This document shows, piece by piece, positions 1-64,000 of a stretch of 64,000 nt of DNA. Below the pieces are notes generated by a model. That model saw nothing but the letters and a program-made list of their open reading frames with translations, had not been told where the DNA came from and ran no database searches. This DNA comes from Corbicula japonica (lineage: Eukaryota > Mollusca > Bivalvia > Venerida > Cyrenidae): positions 186,001 through 250,000 of the forward strand of contig JAZAYU010000360.1 of the NCBI GenBank assembly GCA_038501625.1, written 5' to 3'. Position 1 is the stretch's first letter; the number at the start of each line of letters is the position of its first letter. The translations under genes were made by a program, and so were the position numbers.

Positions 1-430
1 TTTTCATCCAACTTGTAGATATCGTTGAAAATCTCTATAAAAATCATAATACGTTGTGTAAAGGAAACTTTACACTAACTTCTTAGTTCCAATATCAAAC
101 ACTATGCACTTCGCTTTCAAATTACTAGTTAGAGGAGACAGTTAAATTCGGTTTGAGCATCAAATCCTACATTTACCAATAGTAGTCTAAAGACATAACA
201 AATCTTACACGCCAGTTATTGCTAGAATTACTATACGCTTGCAATCTCGCTTCGGGAATCGTTTAAACTATTTTTCCTGCCCGATTTCATGTTATCGAAT
301 AAGATACACTTCGTGTACTGAAAATGTTATATGTTTATATCTTACTTACCCTCCAGATTTATGTCAGCAAGTGAAGGACGGTTACTGCTGGCATCTACAA
401 AAAGGTGAAATATGCACATCAGGAATTGCC

Positions 431-484
<54 letters not shown>

Positions 485-3400
485 CTTGTAACACCGTAAT
501 TGTGTGGACATTTTCACCATTTTTTACAGGACTCTGGGGACCTATCGTAATTCTGGGGACATTGTGTGGGTCCCCACTGTTACGGTAGTGCATTAAAATC
601 CTTACGTCATGGTGAGGTCATCAAATGTATTAATAGCTATGACCCCACAAAAATGAGAGTTATGAAAACTTGATCTGACCCGATATATCATATAGAAAAT
701 CGAGAGAGGTGTCCCCAGAATGCGAAAAAGTGATAAGATACCGTAACTGCGGGGACTCAAAACCGGAGAGAGAGAGAGAGAGAGAGAGCATGGTTAATAA
801 AATGATCAGTTTCAAACAATTAACAAAAATAAATGCCCGAGGGGGTCGCCTTCGACGGTCAGTGGTATATCAAATTGCCACAGGCTGTTTAAACCAGGAT
901 CTTGGTTGCACTTGTCCCAATAGATGAAAAGGGAACTTTGAAAGCCACCGAACACGACAAATATGAAAATACTGCAGGCTCGGTTTGATTGAGCCTGTTC
1001 ATGGGCAGTAATGGGAATGCTTATTACTGCCCACGCCGCCTAGCCCCGGGTTGAGCGCAACTCAGTAATTACATTAAATAGTACAATTTCGATCCATCCC
1101 AAACGATGGTATGCATATGGCGGTGAACATGGAACCTTCAATGAGGTATTTTCAGATTAATACCATTCCATGTTCAGCGGCGTATGGTCCCCAGATAAAA
1201 GAATGGGTTTGCCCTAAACGAGAAAACAATGGGCGGAACTAAACAGAATAGAATTTTGACAGGGGATCTTAGAATACAAATCCTGCATATCACAGACTAC
1301 GCCAAAGGCAAAATTTAAAAAGCAGGAAGTATATCCTAAAGGGTGATTGGACAATATCCAAATCTATATTGGCTGGGATATTGAAACCACCTATCTATAA
1401 ACTGGCCGAAATATTAAAACAAAAGGAATTTTAGAAGTACTATAAACATAGTACATAGGTATCGTGCTCAATGACCTTCAAAGGACGTAACTGAAAACAG
1501 CACTGACTGAATGTACGGGGAGACTTTTTACAGCCGCCACACGGCACAAACAACGCTACTGTGATATTGAAAGAGGTTTTCATATCAACACACAAGAACA
1601 AGTTTAATATTGTTACACTCTGTGTGATTTCGTAACTGAAAATATAATGTTTGAATTCACATTTACAATATATTACATGTATATGCCCATCGAAAGCATC
1701 TATCAAAGTATTGTATTCTTATTAAGGATGAATGTCCAGTCATGTCTTCAGTCGATGCGGGTTCGCTCGTAGCTAGAGGCATTATCATTTGAAATTCTCA
1801 GTAGCGCTATTTGTTTAGTGTGGCGGTCGTGAAAGTCTCCCCGTATATATAGTCAGTACTGTTATCATTAAAATAACCCGTTATCGATGTAATGCAGTGA
1901 TTGTTACGTATATCAGGGCTATCCGATCAACCTTTTTGGGGTTGTCCAGGTTAGCTCAATTGGTTGCGTCGCAGAAATTGCAGGGCTAGGCACTGTCGCC
2001 GTGAAGATGCGGGTTCGCTCCCAGCTAGATGCACTGTCATTTGAAATTCACAGTAGCGCTTTTTGTGCAGTGTGGCGGCCGTAAAAAGTCTCCCCGTACA
2101 TATAGTCGGTACTGTTATCAGTAAAATAACCCGTTACCGATGTCATGCAGTGATTGTTACGTATATCAGGGCTATCCGATCAACCTTTTTAGGGTTGTCC
2201 AGGTTAGCTCAATTGGTTGCGTCGCAGAAATTGCAGGGCTAGGCACTGTCGCCGTGAAGGTGCGGGTTCGCTCCCAGCTAGATGCACTATCATTTGAAAT
2301 TCACAGTAGCGCTTTTTGTGCAGTGTGGCGGCCGTAAAAAGTCTCCCCGTACATATAGTCAGTACTGTTATCAGTAAAATAACCCGTTACCGATGTCATG
2401 CAGTGATTGGAAAGTATATCAGGGTAATCCGATCAACCGTTTTTGGAGTTGTCCCGGTTAGCTCAATTGGTTGCGTCGCAGGAATTGCAAGGCTAGGCAC
2501 TGTCGCCGTGACGGTGCGGGTTCGCTCCCAGCTAGAGGCTAGATTCGTTATATATTATTTAAGCAAGATGTTCAGGAAGTCAGCATACAATGTCATAACA
2601 TATATACAATATACTAACCTTTTTCGAGAACAAAGGTTCGACTCAAAGAATAATGTTGGAACATAAATTAGAAATCAAAGTGTTTGCATAAAAATTTCCG
2701 TTTTATAACATCGGTATTCAACTTACTAATAGTGTTTTTATAATAGAAAGATGGGTTGTTTATACTTACCCGTTGTATTTATATCGACGCAGTTTGGCTT
2801 TTCTTCATCGGTTGTGTCTATTAAGTGTTAAAAGGTATAAGTATAAACAGAGTAAACGTTAAAACGGGAAGTCTTGACATATCTGGTGGTGGTGTTGGTG
2901 TTGCTGGTGGTGAAGTAGTGGTAAAAAAAGTAGCAATAGTAGTAAAAATTACAGTGGTATTATACTAAAAGTTAAAGAAAGACAAAGTAGTTGTAGTTGT
3001 TATAGTGGTAGTTGTAGTTACCTTAACTTAATCATGTTAATCAACTACTTGTTTGCTGCAATATCTTTAAATATAAGATAACATAGTAATAACTTTAAGA
3101 TTTTATTATTAAACCAATAAACACTAATTCAATTCATTTTATTTTTGACAATTTATAAAACAAAATGTTAATAAGTTTCTATTTAAAAACATATTTTGAT
3201 AGGAACAATACGGTACACATATAACTTCCATTTGATTTCCCATTTTTCTTACCTTTTATTTCTTAATAATTAACGTTATTTGAAATATCATACCTTTAGT
3301 AAGGTCCACTATTATGCTGCAGTCGTCAGTAAAAACAGACATTTCTTTAATATGTCCAATGGACATTCCTCCTGTATACTTTTCCACTTCTGTCGTTTCT

Positions 3401-6400
3401 CTGGTTTTAGTTGTGGTAGTTTCTTGTTTTACAATGTCAGTTTCTTTCTTCTGATTGTTCTCATAAAATGTTTCACTATCAATCTTTTGAGCTGACAAAA
3501 ACGAAAATATAGTTTACGTACATAGTAAATAATAAACATATATGAACTTTTTCGGTGGGAGGAAGATTAAGGTATATACATGTACTTACTAAAAAAAATA
3601 AACAAATCATTTCTCCGAAAAATAACATGTCTTTGAACATTTCAAAAGCTTTGGCTAAACTTTTCATATGTTACTATAGATGAGACAGAGCAAGGTAAAG
3701 GCTTTATAGACCAAAAAGCATGGCCAAGTATAGTTTTCTGTTAATTTGTTTTTCAAATTTATAATTAACCAAAATTACAATAAAATGAAAAATAAACATT
3801 TCGCTTAGATACAAAATCAAAAGAACCGCTGACAAATGTATAACGTGCTTAGTAACTTACAGGAAAACATTTTAACTTAAAAAAGCTTTCATCATATTTA
3901 AATTTAAGAAGGAAAACAAAATCATCTGCATTTTATCAAAACTTGGTAATAAAGATTAACCCGTTAAAAGTTAAGCAGTTAGTCAGTATTCATCACAATT
4001 ACAAAAATACCTTATGTAACATACTTTTCTTTTTCTTTTTGAAAGTTTTTCTTTTTGCCAGGTCATCTTTCTCGTCACTGAATTCTGGATTATCTGAAGA
4101 CTTCCTCTTCAGCCGAATGCGCATTTCAAATTTTCTTGCAAAAAAGTATTAAACACATAATGTAGAAATATTATGTTTTCTAGCGTCTAATTCTAAACCA
4201 GCAATTTGGTTTAAACAATATTCAATTAAAATGAAACATACGTTTTGAGATATACATGTAACATAGAAAACCCTGCATATATAATTGATGGGATGGGATG
4301 AGAAAACAAGCTATTTTATGATTTATGAGCTTTTTTTTTCTATCCATAGTCATGATGTTATCTTGAAAATCAATTAATAATAACAATTCATTCAGAATCT
4401 GATTTGAAATGAATACTTTCAACAATAAGTCATAGGAAAGAACATGTTATAGAATTTTGATGAGTATACAAACAAGAGGGCCATGATGGCCCTATATCGC
4501 TTACCTGAGTACAAAAGTACTCTCACCTTGTGGTTTCAGACAAAAAGATTTTTAAAGTTTTTCCTATACAAGTCTATGTAAAATGAAGTGACCCCTAGGG
4601 CGGGGAGAATTTTGACCTCAGGAAAATAATTTGAACAATCTTTGTGGAGTTCCAATAGAGGATGCTAAATGCCAAATATCTAAGCTCTAGGCCTTGTGGT
4701 TTCAGACAAGAAGATTTTTAAAGTTTTTCCTATATAAGTCTATATAAAATGAAGTGACCTCTGGGGCGGGCCAATTTTGACCCCAGGGAAATAATTTGAA
4801 CAATCTTTGTAGAGTTTCACTAGAGAGTGCTAAATGCCAAATATCTAAGCTCTAGGCCTTGTGGTTTCAGACAAGAAGATTTTTAAAGTTTTTCCTATAA
4901 GTCTATGCAAAATAAAGGTACCCCTGGGGCGGGGCCAATTTTGACCCCAGGGAAATAATTTGAACAACCTTTGTAGAGTTCCACTTGAGGGTGCTAAATG
5001 TCAAATATCTAAGCTCTAGGCCTTGTGGTTTTAGACAAGAAGATTTTTAAAGTTTTTCCTATATAAGTCTATGTAAATTGAAGTGATTCCTGGGGCGGGG
5101 CCAATTTTGACCCCAGGGAAATAATTTGAACAATCTTTGTAGAGTTCCACTTGAGGGTGCTAAATGCCAAATATCTAAGCTCTAGGCCTTGTGGTTTCAG
5201 ACAAGAAGATTTTTAAAGTTTTTCCTATACAAGTTTTTATAAAATGAAGTGACTCCTGGGGCGGGGCCAATTTAGACCCCTGGGAAATAATTTGAACACT
5301 CTTTGTAGAGTTCCATTAGAGGATGCTAAATGCCAAATATCTAAGCTCTAGGCCTTGTGGTTTCAGACAAGAAGATTTTTAAAGTTTTTCCTATATAAGT
5401 CTATATAAAATGAAGTGACCCCTGGGGCGGGGCCAATTTTGACCCCATGGAAATAATTTGAACAATCTTTGTAGAGTTTCACTAGAGGGTGCTAAATGCC
5501 AAATATCTAAGCTCTAGGCCTTGTGGTTTCAGACAAGAAGATTTTTAAAGTTTTTCCTATATAAGTCTATGCAAAATGAAGTGACCCTGGGTCGGGGCCA
5601 ACTTTGACCCCAGGGGAATAATTTGAACAATCTTTGTAGAGTTCCACTAGAGGATGCTAAATGCCAAATATCTAAGCCTTAGGCCTTGTGGTTTCAGACA
5701 AGAAGATTTTTAAAGTTTTTCCTATATAAGTCTATGTAAAATGAAGTGACCCCTGGGGCGGGGCCAATTTTGCCCCAGGGAAATAATTTGAACAAACTTT
5801 GTGGAGTTCCACTAGAGGATGCTAAATGCCAAATATCTAAGCTCTAGGCCTTGTGGTTTCAGACAAGAAGATTTTTAAAGTTTTTCCTTTCGGTTGCCAT
5901 GGCAACCAGAGTTCTAAATGGAATTGATTTCTTTGAACAACTTTGGAAGAGCTTTATGCAAGGAACATCCGTGGCAAGTTTCGTCAAAATTGGCCAAGCC
6001 GTTTCAGAGAAGATGTCGTTTGAAGAAAAAGTTGACGACGGACGGACGACGGACATCAGGCGATCACAAAAGCTCACCATGAGCACTTCGTGCTCAGGTG
6101 AGCTAAAAACCGATAAGCGTTTCAATTTTTTTGAGTTACATAGTGTTATAAAAAATAAAAGTTTGTTTCAACGCCTGTTGTGCCCCACCCTTTACACGCC
6201 CACACCCAGACGCCTAATCCCAAACCCACAGCTAAAAACCGCTCTTAGGCGATTCCCCGACGGGTTCGCATATTTTGTTGATTGTGGCATCTTTGTGAAA
6301 TTGACCTGTTTCCCTATATTTTGGCCGTGTAAAGAGGCTGCTGTTTTAATGTGTCTTTTCCTGATATATATGTGAACTGATTAGAACAAGTTGTATGTTA

Positions 6401-9400
6401 CCTTTTTATCTCGCCTGTATGCATAACGGTGGCATCAGCGGTGCTTTTATAAAAAGCGACATCATCTCGTCCGTCTTCTTTCCATACAGTTCTATCATCT
6501 TTAGATGTCACATTTAATGCATCAATGTCTGAAAAGAACGAAATCTTTAAGTAAAGGTTAACAGGAGTAGAGCGGTGTAAGGGTGGCTTAGGGATTCTTC
6601 TCTGTCAATGTTATTTAATCAAAACGAGATCCAAAATACGTTGTTCGAAAATATATCTTGTCGGCCATAAAATTTGTTAATAAACCTTGGAAGCCGATCT
6701 GACAAAAATAATCCAAATTGTGTTCTTCTTAATGAAAAATGGCATAATTATATGATATAACAATGATTTCTTGAAGAAAGTCATTAAAAGTATGATAATG
6801 ATTGCTTGAAGAATGGCGTTTATGCTGTAACAATGATTGATTTCACTCTTACCACTTTCATCCGATGAATCAGATATAGTAATAACTTCTTCCTCATGTG
6901 ATGTTTCAGGCAACAGTATGACGTCATCATCGTCCTCAATATCAATAATATTTGAAATTTTTGATAGAAAATTGGACTCTTCGGAACAGCTTTCGGTTAA
7001 GTCCGGTTGTATAATTGATCGTTCGTGATCTTTGAAATCACAATAAGCTTTTTTCTTTGCTATCCTCTGTTGTTGTGTATTTTCCTAAGAACGAGGTTTG
7101 TTAGACTTTAATGATCAAACTAATATTATTATTTCAGTTAGTTGTGAATAAAAACATATTTGGCAAGTACATTTGTATATTGCAGTTACTCAAAGAATGA
7201 TCATCACATTATTATTTAATGCCTGTGCTTATACATGTATATGCCGGTAATGTGAAAGTTATACAATTCTCGTTGCAACTCATAAATAGAACATTTCACT
7301 TCACCAGCGAAATAATATGAAACAATTTTACAATGTTAAAAAAAGACATTTACCCATACTTTCTTGGAAGAGTTAGTCCTCATGGTTGTTGAACTAACAA
7401 TCGCTGGCGCACGTGTTGCTAATGGTCGATTGTCAACGAAATTTGTCAAAATTAATGCGATCATTGTCAACGTTTTTCCTAGTCCCATATCATCAGCTAA
7501 AATGCCTATATTGGAAAAAGGTCAGTTCACAAAAACTCACTGGATGTAAAATAATGCAAAACAATGACATCGTGCAGCAATCACAAAATATATGAATAAG
7601 TTAAGAAAAATCCATTCGTAGAAAACACAGCCTCTTTTCACACAAACAAATGATATAATTATATATATATTAAGGAGAAAGTTCTCAAACGAAATAAACG
7701 CGAACCTCGGGTGTGGAAGGGGAGGTGAGTAGGGCGGGAAACTGTGTTTTGGTTGTCAAAACGACCCAAACGAAATCTCGGGTGTGATGCGGGTTAAATG
7801 TCAGATTATTGAAAGAGACAGGCAAATGATTCTATATCCAGATACCAGATAAGTAGATAGATTTCATTGTGGGGAGGAATAGACAATTCAGCATTTAATA
7901 TAAACGTTTAATGAATGTGTTGGTCGGGGTAAAGGTAAAGCTGCACACACGATTGAAATTACCTTTCATAAATGTCTTTAGGGTACGTGAAGATTTCTTT
8001 CTAACAAAACAATTTCTTATGTGTCTGGGAAAATGGAATCATTGGGCAATTTGAGTACTGAACTCTAGAATTCCAATTAATTTTTAAAATCTTTTCTCAT
8101 AAGTTCTACATGCATTTAAAAAAGCTGGTTTAATTAATGTTTCAATATTCCAGGGCCCTTACGTACCTTTGGTACTAGCACACCTTACCTCCTTTGATTG
8201 ATTCCGGTCTCTCATCCGTTTCTGATTGAAGAAGCACGTTGTAGAACTTTCTGTCCCTCTTTTCCCAGAAAGGAGGCAGGTCAGTATTGTTCTCCCGTCG
8301 TATCATCCAACTCAGCGCCTGCTTCTGGTGTTGGTACAGAGGGGTTCTAATGGTCTAAAAGTTGGAAAAGTATAAATATCGGATTCGTTCAAACTTTTTA
8401 ATATGATGGAAAAATACACACGTTTATTACGATATTGTTATGCGTGCAAACAAAGGAAAAATGAACACATATCAAGTATATGTATCAGTACAGAAAATCA
8501 AAAATTATTTTATGCGTGTTATTAATTAACAGCAATTTTAGACTGAAATGCGATTGCAAATACTGCAAAAGGCGACTTTAAGGTCACACTACACTCCTCC
8601 CCTGCCCGTTCATCGATTAAAAAAAAGTAAATTATCAAAATCTCAATAACCGCAGAGTGTCGTTCAATGAAACTTTGCCCAAATGAGTGTTACTACATGT
8701 AATGCATCTTTTTTTCGCATATGGTAAGACACGTTAAAACAGTTAAAGAAAAATAACGAGATGAAAAAATTCCATAAAGTTTGAACTTCTATTTACAGAA
8801 ATTCACAAAAACTAAACAACGAAAAACATCATTTCAGAACAAATAAAAATACCTCGTGATTGAACATCAGAAATCTAAATTATGCTGATTTGACGAGTTT
8901 ACACCTCCAAATTAATTATCGTGCTACATTGTATGCCCCAAAATGTCAGAAACCAAAATTCAATAAGACACTTCTTAAAGTTTGAAATTTTTAACCATGT
9001 TTTTCTACTCTCATTTGTCCTGTTTCTTTATTCTGTGTGCCGGTTTTTGATATATACACCCAAGTTTTAAACTGATTATGAATGAATATTACCTCTGATG
9101 GTTCTGTCTGACTGGTCTTATCAACATCTTCGGAGGCCTCCATTACTCTGTCCAACTCGTGTTGTATCTTGAAATAAAGAGTTTACTTTTTATTATTTTA
9201 CAACGAGATTTTATATTACAAATGTAACCAGGAAATCTAGGATACATGTACAGTACAAAATTTTTATATTGAACAAATTTACTTATTTTAGCCGAAGTTT
9301 TAATAAAATAGGTTGATTCTTTGAATGACGAGTACATATAATAAGTGTAAGATCTCTACATGTATAAAAAGTAAGAAGCCTCCTTAGTCTGTCTACACGT

Positions 9401-12400
9401 TTCATAAAATCAAGTAGAAAGCTCGAAAAAAAAGATTCCTCAGCGCGAGAATAAGTTCCTTTTTGTAGAAAATAGCAGGTAATATGCCGTGAAAAAAAAC
9501 TTTAATTTGATTTTGACGCAAGTTTTAAGGTTTTAGAACTGTAATATTTCCGCCAAACATCGACTTATGCCGTCACTAATTCGTTTTTTTCCGAACGCCG
9601 ATTCGTACGTTTCCGGTTGATACTAAGGAGTCTGTCCACTCTTTAGGTGTTTTCCGCGATTATGACGTCATTAATAACTAAATCAAATAATAACAAAGTG
9701 CGGATATAAAATTGATGTAAAGTAAACAAATATTTTCGTAACAAATACTCAAAATAAGTCTATAGACGAACAACACTCATTAATGAATAGAGGTTATATG
9801 AAATTGACTACCGTGTCATTAATCCATCGTGGCGTAATGGTAACGCTCAGGACTATTCATTTTGACGGACTCGGTTCAATCCTCGGGAGAGGAACCTTTT
9901 TTCCCCTTATTCTTCTTTTTTTAATTATTGTGAGGAAATTTTTGGAGAAAATAGTATAATCAATAGGTTTAAAATTCGGAAATAATTGTTATTATTCTTC
10001 ATCTTCATTTAGTAGCCATGAAAACTGAAATATCGTAATGATATTATTACAAAATACTGACTCTTATAATACAGCAACAGAATCACGATATGAAACTAAA
10101 ATGATTATGGTATCTGCACTTTCATTTAGGAAAATGTTGCTATTTTATTGTCTCTATAATTGAACAGTAATTTTGTGATACTAGTCTTATAAAACTAATT
10201 TTATGTGTTTACACGATGAATTTTTCCTTTAAAACAATGCTGTGGTTGCTATGGTTACGGTTGCCAAAATTACTTTTTTGATGTTAAATTTAACCCAGCA
10301 TAGCTGATTACTTGCGTATTTCTTGTTTTTCAAAAAATTTGAGGGGGTTATAAAAAAATCACCATTCGTAAACCAAGCCCTTTGGTTTTTGTGGTTTTTA
10401 ACCGTTTGGTCTGGGCCATAGGTACCTATTTTATAGGCCAATAAAATGAAATCGAAACGGTGAGGTGCTCTTTATTTTTTGATTCTATACACATTGCAGT
10501 TAATTTTAATGTATAACACAATTATTTTACTGCATTAAACATGCACAAAAATCACAGATAAAAACTAGCTTAATTTGTGCAGCTCGGAAACATGTGCATT
10601 TCCGAAGATGGGGTACACTTTAAAAAAGTCAATTTATCAAGTGTTAGAAATAAATTCTAAACATAATGCTTGTTTTTTTCCTGTTCAGATATGATGTCCT
10701 TAAACAATTAGCCTTTATTTTTCAAAATTTTACAAGGTTTCAAAGAAATAGAGATGAAATTAGCTTCTAGTATGTTTGATTTTACAGCCCATTTTCCGAA
10801 ACAGAGGGTCCCCTTCTAAAATACTAAATTTCTCGAGTTACGCACGGTACATGTTTTTTAAAACTCATGTTTAGATGTCTAAATGGATGTACTTGGAAAT
10901 GAAAACAACACAATCCCAATCTGCAAAAGGGCATATTACAGTTCTAAAACCTTAACTTCCCTACTGAAAATCGCTCCATTATCAAATCCATAGCAATCGA
11001 CGTGGATGAATTTATGGCAATGTAGCCACTTATCAATGACGGACTTTCGCCTGGGGTAATTGAAAAAATGAGGTTTTCGTAGAAAGCGAATGAGGGAATG
11101 TCCAACTATAATAATGGCTAAATAATTCCCTTGGATTTCTCCACGGTAATGTCAAAATATGGCACTTTAAAAAGTGTTAGGTGAAAAAAGTGGTGTTAAT
11201 TGATAAGGTAAGTTTTTCTTTCAAACAGGGTTTCGTTTTAAAACAAAACAAGTTTATGGTTGATTGACCTTTGATTTTTCGCAATTGCAGGATAATTCGA
11301 GCAAAAAAAATTCAAACCAATTACTTTGTATTAAATGTTAGTGACAAATCGAAGACGGTTATTGACAATTAATTACAGATAATTCTAAGGGTTTAGTCAA
11401 TTTCTATTTAATAGAAGAGTATAAAAAGCCGCATGTAAGGTCATTGGGCGAGTGTAGTTACCTTGATTACATTTTAAACGATGTGCAAAACTGAGGATAC
11501 AGCAGATAAAAAACAGTATTGATATACTTTCCGGTATTTTCCGTGTGACATTCCGACTTTAAACGGACCGGTGTGCTTAACTGAGAATACAGCAGATAAA
11601 AACATTATTGATATACTTTCCGGTATTTTCCGTGTGACATTCCGACTTGAAAAGATGTGCTTAACTGAGGATAAAGCAGATAAAAACAGTATTGATATAC
11701 TTTCCGGTATTTTCCGTGTGACATTCCGACTTGAAAAGATGTGCTTAACTGAGGATAAAGCAGATAAAAACAGTATTGATATACTTTCCGATATTTTCCG
11801 TGTGACATTCCGACATCAGTTGACGAGTACACTACAGAACCGGTGAAACACTGATGTTTCATATAACAACCATGTCTATTCAACGTATCTACGACATTTT
11901 TCTTGTCGTATGGCTTTCCCCAAAGTGTCATGGTAACAGGAACAGAATTCCTACCGGTGTAACCCAGTGATACATGCCTGTAATACAGTAGAAGAGGAAT
12001 CTAACTGCGAGAAACAAATGGTAAAAAATCAAACGAATTAAAAAGATTAACTATTCATATCAGGTATTGCCACATTCAGAAAAAACAGCCTCCCCACACA
12101 GTCAAGAAGAAAAGAGAGAGAGCATAGTTAATAAAATGGTCAGTTTCAAAAAACGACATCACAAAAAATTAACAAAACTGAGAACCCGATGTGTTACCGC
12201 CTTGGAACAGTCAGTGGCAAATCAAATTGCCACTGGGTGTTTAAACCAGGTTCAAGGATGCACCAACCTCACACTTGCCCCAACAGGTTCTCATATCACA
12301 AAACAAGTACATGCATGTTGTCTTGGTGAAATAACTCCAACCTACCTATCGGCTCAAAAGTGACATTCCTAAAGAGTTGACTAGTTTTCGTTTGAGTTTT

Positions 12401-15400
12401 AATATGGTAATTGAAATGAAGCGAGGTTTTCGAACCCATACATGCGAATCCATTGTGTTGAATTCTCTTCTAAATTTAGATGACTGTGCTTAGATTAAGT
12501 TACCGAACATTGATTTTAGTAATTTAGTGAAGTTCAAACTCCTCATTGAAATTTAAATTAATTATGTGATGGAAATCGAACGCCGTGTCGTGATTCGAAG
12601 AAATCATCGCATAGAAACAACGTATTTTCGTTTATTAAGTTCAACACAATTATTTTTGGGGACCGAATTGTTATCTTGATCGAACAATATATTTTCTTCT
12701 GGGAACATAATACTTATTATTGTGAGTCTGAATAATATAAAATGAAATGGGAACAAGAAGCAAACCCCTTAAAACCTTTAAAAAAATGATGCAACCTCTG
12801 ATCATTTTTACAACTTTATCTAGAAAACAAGAAATATCTTTAAAAAAGATAAACGGCGTTGATGGAAAATATTTATATATGCATGTATATAAGAAAGAAA
12901 GAAATACAGAGAGGCGAAGCAGACACAGTTTAGTTATTTTATTTTACTTGTTATAGCTGTTGACGAACTTCTGCCTTCTTAGTATGACCTAGAGATTAAG
13001 CGACCGAATCATGACAACTCATAAATTCATTGAAAGTGTTTTTCAAAAAAAATGTTTAAGCTGTTGCAACAATTTCATACAGTGATAACAAGTCGATTAA
13101 AGAAGCAATGTCTTACATTAAGTCTTGATCTACATTTATTCAGTTTCAATAAAATACCTCTTGTAGAGTTAGAACTCAAGATGAATAAATGTCCTTGAAA
13201 TTTAATAAAAATAAATACAAACAGCCTGTTACAAGAGCGAAATCTACCAACTTTTACGTAAATTAACTTAAAAAAGTATCCGTCCTGAGTATTGAACCCG
13301 GGGCCTCCGCTTGCGAGGCGAGAGTGTCATCCACTACACTACAATGAACTTGTTTTTTGTACTTGAAATTAACAATCAGTATCAAAGGAACTAGAACGGA
13401 ACCAGTAAGAACTAGAAATATCTACACTTCTCTTTCGTTTTACACTGTGTAAACTTGTATGCAATTGTTTACCTGACACCCAAGAATATTCCATATAAAA
13501 TTTAAGCCATCAATATTGACTTAACTGGTTATTTAAATCGTTTAAATATATGTTGTTTTTTTCTCCAATACAACACCCACTAACAACCAATCGAAATAAT
13601 CTATTTGATTTTTCCGCTGCATAATAATAAAAATCCCACTAGATACCTCTCCACCCTGCTAGATGCCTCTCTGGTGTAAATAGCTACCAATCGGAATAGT
13701 TTATTTCATATTCCCTCTGCATAATAAGAGAATACGAGTAATATTTACAAAATTTTATTGGTCGAAAAACTAGGTCAAAAGTGAGCTTAGACAGCTAACG
13801 CCGAATAAGCATGAAACACTCATAAATTGCAGTTTTTAGAGAATGTAGTTTAAATGCTATTAATATTAGTGTTTTGTGAGCGTTTTGTGTATCAACGTTT
13901 TGATTATGTTTGCATTTACCGGTAGTAAAAAAAAACTTGTTAAAACTTGACAGTTCGGAGCCCACATCCTTTGTTCAGTAACGTGTCCTTACCCTGTCAG
14001 TCTCGCAAGCCCGTTATCCACAATGTTTGCCAATGGTTTTGCCATTTTCCGTTTAATATAGCCCAATAGTTCACTGGAAGCATTTTTGACCTGTATAGCA
14101 TTGGTATCGAACGTGTTTTGTGGATTCCGCTCAAACTTTACTCGGTCTCCAATATTCACCTAAAAGTATTTATCATTTATGAACCAAGCAACAGTGACAG
14201 CTAGTGTGTGTCCGATGTTTCATCAAATGACAATATTAAGCATTCTGACCACGTTAACTAAAATCTTCTTAAAACTATCGCCCCCGTCCTGTAAACAGGC
14301 TTTTATAAATATTAAACCAATAATCCTCATTTCCACAGTTGCATCTATTTAAATATAAGCACTGAATATACTAATCATGTGTTCATAGTGTACTGTAAGA
14401 TTACATTTCCTTGCATGACATGAGAGTTAGGCCTTTACAAAATTCTTACCTTTCCGTCATAAAACTGTAAACCAACAAGTGTTCCCTGCAATTTTCCAAA
14501 GCGAATATCCTCATCCGAAATTTCATCATCTTCTTCTTCTACTTCTTCTTCTTCTTCCTCTTGTTCATCATATTCATCTTCATCTTCATCGTCTTGTTCT
14601 TCATATTCTTCTTTTACTTCTTCTTCTTCTTCTTCATTTTCATCATCTTCTTCTTCCTCCTCTTCATCTTCTTCGTCATCATATTCTTCCTCGTCCTCTT
14701 CGTCAAAATCAAACGGATCAGTCATTCCCACAGCATTATCACATTCCAATGAGTAGTCGGACAGTGATAGACTACATGCTGAGGTACTTGGCTGAGATTC
14801 ATCTGCAAGCACACAAGATAAATTCAAACCTGTATTATACATTGTTATATGGCCGTCTCCTTTCTAACGCCGCCATTAGCATTTTTTGTGTTTAATATTT
14901 ATTATATATTGCAGCTTTTTGTTGTTCGTTGTTCTCGATCCTAAGTCTGTAAATAAACGTTTCAAAAGTTTTCAAGGTTTTATAGTTGGCTATTTCTTAG
15001 AGGGAAGTGTTTCTTCTAAATTTATGCTGTATTTTAATGTTGGGATGCCCAAAATTATATTGACTTTTTAAATCGTCTATTACCTTTATTATTAAAAAAA
15101 GCATCGCATCCTATACCACTCTAAACAAATGGAAAGGAAATTTTTGCTATTTAAATTTTAATCTATACGAGATTACTATTCAAATTATTTGCAGTACGTA
15201 TTTAAGGTTGTGTAAAAGCTGTAGAATATAGAAACGCATGACTTAGTCTGACATCCGTTAACTACGGGCCGGATCACTTTTGATATAAATAAAATTTTAA
15301 GACATTTTACATTACAAATTATATTATAATAAAAAACATGCGTCTCTCAGTTAAAAGTTTGATGGCTTATTTTTATCGGTTAAACTTAAGCAGTATCGCG

Positions 15401-18400
15401 ATATTCATGTTCAGAATGAGTATTTCTATTAATTAAGATATTATTAAGCAAAGCACAGATCTATTACCAGCAGAATTAATTATTAAACACGTACTCAAAC
15501 TCTAAATTATCGACGCATCTCTGTTACCGACGTAAATTAGTTATGCAAGATTTCCCGTGTTTCATTCACAGGTGACCGTATCATTGTTAAAAATAAAATT
15601 CCAATAAAGAAAAAAAAGTTTTTGTGTTTTTGATATATTATAATGAAGGTCCCCAAGAAGCGGGTCCCATACACTGATAGGGACCTCAAAGAACTGAAAA
15701 ATTTTGTCATTTATACTCACAAATCTAGCTTAAACAATACAGCAATAGATGAGTCTTTCATTGTGCTAACATGTCGCGAAAACCGATTGAAATTTCCTCA
15801 AACCGATTTTTTGCTAGAGCTTTTCTTACAGGCTCAAACATTGCCAAACGTTTTAGTCGACATCGATGAGTTTATCGCAAAAAACCATTTTGGTTACGGC
15901 ATTACTTAGTGTCTTTCCGCTTCTATGAACTATTCACAGCGCGCATACATAAAATACATAGTTTTCAATCATTATCTACCAGTAATAGGCCGGTGGCCAG
16001 GAACATGTTTGCTCCCCCCCTTAGGGAATTTTGTAAACATTATTTTTCTGAAAGCTTGTTATGTCCTGGATATTTTGCAGTTTGTTTGCACTCTGGCGAG
16101 TGGGGCATAAGGGTGTTACGGAGGTTTTTATATGTTACCCCTAAAATTTATAGAAAAAATATATGGATTTTGAACCTTAAATCCTGCACTATTCCAGATA
16201 CGATTTAATAAAACATATATTTTTATATAAGGATGAAGTATTATCTGTTGATTGATGTAGTTTTCATTTCAAAATTTTTGCACTTAGGTAACATATTTAG
16301 TGTATAACATACATAAACCTAAAAAGATGAAATTTAAGTCAGAACCTTACCTGTAGGATTTTTATTTGTAATCAAACTTAGGCAATAATACATGTTTTTG
16401 AAAGCTGCATGATCAAACAATATAAAACAGTGTGTTTTTCATAAAAAAACACACTGGCAATTGTAATATTTGTTCCAAAATCTTATATGTTACCATATCG
16501 CTAATTCAATCATTATATTTATGTTTTGGGATAAACAAGCTTAAAATATAGAGTTTAATTAAATGATTGAGCTTTATAAATGTAAGTGTTCTTGAAACTT
16601 GCATGACTTCAAATTTTCAACATACATAACATATGTTACTTATTAAATTAAGGCGTTTTTCCTTGTTTTTATTTGTTTTTTAATGGTGTTAGCTGATGTC
16701 TATTTGAAGAAATTAACTATGTGTGCTCTGTGCAATGTCCTAATGTTTGTTAGCCCTGTGTAGATTTCTAATTACATTCACAGTCGTTTTTTTAACTAAT
16801 ATTACTGATTGAATGAAGTATTTTCTCTAAAACTGATATTATTGTACAAAGAACTGAACACATTTGCAAAACTGTATCACAACTATGCAATCAGTTTAGA
16901 TTACACTATAAAATAATAATAGTAAGAAGTTTACAGTGTATAATATGTTATGTTATGTTATGTGGTTAAAAATTAAAATGTTAAAGTGTTTAAGCTTGTC
17001 CATTTTAAACCTTCAAATCTCCGTAACATATAATTCTGAAGTTACACTATTGACAAAGTACAATGCACTTATGAATTAAATTCTAACAAAATTATATTTT
17101 GGAATTGGTTACAAAAACAGTAAAAAGACAAGAGATAAAAAATATTGCTTTGAAAAGTGTTACAAACTAAACTAATTAAAATTAATTATATGTTACCTAA
17201 TTATTTAAATAATTTTTTTTGAAAGATCACTTAGAATAAAGAAGATAAATTTCTAAACCGTGTGATACGCGGTAGTTTGTATCTAGATTACCGTAGAGGC
17301 ATTCATAATGTGAATATGAACTTTCTATAAACTATATTTACTTAAAACAAGGTTGAAATTACCAGTTCTGGTCTTTTCGTGCAATAATAACTGACATTGC
17401 TGTTAAATAAAACATGTGGAATAAAAAATAAACTGTCCTAAATGAAACAATATTTTTTCTATTGTTCAAAGAAAGCTTAAGAATTTGTTACGAATTCCTT
17501 AAGATCTTTGTATAATGTTATTTTTTTTAAGACAAATCATTGTTAAAGAGAAACATCCTAATTTGAAAGACAATCTATGTACTGCAGGTGATGGTAAGCT
17601 ACTAGACAAGTTAACGTTGACTTATGTATAATAATTGTTTAGGTAAAAATTCTTTTACTTGAGTTACAAAAATGCTATTTAATGCTCATGCTGCTTCAAT
17701 ATTTTACAAATTTTGCACTGAACCTAAGTATTTTAGATGAATAAAACTACTTTTAAAAACATTTCTAACATCAGATAATTTAATCAGCTAATTTGTGTAA
17801 AGTTTAAATTAAGTAGCTTTTAAATGTTTTATAGATCAACTTTAACATAATATAATATTATATTAAAATATTTGTCAAAATGTTAACTAATTATTTGCAG
17901 TTTCTTGCTTTCCTTTTATTATTTTTGCTGATTATTAAAGTAAAAATTGGTAACATATTATAGGATGACAAAAGACATAAATAGAATAATAAAATGATAA
18001 AAATGTTAATTTTGTTTATTCTTTCTTTTTCTACATTATGTTAGAACAAATTATTGTTATCTGTCTCAATCAAGAGTACCTGGACTTAGCTTTAGACTGG
18101 ATGCAACAGCCCATAATTAGTGAAAACCTAAGCTGTACTACATTTTTTGTCACTTAGCCATAGGTTTATTGTTAATTTAAAAAGATTTAAAATAGGACGA
18201 ACTTGAACCATCTACATCATACACATTCATTTCAAGACATATTGAGCAGTACACAGATCATTAACCTCTAAAGTTTAACAATATTTAAATTAAAAATACA
18301 TTACTGTTTAATATCACCAGCATCAATACCTTAATTTCCTTTTTGTAACATAATTTATAATATATATTACCTATTTTAATACAAGATACATAAAGTGCAG

Positions 18401-21400
18401 GAAGGTTGGTAACTAAAATACGTTCTTTTGGGTATCATATATAAAAATGGTGATTTATGATATGGTATTTTTATTATGATATAAAGCTAACTAATAGTTA
18501 AAACTCATGAAGAGGTGTATTTACACAAAAACAATTACACCAAAACTTCAAATTTATTAACCATAGGCATAAGTTTATGATATAGCATAATACTAAACTC
18601 ACATATAACTAAAGTTATGGATAATATTAACAAAAAAAATGAATATCAGGAATGGCCACATCCATCATACACAGCCTCCCCACACAGCCAAACAGTAGAA
18701 AGGAAAAGAGAGCATGGTATTACAATAATCAGTTTGAAAATGGACGCCACAAACAAATAACGAAAGTGAGAACCAGAGGGGTTACCAACAAAGTGTTTAA
18801 CACAGTTTACCTTTAAATTACACAATATGTCTTTCATAGTTTATTTCTTTATAATTTACTTTATTTATCGATATTATATTAGCTATCTTTGAGATGTTTT
18901 TCCCATTTTTTCAGATATTTTGGTTTTTGGAATTTACAAATATATGTACATGTATATGTATATGTACATGTATTTATTTATATACATTAAACAATAATAG
19001 TGTCTCAATGTGACTTTATTACATTTAAATACAGCATTCTTATTTATATTCATGAATTGAGCAAATAAAACAGAAATTACTTGCTAATGCAAGTACAAAA
19101 TGTTTCATATAATTTTTTAAACTAAGTTTTGATGTTATGTAACATATCTTAATGACTATTTATAGACCTATACCTAAGGTTGCAGATGTTTTATTGCATT
19201 GAAAATTTAAAAATCATCTTCCTGTTGTAGAAAATATAGGTTTATTTCAGAACTTTTATAATTGCCAATTATTTCTTCATAGCAAAAATTTTTCTCAAAG
19301 GTCACATATTCAAACAGGCGTTTCGGTAAAACGCTCCACTCTCCAGAAAGCAAACAAATTTCAAAATGCGAAAAATGGGATAGACTTTCAGAAAAACATA
19401 CTTCAAAATTCCCCCAAGGGGAGGGGAGTCTATTGGCAGCTCAAGGTCTAATACATTTATGGCTTGTTTTCCCATTTTCTTTTCTTTCGGTAACATATTT
19501 CAATATAGCGTTACGGGCCTATGTCCCAATGTATATCACTGTATTATATCTGTCCAGAATTCTTATTTATCCTACTATATTTCACTTATAAGCACAAATT
19601 ACTTGCTACTGCATGTAAGACATGTTTCATACATCTTATTTTACTAGATTTTTATGTTAAGTAACATAACTTAATCACTATTTTTGACCAATACCTTAGG
19701 TTACAGATGTTTTATTGCATAAGTAATGTAGATAAGAGCTTCCTGGTATAGAAAAAATAGGTTTCCTTTAGCATTTTTATAATTGTCAAATATTTCATTC
19801 TTACACAAACCTTTTTCAAAGGTAACATATTCAAACAGGCTTTACGGAAAAACGCCCCACTCGCCAGAGTGCAACCAAATTGCAAAATGCGTAGAATTGT
19901 ATAGGCTTTCAGAAAAATATACCCTTCAAAATTCTCCAAGGGGGGGGGGGGTCTATTGTCAGCTCAAGGTCTATAACATGTACCTTTTCTCGATCTAACG
20001 CTAAAATCTTCGTTGTTTTTGTTTGCGTCGTCTCAAATATTTACGTTGACAGCAATGATGCTTCCGAATGACTTCGGTCAGTTTACGGAAATCTCCTATC
20101 TCAAATTTTGCAACAATTTCTTCGATTGGCTGGTAGTCTAAAACGCCAGTCAATCGGAAAAACAATTGCATAAAATGACATCGTCTTATTCCGAAAACTG
20201 ACCGAAGTCATTCGGAAGCATCATGGCTGTCAAAGTAAATATTTGAGACGACGCGTCCAAAAAAGAGAAGATAAAAGGGTTACATCGGCAATAGGTACAA
20301 GTTAATGGTTGATGAAAAAAATGTGTTTTTATGTATGGGCCCTGGGAATATATCATAGAAGTGGGGAGACACTGGGAAATGCCGTATCCAAAATGAATTT
20401 TTGGGATCACCTCATCGATGTCGACTAAAGCGTTAGGCAATGTTTGAGCCTATATGAAAAGCTGTAGCAAAAAATCGGTTTGAGGAAATTCAATTCGGTT
20501 TTCGCGACATGTTAGCATGATGCAAGACTCATCTGTTGCTTTATTGTTTAAGCTAGATTTTTTTGTTTAAATGATAAAATTTTTCAGTTCTTTACGGTCC
20601 CTATCAGTGTATGGGACCCGCTTCTTGGGGACCTTCGTTATAATATATCAAAAACACAAAAACTTTTTTTTCTTTATTGGAATTTTATTTTTAACGAAGA
20701 TACGGTCACCTGTGGTTTCATTATGTGACAGTTTTGACAATGATATGCCGAACTATGTCATTTCTTGTTAAATATTATGTTTAAAGGTTAGTTATTTTTA
20801 CCAAAATACAGAAGTGATGAACTAATATTGAATTGCATATAAATCATCGATAATTTTAACAAGTGCGTCGATAATACAGTGTTGGTACATGAAGAGCAGC
20901 TATCATAGATTATACATATTGTAAATGAAATAAAAACTAACGTTCATAAACATTAACTCAAAAGCGATGTCGGCAAGTTTTGCAAAATATTAATGTTGAC
21001 ATAATTGCCCCCTACTTTACAGTATATCTTTATCGAATAGGTACATACCAGATAGGCAAACAAACGTTTGACATATTTAATATTTTATCTATATATTTAT
21101 ACTCGTATTTATAATTGTTGATAATAGCATTTATAGGTAATGCTAACATGTTACTGTTGATTGATTCAAGAGAAACACTGAACTGCATTAACATGCTAAT
21201 TGTATTTAAAAGCAGACTTACATGTATTTAATATTAAATGAGTGTAAACTTTTTTAGTACACCAACACTATTATGTATTGTAACGGTTACCATGCAGTGC
21301 GATTTTTAGTTGAATTATTAAAAATGATGCGACGTCCCTAATGAATCGAAAGAAATACTAACATTATTATCCGTTATGGTTAAGGAATACCCTTGCAGTG

Positions 21401-21977
21401 AACTGCGGACTTCATTAAATTCTGGTGTTTTCAACCCTCCTCCACTCTCATATGTGACACCGAAACATAATGCGAAAGAAGCACACTTGCGGTTTGGTTA
21501 TAACTTGTTTTGATGTTTAATAGAAACGTATATTTAATCTATATGGTTGCAGCTATAAATCCACAAGTTATGTAGTATAGTTGTAACTGCTTTTAAATAT
21601 TTTATTTCGATTTTCTGAAAATGAAAGAGCTGGATACTCGATTATACAAAAAATGTGTTTGAACAAATTTCATATTCAAAGCAGTCAATACTAAACAGCA
21701 ATAAGACATTTCATAACAGGGAAATTATGAGCTGAAAGTACCTATTATAGAAATATTATAGAATTATAGTATATAGAATATTATAGTATTATAGAAATAG
21801 CAAAGACTTTTTCGAAAAAGACAAGGTCGACCTAAACAAAGAAAATCTTTACAAACACTTCGTATATCTGCTCATTTGTTTTTGAAAAGGGTTTCCGAAT
21901 AAAAAAAACACATGAGTAATATTAAAAATATATGCATTACCTGCTATTTTCTTTTTCATTTTTGCTGTTTTAAACAT
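1..21977 (-). CDS. HLTF: HLTF (helicase-like transcription factor), 5' portion, multi-exon, runs off left edge
   Basis: HLTF is a nuclear SNF2-family dsDNA translocase and RING E3 ligase that remodels stalled replication forks and polyubiquitinates PCNA; its HIRAN domain binds 3' DNA ends (family knowledge). Minus-strand exons seen: 21941-21977 (inferred), 14450-14802, 13993-14159, about 11840-11977, 9093-9167, 8189-8354, 7354-7505, 6853-7084, 6402-6528, 4025-4134, 3294-3491, 2770-2817 and 350-394. All have AG/GT borders, and phases agree across every junction that could be tested; the 3' border of the 11840-11977 exon is unresolved. In order they encode an acidic tract, HIRAN, the Q-motif-like segment YQHQKQALSWMIRREN, Walker A motif [20 protein letters not shown], then a long acidic/basic linker. 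The tail LPPFWEKRD before motif I separates HLTF from TTF2. Motifs Ia-VI and the RING must lie beyond position 1. A possible further exon at 1-34 fits phase but is too short to judge. Confidence 0.9.
350..394 (-). CDS. HLTF: HLTF microexon (45 nt), linker
   Basis: Acceptor TTTTGTAG, donor GTAAGT, phase 1 at both ends. It encodes DASSNRPSLADINLEG and shares ADIN/VDIN-like wording with the 2770-2817 exon. It lies just left of a repeat-filled intron and is the last reasonably supported exon before the window edge. Confidence 0.5.
400..922. repeat. Dispersed repeat family B (copy 1)
   Basis: GCACATCAGGAATTGCCA, GTTAATAAAATGATCAGTTT and AAATTGCCACAGGCTGTTTA are shared, with differences, with 12055-12310 and 18640-18810; a fragment is at 62385-62435. 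Function unknown. Confidence 0.65.
430..480. repeat. (AG)n microsatellite
   Basis: An almost pure AG run. A second short AG run lies at 765-788; the 270 bp between them are GTCCCC-rich and partly self-complementary (GTCCCCACTGTTACGGTA near 571 against the complement of the segment near 740), suggesting a small TIR insertion in an AG tract. Confidence 0.85.
922..1492. repeat. Dispersed repeat family A, uninterrupted copy
   Basis: Begins AGATGAAAAGGGAACTTTG and ends near AAAGGACGTAACTG. The same sequence is at 40817-42476, broken by two insertions, and truncated at 60074-60213. This copy preserves both empty insertion sites (ACAATTTCGATCC near 1082 and TTTGCCCTAAACGAG near 1209). Confidence 0.85.
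1753..2541 (+). repeat. 253-bp tandem repeat with tRNA-derived segment, ~3.1 copies
   Basis: Units start at equivalent points 1941, 2194 and 2448 (GTTGTCC), preceded by a partial copy from about 1753. Each has an RNA polymerase III A-box-like TTAGCTCAATTGGTT and a B-box-like GCGGGTTCGCTCCC about 50 bp later, as in tRNA-derived SINEs. Flanking parts (GTGTGGCGGCCGTAAAAAGT and ATAACCCGTTACCGATG) repeat too. Confidence 0.85.
2770..2817 (-). CDS. HLTF: HLTF microexon (48 nt), linker
   Basis: Acceptor TTAATAG, donor GTAAGT, phase 1 at both ends. It encodes DTTDEEKPNCVDINTTG across its junctions. It is supported only by perfect splice sites and phase. Confidence 0.55.
2880..3035. repeat. Imperfect GTG/GTT/GTA trinucleotide tract
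   Basis: Runs such as GGTGGTGGTGTTGGTGTTGC and TAGTTGTAGTTGTTATAGTG. It is intronic in HLTF, with no splice-bounded open frame. Confidence 0.7.
3294..3491 (-). CDS. HLTF: HLTF exon: Thr/Glu-rich linker
   Basis: 198 nt, phase 1 at both ends; acceptor TTTGTCAG, donor GTATGA. It encodes QKIDSETFYENNQKKETDIV, a Thr/Lys/Glu-rich run and MSIGHIKEMSVFTDDCSIIV. No domain recognised. Confidence 0.68.
4025..4134 (-). CDS. HLTF: HLTF exon: basic linker
   Basis: 110 nt, phase 2 in, phase 1 out; acceptor TTGCAAG, donor GTATGT. It encodes KFEMRIRLKRKSSDNPEFSD and then a Lys-rich run that could act as a nuclear localisation signal. A second GT 14 bases further on would leave the wrong phase for the next exon. 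Confidence 0.68.
4480..6112. mobile_element. Hairpin-ended tandem-repeat element 1 (~170-bp units, ~8 copies)
   Basis: Starts GGGCCATGATGGCCCTATAT then CGCTTACCTGAGTAC. It holds about eight ~165-170-bp units (AGGCCTTGTGGTTTCAGACA ... GGGGCGGGGCCAATTTTGAC) and ends with GACGGACGACGG, a GAGCAC-TTC-GTGCTC hairpin and AGGTGAGCTAAAAA. CTCAGGTGAGC at the end is the complement of the start. Such elements are known in bivalves as non-autonomous Helitron-like or MITE-like repeats. It lies in an HLTF intron. Confidence 0.8.
6402..6528 (-). CDS. HLTF: HLTF exon: linker
   Basis: 127 nt, phase 1 in, phase 2 out; acceptor TTTTCAG, donor GTAACA. It encodes DIDALNVTSKDDRTVWKEDG then RDDVAFYKSTADATVMHTGE. 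No motif recognised; assigned by phase and position in the motif I-Ia insert. Confidence 0.72.
6853..7084 (-). CDS. HLTF: HLTF exon: linker with acidic SUMO-interaction-like motifs
   Basis: 232 nt, phase 0 in, phase 1 out; acceptor TTCTTAG, donor GTAAGA. It starts ENTQQQRIAKKKAYCDFKD and ends DDDDVILLPETSHEEEVITI then SDSSDESG. Two hydrophobic cores (VILL, VITI) are each flanked by acids or phosphorylatable serines, as in SUMO-interacting motifs. It falls in the insert between motifs I and Ia typical of HLTF and its yeast relative Rad5. Confidence 0.82.
7354..7505 (-). CDS. HLTF: HLTF exon: helicase motif I (Walker A)
   Basis: Acceptor ATATAG, donor GTAAAT. Two bases complete Gly, then [20 protein letters not shown] with the GLGKT nucleotide-binding loop, followed by NFVDNRPLATRAPAIVSSTT. 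Conserved NF-DGRPL-like residues after motif I again point to HLTF. Confidence 0.95.
7506..8188. other. HLTF intron, no further feature
   Basis: AT-rich; a short GAAATAAACGCGAACCTCGG...CAAACGAAATCTCGGGTGTG pair near 7700-7790 is the only repeated wording noticed. Confidence 0.5.
8189..8354 (-). CDS. HLTF: HLTF exon: N-terminal edge of SNF2 ATPase domain
   Basis: Acceptor TTTTAG, donor GTAAGG; phase 0 in, phase 1 out. It encodes TIRTPLYQHQKQALSWMIRR, then ENNTDLPPFWEKRDRKFYNV and ERPESIKG. HQKQALxWM is the SNF2 segment just before motif I, and PPFWE is characteristic of HLTF. Confidence 0.93.
8572..8830. repeat. Solo arm of a TTAA foldback element
   Basis: TTAAGGTCACACTACACTCC, TTCAATGAAACTTTGC and AATTCACAAAAACTAAAC match one arm of the element at 39835-40523. 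Only one arm is present here. Confidence 0.65.
9093..9167 (-). CDS. HLTF: HLTF exon: linker before helicase domain
   Basis: A 75-nt exon (25 codons, phase 0 at both ends) with acceptor TTTCAAG and donor GTAATA. It reads IQHELDRVMEASEDVDK then TSQTEPSE, corresponding to the human stretch ending DDKTHEMEPAEAIET. It joins directly to the exon at 8354. Confidence 0.78.
9529..10951. mobile_element. TTAA-flanked TIR element, 1423 bp, non-autonomous
   Basis: Perfect 19-bp terminal inverted repeats GGTTTTAGAACTGTAATAT, flanked on both sides by TTAA (9525-9528, 10952-10955), the target of piggyBac and Kolobok transposases. No transposase frame. A tRNA-like segment is at 9831-9904. Intronic in HLTF. 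Confidence 0.8.
9831..9904 (+). repeat. tRNA-like relic
   Basis: TGGCGTAATGGTAACGC (A box) and ACTCGGTTCAATCC (B box) have tRNA spacing, but acceptor and T stems do not pair. More likely a pseudogene or SINE head than a functional tRNA. Confidence 0.4.
11480..11820. repeat. 84-bp minisatellite, ~4 copies, beside an HLTF exon
   Basis: GATGTGC/GGTGTGC unit starts at 11480, 11570, 11654 and 11738, so periods are 90, 84 and 84. The last two full units are nearly identical. Since 84 is 3 x 28, both strands stay open: minus gives VGMSHGKYRKVYQYCFYLLY-type repeats continuous with the HLTF exon, plus gives MCLTEDKADKNSIDILSG-type repeats. Confidence 0.88.
11840..11977 (-). CDS. HLTF: HLTF exon: post-HIRAN segment, 3' border unresolved
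   Basis: After acceptor ATTACAG the exon starts at 11977 with one base that completes the Gly codon left by the previous exon. It reads HVSLGYTGRNSVPVTMTLWG then KPYDKKNVVDTLNRHGC, matching the human HLTF stretch with MTFWGK...LKKHGF. The frame stays open into an adjoining 84-bp tandem repeat, so the true donor is unclear. A GTATAT inside the first repeat unit would give phase 0, which is what the next exon needs. Confidence 0.75.
12055..12310. repeat. Dispersed repeat family B (copy 2)
   Basis: The fullest uninterrupted copy, containing CAGCCTCCCCACACAGTCAA and AATCAAATTGCCACTGGGTG. It lies in an HLTF intron. The 98-codon open frame through it has no recognisable domain. Confidence 0.65.
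12360..13284. other. HLTF intron, no recognisable element
   Basis: AT-rich, with short A/T runs and no long repeat, TIR or splice-bounded frame seen. The same holds for 10956-11470 and 13360-13992. Confidence 0.45.
13285..13356 (-). repeat. tRNA pseudogene-like sequence (CGC anticodon loop)
   Basis: The minus strand reads TAGTGTAGTGGATGACACTC (A box) then CTCGCCTCGCAAGCGGA, an anticodon stem with loop CTCGCAA, then CCGGGTTCAATACTC (B box). The anticodon arm pairs in four of five positions, but the acceptor stem is largely mismatched. Confidence 0.4.
13993..14159 (-). CDS. HLTF: HLTF exon: core of HIRAN domain
   Basis: Acceptor TTTTAG, donor GTAAGG; starts in phase 0 and ends in phase 2. It reads VNIGDRVKFERNPQNTFD followed by TNAIQVKNASSELLGYIK and NIVDNGLARLTG. 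This matches the HIRAN pattern of HLTF (VxLxRxPxNxYDxNAIxV...G...LAxIMDNxLAxI). The domain binds free 3'-OH ssDNA ends and guides fork reversal. Confidence 0.92.
14450..14802 (-). CDS. HLTF: HLTF exon: acidic tract plus start of HIRAN domain
   Basis: Acceptor TTGCAG precedes 14802; donor GTAAGA follows 14450 in phase 0. The exon encodes a Ser-rich lead, then roughly 65 residues almost entirely Glu and Asp, and ends with IRFGKLQGTLVGLQFYDGK, the first strand of the HIRAN domain (human HLTF has FGTLRGHVVGLRYYTG here). The acidic run is coded by GAA/GAG/GAT codons, visible on the plus strand as a CTT/ATC-rich tract at about 14520-14705. The antisense open frame is only a shadow. Confidence 0.88.
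14880..15558. other. HLTF intron 1, AT-rich
   Basis: Nothing recognised up to the TSD of the foldback element. The stretch 20723-21940 on its other side is equally plain. Confidence 0.45.
15643..15909 (+). other. 88-codon open frame in left arm of the foldback element
   Basis: Starts MKVPKKRVPYTDRDLKELKN and includes PNVLVDIDEFIAKNHFGYGI. No family recognised. The right-arm copy keeps PNALVDIDEVI but has stops upstream, so this is a relic or chance-open frame of the transposon, not a host gene. Confidence 0.35.
18640..18810. repeat. Dispersed repeat family B (copy 3, fragment)
   Basis: Shares ATCAGGAATGGCCACA, CAGCCTCCCCACACAGCCAA and GTGAGAACCAGAGGGGTTAC with copy 2. It lies inside the loop of the 5.1-kb foldback element and so may postdate it. 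Confidence 0.6.
20025..20260. repeat. Inner hairpin: ~65-bp arms, ~100-bp loop
   Basis: CGTCGTCTCAAATATTTACG ... CTTCCGAATGACTTCGGTCA at 20027-20090 is answered by its complement at 20193-20258. Nested in the right arm of the foldback element. Confidence 0.8.
21941..21977 (-). CDS. HLTF: HLTF candidate exon 1 (start codon)
   Basis: ATG at 21977-21975 opens a 12-codon stretch (MFKTAKMKKKIA) ending in one extra G before a donor GTAATG. The next exon at 14802 begins with AT, so G+AT makes Asp and the frame continues into DESQPSTSA. A GACGGAAGT (ETS-like) motif sits a few bases upstream. No homology supports these residues; the call rests on phase, donor and position. The resulting intron is about 7.1 kb and holds a 5.1-kb transposon. 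Confidence 0.4.
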
Positions 21978-22551
21978 TTTACTTCCGTCACCAAAATTTA
22001 TAACACATCGACAAGTTTTAGTTTTCCAAAAGGCAAGTCCATCATGGGCTTTAAGCAGTCACTATATTTTTAAAATAAAGAAACGCAAATTTAAACTTGC
22101 AGGAAATTTGAAATCTCGATAAACTTTTATTTTGCCCTTCGTTACATAGTTTTGCCTTCAATTGATAAACTTATCCGACAATGTTTATAGCTGACGAAAA
22201 TGACAATTTAGTTGAACTTTGTTTTAAACATCTTAAAAACACATATTGATTTTTCCAGTAACTGTTTATGCGCAATTAAAGTATTGTTGGCAATAACAGT
22301 AATATAAATCACACTAAACTTTCGACCCTGGGCATCAGTTACAAAGTCTGAACCAGAACTGGTAGTAACGCTACAATGGGTTGCTGTTGGTGTAAGTCGT
22401 TTATAGGCATTACAACATACAAAAGTCAGACATTTTAAAAGCAGAAGGTCTTAAAGCAGATTACTTCATTTCATGTATTTCATGTATATTAGAGACCAGA
22501 ACATCAGCAGATGCTAAGCTTATTGCTTCTTAGGACCATTTGCAATACCAG

Positions 22552-22757
22552 CTTTACATGGTGGAGGAAGACCCCAGGTGCCCCTCCGGACAATTTTCAG
22601 GCCCGAGCGGGCACCTGGGTAGAACCACCGACGTTCCGCAAGCTAGCTTGCAAGCTTTCTCACATGAAAGATCTTGACCCTGGTAGGTCTCGAACTCACA
22701 GCGGTAAAGGGCAAGTGAATCTCAGTCGGAAACCTTAACCACTCGGCCACGGACTGA
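22552..22757 (-). mobile_element. tRNA-derived SINE
   Basis: The minus strand reads GTCCGTGGCCGAGTGGTTAA (Leu/Ser-type A box), then TGAGTTCGAGACCTACC (B box), followed by a ~120-bp GC-rich body with GCAAGCTAGCTTGCGGAACG. A typical tRNA-head SINE, immediately beside hairpin element 2. Confidence 0.75.
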
Positions 22758-22764
22758 TTATTTA

Positions 22765-24029
22765 TTGAAAAACGGGACGTATTATGGGAACACCTGCGGC
22801 GGACTGTTATCAATAAATTATCAGTTAACTTAAAGTCATGAAATAATGATTACGTTTATCAGGGTTATTCTTTTTGGGGCAAGCTCAATCGGTTGCGTAA
22901 TCGTGTACATGGCTAGGCGCAGTCGTCGTACCGTGCGGGTTCAATTCCCAGTATGGGCAATATCTGTTTTTCATTTTTTTTTTTTAATAAGAAAACAAAC
23001 GATAAGTCACTTCGGAGTAACATATGTCCCCTCTAACTTGTATAAGACTTTCATTTAAGTTTAGCACCATAGATTTTTAATAACAAAACCTACACATAAT
23101 AGGGTAGGGACATTCACAATAAGGAGAGTGGTGTTTCTTTAACGAAAAATACATTGTCGTCTTTATTCAACGTTTGACAATATCTAAAAAATTCAAGGCT
23201 TCCTTTAAAATTTATTGGAGGTTGGAGAAAAAGGGAGGGAAAGTAGGACCTTATATGACATTCCCCAACCCAGCTCATTTCTTTTTTAAGTATAAAATAA
23301 CTCTTAACAAGAGTGCAAAACTGACACAAAATACGCCCGTCATTGTGGTTGGAGAGCAGATACCGCTAATTTAGTTTTTGGACAATTCAAGGGCCATGAT
23401 TCAGGAGTGGCTGGGGGGATTTGGCAGGTTATAGAACTCAGTCGAGATATTATGCCCACCAACATATTCACCAAGTTTGATTAAGACCGTATGAAAACTC
23501 TTTGACTTAGAGAGCGGAAACCCAAATTTTGGACAATTCAAGGACCATAATTCAGGAGTGCATGGGGGGATTTGGCTGGTTATAGAACTTGGTCGAGATA
23601 TTATGCCCACCAATATATTCACCAAGTTTGATAAAGACCGGATGAAAACTCGTTGACTTAGAGAGCGTAAACCCTTATTTTGGACAATTCAAGGGCCATA
23701 ATTCAGTAGTGCATGTGGGATTAAGCTGGTTATAGAACTTGGTCCAGATATTATGCCCACCAACATATTCACCAAGTTTGATAAAGACAGGACAAAAACT
23801 CTTTGACTTAGAGAGCGGAAACCCAAATTTTGGACAATTAAAGGGCCAAAATTCAGGAGTGCCTGGGGGGATTTGGCTGGTTATAAAACTTGGTCCAGAC
23901 ATTATGCACACCAACATATTCACCAAGTTTAATAAAGACCTGATGAAATCTCTTTGACTTAGAGAGCGGAAACCCTGTGGACGCCGCCCGCCGCAGGTGT
24001 TCCCATCATACTTCCCGTTTTTCAAACGG
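22765..24029. mobile_element. Hairpin-ended tandem-repeat element 2 (~150-bp units, ~4 copies)
   Basis: The left end TTGAAAAACGGGACGTATTA continues as ATGGGAACACCTGCGGCGG. Its complement closes the element at 23989-24025 with two mismatches. The right end adds a CCCGTTT-TTC-AAACGGG hairpin (24013-24029), then CGTATAAAAA. Between 23380 and 23970 about four ~150-bp units repeat (TTTGGACAATTCAAGGGCCA ... ATTCACCAAGTTTGATAAAG). A tRNA-derived segment (22846-22968) lies inside. Confidence 0.78.
22846..22968 (+). mobile_element. tRNA-derived SINE-like segment
   Basis: AAGCTCAATCGGTTGCG (A box) and GTGCGGGTTCAATTCCC (B box), the same type as the 253-bp tandem at 1753-2541 (both preceded by ATCAGGGTTAT/ATCAGGGCTAT wording). 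A short poly-T tract follows. Confidence 0.7.
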
Positions 24030-24787
24030 GCGTATAAAAAGTGTATAAATACATGTACATTGCATCCAACCTGCCACACCAAAATATTTTTCGAATTCAT
24101 ATTCTGTGAAGTTAGGCTCCAAAATGAGATTTTTTATAAACCCTAGTAGTATCATTGACATATAGACCAGATTTAAAATACTATCTCAATGTTATGAACG
24201 GTTTTGTAAATTTTAGACCCAATATGTTAAACAATGTCGCCGTGATCCCTTTCCTCTTGAACCAGTTTTGCTTTTCATCTTAGTTACATGAAACTTTAAT
24301 GGAAGCAATAAATCTTTACTTTTGTCAATGGTAAAATAGTAGTAAGTTAAGAATACAATCAATTTAATTACACATCTCATTTCAACTCACGTGTAAACCA
24401 ATGTAACTGCCAAGAACTCGTACTTGTTGATTTGTTTATGCGTCCATCATGTCCATGTTTTTTGTGTACACACTTTCCTTGTTAGTGGTGCACATGGTAA
24501 AACAAACAAGAAGAGCAAACGTTTATCATTTAATCATTTCATTTAGTTTATTCCTTCACAGGCACAATTTTATAATGATCATGCAACAAAACAAATTCAA
24601 CAGTAATGTCATTTATTACATTGTCATTGTACTGTATTTACAAAGCATTCAAATACTAGCTATATAAAAAGCTGTTAGTATGTCATATTTTAGAGTTGCC
24701 TTAGTAACGATAAAAGTTCAACCATATCTCAAAAATGTAATTTGAAAGAAAAAGACAAATGGAGCAAGTCACAGAACAGGTTCCAAT
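24030..24787. other. Intergenic AT-rich sequence
   Basis: No gene or repeat recognised; 24917-26080, 26385-26637 and 28310-28590 are alike, apart from the MITEs listed. Confidence 0.45.
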
Positions 24788-24916
24788 GTTATAAAACTGA
24801 GAATGGAAACCAGTCTTAAATATCAAGCATCTGATTGGCTGAAATGGCGACTGGTCGCCATTTCAGCCAATCAGATGCTTGAAATTTGAGACTGGTTTCT
24901 AAACTCAGTTTTATAA
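24788..24916. mobile_element. Palindromic CCAAT MITE, copy 1 (full hairpin)
   Basis: GTTATAAAACTGAGAATGG ... CTGATTGGCTGAAATGGCGA followed by nearly its full complement, including CCAATCAGATGCTTG. About 130 bp that can fold end to end. Confidence 0.9.
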
Positions 24917-26111
24917 TTTTCAGCACAGTTGACATCAATTCTTGAATCTAGCTTCATACTTTAAGACACACAAGGTCTACTGAGAATTCTTAATAATTCA
25001 TTGGGTAAATATGTTTCTGGGTTTTGTTGGCATATTCATCATCAACAATTTTGAAACCCCACAGAATGAAAATTCTTTGGAAATCAAGTCTTATAAATTA
25101 TAAAACCATTATTTTAAGAACCCTGTAAAAAACTTCTTTTAAAAAAAGCATATGAACTTTCATTTCTATAAACATGAATGCATTAACATTATGTTAAACA
25201 TCTAATTCTCTTATTTTGGCACTTGAGTGTCTATACTTTAAGCCACTGGAAATACAAACTGCTTTAAGTATGTTTACACATTTAAGCGAGTTAAAAAACA
25301 ACATAGCAGGGTATTTTTAAATAACCAAAATGCATACCTTTAATGATGCTTGAAACAAAGTGATCTAGGATGCCAGAAGGAAGTGACAGAAGACAGGAAA
25401 AGAGCCTTTACAAAGTTAAAATTGAGTTAAAAAAAACAACAACAGTAATTCTTAATTTGGGCACTACTAAAAAAAGTTTATAGGTTAAGGAAGAAAAAAA
25501 ACGTCATAAAGCCTCCATTATTTCTATCAAAAGTACTTATTTTCTAACTAATAACTTATTAATAAAAATTCAAATTTGGGTTATAAAACATTTACAACAA
25601 GTTAATCCAGTTAAATAAATTACATTTCTACATGAATGGCAAGGAAAAAAATTCTTATGACCTTAGTATTTAATTCAAAAAAGGCAAAATGGCATAGCGT
25701 ATACTTTTTATAATATTTCCATCTTAAACAACATTTACAGTGTAGAACTTATGGAACATGTGTAAGTTAAGTATAAGTCTCAAAATTCAGTCAAATGAAG
25801 TGCACACAACACTCACTCCCATTTACATGAAAGATCTTATCAACAAATCAGAAATAAATACCAACACATAGTTTTTATCAGCACAGTGCAGTCAAAATAA
25901 CAACTCAATTTTAGTTACACAATACTACTCTGCAGATTTTTGCCTTCAGTAACAACTATACTTTCACAGAACAAAAGGAAACTATCAATATCTGTTCTCT
26001 AAGAAAATCTCATCAAGAACATTAACTAAATCATACTTGACATATATATTAAACATTAAAAGTAATTATTGGAAATACCCTGTTAGAGGGGACATATGTT
26101 ACTCCGAAGTG

Positions 26112-26181
26112 ACCAGTCGCCATTTCAGCCAATCAGATGCTTGAGATTTGAGTCTGGTTTCCATGCTCAGTTTTATAACCT
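26112..26181. mobile_element. Palindromic CCAAT MITE, right half only
   Basis: CCAGTCGCCATTTCAGCCAA to CTCAGTTTTATAACC; the left half is missing and the 32-bp inverted repeat abuts it. Confidence 0.85.
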
Positions 26182-26350
26182 TGGGCACTGGTATCTGACT
26201 TAAATTCTGATTAAAACATCTAATCTTGCAGGAATACTCTTGGCACAACTCTAAACTCTTTTAAAGTACTCTAGTAACTGTCTTCTAATTCCAGCAGATA
26301 TATTTATTTTTTTGGTAGTTCTCTAAACTAACCAATGGGATGCCAGGTAT

Positions 26351-26384
26351 CTGGGACTGGTTTTCATGCTCAGTTTTTTAACCT
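26351..26384. repeat. Palindromic CCAAT MITE, end fragment
   Basis: GGGACTGGTTTTCATGCTCA then GTTTTTTAACC, the terminal ~35 bp of the family. Confidence 0.65.
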
Positions 26385-26637
26385 TGAAGTAATCATGTCA
26401 ACGATTGAACCTAAAACTTCATCATTAATACTTAATATTAAATACCGCATAATAACATTAAAATTTATCAAAATCAAATGCACAGTTGTTCAGGTTATAA
26501 AAAATTATGTTATATGCTCTTATCTGAAAAATAATGATACACAAACATAGCTGTGATAATGTTAACATGTTCAGAAACATAAGTTATTTTTTAAGAAAAC
26601 AAATATAGCTGTAGGAATACAGTGCAGACCAGGCCCC

Positions 26638-26762
26638 AAGGTTATAAAACTGAGCATGGAAACCAGTCTCAAACCTCAAGCATCTGATTGGCCAGTCACC
26701 ATTTCAGCCAATCAGATGCTTGAGATTTGAGACTGGTTTCCATGCTCAGTTTTATAACCTTC
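26638..26762. mobile_element. Palindromic CCAAT MITE, copy (full hairpin)
   Basis: AGGTTATAAAACTGAGCATG ... CTGATTGGCCAGTCACCATT ... CAGTTTTATAACCTT. Arms are nearly perfect complements with a shortened centre. Confidence 0.9.
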
Positions 26763-26806
26763 AGCCCAGGTCTCATCAAAGACCAAGCCATTTCATAGTG
26801 CATATA

Positions 26807-28306
26807 TACGCCTTTCCAATAATTCGATGAATTTATTTGGTTACCTCCCCTGTCCAGTCACGTGACTGCTTTACAGGAAAAATGATTGCGCGCTGTAATA
26901 ACGCAATAGGGAATATGTACCTACAACTTTCATTTTTATCATAAAATAATTTTTTGAAAAATGTATTTTCTCTTTGAATTAGTAATAATACATCAGCGTC
27001 ATGATATTTTTGAAAATAATTGATAAAACAATCAGGTTTCTGACTAAAAGTGTCAATTCATTATTCCACGCATTAAACACTAAACGACTTGAACTAACAG
27101 ACAGTCGCAGGGTTCTCTTCACTGCTTAATTGAGTCTCGTTTCCGGATTAGCGTGTCTATTCAACTACTGACATCATGTTGTGATTATGTCGGCGGCGAT
27201 TAGTTTTTGAAGGCGGCATGCCATAAACATGTCAAACTGTCTCGCACATGGGGTCAACTGTCAATTACTTAAAGGGGCAGATATCATTGACCAATAGAGA
27301 TCGTGTAATTTCTGTTTGCAAGTTATCTACACCTCCCAATTCTTAAGTATTTCGGAGTCCTTTAACTACTGGATGTGCCAGCAAATGTATTTGATTTAGC
27401 ACTTAAATGGATTCTTAATCAACATTACGACACGTTATAGAAACATAAGCCGTCAATAAGAAACAAATCTTGTCAAAACATTTTATATATGTTTAATTAA
27501 GAGTTTGGGCTTTTATGCCAACATTACAATCTGTCAAACCTAAGAAATCTAAATTGGATATTCAACCATATTGTGATATAAATATTCCCATCTTTTTGGA
27601 AGCCGGCATCTAAATCCTTGGATTTTATTCTACGAATGATACTTCTACAACAAACAATCAGATTTCCGATCCTGTTTTATTTCAAGACAGAATCAATCAT
27701 ATTTGCTTGTGAAGTATACGTAACATTTTAAATATTCAAATTATTTATTCGTTGACCATAAACGCCTTAAATTTTTAGGACAATTCTATTGTTCAATTGT
27801 GTAAGTATGAAAAAATTCAGATTGTATTTTTTTTGTCTACAGATCATGTAACCAGATGTTGACATATCACGATTTCCGGATAATAGCGCATTACTAGCCT
27901 TAGAAATTTGCAACATTTACACCAGTAAAATATATTTTCAGCAGAAAAGATATTAAGAAGAAATTGTTGTACATAATTGGTAAAATTAATGCTTATGTTT
28001 GTCCAAATTGCGTTTCATACTGCCTACTATCAACAAGAATGGTACATGTTCTTAAATCATTAAAAATCTAAATATCTAACAAATAGTAAACATAAAAAAG
28101 TCTGGCTAGAATAACAGACCAGCAACTTATTTTTTCACCGCCGGCGACGAACGCAGACCTGCAATATAGCGGATAAGGTTAGCTATTATGTGCTTAAGCC
28201 ATTAGACCGATCGTTCAGATATCCTGCAGAGCCTCGTTTTGGATTGATTTTCTGTCGCGGGAAGTAACTCGTACAGGACTGCGAAACTGTTTATTGGAAA
28301 GGCGTA
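26807..28306. mobile_element. TA-flanked TIR element, 1500 bp, non-autonomous
   Basis: Ends TACGCCTTTCCAATAA and its exact complement, each next to TA. It has no transposase frame. Placed between the HLTF and YIF1 genes. TA duplication suggests a Tc1/mariner-type mobiliser. Confidence 0.7.
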
Positions 28307-28600
28307 TACCAGCAATGCCATCCAGCCCAAGGTGGCATAAAACTTAAACATTAACCAAGCATGCATGCAGTTCATAAAATATTACACTTTCAAATAATTT
28401 GCATTTAAGTGTCTATGGACGCTAAATGAATATTTACACTTTATGACCGGACAGATGACAAACTAATATTTGCATTTTCAAATAAAGTACACATAAAAGC
28501 AACCTAATCAGTTTTTTTATATAACTTTTGTAGCACTAATGTGATATCAATATATTACAATGTGTTTCAACCACCATGTGAAAATTGTATGCCTAAAAAT

Positions 28601-29609
28601 TAGGGATGGCATCGACTACTCGAGTACCCGAGTACTCGATCGAACGTCCGAGTATCGAGTACTAAATCTACTACTCGAGTAATCGAAAAAAAAAATGTTG
28701 ATATAAAAAAAGAAGTCAGTTTCTGTTGTTTATAATTCGTTTCGATATACGGCACGGTGGCAAATTAGACACTATGCGCGATGCACAGGTGACGTATTTT
28801 ACGCTTTGAAGTTGAAGTGTCAGTGTTGTGAAATAACAAACTGCCAAATAATGGTCCCAACTGGCACTTGTCAATAATGTCGATGTTTTTATAGCGGTAA
28901 TGCAGATCTATTGTTTGCCAATCACCTGTGGTACCCATTTCGCACACATGTATTGTTTGACAATTAGATAATTGGCGCTCCATACAGAAAATCAGGACCG
29001 CCAAATAAAGTCATTGATTGGTGGTAATAATTTCTAATTTTTTTATTGGTGACCTATGAATATTAATGAAAATAAAAGATAAGGTAAAAATATGGTAATG
29101 TCTAGTGTCACATTCTGAAATTAAACACCGTTATCAATACCTGTCAGCAAAATGCCTCCCGCAAAGTCGTCTGCGTGCAGTTACTTCAAACGGGCAGCAG
29201 ACGGAAAAAAACAGTCAAATGTAGTTCCGAGTTGGTCTACAACGGGGGAACTACAAGCATGCTTAACCATCTTAAGTTGAAACATGATACGAGACCACGC
29301 CCAAAAAGCAGATAGACGAGCCCCATGGTTTTAGTTTAGTTCGATATTTGATTATTTCACGACATAATATTATTCTGACCATTGCATATGTACATGTTCG
29401 CATGACTATAAAAGATAAAACACACTTTTGTTGTGTTAGTATCTTTAATAATATGTTGTATATGATATAAATACAGAGTAGGTTGAAGCTGACATTACAC
29501 GAACGGAATTATCTCTATTAAAATCGGCAATCGTTCGAGTACTCGAGTACTCGATCGGAAGATCGTTCGAGTACTCGAGTAACAATTTTACTACTCGTTG
29601 CCATCCCTA
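28601..29609. mobile_element. hAT element relic with BED-finger fragment, 1009 bp
   Basis: Perfect 8-bp TSD CTAAAAAT (28593-28600, 29610-29617). TIRs TAGGGATGGCA(A/T)CGA(C/G)TA are followed by CTCGAGTACTCGATCG palindromes in both subterminal regions. At 29152 a frame starts MPPAKSSACSYFKRAADGKK; after a one-base shift it continues to a C...HLKLKH tail, the pattern of a BED zinc finger of hAT transposases. The catalytic domain is deleted. Confidence 0.9.
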
Positions 29610-29804
29610 CTAAAAATCCATCACAGAATTTCAACACAATCCTATGTACATGTACAATGTACATGTATTAGCAACACTATGATGTTGTACATCTGTTTCT
29701 ACAGTAAAACTTTTCATCAAGGTACCATTTTTATAGCATTTATGAACGTGTAGATCCAGATCAGCTTGTACATCCATGAGATATAGAATGGATTTATACT
29801 ATTT

Positions 29805-30280
29805 CAGAGCTCCAGATAACGTGCGTATCTGCGTAAAAAAATTTGAAGAAAACACAATAAAAATTAAAGCAGAGCGTATAGATACGCACTTGCAATATCG
29901 GATACGCAGTTTTGTTAGATTAATGTGCGTATTGTTCGATTAAATTACTTAAAATGAATCAAGCGTAGCCATTTTTCCCGCCATTATCAAATCAAAATAA
30001 AATGGCTGCACATGGTTGATGAATATCATTAGAGGAATTTTTGACTTTGTTTGTAACTATGGTAAGTGTAAATTTTATGATTTGTGCAAGCAAAGTATTG
30101 GTTAAATCGAGAGATAATATTGCAAATACCACAAATACCCGTTAAATTCAAAATGAGAAGAAAATACCCCCTAAAAATCCTTAATACCCTCTATGAAAAA
30201 GTGTAAAGGGGTAAAATACCCTTTGGAAAAAAAATTAGGGGGTAATTACTCTTTACCCTTAAAAATTATCTGGAGCTCTG
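29805..30280. mobile_element. CAG...CTG TIR element, 476 bp, 5-bp TSD
   Basis: Perfect 15-bp TIR CAGAGCTCCAGATAA; TSD TATTT at 29800-29804 and 30281-30285. Non-coding interior with TGCGTATC repeats and TACCCC-rich tracts. Confidence 0.85.
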
Positions 30281-30295
30281 TATTTGTTTCTTCAT

Positions 30296-30540
30296 TTAAA
30301 CTTTTACTCCATAGTCTTAGATTATGACCTTTATGGCATGGGCAAACGGTGTAGATCCAGATCAGTGGGCACGTCTATGCATTTTGATCAGGATCTGAAC
30401 TGTTTGCTTTTGATTTATTAAGTTATTTCTGACCAGTGTTGATCCAGATCAGACAACACAGATGTGCCAGCTGATCTTGAGTTACACCTGCAAAAAAACC
30501 CATATATTTGGAATAATTGGGGTTAAGGCTCTCACATCTT
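30296..30540. mobile_element. GATCCAGATCAG TTAA MITE, copy 1
   Basis: From TTAAACTTTTACTCCATAG to AATTGGGGTTAA. Contains GTGTAGATCCAGATCAG and TGATCAGGATCTGAACTG, the internal palindromic words of the family. Confidence 0.65.
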
Positions 30541-30554
30541 TTGAAATTTCAGCT

Positions 30555-30560
30555 TTTATT
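30555..30560 (-). terminator. YIF1: YIF1 polyadenylation signal
   Basis: TTTATT on the plus strand is AATAAA on the minus strand, 42-47 nt past the YIF1 stop codon. A short 3'UTR would end before the TTAA element at 30296-30540 is fully traversed. Confidence 0.5.
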
Positions 30561-30601
30561 ATTTAATATTAAATGTCCGCGGATAATGGAAGAACTAGTC
30601 A

Positions 30602-30757
30602 CTATAATACAAACACAACATGTCGCGTCAACCACCACATTAGAATCGGCTGTGCTATAGATATGGTCAGAATGAGATATAAGCTCCGCTTTGTTCCTGA
30701 TCCGCTGTAACCCTCATGTTCAGACCTTGGCATGATTTGACTTTTTAATGTCCGCAC
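30602..30757 (-). CDS. YIF1: YIF1 exon 9: C-terminus and stop
   Basis: Acceptor CGTTTCAG; the frame ends at TAG (30604-30602). It reads [20 protein letters not shown], then [20 protein letters not shown] and TRHVVFVL. The final hydrophobic span and short tail match the ...QPMLMYWLTFHLVR end of YIF1B. A minus-strand AATAAA follows at 30560-30555. Confidence 0.95.
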   Translation of the reverse strand: MRTLKSQIMPRSEHEGYSGSGTKRSLYLILTISIAQPILMWWLTRHVVFVL

Positions 30758-33700
30758 CTGAAACGATGAAATTAATGTTAACCCTTTCCTCCATAGACAT
30801 ATCTGTATTGCATGAGCGAACAGTTTAGATCCAAATCAGCCGGCACGTCCGTGCTGTCTGATCAGGATCTAAACTGTTTGCTTTTGATTAGTTAGGTTAT
30901 TTCTGAACAAAATATCACCGGTGCAGATCCTGATCTGATGGCACGGATGTGCCAGCTGATCTGGATCTACACTGGTTGAACATGCATAAAAATGTGTATA
31001 TATGGAGGAAAGGATTAAGTCATAATACAAAAAGCTTGTCTTTTAACCTTTAACTCCATATCAACAGGTATTAAGGCATGTGAAAATAGTGTAGATCTAG
31101 ATCAACTCGCACATCTATCATCTGATCTGGATTTACAGTGATCAGAAAAGATTCTGATCAGATGTGCAGGCTGATATGGATCTACACTGTTAATGAAGAA
31201 ATACAGCCATATCCCAAGGAGTAAAGGGTGTAATTATTTCATTCTGTGAGCTTAAATATTTTCATTACACATTGGACTTAGTGCTACAAATTGACAATGA
31301 AGCTAAACACAGAATTTTATTACCTGTTCATGAAAATGTTAGCATTTTTGTTGAACATTAAAAGAAATAAAATTTTGAAGTGCTCAGGGAATGTATTCTT
31401 GCTGAATTGAGTTTTATCCACATAACAGTGGGCACCTAATACCATGGCGAAATAATCTACTAATACATTGCCATAAAACCTTGATTATTTTTACTTGCAT
31501 AACTCACCAAAAAGAAGACTATAGCAACACTAAACCATGCCAAGACCCCATAATACCCTGTGCTTTGAAACAGCATGCCTGCCAGTAGGCTAAATATCAT
31601 TCTGAAATAGCAAGGAAACAATCAGAACAAAATGTCAACTTACGATTCAAATTGTTATAAACCTTATAAAGTAACCTACACAACCAAATATGCTGGCATA
31701 TCATTTTAATCTCGTGTGAATGAATTTTTTACAAATATATTTTCACTCCTTTTTTCCAGTGCTGTTACTACTGTTTGTCCCTTGCGATCATGATCAAGCC
31801 CATTTAATCTAGTTTAAAGATAGAATACCTCTGAAGTAATTGACTAGGATCATGAACTCAAGGTTTTTTTCACAAATAAGGAACTTTACAAATAGGCAGC
31901 AATGTCTGCTGATTTCAGAATGTGCTTGTGTAATCAAGACATCATTTTCTCAGTCATAAATCAAAATTTTAATCAAAAATGTTCTGAAGTGATCATTGTT
32001 ATCTTTGGTGATCATGTCAGTTTTATTGATTGTTCATGATCATGATTGTGATCTTAAAAAGGTCATGTCAGTTTCAGTGATCATGTAATTGTTCATGATC
32101 ATGTGATCTTAAGTGATCATTTGATCTTTGGTCATCATGCCAGTTTTAATGATCATGTCACTGTTCATGATCATGTGATCAACTGTGATTATGCCATCCT
32201 TGGTGATCATGTTAGTTTTAGTGATCATGTGATCTTACCAATCATGTGATCCTAAGTAATGGCAATGGTGAAACAGTTTCTAACATAAAACATAAAACTA
32301 AATTGTTACTCACCCAACAAACTTGTACCCAGTGTAGGCAAGTACATCCATGTACTTTAACTCAGTCGAAAGGTTCATTATGTACAGACTGAGCATCACA
32401 GCCACTAGCTCGATGATAAGCCACACCAAGGCAGTACTGGCCTGGATACCTAAGTGTTCTGGTGTAAACCTGAAATAGTAAGGTTACAAGTAACTTGATG
32501 ATAAGCTACACCAAGGCAGTACTGGCCTGGATATCCAAGTGTTCTGGTGTAAACCTGAAATAGTAAGGTTACAAGTAACTCAATGATAAGCCATACCAAG
32601 GCAGTACTGGCCTGGATACCTAAGTGTTCTGGTGTAAACCTGAAATAGTAAGGTTACAAGTAACTTGATGATAAGCCACACCAAGGCAGTACTGGCCTGG
32701 ATACCTAAGTGTTCTGGTGTAAACCTGAAATAGTAAGGTTACAGGTAGCTTGATGATAAGCCAGACCAAGGCAGTACTGGCCTGGATACCTAAGTGTTCT
32801 GGTGTAAACCTGAAATAGTAAGGTTACAAGTAGCTCGATGATAAGCCAGACCAAGGCAGTACTGGCCTGGATACCTAAGTGTTCTGGTGTAAACCTGAAA
32901 TAGTAAGGTTACAAGTAACTTGATGATAAGCTACACCAAGGCAGTACTGGCCTGGATATCCAAGTGTTCTGGTGTAAACCTGAAATAGTAAGGTTACAAG
33001 TAACTCAATGATAAGCCATACCAAGGCAGTACTGGCCTGGATACCTAAGTGTTCTGGTGTAAACCTGAAATAGTAAGGTTACAAGTAACTTGATAATAAG
33101 CCACACCAAGGCAGTACTGGCCTGGATACCCAAGTGTTCTGGTGTAAACCTGAAATAGTAAGGTTACAAGTAGCTTGATGATAAGCCACACCAAGGCAGT
33201 ACTGGCCTGAATACCTAAATGTTCTGGTGTAAACCTGAAATAGTAAGGTTACAAGCAGCTTCATGATAAGCCACACCAAGGCAGTACTGGCCTGAATACC
33301 TAAGTGTTCTGGTGTAAACCTGAAATAGTAAGGTTACAAGTAGCTTGATGATAAGCCACACCAAGGCAGTACTGGCCTGAATACCCAAGTGTTCTGGTGT
33401 ATACCTGAAATAGTAAGGTTACAAGTAGCTTGATGATAAGCCACACCAAGGCAGTACTGGCCTGAATACCTAAATGTTCTGGTGTAAACCTGAAATAGTA
33501 AGGTTACAAGCAGCTTCATGATAAGCCACACCAAGGCAGTACTGGCCTGAATACCTAAGTGTTCTGGTGTAAACCTGAAATAGTAAGGTTACAAGTAGCT
33601 TGATGATAAGCCACACCAAGGCAGTACCGGCCTGGATACCCAAGTGTTTAGGTGTAAACCTGAAATAGTAAGGTTACAAGTAGCTCGATGATAAGCCACA

Positions 33701-36700
33701 CCAAGGCAGTACTGGCCTGGATACCTAAGTGTTCTGGTGTAAACCTGAAATAGTAAGGTTACAAGTAGCTCGATGATAAGCCACACCAAGGCAGTACTGG
33801 CCTGAATACCCAAGTGTTTAGGTGTAAACCTGAAATAGTAAGGTTACAAGTAGCTCGATGATAAGCCACACCAAGGCAGTACTGGCCTGGATACCTAAGT
33901 GTTCTGGTGTAAACCTGAAATAGTAAGGTTACAAGTAGCTCGATGATAATCTAGACCAAGGTGGTACTGGCCTGGATACCCAAGTGTTTAGGTGTAAACC
34001 TGAAATAGTAAGGTTACAAGTAACTTGATGATAAGCCACACCAAGGCAGTACTGGCCTGGATACCCAAGTGTTTAGGTGTAAACCTGAAATAGTAAGGTT
34101 ATAAGGAGCTCGATGATAAGCCACACCAAGGCAGTACTGGCCTGAATACCCAAGTGTTTAGGTGTAAACCTGAAATAGTAAGGTTACAAATAACTTGATG
34201 ATAAGCTACACCAAGGCAGTACTGGCCTGAATACCTAAATGTTCTGGTGTAAACCTGAAATAGTAAGGTTACAGGTAGCTTGATGATAAGCCAGACCAAG
34301 ACGGTACTGGCCTGGATACCCAAGTGTTTAGGTGTAAACCTGAAATAGTAAGGTTACAAGTAGCTCGATGATAAGCCACACCAAGGCAGTATTGGCCTGG
34401 ATACCCAAGTGTTCTGGTGTAAACCTGAAATAGTAAGGTTACAAGTAGCTTGATGATAAGCCACACCAAGGCAGTACTGGCCTGAATACCTAAATGTTCT
34501 GGTGTAAACCTGAAATAGTAAGGTTACAAGTAGCTTGATGATAAGCCACACCAAGGCAGTACTTGCCTGAATACCCAAGTGTTCTGGTGTAAACCTGAAA
34601 TAGTATGGTTACAAGTAGCTTGATGATAAGCCACACCAAGGCAGTACTGGCCTGGATACCTAAGTGTTCTGGTGTAAACCTGAAATAGTAAGGTTACAAG
34701 TAGCTCGATGATAAGCCACACCAAGGCAGTACTTGCCTGGATACCTAAGTGTTCTGGTGTAAACCTGAAATAGTAAGGTTACAAGTAACTTGATGATAAG
34801 CCACACCAAGGCAGTACTGGCCTGGATACCTAAGTGTTCTGGTGTAAACCTGAAATAGTATGGTTACAGGTAGCTCGATGATAAGCCACACCAAGGCAGT
34901 ACTGGCCTGAATACCTAAGTGTTTAGGTGTAAACCTGAAATAGTAAGGTTACAAGTAGCTTGATGATAAGCCACACCAAGGCAGTACTGGCCTGAATACC
35001 TAAGTGTTCTGGTGTAAACCTGAAATAGTAAGGTTACAGGTAGCTTGATGATAAGCCAGACCAAGGCAGTACTGGCCTGGATACCCAAGTGTTCTGGTGT
35101 AAACCTGAAATAGTAAGGTTACAAGTAGCTCGATGATAAGCCAGACCAAGGCAGTACTGGCCTGGATACCCAAGTGTTCTGGTGTAAACCTGAAATAGTA
35201 AGGTTACAAGTAGCTCGATGATAAGCCACACCAAGGCAGTACTGGCCTGGATACCTAAGTGTTCTGGTGTAAACCTGAAATAGTAAGATTACAAGTAGCT
35301 CGATGATTAGCCAGACCAAGGCAGTACTGGCCTGGATACCTAAGTGTTCTGGTGTAAACCTGAAATAGTAAGGTTACAGGTAGCTTGATGATAAGCCAGA
35401 CCAAGGCAGTACTGGCCTGGATACCTAAGTGTTCTGGTGTAAACCTGAAATAGTAAGGTTACAAGTAACTTGATGATAAGCCACACCAAGGCAGTACTGG
35501 CCTGGATACCTAAGTGTTCTGGTGTAAACCTGAAATAGTAAGGTTACAAGTAACTTAATGATAAGCCACACCAAGGCAGTACTGGCCTGGATACCCAAGT
35601 GTTCTGGTGTAAACCTGAAATAGTAAGGTTACAAGTAGCTCGATGATAAGCCAGACCAAGGCTGTACTGGCCTGAATACCCAAGTGTTTAGGTGTAAACC
35701 TGAAATAGTAAGGTTACAAGTAGCTTGATGATAAGCCAGACCAAGGCAGTACTGGCCTGGATACCCAAGTGTTCTGGTGTAAACCTGAAATAGTAAGGTT
35801 ACAAGTAACTTAATGATACGCTACACCAAGGCTGTACTGGCCTGGATACCCAAGTGTTCTGGTGTAAACCTGAAATAGTAAGGTTACAAGTAGCTCGATG
35901 ATAAGCCAGACCAAGGCGGTACTGGCCTGGATACCTAAGTGTTCTGGTGTAAACCTGAAATAGTAAGGTTACAGGTAGCTTGATGATAAGCCAGACCAAG
36001 GCGGTACTGGCCTGGATACCTAAGTGTTCTGGTGTAAACCTGAAATAGTAAGGTTACAAGTAGCTTGATGATAAGCCACACCAAGGCAGTACTGGCCTGA
36101 ATACCTAAGTGTTCTGGTGTAAACCTGAAATAGTAAGGTTACAGGTAGCTTGATGATAAGCCAGACCAAGGCGGTACTGGCCTGGATACCCAAGTGTTTA
36201 GGTGTAAACCTGAAATAGTAAGGTTACAGGTAGCTTGATGATAAGCTACACCAAGGCAGTACTGGCCTGGATACCTAAGTGTTTAGGTGTAAACCTGAAA
36301 TAGTAAGGTTACAGGTAGCTTGATGATAAGCCAGACCAAGGCGGTACTGGCCTGGATACCCAAGTGTTCTGGTGTAAACCTGAAATAGTAAGGTTACAGG
36401 TAGCTTGATGATAAGCCAGACCAAGGCGGTACTGGCCTGGATACCCAAGTGTTCTGGTGTAAACCTGAAATAGTAATGTTACAAGTAGCTCGATGATAAG
36501 CCACACCAAGGCAGTACTTGCCTGAATACCCAAGTGTTCTGGTGTAAACCTGAAATAGTAAGGTTACAAATAACTTGATGATAAGCTACACCAAGGCAGT
36601 ACTGGCCTGAATACCTAAATGTTCTGGTGTAAACCTGAAATAGTAAGGTTACAGGTAGCTTGATGATAAGCCAGACCAAGACGGTACTGGCCTGGATACC

Positions 36701-39700
36701 CAAGTGTTTAGGTGTAAACCTGAAATAGTAAGGTTACAAGTAGCTCGATGATAAGCCACACCAAGGCAGTATTGGCCTGGATACCCAAGTGTTCTGGTGT
36801 AAACCTGAAATAGTAAGGTTACAAGTAGCTTGATGATAAGCCACACCAAGGCAGTACTGGCCTGAATACCTAAATGTTCTGGTGTAAACCTGAAATAGTA
36901 AGGTTACAAGTAGCTTGATGATAAGCCACACCAAGGCAGTACTTGCCTGAATACCCAAGTGTTCTGGTGTAAACCTGAAATAGTATGGTTACAAGTAGCT
37001 TGATGATAAGCCACACCAAGGCAGTACTGGCCTGGATACCTAAGTGTTCTGGTGTAAACCTGAAATAGTAAGGTTACAAGTAGCTCGATGATAAGCCACA
37101 CCAAGGCAGTACTTGCCTGGATACCTAAGTGTTCTGGTGTAAACCTGAAATAGTAAGGTTACAAGTAACTTGATGATAAGCCACACCAAGGCAGTACTGG
37201 CCTGGATACCTAAGTGTTCTGGTGTAAACCTGAAATAGTATGGTTACAGGTAGCTCGATGATAAGCCACACCAAGGCAGTACTGGCCTGAATACCTAAGT
37301 GTTTAGGTGTAAACCTGAAATAGTAAGGTTACAAGTAGCTTGATGATAAGCCACACCAAGGCAGTACTGGCCTGAATACCTAAGTGTTCTGGTGTAAACC
37401 TGAAATAGTAAGGTTACAGGTAGCTTGATGATAAGCCAGACCAAGGCAGTACTGGCCTGGATACCCAAGTGTTCTGGTGTAAACCTGAAATAGTAAGGTT
37501 ACAAGTAGCTCGATGATAAGCCAGACCAAGGCAGTACTGGCCTGGATACCCAAGTGTTCTGGTGTAAACCTGAAATAGTAAGGTTACAAGTAGCTCGATG
37601 ATAAGCCACACCAAGGCAGTACTGGCCTGGATACCTAAGTGTTCTGGTGTAAACCTGAAATAGTAAGATTACAAGTAGCTCGATGATTAGCCAGACCAAG
37701 GCAGTACTGGCCTGGATACCTAAGTGTTCTGGTGTAAACCTGAAATAGTAAGGTTACAGGTAGCTTGATGATAAGCCAGACCAAGGCAGTACTGGCCTGG
37801 ATACCTAAGTGTTCTGGTGTAAACCTGAAATAGTAAGGTTACAAGTAACTTGATGATAAGCCACACCAAGGCAGTACTGGCCTGGATACCTAAGTGTTCT
37901 GGTGTAAACCTGAAATAGTAAGGTTACAAGTAACTTAATGATAAGCCACACCAAGGCAGTACTGGCCTGGATACCCAAGTGTTCTGGTGTAAACCTGAAA
38001 TAGTAAGGTTACAAGTAGCTCGATGATAAGCCAGACCAAGGCTGTACTGGCCTGAATACCCAAGTGTTTAGGTGTAAACCTGAAATAGTAAGGTTACAAG
38101 TAGCTTGATGATAAGCCAGACCAAGGCAGTACTGGCCTGGATACCCAAGTGTTCTGGTGTAAACCTGAAATAGTAAGGTTACAAGTAACTTAATGATACG
38201 CTACACCAAGGCTGTACTGGCCTGGATACCCAAGTGTTCTGGTGTAAACCTGAAATAGTAAGGTTACAAGTAGCTCGATGATAAGCCAGACCAAGGCGGT
38301 ACTGGCCTGGATACCTAAGTGTTCTGGTGTAAACCTGAAATAGTAAGGTTACAGGTAGCTTGATGATAAGCCAGACCAAGGCGGTACTGGCCTGGATACC
38401 TAAGTGTTCTGGTGTAAACCTGAAATAGTAAGGTTACAAGTAGCTTGATGATAAGCCACACCAAGGCAGTACTGGCCTGAATACCTAAGTGTTCTGGTGT
38501 AAACCTGAAATAGTAAGGTTACAGGTAGCTTGATGATAAGCCAGACCAAGGCGGTACTGGCCTGGATACCCAAGTGTTTAGGTGTAAACCTGAAATAGTA
38601 AGGTTACAGGTAGCTTGATGATAAGCTACACCAAGGCAGTACTGGCCTGGATACCTAAGTGTTTAGGTGTAAACCTGAAATAGTAAGGTTACAGGTAGCT
38701 TGATGATAAGCCAGACCAAGGCGGTACTGGCCTGGATACCCAAGTGTTCTGGTGTAAACCTGAAATAGTAAGGTTACAGGTAGCTTGATGATAAGCCAGA
38801 CCAAGGCGGTACTGGCCTGGATACCCAAGTGTTCTGGTGTAAACCTGAAATAGTAATGTTACAAGTAGCTCGATGATAAGCCACACCAAGGCAGTACTTG
38901 CCTGAATACCCAAGTGTTCTGGTGTAAACCTGAAATAGTAAGGTTACAAGTAGCTTGATGATAAGCCACACCAAGGCAGTACCTGCCTGGATACCTAAGT
39001 GTTCTGGTGTAAACCTGAAATAGTAAGGTTACAAGTAACTTGATGATAAGCCACACCAAGGCAGTACTGGCCTGGATACCTAAGTGTTCTGGTGTAAACC
39101 TGAAATAGTAAGGTTACAAGTAACTTAATGATAAGCCACACCAAGGCTGTACTGGCCTGGATACCCAAGTGTTCTGGTGTAAACCTGAAATAGTTAGGTT
39201 GTAATTACTAAAATTCTGAATACTGCAAGACTATTGTAACTTTATTGACACAATTTAATAACAGAGCATGGGGAACATATTACATACATGACAAAATGAT
39301 AGAAATATGATTTCTCAATCATTCACTTCTTGATTCATTAGGTTATCTCTCTAAAGGAAGCAACCATGGTAGATAATGATCAAAAAGCAAGAATGTGCCA
39401 GCTGATCTGGATCTACAATGTTCGCTCATGCAATAAAACACGTGACATCTGTCTGATCAGGATCTGCACTGGTTGCATTTTGGTATGAAATAACCTAATG
39501 AACCAAAAAGCGAACAGTTTAGATCCTGATCAGACAGCACGGATGTTCCAGCTAATTAAAATAAGGGTTAAACTAATTCTCACCTGCTTTGAGTACCCAG
39601 CACAATTCCCGACACCAGCACGTATGTTACAAATGCCATAACTGAAATTAGAGGCAATCATTGCAAGCATTTTGCATAATACAGAATGAATAGAATATTG

Positions 39701-42700
39701 CCAAAATTTACAATTGTTTGTGTTTAAAATTCATTTTATATTGATAATGCTAGTTTTATTCTTCAAATACTTAACCCCTTAATAAATAACTAAATATATA
39801 AGAACAAAGTAAGAACGGAATAAAGACAGGTTAAGGCATCGCCACACTCCTCCCAATCCTATTCATCGATAAAATAAAAATCATCAAATCTCAGTAATGA
39901 CAAAATCCATTTCAATGAAACTTTGCACAAATGAAGGTTACTAATGTATCTTTATTTTGCATACAGTAAGACAAAATAGAAAAGTAAAGAAACAAAGCTA
40001 GACCTAAAAATTCCTTGAAATCTATTTACATAAATTCACAAAAACTAGGCGATGCAGAACATAACTTTAAATTCCCTCGTGAGCGCAATGATACTGACAA
40101 GAAAATGTTGTGTACTTCGTAAAAAACATTCAACTATTAAAAGAGAAATCAGTGATTGTCATCGGTTTAGGCGACCAGGAAATTGAAGGTCAAATACACT
40201 TTTACTAATATCTCTGAAGTTTACATAAGTAAATCATGAGGACACAATAAATTGTTGTCAGTATCATATTACTCATGTGGGCATTTAAAAGGATGTTTTG
40301 TGTTCTTTAGTTTTTGTGAATTTATGTAAATAGAAGTTGAGGGAATTTTTAGATCTCGCTATTTTTCTTTACTTTTCTCATATGTCTTACCATCTGTAAA
40401 ATAAAGATACATTAATAACATACACTTGTGCAAAGTTTCATTTAACAGCATTTTGCCGTTATTGAGATTTTGATAATATTATTTTTTATCGATGAATAGA
40501 ATTGGGAGGAGTGTGACAGGCCCTTAAATCAATGATGTAAGATATATAATTTAACCCAATATACACCAAGGATATTGCTGTTATCCATAGACAAACTGCC
40601 ACCACATCTGTCCCAACAGCTCAGGATCTACACCCTTTGCTTTTTCATTCACTAGGTTATTTCTGAACAAGATCCTGATCCGATAGCCCAGATTTGCCAT
40701 CTGATCCAAAATTAGAGAAAAGACATACTCTGACGTTGATAAACCATTTGTGACCTCGAAAAAACATTAACTCTATATATAAGGGTTTTATGGAATGTGC
40801 CATATCCGATGGAAATAGATGAAAAGGGAACTTTGAAGACCCTTGACCACGACAAATATGAACATATTGCAGGATCGGTTTGATTGAGCCTGTTCATGGG
40901 CAGTAATAGAAATGCTTTTTACTGCCCAAGCCGCCTAGCCCTGGATTGAGCACAACTCAGTATTTACACTAATAAAATGTACAATTTCAGACTTCCCGAA
41001 AGTTGAAAAAAAGTGTCAGACATTCGGTCAGACAAGATGTGAAAATCTGTCTGACCGAAACAAATTCTGTCTGACCGAAACATTTAAAAATAAAATAAGC
41101 AAAACACGGTATTGAGGGTGTTTTTATTTTTCTTTATGTAGCATATAGAGGATATTTGTTTTACCATTGTAAGACAGAATATATTTTCTTTTTTATTTCA
41201 CTTAGAAAATCGCCTGATTTACTGGAGAGTAAAATCACTCCCTACTATTACATGATCAGTTTTTCAAAATTCAATAGTTCATCTTGGAAGTCAAAGCATT
41301 AACGATCTTTTATCCATTTTGTATAAAATCTACAAACCAGTAAGTGTTTTTGGTATTTTTTTCTTTTGCAGCTTTTCTTCATTTGTTACTTTTCTCGTTT
41401 TACCGGGAATTGCTCCAGTGAAATATTTTTAAAACGTCATTTTGTGAGTCCGAAATTACGAAATGGAAATAGGTAAAAATGGGCGAAATGTAGGAAACGG
41501 TAGACTCCTACCCAGTCGCAGTCAGTCGTTTTCTGATGAAGAATGGTCATGCGCAGCGAAACAGTCAAAGAAGCGGCAGTGGTACGAATTGTCATGAAGA
41601 CGAATACGTAAATTATTGCACTCGGATATCCTCACTTATTTCCCTCGGAACAGTCTTGAGTAAAAACATCGAGCAAAACTGTAATTTAGCCAATAAAATT
41701 GGAATATGCAGATCAAATGTTTGCCGGACAATCGGTCCGACAATATATGAAATCATGCCGGACCGGCCTAAAATTTACCGGACAGGTCCGACGGTCCGGC
41801 GACTTTCGGGAAGTCTGCAATTTTGATCCATCCCAAACGATGGTATGCATATGGTGGTGAACATGGAACCTTCAATGCAGTATTTTCAGATTAATACTAT
41901 TCCATGTTCAGCGGCGTATGGTCCCCAGATAAAAGAATGGGTTTGCCCTAAACAATGTTTGTTTGTTTGTTTGTTTGGGGTTTAACACCTGGTTTCAACA
42001 TCTTTCTGGTTATATCCCGGCGGTCAGTCCACCTAACCGGTGTTCCTGGGTCTCTAACCAGTACTAACCAATTTCTCCGCAAGCGACTGACTGCTTCCTC
42101 ACTTGAATCAGAGGTGAGGGACAAATGACTCTCAGACGCAATGTCCGAGTTCAATTGTCACGGAGAAATTTTTCCCGCCTCGGCTGGGGATCGAACTCAT
42201 TGCCCTAAACAAGAAAACAAAGGGTGGTACTAAACAAAATAGAATTTTGAGAGGGGATCTTAGAATATAAATCCTGCATACCGAAGGCAAAGTTTAAAAA
42301 GCAAGAAGTATATCCCTGGGGGTTATTGAACAATATCCAAATTAATATTGGCTGGGATATTGAAACCACCCATCTTTAAATTGGCAGAAACATTAAAAAC
42401 AAAAAGTAAATTTCGAAGTACTATTGACAAAGTACATAAATATCGTGCTTGGCGACCTCCAAAGGATGTAACTGAGTAAAGGCCTTGAGATAAACAGATA
42501 GAAATAATCATACAACCTGGTATATATAAATCTGGAGCATTCTCATCAAATCTCGGTGCTACTGGCTGATCTTGATCAAACTTTATAGACCAATCCTAAA
42601 ATGTCAAGGTCAAATATTGAAATTCACATTCAGAGCGTGTATAATAACAGGGCACTCATTTGGCCATTTTTAGGGCCGAATATGGGCCCCATTCCCCTGT

Positions 42701-45700
42701 CAAAATAGTATGTATTTTTCCCCTATTTCAGAAAAAAATTCCCCTTAAAAATCCACCAAAAATAAAATTGAAAAAATTAATTAAACAGTAACAAAATTGT
42801 TTTATTTGTAAGTCTACAGTCACAAAATATGCTTGCTATTATAATCAGAGATAGAAAACAATGTTATGAGTGTGTGTGACCTTTTAGTAAAAAATGGATA
42901 TATGATTGAAAATTCCCCTTTTTGTCTTAAAATGACACAAAATTCCCCTTCCTGCGGGTATGGGTACCTGTCCCCGAAAGTTGTCTAGTGCCCTGAATAA
43001 GTAACAACTATACTTTTCAACGACAAAGCTAATTTTTTTTACAAATTTTAGATTAGCAGAAAATTATTTGGGTATACATGTATTTAAGAATTTTGTACAT
43101 TTAAAGAGTTATTTACTTCAGCCTTAAATATTTGTGACCAACAGACAATTGGACTCAGCAATCCCCATACATCTCCTTTTCTTCAAACGGACAGGGCTTT
43201 GTTTCAGTGCCAGAAGAAGAGGCCCATGCCCTCCCTATAAATTGGGAAAAGTAGTGTCATTTTGTCTCTCACAGTAAATGAACAAAAAAATTGATGTAAA
43301 GTAATGTTTTAGGGAAAACTGCATTTTTTTTTTTAAAGTAAAGAGGGCCTGTAAATTGCCCCTACTTAAACAAGAGCCGTCAGAGACGGGTTATGCTCCC
43401 CAACGCCGCTTTGTCACAAATACTTTTTTGTTAGAACAGGAAGAATTTGTAAGAAAGATATTGTATTTGAAAGTTTCCTTTACGATTCAAACAGAAAGCA
43501 TTTTACAATATTGTACAAAAATAAGACAAAAAAAATGAGAAATTTCAAAGGGCACTAACTCAAAAATGAATAAAGCAAGAGTTATGGTTCTTGTGCATTG
43601 CACTGCTCCGCATTGAGATCATTCTACTTATGAAGTTTCAAGTTCAGAAACTTTTATACTTTGTGAGATATGCACCAGATAAAACTAAGTAAGAGAAATT
43701 TCAAAGGGAAATAAATAAAAAATCAATAAAGCAAGATTTATGGTTCTTGTGCACTGCACTGCGCCTCATTGAGATCTATCTACTTATGAAGTTTCAACTT
43801 CCTAACTCTTATACTTTGTGAGATATGCCCTGGACAAAAAGTAAGTATGGTAAATTTCAAAGGGCATTAACTCTATAATGAATAAAGCAAGAGTTATGGT
43901 TCTTGTGTGCTGCACTGCTCCTCAACGAATTCATTCTACTTATGAAGTTTCAAGTTCATAACTCTTATACTTTGTGTGATATGCCCTGGACAAAAAATAA
44001 GTAAGAGAAATTTCAAAGGGCAATAAATCAAAAATCAATAAAAGCAAGAGTTATGGTTCTTATGCACTGCACTGCTCATTATTGAGATCTATCTACTTAT
44101 GAAGTTTCAACTTCATAACTCTTATACTTTGTGAGATATGCCCCGGACAAAAAGGAAGTATGAAAAATTTCAAAGGGCAATAACTCAAAAATGAATAAAG
44201 CAAGAGTTATGGTTCTTGTGCACTGCACTGCTCCTCCCTGAGATCTATCTAGTTATGAAGGTTCAACTTCATAACTCTTATACTTTGTGAGATATGCCCC
44301 AGACAAAAAGTAAGTATGAGAAATTTGAAAGGGCAATAACTCAAAAATGAATAAAGCAAGAGTTATGGTTCTTATGCACTGCACTGCTCCACATTGAGAT
44401 CTATCTACTTATGAAGTTTCAACTTCATAACTCTTATACTTTGTGAAATATGCCCCGGACAAAAAGTAAGTATGAGAAATTTCAAAGGGCAATAACTCAA
44501 AAATGAATAAAGCAAGAGTTATGGTTCTTGTGCAATGCACTGCTCCTCATTGAGATCTATCTACTTATGAAGTTTCAACTTCATAACTCTTATACTTTGT
44601 GAGATATGCCCCGGACAAAAAGTAAGTATGAGAAATTTCAAAGGGCAATAACTCAAAAATGAATAAAGCAAGAGTTATGGTTCTTGTGCACTGCACTGCT
44701 CCTCATTGAGATCTATCTACTTATGAAGTTTCAACTTCATAACTCTTAGACTTTGGGAGATATGCCCCGGACAAAAAGTAAGTATGAGAAATTTCAAAGG
44801 GCAATAACTCAAAAATGAATAAAGCAAGAGTTATAGTTCTTGTGCACTGCACTGCTCCTCAACGAGATCTAACTACCTATGAAGTTTAGTCTTGATACCT
44901 CTCATAGTTTTTGTGTAATTGTCCGGACAATATTATGACGGACGGACGGACGGACGAACGGACGAACGGGACGGACGGACGGACAAAGCGACAACTATAT
45001 GCTCCCCCGAATTTCGGGGGGAGCATAAAAAGAAAAAGCCCTGATGGGCGACACCAAAAGTGTAGAAAATACTTACTGTGTGTGTGTAAGGACATACTAA
45101 CATAAATAACTTCTTTCCAACATATGATGTGTCAACAGCAAAGTAATATTTCAATTTTGATGTGGATACATATTTTTCTAACTGAAATAGAAAATTAATA
45201 AACTGTTTAATTTGTGAAAAGGACCATCATTCAAACTTAATAATGGTATGATTTCAATCAGACATCATTACCTGTAGACATTCAGGTAGAAATCTATTAA
45301 AAACTTGACTTTATGGTAACTAAATTGTTAGATTTATTTATTGATTTGCTTGAAAAAGGATGACCAATTTTTCTTTATATAAGAAGAGGAATCATTTAAG
45401 TTAAATATCAGAAATTTACATTTATACTTTAAAATATGAGCTTCTTGACAAAATGAAATACTTTTATTAATTATTAAACATTTTTTTTTAATTTATTAAG
45501 CAAGAAGATCTTAATTTGACTGTTTTAGACAAGAGGTCTGCATATTCTGGCAGAAATTTTTTTTTTGCAATGATTAGCTTAACAACGAGTTTCACAACCA
45601 AGGAAAAGTATAAATTTACATTTTTATTGACTAGATCTTTTCCTTGGCCAGCTAGTGAAGTACCATACTGCATAGCCATATTTGCCATTGGGTCATTTAA

Positions 45701-48700
45701 GATCTGTTGTCCTGGAAACTGGTTCCAAGCTGGTTGCTGGCCAGGGGGAGGACCCCCATACTGGTTCCCTAAAAACAGAACAGAAAAAAACTCATGCCAT
45801 TGTTCATCAGTAAATTCTTTGTGTGGTACTTAAAACTGCATATTCACTGTCCAGGTGCCAAGGTTATCAAGCTGAGATTGGAAACCAGTCTCAAATCTCA
45901 AGCATCTGATTGGCTGAAATGGCGACTGGTCGCCATTTCAGCCAATCAGATGCTTGAGATTTGAGACTGGTTTCCATGCTCAGCTTTATAACCTTCAGGC
46001 CAGGGTTGAACACATCAATGTCTCTGATGTGGTTAGTATTAATACAGAGTAATGCCTACAAATGACTACACAGGATCAAAAGTTGCCGAAATTTGGACTT
46101 ACAAGTATGTTTCTGGACGGATTGTGAGTGAATTTTTACAGTGTTAGTATATTCGCTTGTATATTGACTGTGTAACAATATAAAATCACTCTTTTGTACT
46201 GTTTTCATTTTTTAGAGACATGTTTTTTTTAAGACAGCTTTTGGTTTGGTAATCACTTCTTGCTAAGTAGTAAGTATGATATTGACCAGCAGATGCAGGG
46301 CTTTTCATCCTTATATAACAGAGGCCTATAAAAGGCCTCTTCCTAATCCAAAAATATAGTATTCTTTCCCAACTGCGGCAGAAATTCTTCCCAAAATGCT
46401 AGGTACATGTAAGATGTCCAAAAATTGTTAAAACTCCTCTGAGGGTTGTTAGAAAAAATGAAGTGCATAAAAAATAAGATTTAAGTTAAAAACACCTATT
46501 ACTTTTCAATTTTACGAACTAGAACCCATCTTTCAATTAATTTTGTTTTCCCAAAATATGCAATTATCGCGCATAAATTTCCCAATTGGAAAGGCCAGGG
46601 CCTCTTCCCAATTTACTGATGAAAAGCCCTGAGATGTCGGAACATCTTTTCAATATCTGTGCCCAAGATCATACAACTAAATCTGGAAATCAGTCTCAAA
46701 TCTCAAGGATCTGATTGGCTGAAATGGCGACTGGTCTTAGTTTTGTGATCTTTGGCCCAGGAATGTACCTGGATCATAAAAGCCTGTCTGTGGTGGGCCA
46801 TATCCTTGCTGTGGGGGTCCACGTTGTACACTAGTATCATCAAACAGCTGAGGCTTCTGACCTCGACCTTTTGCTCCCTTTCTTTTGCTGGAGGCAGGTG
46901 CTGAAACAAGTAGAGAGCAAATTAAGCAGAGTTCTTGTTTAAACTTACAGCCTAGTCTATTTTTAACTTTGTGGAAAATGGGCAGAACTAAACTTTACCA
47001 GAAATCTGGTAACAAGATCTCTACTCCGGCAGGCTTAGAGGTCCTGTAACTGGATTTGCATCAAGTCTTGTAAAGGGTGTCTAAAGGTCCTGTAATATAT
47101 GTGAACATAGGTTATTTCGTCAGTCTAGGGGTTTAGTTACCACACATTTGTCCAATTGTCCAAATATCAACTGGGACACACTGACAGTAGAAAGAGGCAC
47201 AACAGAGAGGTACAACAAGCGCTGATAGACTTTGCAACAGAACATAACCTTACTCAAGTCCGCCAACAACCCACCAGAGATAACGACATTCTTGACATAG
47301 TTTTCAACTCGAATCCACCATTAGTGAAAACATCAACATCAACATCAACATCAATCCCAGGCATCAGTGACCATGCTATGGTAGTCACAGATATTGACAT
47401 CTTACCACACTATATAAGTCAGAAAAGGAGAAAAATATATCAATTCAACAAAGCTAACTGGGAAAACATCAACAAAGATTTCCAAACATTAGCCCTAGAC
47501 TTACAAAAGAACAAAGACAACACTGTAGAATCACTATGGAACCAATTCAAGAAGAAGATAGAGGACGCAATATCCAAAGAAGTGCCCTCAAAGATGTCAA
47601 GCAAAAGGAAATCCCTTCCCTGGTTCAGCCACAAACTTACATGTAAGAGAATGGTGAAGAGGAAAGCAAGGCTCTACAAGATGGCCAATGAGACATTAAC
47701 TGGATCCACTTTAAAGTCACATTAAACTTGCCAAAACGATTTCTTTTTTCATTGTGAAAATTAATTATCCACGTTGACCCTTTTCAAAAGAAAGTATAAA
47801 TGACCAATTATTTATGTCCTCAAATAATCCCCAATCATTGAGACCCGGTCCGAATAGTATTTTTGTAGCCCACAAAATTACTAACCAATGTTTACAATAA
47901 CTCGGCGAAAAGTTATCGTTCTTTTCCGTAAGTGGGCCGTAAGAACGCAGTGACGTCATTCTCTATAATTAGCGACCCTCGCCTGCCGAGAGTTGCCGAA
48001 AATCAGCTCGCAAAGATTCGCTGTTTGTTTTGTAAACAAAATAAATGATCCGAAAAACGCCCAAAACATGCTGTAAATCAATAAGATAATACCATTTTCT
48101 TATTGTAAGGTTTATTTTTTGTGTTATTATTCATACAGGTGAAATCTAAAATGTTTTGGTTAATACAAAATATGCTGTTTGGCAAGTTTATTGTGGCTTT
48201 AAGACCTACCAACGGGAGTGCAAAAAAGAATTTAAAAAACCTGAAATTCAACATATAAACACCGCCATAGAAAAAGGACTAGAAGAAAACAACACTAAAC
48301 CATCCTGGTCACTCTGGTGATAAGTGTAATCCAGAAGACAAGACAACATAGGAGTACAACCGCTTAAACACAAAGGCCAGCTCTTCAACAACATCAAAGA
48401 TAAAGCACAGTTCTTGGTTGACCAGTTTAAGTCAGTGTTCACAAACCACAATAGCAACTGACCAGAAACAAGTAAAAGACCCAAATTCCCACTCAAACCA
48501 CTGATAATAACAACAAAAGGTGTCGAAACACTATTTTCCAGTATTAAAATCAACAAAGCAAGAGGACCAGATGATATACCTAACTTCATACTGAAAAATT
48601 GTGCAAAAACTCTAGCTCCCGCTCTCTGTCACATATTCTAGGGACACTACCAGCTTACTGGTTAAGCACAAACAAGATGCATGTTTTCAAGAAGGTTGAC

Positions 48701-51700
48701 TCCCATCTTGCGGAAAATTAAAGGCCTGTCTCTTTAACCTGTCTCTTTAACCTGTGTTAGTTGCAAGCTGCTCGAACACATCATCTGCAAACATATTCTA
48801 AACCATTTGGAAAAGAACAAGATCTTAACTTCGCTCAACCAAGGTTTTAGATCTGGATACTCATGCGAAACGCAACTTATAACTACAGTATACCACCTAC
48901 TCCAGATCCACGATGAAGGTGACCAAATCGACATAGTCATCCTCGATTTCTCCCAGGCGTTCAACATGGTCCCGCACGAAAGCCTCCTATACAAGATGCA
49001 GCAGTATGGCATCGATGGCAACATCGATGACTGGCTGAGAGACTTCCTGACCAAGAGAACCACAGAGGTGTAGAATTTCACTCGACCGCTCGCCATGGCG
49101 AGTAAATGATCTGTTGGGTCAGTGAAGCGGCTGAAACACTCGACCGACCGGGCGAGTTAACTTTTTAGCAAAGCACATGTGTTTTCTTCTACATGAAATA
49201 TTTTCACTTTGTTTACAAAAAACAATTCGATTACAGTATTTCAGTCGATTTCCGGAGTATTTGGAACGTTTCTGATGTAAAGGTAACAGCAGCGATTTAT
49301 TTTTATCCTCATTGGGTTTCCCAAATCAGAACGAGGCTGCAAGTGCACATATTTTCCTGCTATATGTCAAAATGTCGAAACAAACAAGATTACGTTTTTA
49401 ACACAAGGTAGGGGTGATGACGAAAAGCGAGAGAGTTAGTGAGACAGTAAGAAAGAGATAGAACGAATAGAAAAAATGATAATTGCAACAGAAAGAGTAT
49501 TTTATTTAAAATGTAAAGCGAGTGTACTTTCTGTAAGGGCGAGTGCACTTACTCATTCACTCGACCTGCAGGGCGAGTGGGTCAAAGTAAATTTCTACAC
49601 CTCTGAACCATTAAGGTAATAGTTGAAGGAGAGACATCAGCGGCTGTCCATGTTGACTCAGGTGTACCACAAGACACTGTACTTGGCCCTCTAGCCTTCC
49701 TCTGTCATATCAACGACCTGCCAGAATGGGTCAAATATTCAGTTCGTCTCTACGCAGATGATTGTTAACTGTATAGACCCATAAAGTCCAGACAAGATCA
49801 TCTTGACCTCCAGTCTGACCTAATTGCCTTGGAGAAATGGGCAGAAACATTGGGCATGCGATTCAATCAGGGTTGGCAAAATAACAGCAAATATGAGTAT
49901 TTTCCATGCCGGCAGTATTTACCGGCAAATACTGGTCAATTGAATTGACCAGTCTGGAATTCATATAAATATACCTATTATCAGAATCATATATATTAAA
50001 TTTCAAGTTTACATATCAACTGCCATTATATTTATAATAAAGTTTAACACCACTATCAGTTATCCTTAATAAATAAATATTAAAGTACTGAAAAAGTGGC
50101 CATTTAAATTGACCACCTATGGAATTTATGCAATACCATGTATTCGTCATAGACAGCATTTGTACAACTCCAAAATTCAATAATTAACAATAATGGATTC
50201 AGCATTTAAGAGGGTTAATTTTAATTATAAACAAGTAATGTACATAAATAAATATACATGAATACAATATCAAATAAGGTTAGATCCAAAGATGCCTCTG
50301 TCTACCAGTCAATCTCTTCTTTCCCCCTAAGATATCTGTAACAGAAGACCAGTTTGGCAGCTTTCTGCAGTCATACCAATACACAACCATATACGTGCAC
50401 CTAGAAGAATCCTATAGGTTATTTTTGACACTTAACTGTTGCTTTTGTTGCCCCTGGCTAATACAGCCCTATGTATGAAACATGTTGTTTTAATAGTCTA
50501 GACCTTTTGACCTTGCTTGTTAAGTGTCACAGCAAGGTGAACAGGTGGATCAGCATTAATTTCTTACAAGTTTGTATTTTTATGTTCTAAGTAAAAAAAC
50601 AGTTCTTTTAGATTTATTTTTACTTTAAGTGCTTAAAGTCATCACTTGATATGAAATTTAATTAAAATTGTATCTGGGTAATTTAATTATTATTATGATT
50701 ATACATTAATAACGGTCAACTAAGTTAAGATTTCTGCAGTATTTTAAGGCAAAAAAACTCATCTGAGTAGTATTTACCAGTATTTTCCAGTATTTGCCAC
50801 TTTGGGGAGTATTTTCCAGGACGGTAAATACCAGGGGTGGTATTTACCGCCCAACCCTGGATTCAATGCTAAAAAGAGCTACATCATGAGCATCAACAAC
50901 CACTCATCAAACTACTACCAACTAGATAACCATATTCTACAACAAGTCCAAGAGAACCCATATTTAGGTGTCACACTATCAGAAGACCTTAAGTTTAACA
51001 AGCACATCAGCAAGATAACAAACAAAGCCAGTTCGACTCTAGGCTTCCTGAAAAGAAATTTCTAGCACTGCCCAACATTCTGCAGAAAAACAGCATACCT
51101 ATCACTTGTCAGATCAACCCTAGAATACAGCTCTATTTTATGGGATCCCCACCTTCAAGGAGATATTTACAAACTGGAAAAAGTCCAAAGGAAAGCAGCA
51201 AGATTCATCACAGGTGATTACAGATCCAAAGACCCAGGCTGCATTACTCGTATGCTGGAACAACTCGTGCTCCTGACACTACAGGAAAGAAGAAAGACGG
51301 CACGCCTAACCTTCTTCTTCAAGTTCAAGGTGGCTGAGGGGTTGGTGCCAGCTATGCCTACAGATATCTATCTGGTCCCAATTCGTGGTAAGAGACAATA
51401 AGACCAAAGTATTTTAGTGGCTCTATCAGTGCTAACCCAGTAACACAGTCAGCAATCAACAACTCTAAGTGCTATAAACCAATACAGTGTAATTGTGAAA
51501 TATACGAGGGTTGTCCCAATAAATCGTAGACTTTTTGAATAAAAAGAAAACTACTTAACATATCTTTAAGCAAATTTCACAGTTAGTTAAGACATCATTT
51601 GGTAACAAGTATGCTGAATTACGAAGAAAAATCTACTAAGATAAAGAAATTGCTTACACTTTTTTTCACCGTGAAAGCCATCGGCGGCGCACATCAAAAA

Positions 51701-53493
51701 GAGCTATGATTTGGAATTCAATAATTTACTTTAAACAGTTAATAAATTACACATTGCCATTTTAGTCGCAAATTGTTAATGTTTCCTTAATTGGTGATCA
51801 TTCTGAAATCAATCCGCAAAGTTTCAAAACGTTGCCTTAATTTGTATAAGGCTAAGGGGAGTGCTTGTTTCATGCGAATGATTAAATATTAACTCTAATG
51901 AAAATCTCGACGTTTGTAGAAGCCGCGGCGCATATTTCGATCATCAAATATTGTCATAAAAGCGAACTGACGCCAAAAGACACGCTTAAGGAACAAAAAC
52001 AAGTTTAAAAGCATCCTCATATCTAGAGCGTTGGTATACAAAAGTGGCACAGAAAGTTTTCGCATGTTGAATCGGAAATAATACTCGGAATCAGTCATCC
52101 CCCGTACTCGACAGAACTCGCTACGGTAGAGGTTGTTTACTTTCGGGCTCATAGGTCGCAAATCTGCGACGAGATCAGAAAGCTTGGCCTTCAACAAAAG
52201 TCTTCCAAAAGAGTGTTACAATAATTTATTAAATAGTCTGGTTATCAGAAACCGTGAGTGTATCAAACATGCTGAAGAGTACTTCAGGAACAAGTAACGG
52301 TATGCTGTGTGAGAATTGTAATGACGTTGTGACATGCGCCGCTGGTCGATAGGTCGCCTTGTTAAAATTTTTCCAATTTCTTTATGATAATCTATATTTC
52401 TGTGATATTTCGTCTACAAGTTACCAAATGATGTCTTAACTAACAGTGAAATTTGCAAATAGTCTACGATTTATTGGGACAACCCTCGTACAGTCATTCT
52501 TTCCAAAGACAATAATAGACTGGAACAATCTCAATGACTTGGTTGTCTGTGCCACATCGTTACAGAGCTTTAAAACAACTCTGGAAAAGTGCGACCAACT
52601 TAAGCTCTCTCTAACCGCCATGTGTATACCGAAAGGTCCTGTGGTTTATACAGTCGTGTGGGCTAAGTCTGCGGATTGCCCAACTCTGCACACCTGATTT
52701 GTATTTATTTACAAAAACACCGATGTCAAAAGAATGGCTTCAAACTGTGGTTTTAGTCAAGTACGACAATTCTTGAAAATTTTGGTACATCTTGCTAGAA
52801 CATGTCTTGTAAGTAAATAGCTATTATAAAGTACCAAAATCATCAAATAAATTTACTAATAGTACCCCCTCATTCCAAAACATCCTAATTTTGACAGTTG
52901 TGATCCAAATAAATGGTTGCTATTTATTTTGACCTTTCGCTCAATATTCTTTTCAAAAGTTTTATAGCTTGAGAGAGCGGTACTTTTTAATATAAACAGA
53001 AAATTGACAGTCAACATAGGCATGTGCAGAGTTGGGCAATGTTTTCGACATCATGTATAAACATGTGTGTGGCTTCAGTATGACATCATTTTAAAGACTC
53101 TTAAGCAAATTCGTGCACATAAATGATAACTAACCAACAGCTAAATGCCGGTAATTGTCTTTAGCTACTGAACGTGTTATACACCACAGTTAAGCTTTTA
53201 TGATAGGTGCACAGACTTGCCCCACACCACTGTACATCCAGATCCAGACACTACACTGGCAAATCATGGGGGGTTTCAGTAGGGTTGTTTTTCATGGGCA
53301 TTTTGGCCAGAAAGTTGGAAATTATCAGGTAACATTTGTAACATGAACCGAATAAAGAATCGGATGAATGTATCCGAATACATTATATCCGAAAAGGTGA
53401 AACTTAAGGTCTCCGGTTCGCTTATTACGTCTAGAAATGAAATAAAGGAGCATAATGTTAATTACATTCTCGAAAATGTGAAGGCGCATCCAT
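30602..53493 (-). CDS. YIF1: YIF1 (YIF1A/YIF1B orthologue), nine exons
   Basis: YIF1 proteins are multi-span membrane proteins of the ER-Golgi intermediate compartment and Golgi that pair with YIPF/Yip1 partners and Rab GTPases in vesicle traffic (family knowledge). Minus-strand exons: 53466-53493 (inferred), 46769-46900, 45620-45768, 45077-45181, 42517-42595, 39584-39641, 32314-32469, 31508-31601 and 30602-30757. They total 957 nt, exactly 319 codons with the stop, near the usual 290-315 residues. Landmarks in order are [60 protein letters not shown], about five hydrophobic spans, and the C-terminus [17 protein letters not shown]. An AATAAA at 30555-30560 (minus) lies about 45 nt past the stop. 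Introns carry LINE, hAT, TTAA and hairpin elements; the intron before exon 7 holds the 80-copy acceptor array. Confidence 0.93.
30782..31014. mobile_element. GATCCAGATCAG TTAA MITE, copy 2 (best preserved, 233 bp)
   Basis: TTAA at 30778-30781 and 31015-31018; TIR CCCTTTCCTCCATA. The left edge lies 21 bp from the acceptor of YIF1 exon 9. Confidence 0.82.
31044..31235. mobile_element. GATCCAGATCAG TTAA MITE, copy 3
   Basis: TTAACCTTTAACTCCATATC ... CCAAGGAGTAAAGGGTG, with GTGTAGATCTAGATCAAC inside. Diverged from copy 2. Confidence 0.6.
31508..31601 (-). CDS. YIF1: YIF1 exon 8: transmembrane span
   Basis: Acceptor GCTATTTCAG, donor GTGAGT, phase 2 in, phase 0 out. It reads [20 protein letters not shown] then [11 protein letters not shown], aligning with the GxLxGLLFG-GYY segment of YIF1 proteins. 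Confidence 0.94.
31980..32272. repeat. Imperfect tandem GATCATG repeats
   Basis: About ten irregular repeats such as GTGATCATGTCAGTTTTAGT and TTCATGATCATGTGATCTT, rich in the palindrome GATCATGATC, in YIF1 intron 7 next to exon 7. Confidence 0.8.
32314..32469 (-). CDS. YIF1: YIF1 exon 7: membrane spans 2-3, founder of the 85-bp array
   Basis: 156 nt; acceptor TACTATTTCAG, donor GTGAGT. It reads [20 protein letters not shown] then [20 protein letters not shown] and [11 protein letters not shown]. Only here is the exon complete: the first ~66 nt match the repeat unit, while [11 protein letters not shown] onward is unique. This is the last acceptor a spliceosome meets when travelling down the transcript. 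Confidence 0.95.
32400..39195 (-). repeat. 80-copy, 85-bp minisatellite built from an intron/exon boundary of YIF1
   Basis: Each unit, read on the minus strand, holds ~19 nt of intron (TAACCTTACTATTTCAG core) and the first ~66 nt of YIF1 exon 7. The acceptor AG|G sits at 32470/32469 in the real exon and recurs to 39185/39184. The distance is 6715 bp, exactly 79 periods of 85, so no net indel has accumulated. Units differ by scattered substitutions (for example CCAGACC/CCACACC, GGCAGT/GGCGGT, TTCTGG/TTTAGG). Because 85 is not a multiple of 3, open frames of 66-74 codons appear and end periodically; these are not genes. The left end merges into the real exon, the right end decays into unique intron at about 39196. 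Confidence 0.97.
34185..38945. repeat. Higher-order duplication inside the array, 2 x 2380 bp (28 units each)
   Basis: The block 34185-36564 recurs at 36565-38944 with unit-specific variants in the same order. Examples are the GAATACCTAAATG variant near 34230/36610, TACGCTACACC near 35818/38198 and GATTAGCCAGACC near 35305/37685. Sequences diverge again just after 38946. Confidence 0.92.
39355..39573. mobile_element. GATCCAGATCAG TTAA MITE, copy 4
   Basis: CCAGCTGATCTGGATCTACA, GTCTGATCAGGATCTGCACT and AGATCCTGATCAGACAGCAC, ending AAGGGTTAA just before YIF1 exon 6. Confidence 0.6.
39584..39641 (-). CDS. YIF1: YIF1 exon 6: first transmembrane span
   Basis: 58 nt, phase 1 in, phase 2 out; acceptor AATTTCAG, donor GTGAGA. 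It encodes [18 protein letters not shown], matching AMAFITYVLVAGLALGTQ of YIF1B. The intron that follows (39583 down to 32470) contains the acceptor array. Confidence 0.94.
39835..40523. mobile_element. TTAA-flanked foldback element, 689 bp
   Basis: Two ~200-bp arms in inverted orientation (CACACTCCTCCCAAT ... CTATTTACATAAATTCACAA against its complement) flank a ~260-bp centre. TTAA lies at 39831-39834 and 40524-40527. It has no coding frame. Intronic in YIF1. Confidence 0.8.
40552..40735. mobile_element. GATCCAGATCAG MITE, decayed copy 5
   Basis: AACAGCTCAGGATCTACACC and CAAGATCCTGATCCGATAGC with the shared CACTAGGTTATTTCTGAACA linker. Confidence 0.55.
40988..41817. mobile_element. CAG...CTG TIR element, 830 bp, 6-bp TSD
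   Basis: 16-bp perfect TIR CAGACTTCCCGAAAGT; TSD CAATTT at 40982-40987 and 41818-41823. Inserted in repeat family A, whose empty site is at about 1082. Subterminal GTCTGACCGA and GGTCCGAC repeats. A 96-codon frame at 41536 has no known domain. Confidence 0.88.
41956..42200 (-). mobile_element. 5'-truncated SINE with 12-bp TSD
   Basis: TSD TGCCCTAAACAA at 41944-41955 and 42201-42212. On the minus strand it begins at a B box (GAGTTCGATCCCCAGCC), so the tRNA head is truncated, and it ends in (AAAC)n. Classic LINE-driven retroposition into repeat family A. Confidence 0.88.
42517..42595 (-). CDS. YIF1: YIF1 exon 5
   Basis: Acceptor ATTTTAG, donor GTTGTA (weak). It reads [20 protein letters not shown] then PDLYIP, the conserved segment before the first membrane span (human: DWEVQYQQDTPVAPRFD). 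The donor lies about 40 bp from the right edge of a dispersed-repeat copy. Confidence 0.95.
42648..42995. mobile_element. CAG...CTG TIR element, 348 bp, 5-bp TSD
   Basis: CAGGGCACT ends; TSD AATAA at 42643-42647 and 42996-43000. AATTCCCCTT words are repeated in both halves. Intronic in YIF1, 53 bp upstream of exon 5. Confidence 0.82.
43366..45030. mobile_element. Hairpin-ended tandem-repeat element 3 (~154-bp units, ~9 copies)
   Basis: Begins AACAAGAGCCGTCAGAGACG, GGTTATGCTCCCC; nine or so units carry AATTTCAAAGGGCAATAACT ... GATATGCCCCGGACAAAAAG. A (GGAC)n/(GAAC)n tract (44936-44990) precedes a CTCCCCC-GAATTTC-GGGGGGAG hairpin and GCATAAAA. Ends are mutually complementary (TATGCTCCCC / GGGGGAGCATA). 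It is intronic in YIF1. Confidence 0.82.
45077..45181 (-). CDS. YIF1: YIF1 exon 4
   Basis: 35 codons, phase 0 at both ends; acceptor CTATTTCAG, donor GTAAGT. It reads [20 protein letters not shown] then [31 protein letters not shown] is the strongest signature of the family. Confidence 0.95.
45620..45768 (-). CDS. YIF1: YIF1 exon 3
   Basis: Acceptor TTTTTAG, donor GTAAAT. A Pro/Gln-rich lead ([20 protein letters not shown]) is followed by the conserved [20 protein letters not shown]. The human counterpart reads DPVSNMAMAYGSSLAAQGKE. Confidence 0.93.
45861..45995. mobile_element. Palindromic CCAAT MITE, copy (full hairpin)
   Basis: AGGTTATCAAGCTGAGATTG ... GGCGACTGGTCGCCATTTCA ... CAGCTTTATAACCTT, about 95 bp from YIF1 exon 3. 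Confidence 0.92.
46296..46631. mobile_element. CAG...CTG TIR element, 336 bp, 5-bp TSD
   Basis: 14-bp perfect TIR CAGGGCTTTTCATC; TSD AGATG at 46291-46295 and 46632-46636. Subterminal GAGGCC...CTCTTCC words are mirrored. A related half (CAGGGCTTTGTTTCAGTG...) sits at 43192-43260. Confidence 0.85.
46671..46755. mobile_element. Palindromic CCAAT MITE, partial
   Basis: ATACAACTAAATCTGGAAAT ... CTGATTGGCTGAAATGGCGA, then jumps to a decayed end. It stops 14 bp before YIF1 exon 2. Confidence 0.8.
46769..46900 (-). CDS. YIF1: YIF1 exon 2: N-terminal cytosolic region
   Basis: Acceptor TGTTTCAG, donor GTACAT. It encodes a basic lead ([13 protein letters not shown]), the conserved PQLFDDTS box, and a Gly/Pro/Gln-rich stretch ending GFYDP. 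LFDDTS is shared by vertebrate YIF1A and YIF1B. Confidence 0.88.
47715..48198. mobile_element. TTAA-flanked TIR element, 484 bp, inserted in the LINE
   Basis: TTAA at 47711-47714 and 48199-48202; TIR AG(T/C)CACA(T/A)TAAACTTGCC. Removing it rejoins the LINE frame at GST-LKTY. Confidence 0.85.
49063..49605. mobile_element. CAG...CTG TIR element, 543 bp, 5-bp TSD, inserted in the LINE
   Basis: TIR CAGAGGTGTAGAA; TSD AACCA at 49058-49062 and 49606-49610. Subterminal CACTCGACC/GGGCGAGT words are inverted in both halves. It interrupts the RT between palm motifs A and B. Confidence 0.87.
49868..50859. mobile_element. hAT-type element, 992 bp, 8-bp TSD, inserted in the LINE
   Basis: TIR CAGGGTTGG; perfect TSD GATTCAAT at 49860-49867 and 50860-50867. 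Subterminal AGTATTTACCGG/TATTTTCCAG repeats. Non-coding. Confidence 0.88.
51505..52488. mobile_element. TA-flanked mariner-like element, 984 bp, inserted in the LINE
   Basis: Ends CGAGGGTTGTCCCAATAAAT continue as inverted repeats for ~100 bp, with a ~30-bp left-arm insertion; TA at 51503-51504 and 52489-52490. GGTTGTCCCAA termini are typical of mariner-type elements. The 100-codon minus frame at 51895-52197 was not recognised. Confidence 0.82.
52701..53465. other. YIF1 intron 1, unassigned
   Basis: Follows the LINE 3' end. No poly-A tail or TSD for the LINE could be fixed, and no other feature is seen. Confidence 0.4.
53466..53493 (-). CDS. YIF1: YIF1 candidate exon 1 (start codon)
   Basis: ATG at 53493-53491 gives MDAPSHFRE plus one base before donor GTAATT. 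That base completes a Ser codon with the CA opening the exon at 46900. About 90 bp upstream (53578-53587) is a CCGGAAGT ETS-type motif, common in TATA-less housekeeping promoters. The N-terminal residues are not conserved in the family, so the assignment rests on phase and context. Confidence 0.42.
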
Positions 53494-53574
53494 TTTTAAG
53501 TAGTTGATTTGATTTTTGGTTATCGATTCAGTTGATTCATTTAATTCACAATTTCGTTTTTATTTTCGTGCTCC

Positions 53575-53590
53575 GTTGGCACCCGGAAGT
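53575..53590. promoter_or_regulatory. CCGGAAGT ETS-type motif upstream of YIF1 exon 1
   Basis: The motif ACCCGGAAGTT sits about 90 bp upstream of the proposed YIF1 start. Such motifs mark housekeeping promoters. It is a weak single-site call. Confidence 0.25.
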
Positions 53591-54576
53591 TTATTCTGAA
53601 AAATAACCGCGAATTGCAGTTTCCAATCGGTATCGTCACATAGAGAACCGCTAGACTCAAAACTAAAGTCCGTGCAAAGGACCATATTTTATTGACGACA
53701 GACCAATATATATAGTCTTTAGATGTAGTCTTTTCTTAAGAAATCACAATTACTAATTTGAATTTTCCTATTGTTTCCTATCGTAATTGTTTCAATTTAC
53801 CTCAAGCTGATCGTTAACAAATTGTACATTAAGTTTATAAACTGAATAATTAATATTCATTTCATTTACCTGCACGATAGTTTAACTTGCATAAGAACAT
53901 ACTGACAACAACTTATTCGAAATAATAATATATCTTCAAATACTATAAAAATATTAAAATGAAAGAGATTTTCAATTAATTATTTAACTAAAATATTAAA
54001 TTTCCAATTACTTTAGAATTAAGAATTTACCAATTTATGTTGTGTATGAGAATTCTTCATAAACATTAATAAACATGATTTGTTTTGGTAGTGATTTTAA
54101 ACTTGAAATTTAATTTATTTAATTCCAATACTGTGTGTGTCCACCTAGTGGAGCTATTTGTGACATTTTCATTCTGCTCATTAGTTGAGAATTGCTTGCT
54201 TTTATTTTTATTGAATCAGTTTTCATATGAGCGTAAACGGTTTTAAGCAAACAAAAACATTTTGTTACCTGAAAAGACTTTTAATAAAATATCATAAATC
54301 TAATGATTTAAAATCTGTAGACAATACTAAACAAATAAAACTATTCTATAACTTGATTTGTTGGATGTATCTCTCTAAAGAAAGCAAGTGTAAAGCAACA
54401 TAATGAAAAATCATGGACACATTATCACAATAATAAACACTAGTAATAAATTGAATTAAACTTCATTCACAAATAGAAACAAGAAATTCTGTTGCAAGAA
54501 CGAGCTGTGCATTGCACGTAGGAAATTAAAAAAAAATACCAACATTCTAACGAAATCGTTCTAGATCTGGTCTGAA

Positions 54577-54673
54577 TGTTATAAAGCTGAGATTGGAAAC
54601 CAGTCTCAAATCTCTAGCATCTGATTGGCTGAAATGGCGACCAGTCTGGTTTCCATGCTCAGTTTTATAACCT
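54577..54673. mobile_element. Palindromic CCAAT MITE, internally deleted
   Basis: TGTTATAAAGCTGAGATTGG ... CTGAAATGGCGACCAG then directly TCTGGTTTCCATGCTCAGTT. Part of the second arm is lost. Lies in the proposed YIF1/TRIM divergent interval. Confidence 0.85.
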
Positions 54674-55104
54674 TGGGCACAGAAAGTGCAATAAGTATAT
54701 CTTATTAGCGAGTAACTGTCAGGTTAATCTTTTTTTCCACCATTCTAGGACACTGACAAAACTTTGTTGTTGAACATATACTGTAGCGTTGGAATATATT
54801 TGCATCTTGATAATTGTTGTTTTTAACATTTTCTGGGACGGACTTTTTTCAATTTTTGTACTTCAAAGGAAATATTTAATTTATTTGCAACATGTTTAGA
54901 TTTATCGCCAGCTTGAATACAGCTCCTTCAAAGATGAAATACATAAAGGTTTACTAACATTTTAGAATGACACCCAATAACAATTAAACTTTTTTAATTT
55001 CAGAGTAGCTTAAACAGGTTAAAGATAAAACTCGGTGCCGTCCTTTCTGTTAAATTTTACGCTTATGACCGACTAGCTTTTTTGAAAGCTAAAACTTGTC
55101 TTAT

Positions 55105-55190
55105 ATGTATTTATAAAATCTATATATAGTTTTTGTGTCATAGGGGCCTACTTGTATTCAGTTGAAACAAAGAAGGTTAACATCATGTCG
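55105..55190 (+). promoter_or_regulatory. Candidate TATA promoter and leader exon for the TRIM gene
   Basis: TATTTATAAAATCTATATATAG at about 55106-55127 resembles a TATA region. Downstream an exon-like end ATCATGTCG|GTAAGA has its donor at 55191. Spliced to 60842 it would add an in-frame Met-Ser before the TRIM start. It is 5.6 kb from the RING exon; only phase and consensus support it. Confidence 0.25.
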
Positions 55191-56131
55191 GTAAGATTTC
55201 ATTTTTAAAGTATTAGAATAGATTTTTTTTTCATTTCATGCACATACCTGCATAATATTACAACGCATTTTCTTTTAAGTTTTTAATCGTTAGTTTAAAC
55301 CTTTAGGCTTTTTACTTGTAGATCAACTTTCGTGTTTCGGAAGGTTGAAGGCGTGGTTGTTTCGAATGGTTATTTAGGTTAAAAATTAGGATAGGCTCCC
55401 GATTACTTTCCCACCTGATTATTTTATTTAACAATGCAGGGAGAAGTCATTTAATATCCCCTACTGTAGAGGACTCAGGAGACCGGAGATAGTTGTTACA
55501 CAGAGCAAGTTAATACATATTAGCCCGTTTCTTTTCTTGGTCATTTTCTTTATTTATACAATTAGAATAATAAACAATTATACCAACAGAAAAAGGGAAT
55601 TCTCCTCTTCACTGTAGTTTGTTTTGATTTCAAATTTTGCCACTTGATGAGAGTTTATCTTAAACGAAGAACAGTTGTTCAGGTACTAGTAGTAGCGGAT
55701 AGCAGATTACGGCTCTTTAAGGTTCCGCAAAGATTGCAAATGGCGAAAAGTGGCTAAATTTTCAAAATTGAATTTTGGGGGATATACTTATTGCCACCTA
55801 GATTTTAGTAACGAAATGTATTTAGCTAAGGATGTAGTTAATGTTTGCATGCTCAATTTAGTCTAATTTATGTTCTAATTAACAGGCACATACTAAAACA
55901 AAAGAAAACCCGTTTGCATGAGAACTCTGAAATTCATGGACAATATACCAAAGTAAAATACATAAAATATATGTATTAAAAGTAAAAATTCTACAAACTT
56001 ATCGATATCATGTGTTCTGTCTTAAAAATATCATTCTTTTAAGACTTTTGTGACAACTTTCCAGCTCAGGGTTTTGTATATGATATACATGGATTAAGGC
56101 AGTAGCGAATAGCTTCGGGGAGTATGGGATA

Positions 56132-57486
56132 GGGGAGACCGGGGCTTCGGCCCCATGTTTAAAAACAGGCAATTTTTTAATGCATTTAAAATGTAATTCT
56201 CTTGTAATTTTCATAAATAGTAAAGAAATTATATGGGCTTGATGACCCCTGAACTTTAAATGAAGTTTCTCTTTGAAAGAAATGGTAATTAAGTGATTTT
56301 CGAAGTAATAAGGTCAAAGTGCCCAAACTTGCCCCGACATTGGGGCAAGTTTGGCTACCCCCTGGGGCATGTTCGGCCTTCGGACAGATTTTTTAAAATT
56401 ATTTTCTTTATATTTAAACACTATAAGAAGCAAAATGTACAAAATGTAGGCTCAGAAATCAACTTTTATTAACAATAATTTTAAACATGTTTTATATATA
56501 ACTTGTTGTGTTATATACGTATATAAATCCGCGTGAGTACATGTGTACGAGCACAGAAACCTGAATTTCCATCAGAAAACATTCAGACACCACATAACGA
56601 CATTTAACCCTATATGTTTATATATTTGTAGTTAGGCATACATGTGTAAAATGTCATATATGTGATGTATGGTTGTTTTCTGTTGGAAATAAAGGTTTCT
56701 GAGAACGTATGTGTTTGTGTTGGTTGTTGTTGTAATGTTCTAACTCCTTTCTATAGACGTCCGGTGTCTTGTAATAACTATTATGTTTTCTTTTATAACT
56801 TCGCACAGTCGCACTATGGTTAGGTATGTTCCAAAATATACAAAACCAATCGTATTAATTCTTAAAAAATACATTGAATACGTCAGTGTAGAATGAGAAT
56901 CCTACCTCTCATAATATACCGATCAGCTAAAACATGTAATTTGCTGCATATAATGGTATTTCTAAACTACATGTTTTATCTAAGCTGTGATAGTAAATAC
57001 ACTTCATTTTATAAAAAAAACACGAAGTTTTCATTAAGGAAATAAAACTATGCTGGAGCAAGGGGGTTATTCGGCTACTAGCCGAACATGCCCCTTCCCC
57101 GACGGCTTAACAAGCCCCTTGCTAAATGTTTACAAACATCACGTGATATCTGCGTGTATAGTTTTGAAGGTGAAAAGAACAAGCTGTGACTTAACTGAGT
57201 GATGTTTTAACATGATGCATATGTAAAACTAATGTTGTTACTATGAAGCAACTCATGGCAAATAAAAACTCAAATATTTGTGAAAAATTTAGATAACAGT
57301 CAAAAAAGCCAATTTTCCTTCACAAAATCGAAAATTTTGTTAATGTAGTCGCCATTATGTACATACAACATTAATTTTGTTACAAGACACATTACATTAT
57401 TGACGCGCGCTCCGAATCTTAATTTTTGTACTTAAAATGATAATGTGCCGAACATACCCCTGGGCCGGACTAACCCCTGTCTCCCC
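56132..57486. mobile_element. TA-flanked TIR element, 1355 bp
   Basis: GGGGAGACCGGGGCTTCGGC against the complement of the right end (GGGGAGACAGGGGTTAGTCC), each next to TA. GGGGCAAGTTTGGC and GCCGAACATGCCCC are repeated inside. No transposase frame. Confidence 0.72.
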
Positions 57487-58164
57487 TAGTTAATGTAAGT
57501 CACTGACGGGTCTTCATAAACCAATCCAAAAAATTGCATTTTTATTTTGACATGTACTGAAACATGTGCGGGGTTTGTCAAATAAAAATCGATACCATTT
57601 GAACTTTATTAATTAAACCGGGAAACCGCTGCTAACAGTAATAGAAGAAAATCATGATACAATAGGTAATAAAAATTAACACAGATAAATGAATTGCATG
57701 TTAAAATAATACTGATCACAGACTGGGTTTTAGAAATACTAAGAACCAATCACAGAGAAATCAAATGGAAAAATAAACAGTAGTATCATATAAAAAAAGC
57801 GTAAATACTTAGTAAAAATATCTTTATTTAACTGGCGGTAACTAAACTTGGTGACCAGAAAAACTAGGATTTTTTCTTTCACACTTCATTTATTACGTAC
57901 ATGTACAAACCCCCAATAATAGAACAATGAAATGAAAGACTTCTCCAAAATGGAAGTCTTTGAAACATTTTATTCGAAAAGTGGCCAGATTTAAAAAGAG
58001 AAGTCAATGATCAAACCATCAGCACACCTGACTCGGGTGTTCTTATACGGTTTCAGTTGAAAGCACTGTCAGAATTTCCTCAGGCTCGCCAATAAATTGA
58101 TACATAAATATCTACAGTTACAGTATATTCACTACGTTGCGTTCTATTAGTTCAATTGTTAATA

Positions 58165-58673
58165 TTCTAGTGATGTGCCGATGATCGAAAGACATCGATT
58201 AATCATCAGCAAGAACCTACAAATGCCGATAATCGATGTCATTATCCCATAATCGATTTAAACCGATGTATACCCCTTCTGTAAACTTCTGCACAATTAA
58301 ACATATCTTGGTCAATACCTGTACTAGTCATGATTGAAATTAATTGGTAGGGCCTTTTGGGAATTAAACTCTATTTTACATATTTTGGGGTGTGTATTCT
58401 TTGTTAAGCATTGTTCATTCATTCTAATCAGTGCATATTAAATAAAAAAACACGCGAAAAAGTTTTATTTTTGTAATTGGAACACCTAGCTTTATGTAGA
58501 AAGTAGCAGCAAACACACAATAATAAGGGATATTATGTAAGTTATGTAAGCTACTTGTTAATGTAACTCAGATATAATTTATAAACCGTTTAATAATCGG
58601 TGAAATCACATCGGAAGTGGCAACCGATTCCAACTGATGATCAATTGTGATTTGCAACCGATATCCCAACACT
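58165..58673. mobile_element. Possible hAT-like MITE, ~510 bp
   Basis: TAGTGATGTGCCGATGATCG at the left and the complement of CCGATATCCCAACACTA at the right, with several ATCGAT/CCGAT words. Flanks AATATTC/AATCTTC differ by one base, so the TSD is doubtful. Confidence 0.5.
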
Positions 58674-58974
58674 AAATCTTCACAATACATCACCTAACTT
58701 TAAACTCGCCTCTGACAGCGATTTGACAGATAGATCAAGTTGATTTGGAGACGATCCCCTTCAGTAGCATACATATGCAATCCGTTACTGACTAAGTGCA
58801 TGGTAGTTAGTTATATCTCTGTTTGGTGACAATTTGCAGGTTTATAAACAAATGTTTTTTATGAGTGATAAAAGGTTTATTTATACATCAAACCAAACCA
58901 TATTCTTTGAAAGTTTACAAGCTTTTGATATAAACCTTCATGTTTATTGTTCTTTTCATAAAGTTAAAACACGG

Positions 58975-59195
58975 TGTAGGTATTTGCCTGGGCACTATTC
59001 AAAATAGTAGGTTGTAACATTGATGATGGTGAATTACCCCACTAGATATCTCTAACAGATTTATACATGTAGTTTTGTTTTACTCATCATTTAGTCAGTT
59101 TGTTCAGAGCTTAAATGCATAATAAAGCTGCTATAAAATGTATATAGACGTTGTTTAATCAACATATTCAAAGACACAACATTGGCGACGAGGAT
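58975..59195 (+). mobile_element. Probable LTR end with primer-binding site
   Basis: An AATAAA at 59121-59126, then ...GACACAACA directly followed by TTGGCGACGAGGATGGGA, a layout like the 3' end of an LTR plus PBS. The 5' TG end (about 58975) is a guess. Confidence 0.4.
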
Positions 59196-59229
59196 GGGAT
59201 ATGAGCTTCTTCCACGCAATACCATTACA

Positions 59230-59600
59230 CGATAACATTGCAGGACGCTCCGCTGTCAATTAAGAATTCAATCTCGGTCCCTGCAACATTTGTATTTATG
59301 TTCATAAACTTATTTCTTATAATGAACACATTTTATTCTGTTTCGGAAGATTCAGAGTCCGTTTCATTAATCATTTTCACCTTTTGTCCAGATTTAGGTT
59401 TCTTTCTCTTCTCATCAGATTGGTCAGTCTTAGGTTTCCCTGATTGACTTTATTTACGGAATTTCTTGTAGAACTCGTTGTTGGATGGTTCTCCATTTTG
59501 TCCGCCTGTATGTTAGCATGATCGTATGATCGACCAATCCGTAGCACATTTTCCAATGTGAGATCTGTTTCTCTGAGATTATATTCTTCTCAAATTATTT
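59230..59600 (-). pseudogene. Retrotransposon gag-pol remnant with aspartic-protease motif
   Basis: On the minus strand a frame reads GTEIEFLIDSGASCNVI, the DSGA active-site motif of Gypsy-type proteases, preceded by a Lys-rich region and a gag-like stretch; stops interrupt it. Its orientation is opposite to the neighbouring LTR/PBS-like sequence. Confidence 0.65.
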
Positions 59601-60073
59601 GAGCTGCATTTATCAACAATTTGATCTCAAATCAATAACACCTGGATTTTTGACCAGCGTTAAACACCTAAATTATTTATTTCGCCATTTTAGACAATAT
59701 TATTCATATTTTCGCGGATAAAAATGCTTATGTAAATGCAAAAATATACCGAAAATATTGACATCTTATTCATACTACTTTAAACCTGGCGGATAACTAT
59801 TGGCACTGGCTGCTTGAAGGCGGTAAACCCTCTGGTTCTCTTTTTTATTTTGTTTTGTGGTGTCTTTCAGTTGATGAAATTATAAACTTATGCCCTCTGT
59901 TCATACAGAACAACGGTTTGTCTGTGTGGGTAATCTTTTGTTACATACTGTGACTGTAGCTGTCCATGAATCCATATTTCACTAAACTAACATTTTAAGT
60001 TATCATTCTAAATTTTCGCAAACGTTATAAATGACATTGTTTTCGCCCGAACTATAAGAAATACCGGTAGGTA

Positions 60074-60213
60074 AAATGGAACTTTGAAAGCCACCGAACA
60101 CGACAAATATGAATATATTGCAGGCTTGGTTTGATTGAGCCTGTTCATGGGCAGTAATGAAAATGCATGTTACTGCCTACGCCGCCTAGCCCCGGTTGAG
60201 CGCAACTTAATAT
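60074..60213. repeat. Dispersed repeat family A, truncated copy
   Basis: Matches only the first ~140 bp of the family (AATGGAACTTTGAAAGCCAC ... GAGCGCAACTTAATATTTA). Confidence 0.8.
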
Positions 60214-60479
60214 TTAGACCATTGAATAAACAGTTTATATATGAAATCGATCGGAATTCACAATTAATATTTCAAAAATAAATTAATATTTTTATAAACG
60301 ACTTTCCAACTTCTTCCTATGTGACTATATTTATAATACAGCATGCATGTTTTGCTCATCATTCATATTATAAACAATGATGACCTGTTTAAATTAAACC
60401 GTTATTAAAGTCACTATTAGGTATCTGAATATGATAAAAGAAATTGTAGCCAGAGCTGTTGTAACATTTCACCACGATA

Positions 60480-60703
60480 CCTGTAACAACATGCCCCATG
60501 ACCGGGGTAATTTGTTACACTTTGGTCTACTTAGCAGACTACGTAAGTTTGGCTTTTAACGATTTCAACATGCATACTCTATTCCGCATTTTTTTCTGTT
60601 ACATTTTACTTCCTGAGGTTTTGATGTCACTATTTGCATTTCTGTCGCACAACAATTCTAAAAAATGCCAAAAGTGTTACAACTATCCCTGGTCTCCCCT
60701 ATA
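60480..60703. repeat. One-ended fragment of a GGGGAGACC element
   Basis: The right side ends ATCCCTGGTCTCCCC then TA, matching the terminus at 56132; the left side has ATGCCCCATGACCGGGGTAA but no partner terminus. It lies just upstream of the TRIM RING exon. Confidence 0.5.
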
Positions 60704-60841
60704 CGGTTTGCTTCCAAGTTTTTGATGCTTGAAATTATGCCTATTATAATATTGAAGTCTCTAATTGTTTCTGTATTTTCTTAAATGTAGTTTCAAATTG
60801 TTAATTTTTGTTTATTAATTTCTTGTATATTTTTATTTCAG

Positions 60842-61222
60842 ATGTCGAGTATATTAGCCGAGTTGACGTGTTCCGTTTGTTTTGAGTTATACAAAGACCC
60901 TATTCGCTTGTCATGTTACCATGTATTTTGCCGATCGTGCATTTCGGATGTTCTAACGTCTGCGCAAGAGCGGTCACCCCGATGTCCCGAGTGCCAGGAA
61001 CCAATTGCAGAAACTTCTATCAGAAATTTTAGAACAGATTTTAAAATTAACTCAATGGTGCAAGCCACGAAAGATGGTCCAAGTTGTAAATGTTGTAGGC
61101 ATTACGAACATGCGGCGGAAGCTATTTGCAAGAATTGTAGAGTTTGTGTTTGTGTGGAAGCTCTTCAAGATCACGGCGGCCACAATTTGTGTGATGTAAA
61201 ATCTTATATCGATGAATACAAA
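60842..61222 (+). CDS. TRIM exon: RING finger and B-box
   Basis: 127 codons from ATG to donor GTAAGT. RING ligands are visible as CxxC, CxHxxC, CxxC, CxxC. The B-box has CxxC...CxxC...DHxxH but a crowded VCVCVEA where CxxC is usual, so one zinc ligand may be displaced. Confidence 0.9.
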
Positions 61223-63042
61223 GTAAGTCAATTTTAATACGTTTTTATACGCTCGAAGACGAACAACCTTGGCGTCCGGGTGGGCGGGCGGATGGCGTCC
61301 ACAGCGATGTCCGCTCAATAACTCAAACAGTTGATTAACGATCTTTATATGAAACTTGGGGAAAATGTTTTTGGCATAATTTATCATCCAAGTTCGGTCA
61401 CTTCAGAGTTATGGCCCGTTATTGGTACAAGAATGGTAAATACTTCGACGGGCGTATTTTGTGGCACATTGGTACTCTTGTTTTCATTTTGATAACATTT
61501 CAATGTAAAAACATTGAGCCGAATTGTAAGCAAAGAACTGAACACTGTGCGTCTCACAAACGTAAATGGAATTTCTGATCAGTACTTAATCATTGAAGCA
61601 AAATTCATAAAAACAGAAAGAGTGCTCCATAACAAGTCAATTCATTGAGGGATTGAAGCTATAGTTTTATTAAAATAGGTTACTATTTAGGTTGTTTAAA
61701 GTGTTATTCATTGTTTTATTATATATTTGTGGCAATGAAAACTTAGTAAAATTTTAGATGTATTTTATCAATATTTGCAGAGAGAAATGCCAACAAAGAT
61801 GCTCACAGTTAGAAAGAATCTGGAAAGCATTCAAAAAGGGTTGGCATCCATTGAAAAAGCCCGAGAAGAGTCCACGGTATGATCATAGTTAAAGTTTTTA
61901 GAACTCTATAGATCTATCTTAATGAAAATAAGATATTCCTTAATCGTTAAGATATATCGTGTTGTGTCCAAGATGTTTTGTTTTTGCTAAAATCCCTAGT
62001 TTTTCATAATGTATGAAAGCTTCTAGTGGGCACCAGAATGGAACCATTGTACAAACATTTGATATAACTTGTAAGGCTTATCATGTCATAACGGTAATTT
62101 CAACTTTATTTGAAATGAACTTTTAGAATCTCAAGGAGAGGTTTCTGACGAAGTTCGAGAATGACTTGAAAGAATTGGCTAATGTTTTGGAAACGGGGCT
62201 TGTGAAAATCGAAGCGACTTTTAAAGAAAACTCCACAAACCTACTAAAAATGAAACTGACCCTGAGAGATAAAGTTGCAACTCTTCAAAAGCTTCTAGAT
62301 GCTCATGAGCATGTGCAAGCCGACCCGGCAAAGTCAATCGAGGTTGTATCACTTATATTAACGTTTATCAATAGGAAAGAGAAATATGCACATCAGGAAT
62401 TGTCACACCAAGAAAAGCACAGCCAAAACTCATAACTGAACAAAGTATATGCTAAATGAGTACCGGTAAGCTACTTTAATATTTATGTAGTGGTAAATCG
62501 TCAAACTAGTGTTAGTGTTTTAAAGAAATTGGAGAAAGACACCCATCATCTCTAATTTTTGTTTCAAGGTCAGAACAATTTGCCATATTATTTAAAAAAC
62601 ATGACATTACTTAGAAAGATGACTACAACATATTTTAGATAGTTATAACGTGATGTCTGCATTGTTTTTCTAGACGTTTCAATCAGCAATTTCAGATTTA
62701 GCATTGAGCATTTTAAATTTCGGAGAAATATGGTTCAGTTCGGAAGAGCCGAAATATAATATAATAATTAAATGTAAAATGTTTGCTACTCATCATGTAT
62801 AACGTTTAAGCAATTTAGATATTTAATGTTTTCACTCAATAATAATTTAAAGTCTTAATGACAAAGCACTTTCCATGAAGTGAAGACTAACCACTTTATT
62901 TTGTTTAAATTTGTAAAACAAAAGCTGACGTGATTAAAGATTTTAGAAACCATTCACAAGGTTTATTTTTTTTACGAAATTGTTTGCATTTTGTTTTATT
63001 TTTACAGTTCATGCTACAGTCCATTAGAGAAAACGAGGACGT
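60842..63042 (+). CDS. TRIM-family RING / B-box / coiled-coil protein, probably incomplete
   Basis: Probable E3 ubiquitin ligase of the tripartite-motif class. Exon 60842-61222 begins right after a TTTTTATTTCAG acceptor, so an upstream leader exon is implied. It encodes a C3HC4 RING (CSVCFELY, CYHVFCRSC, CPECQEP; residues ~10-53) and a B-box (CKCCRHYEHAAEAICKNC to DHGGHNLC; residues ~80-118) and ends on donor GTAAGT in phase 0. Exon 61781-61876 and exon 62127 onward encode a charged helical coiled coil. Exon 3 either splices at 62345 (donor GTATCA, phase 0) to 63008-63042 (FMLQSIRENEDV) or reads on to a stop at 62433-62435. The substrate domain is not visible and may lie beyond the right edge. 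Bivalves have very many TRIM genes, so orthology is not claimed. Confidence 0.85.
61235..61470. repeat. Dispersed mollusc-type intronic repeat fragment
   Basis: CGTCCGGGTGGGCGGGCGGATGG-like GC-rich head followed by AATAACTCAAACAGTTGATTA, AACTTGGGGAAAATG and CGGGCGTATTTTGTGGCAC. Head, tail and GGCCCGTTATTGG wording resemble the hairpin-ended family, but no terminal hairpin or tandem units are present. Lies in a TRIM intron. Confidence 0.45.
61781..61876 (+). CDS. TRIM exon: start of coiled coil
   Basis: 32 codons, phase 0 at both ends; acceptor TTTGCAG, donor GTATGA. It reads REMPTKMLTVRKNLESIQKG then LASIEKAREEST, with heptad-like spacing of Leu/Ile. Confidence 0.82.
62127..62435 (+). CDS. 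TRIM exon: coiled coil, alternative end at stop 62435
   Basis: Acceptor ACTTTTAG. It encodes NLKERFLTKFENDLKELANV and further amphipathic helix to HVQADPAKSIEV. Past that point the open frame enters a fragment of a dispersed repeat (62385-62435, also at 400 and 12055) and stops. A donor GTATCA at 62346 would instead skip the repeat. Confidence 0.75.
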   Translation, partial: NLKERFLTKFENDLKELANVLETGLVKIEATFKENSTNLLKMKLTLRDKVATLQKLLDAHEHVQADPAKSIEVVSLILTFINRKEKYAHQELSHQEKHSQNS

Positions 63043-64000
63043 GTAAGTATCATTATTCAAGGTTTATTTTGCCATGATGCAACACTAAATCTTAACGAGG
63101 TGAATGATTCTGTGAAGTTTGGAAGAATCCAGTGAGAAGTTGAATTCACCAGTTTGAACGTAAACTCTAACTTGAAGAGCACTAAAATGTGATCAAAATG
63201 CAACCCTGACAGATGGTGGTAGAAATATAGACTCATAAAAATCTGGTTAAGAAGGTAGATTGTAAAACATCATTTTACAACACCTAAAATTCAGAGTTGG
63301 AATATGGTGATACCAATGACAGAGCAAGTAGCAAAGCTTGTCATATTCTTTGAATATTCAAGCTTGAAATCAACAAACATACTTTTGTGTCCGAGGACTT
63401 CAAATAATACTATGAATGACACTAGAGCAATTTATTATCCGAATAGAATGAAACATTCAAATTAGTTCATGAACAGAAAAGCAAAAACTGAAGGAGTCTA
63501 TTCCTATTTTCTATGGTTACATTAAACAGCAAATTATATTCATAAAAATTATACTGATGGTGTTGTTCAATTACTGTTCGTCAATGAGGTCTACATTAAA
63601 ACGTTTTTGTATTATTTGATATCACAATCACACAGTACAATTGTATACAATTCTTTTTCTTGTCCATTGACATCAACTTCCCAAGCAGAACCTTCTATTG
63701 CAGGAATTAGTTGTGGAAATAACATATATGTAGACTGTATGCTCCCTCTACTATCTAGAACAGTAAAACTGATCTCCCCACAGCATTCCGATGCGAAGCT
63801 GTTTTCCTGAAATATTAAATTCAGCAGCCAATTAATTGTTCAAAAATAATCTTATGGCTTTTATAAATTTATTTGCTCACAGTCGAAATTCATTTAAAAT
63901 ATTTAGACACAAAAATAAAATTTGTCAAATACATTGATTTTGTATGTTCTGATAAATACTTAAGGTATCCTGACTCTTGACTAACTCTATGGAGACTCTT
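62436..64000 (+). other. Putative TRIM introns to window edge
   Basis: Apart from the short exon candidate at 63008-63042 nothing was recognised. A 67-codon frame at 63607-63810 has no domain and no in-phase acceptor. Confidence 0.4.
63008..63042 (+). CDS. Possible TRIM exon
   Basis: Between acceptor TTTTTACAG and donor GTAAGT lie 35 nt encoding FMLQSIRENEDV in the phase left by donor 62346. No clear continuation was found to the window end; an open frame at 63607-63810 does not join in phase. Confidence 0.45.

What the first reader, a model, noticed from the sequence alone, without database searches (positions are those of the whole stretch)
32314..39195. Eighty tandem copies of a splice acceptor plus partial exon inside YIF1
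The 85-bp unit is exactly the end of an intron (TTACTATTTCAG) plus the first ~66 nt of exon 7. The transcript therefore carries 80 near-identical 3' splice sites in a row, and only the last leads into the full exon. Correct mRNA needs the spliceosome to pass 79 decoys, or to use a decoy and delete the rest. A minisatellite seeded by a live intron/exon border and grown to this size is, to my knowledge, unusual, and could affect splicing choice, circular RNA or small-RNA output.
Basis: partly seen in the sequence, partly recalled or inferred. Interest (0 to 1): 0.92.

Follow-up and report, generated by a model that had tools for sequence, protein, structure and literature searches.

The report
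Eighty tandem splice acceptors in YIF1
In a clam-like genome, the junction between an intron and an exon of an ordinary membrane-traffic gene has been copied 80 times in a row; this is an extreme case of a little-known kind of repeat (a "mirage") in which, by the reading frame, only the last copy can give a correct message.

Summary
On the minus strand a YIF1 gene (8 coding exons found; Pfam YIF1, E 5.6e-87) has its intron 6/exon 7 border in 80 head-to-tail 85-bp units, each 21 nt of intron end plus 64 nt of exon start. 79 of 79 spacings are 85; 80 of 80 units keep ACTATTTCAG|GT. A 28-unit block occurs twice without a difference: a recent duplication or an assembly repeat. Joining any of the 79 upstream acceptors to exon 7 gives a stop within 49-241 nt, so only acceptor 80 yields YIF1. 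A 98%-identical YIF1 ORF on a 1106-nt contig fits normal splicing in this or a close species. The kind is known: amphioxus "mirages" (PMC3087553, PMC3902484) reportedly leave splicing intact; this is a far larger member. A decayed donor-side one lies in the neighbouring HLTF-like gene. Best reading: a passive minisatellite whose decoys leave with a 7.1-kb intron, the last acceptor being chosen by exon definition (inferred; no RNA reads seen). Common array variants are mostly synonymous, hinting at exchange with the working exon.

The parts
32406..39205 (-). array of 80 x 85-bp units (21 nt intron end + 64 nt exon 7 start); 79 decoys plus the working copy
32314..32469 (-). YIF1 exon 7 (156 nt), working acceptor = copy 80, donor TGG|GTGAGT
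39584..39641 (-). YIF1 exon 6 (58 nt), donor CAG|GTGAGA; 399 nt to the first decoy acceptor, 7114 nt to the working one
36569..38948 (-). first copy of a perfect 28-unit (2380 bp) duplication, units 4-31
34189..36568 (-). second copy of the 28-unit duplication, units 32-59
39185..39205 (-). intron end of unit 1, ATTACAACCTAACTATTTCAG against CTTGTAACCTTACTATTTCAG in unit 2: the upstream border copy; columns 3 and 9 are private to it, column 2 is shared with unit 61
46769..46900 (-). YIF1 upstream coding exon (132 nt); the first coding exon was not found
45620..45768 (-). YIF1 exon (149 nt)
45077..45181 (-). YIF1 exon (105 nt)
42517..42595 (-). YIF1 exon (79 nt)
31508..31601 (-). YIF1 exon 8 (94 nt)
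30602..30757 (-). YIF1 last exon to stop codon

Best explanation
A 'mirage' minisatellite. The segment from 21 nt before to 64 nt after the 3' splice site of YIF1 intron 6 was once duplicated in tandem (shown by the unit's make-up). It then grew by unequal exchange, with a 28-unit block doubled last (shown as sequence; mechanism inferred). The transcript therefore carries 80 acceptors that are equal over their last 10 intron and first 2 exon bases. The spliceosome joins exon 6 to the last one because only that copy forms a normal-sized exon (156 nt) with a consensus donor; copy 79 would need 241 nt, copy 78 326 nt, and so on (exon definition, inferred). The 79 decoys leave with a 7.1-kb intron. 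Mis-splicing to any decoy gives a stop after 49-241 nt of retained sequence, at least 136 nt before the exon 7/8 junction (shown by translation), and should be destroyed by nonsense-mediated decay (inferred). The array has most likely no job of its own.
For: Unit anatomy, 80 of 80 acceptors intact. Frame and stop analysis of the 80 acceptors: 79 decoys interrupted, acceptor 80 open. Gene model of 8 exons without an inner stop, YIF1 family. A 318-aa ORF, 98% identical over the query, exon 7 residues identical, on a contig of only 1106 nt, too short to hold these introns. Published mirages of the same anatomy in amphioxus with regular splicing by RT-PCR (passages of PMC3087553; of PMC3902484). 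A second, donor-side mirage in the next gene of the same contig. No unusual RNA fold: z -0.59 for three inner units, -1.46 for 255 nt over the working copy.
Against: No RNA reads were available, so acceptor choice is inferred; the contig of P0001 may come from a congener without the array, and its source label 'lgn' is not explained by the tool. Decoy acceptors are not weaker than the working one and come first in transcription (399 nt from exon 6). Common variants in the array are more often synonymous than chance (10 of 13, null mean 4.1, p 0.00025), which a purely passive intronic repeat would not show; simulated passive exchange with selection on the last unit gave only 0.36-0.39 synonymous.
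Confidence: 0.78

Rival explanations
1. Unproductive-splicing dial: decoys are used in a fraction of transcripts, which are degraded, so copy number tunes YIF1 output.
For: 79 of 79 decoys lead to early stops at least 136 nt before the exon 7/8 junction; acceptor cores are identical in 80 of 80 units; the invariance of positions -8..+2 has chance 0.011 under random placing of the 29 variable columns, a window I chose after seeing the table.
Against: The longest invariant run is not exceptional by permutation (13 columns, p 0.089); decoys lack a near strong donor; published mirages do not disturb mRNA (passages).
Confidence: 0.1
2. Units are fossils or partners of the working exon: short copying or conversion between exon 7 and the array keeps common variants under coding and splicing constraint.
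For: 13 of 25 exonic substitution types synonymous, null 7.6, p 0.0067; types in 3 or more units 10 of 13 synonymous, null 4.1, p 0.00025; rarer types 3 of 12. Columns with a variant in 3 or more of the 80 units: third positions 8 of 21, first plus second 4 of 42, intron 1 of 19. Working copy equals units 63 and 65 over columns 1-81.
Against: Three common changes hit residues invariant among the 16 aligned YIF1 proteins: E179K in 15 units, E195K in 53 units, W191 to stop in 9 units including unit 79. No gradient of likeness towards the working copy (Spearman 0.02, p 0.89). Cut-offs were chosen after seeing the counts; with the duplicate block removed the common-versus-rare contrast fades at cut-offs 5 and 6 (Fisher 0.14, 0.25). 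In simulation, conversion from the working copy gave 0.38-0.57 and only copying of short blocks from the working end reached 0.85-0.9, on 20 common variants each; in the passive-exchange run rare variants were as synonymous as common ones (0.42 and 0.36), unlike the data.
Confidence: 0.35
3. Assembly artefact: true array is much shorter.
For: Two letter-for-letter copies of a 2380-bp block; no reads could be inspected.
Against: 42 distinct units in a varied order, exact 85-bp register with no indel; with one block removed 52 units remain.
Confidence: 0.07
4. Stepwise (recursive) splicing through the CAG|GT borders, each acceptor becoming a donor.
For: All 80 borders read CAG|GT; the donor-like score of CAG|GTTTAC (0.46, 79 copies) is close to that of a real donor of this gene, CAG|GTTGTA (0.87) (scores use recalled human-like frequencies).
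Against: GTTTAC is a poor match to a donor and far below those of exons 6-8 (8.6-10.8).
Confidence: 0.03

Closest known systems
Amphioxus 'mirage' minisatellites (Adh3, globins BflGb6 and BflGb9, troponin C, PGBD5)
   Same: Tandem repeats spanning an intron-exon border and carrying the splice site; BflGb6 has the same anatomy (intron 3' end plus exon 5' part); reported or inferred not to interfere with regular splicing (passages of PMC3087553, and PMC3902484).
   Different: In the passages seen the globin case has 3 and 6 units of 150-160 bp and PGBD5 2-7 units of 60 or 108 bp; Adh3 units are 10-72 bp, their number not seen. Here 80 units (at least 52) of exactly 85 bp in a probable clam. In BflGb6 border copies escape homogenisation; here the working copy is identical to units 63 and 65 over columns 1-81.
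IFI6 (6-16) minisatellite providing multiple splice donors (Turri et al. 1995)
   Same: A minisatellite that multiplies one splice signal in a gene (seen only as a cited title and a passage in PMC4526556; the original is not held).
   Different: Donor, not acceptor; repeat units are used as donors in mRNAs there; short units (recalled).
Donor-side mirage in the neighbouring HLTF-like gene (L009)
   Same: Same contig; exon end plus donor repeated about three times.
   Different: 5' splice site, three copies 126 and 127 bp apart, decayed by stops in copies 2 and 3 and loss of the third donor.

Membership tests
Mirage minisatellite (intron-exon border repeat) | Tandem repeats whose unit spans an intron-exon border | tested here: met
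   Unit = 21 nt intron end + 64 nt exon 7 start, 80 copies
Mirage minisatellite (intron-exon border repeat) | Repeats carry AG/GT splice signals | tested here: met
   TTTCAG|GT in 80 of 80 units
Mirage minisatellite (intron-exon border repeat) | Host gene is otherwise normal and spliced normally | tested here: inconclusive
   Open gene model of 8 exons; normal ORF on a 1106-nt contig of the same or a close species; no reads mapped
Mirage minisatellite (intron-exon border repeat) | Length instability between haplotypes or cells | not testable with these tools
   One haplotype seen; a 28-unit perfect duplication suggests recent change
Mirage minisatellite (intron-exon border repeat) | Homogenisation inside the cluster, border copies excluded | tested here: inconclusive
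   Unit 1 has two private differences in its intron part; the working copy 80 equals units 63 and 65 over columns 1-81
IFI6-type minisatellite | Repeat units act as alternative splice donors in mRNAs | tested here: not met
   The repeated signal is an acceptor, and 79 of 79 decoys break the frame
YIF1 gene | YIF1 domain over its whole length | tested here: met
   PF03878 positions 1-245 of 245, E 5.6e-87; Ruditapes philippinarum 87%, Mactra antiquata 83%

The most novel reading that the evidence does not exclude
The array is not inert: the working exon and the decoys trade sequence, so that an 80-copy pool of mostly coding-compatible exon starts backs up and diversifies a live splice border. 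Its copy number also sets how much transcript is lost to decoy splicing. Such mirages may be frequent in this genome (two verified among 33 arrays of period 40 or more in 310 kb; the other 31 not tested for coding overlap).
Probability: 0.15. Interest if true: 0.75.

Novelty: new member of a known kind. Interest (0 to 1): 0.52.

Why it matters
It is a natural test of 3' splice-site choice: 80 acceptors with the same core sequence, differing mainly in place and downstream context. Whichever acceptor the cell uses separates 'first acceptor made' from 'acceptor that completes an exon'. It also extends exon-border minisatellites from lancelets to a probable clam, with far more units than the 2-7 in the passages I saw, and gives a setting for the published idea that such repeats seed new introns.

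Tried and rejected
RNA structure hiding the decoys: three inner units fold about as well as shuffles (z -0.59), the working region slightly better (z -1.46).

Read-through of the array as a coding repeat: 85 is not a multiple of 3 and all 79 decoy frames stop within 241 nt.

Polar growth from the working end as source of the synonymous bias: no gradient. Simulated passive exchange gave 0.36-0.39 synonymous among common variants, conversion 0.38-0.57, below the observed 10 of 13.

The 84-bp x 4 array at 11476-11814 next to the HIRAN-like exon as a further mirage: could not be decided.

A second YIF1 locus in the own genome: the query did not complete.
Full report
What was checked. TRF reports one array of 85 bp x 79.9 copies at 32406-39200. 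Read on the minus strand and anchored on the acceptor, it has 80 copies, first exon base at 39184, 39099... 32469, with 79 of 79 spacings equal to 85. A typical unit is CTTGTAACCTTACTATTTCAG (21 nt, intron) followed by 64 nt of exon 7; the real exon then goes on with GTGGCTG..., whereas the other copies run into the next unit. 80 of 80 copies keep ACTATTTCAG|GT.

The gene. Eight exons on the minus strand join into an open frame ending in a stop; the first coding exon was not located. The product covers the whole Pfam YIF1 model, E 5.6e-87. The nearest named relatives are clams: Ruditapes philippinarum 87%, Mactra antiquata 83%. The bivalve origin is thus inferred; the assembly is unnamed (1.07 Gb in 1630 contigs). 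Intron 6 is 7114 nt to the working acceptor and 399 nt to the first decoy; the other six introns in the model are 438-2875 nt.

Array history. There are 42 distinct units. 36569-38948 and 34189-36568, 28 units each, are identical: either the most recent growth step or an assembly repeat, so 52 units is the cautious minimum. Over lags 1-39, units near each other are about as different as distant ones (mean 4.8-5.6 of 85, except 2.5 at lag 28). The upstream border copy, unit 1, differs in its intron part (ATTACAACCTAAC against CTTGTAACCTTAC); two of these differences are private to it, one is shared with unit 61. The working copy is identical to units 63 and 65 over columns 1-81, and 18 of 80 units, the working one included, encode its first 21 residues.

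What a decoy would do. I joined exon 6 to each of the 80 acceptors and read on through exon 7 into exon 8. Acceptor 80 is open. The 79 others stop after 49-241 nt of retained sequence, at least 136 nt before the exon 7/8 junction. Donor-like sites inside the array score at best 4.8-5.1 with a recalled human-like matrix, against 8.6 for exon 7. The six real donors scored range from 0.9 to 10.8, so inner donors cannot be ruled out. Pyrimidine content of the working acceptor (13 of 19) lies within the range of the six other acceptors counted, 12-17.

Expression. P0001, a 318-aa YIF1 98% identical to the model and identical over the exon 7 residues, lies on a 1106-nt contig. That is too short for the introns, so it reflects a spliced RNA of this or a closely related species. 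It does not prove that the animal had the array.

Imprint of constraint. Of 25 exonic substitution types 13 are synonymous (null 7.6, p 0.0067). Of the 13 types found in three or more units 10 are synonymous (null 4.1, p 0.00025, 4000 draws), of the 12 rarer types 3 (Fisher 0.013). Cut-offs were chosen after seeing the counts. With the duplicate block removed the result is the same at a cut-off of 3 (10 of 13), similar at 4 (9 of 12, p 0.00075, Fisher 0.034), and weaker at 5 (7 of 10, p 0.007, Fisher 0.14) and 6 (6 of 9, p 0.02, Fisher 0.25). Two of the types (columns 29 and 30) occur in the same 15 units and are probably one event. Columns with a variant in three or more of the 80 units number 8 of 21 at third codon positions, 4 of 42 at first and second, 1 of 19 in the intron. 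Against this: E-to-K changes at two residues invariant in the 16-protein alignment are common (15 and 53 units), and a W-to-stop change is in 9 of 80 units; there is no gradient of likeness towards the working copy. Simulated passive exchange with selection on the last unit gave 0.36-0.39 synonymous among common variants against 0.31 without selection; conversion from the working copy gave 0.38-0.57; only copying of short blocks from the working end reached 0.85-0.9, on 20 common variants each. I conclude that exchange with the working exon is suggested, not shown. The acceptor core's invariance is likewise only suggestive (p 0.011 for -8..+2; longest run p 0.089).

Not alone. About 2.3-2.7 kb before the window's first base, on the same contig, an array of about three copies 126 and 127 bp apart repeats the end of a SNF2-type exon with its donor. 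The first copy is followed by CACAG|GTAATT, the second by AGAG|GTAAAG, the third has lost it. The next exon, GTPIQNSM..., follows about 1.2 kb on. The exon matches RAD5 (E 0.00027) and, below the curated cut-off, the SNF2 domain. An exon in the window matches structures of HLTF (E about 0.0004), though Pfam gave no family for it; I read the gene as HLTF-like ('HIRAN' is recalled). Among 33 arrays of period 40 or more in 310 kb of the contig these two are verified as border repeats; the other 31 were not tested for coding overlap.

Known kind. [quoted passage not shown] BflGb6 repeats the intron 3' end plus exon 5' part, 6 and 3 units in two haplotypes, with regular splicing by RT-PCR; somatic instability is cited for Adh3. 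Passages of PMC3902484 add troponin C and PGBD5. The IFI6 minisatellite with splice donors is known to me from recall and from a cited title and a passage in PMC4526556; the original is not held. No mollusc case appeared in the listings of the three literature searches that were answered; the others failed, so absence from print is not claimed.

Verdict. Observation confirmed; interpretation partly supported. A real, extreme, probably passive member of a known but little-studied kind, valuable as a natural experiment on acceptor choice.

Noticed in passing
L009:7284-7665 (minus; C360:183284-183665, about 2.3-2.7 kb before window base 1): Donor-side 'mirage': about three copies, 126 and 127 bp apart, of the end of a SNF2/HLTF-like exon plus its donor; copies 2 and 3 carry stops. 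The first exon copy reads LDEC-AIRN where RAD5 has LDEGHTIRN, one residue short.
   Followed up: partly
11476-11814: 84-bp x 4 array directly behind the HIRAN-like exon of the HLTF-like gene (minus strand); the units hold AAA|GTATAT and a CTCAG after pyrimidines, so it may be another exon-border repeat.
   Followed up: partly
C360:854-2206 and window 43535-44887: Two arrays of 156 bp x 8.7 copies, both 1353 bp, 228 kb apart on one contig and 99.6% identical in the same orientation, one of them inside a YIF1 intron: a recently copied or moved satellite block.
   Followed up: partly
C360:1-310000 (window plus flanks): 33 tandem arrays of period 40 or more cover 34 kb of 310 kb, among them 51 bp x 147 at C360:78205-85671; the contig is very rich in tandem repeats.
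   Followed up: no
32063-32230: Degenerate 18/36/72-bp repeat built of TGATCATG palindromes in YIF1 intron 7, just downstream of exon 7 and the array.
   Followed up: no
48738-49070: Reverse transcriptase fragment (RVT_1, E 7.3e-12); open frames nearby at 47129-47722 and 51066-51398 had no Pfam match.
   Followed up: no
60791-61234: RING-finger exon (zf-RING_UBOX, E 5.5e-11), perhaps of a TRIM-like gene.
   Followed up: no
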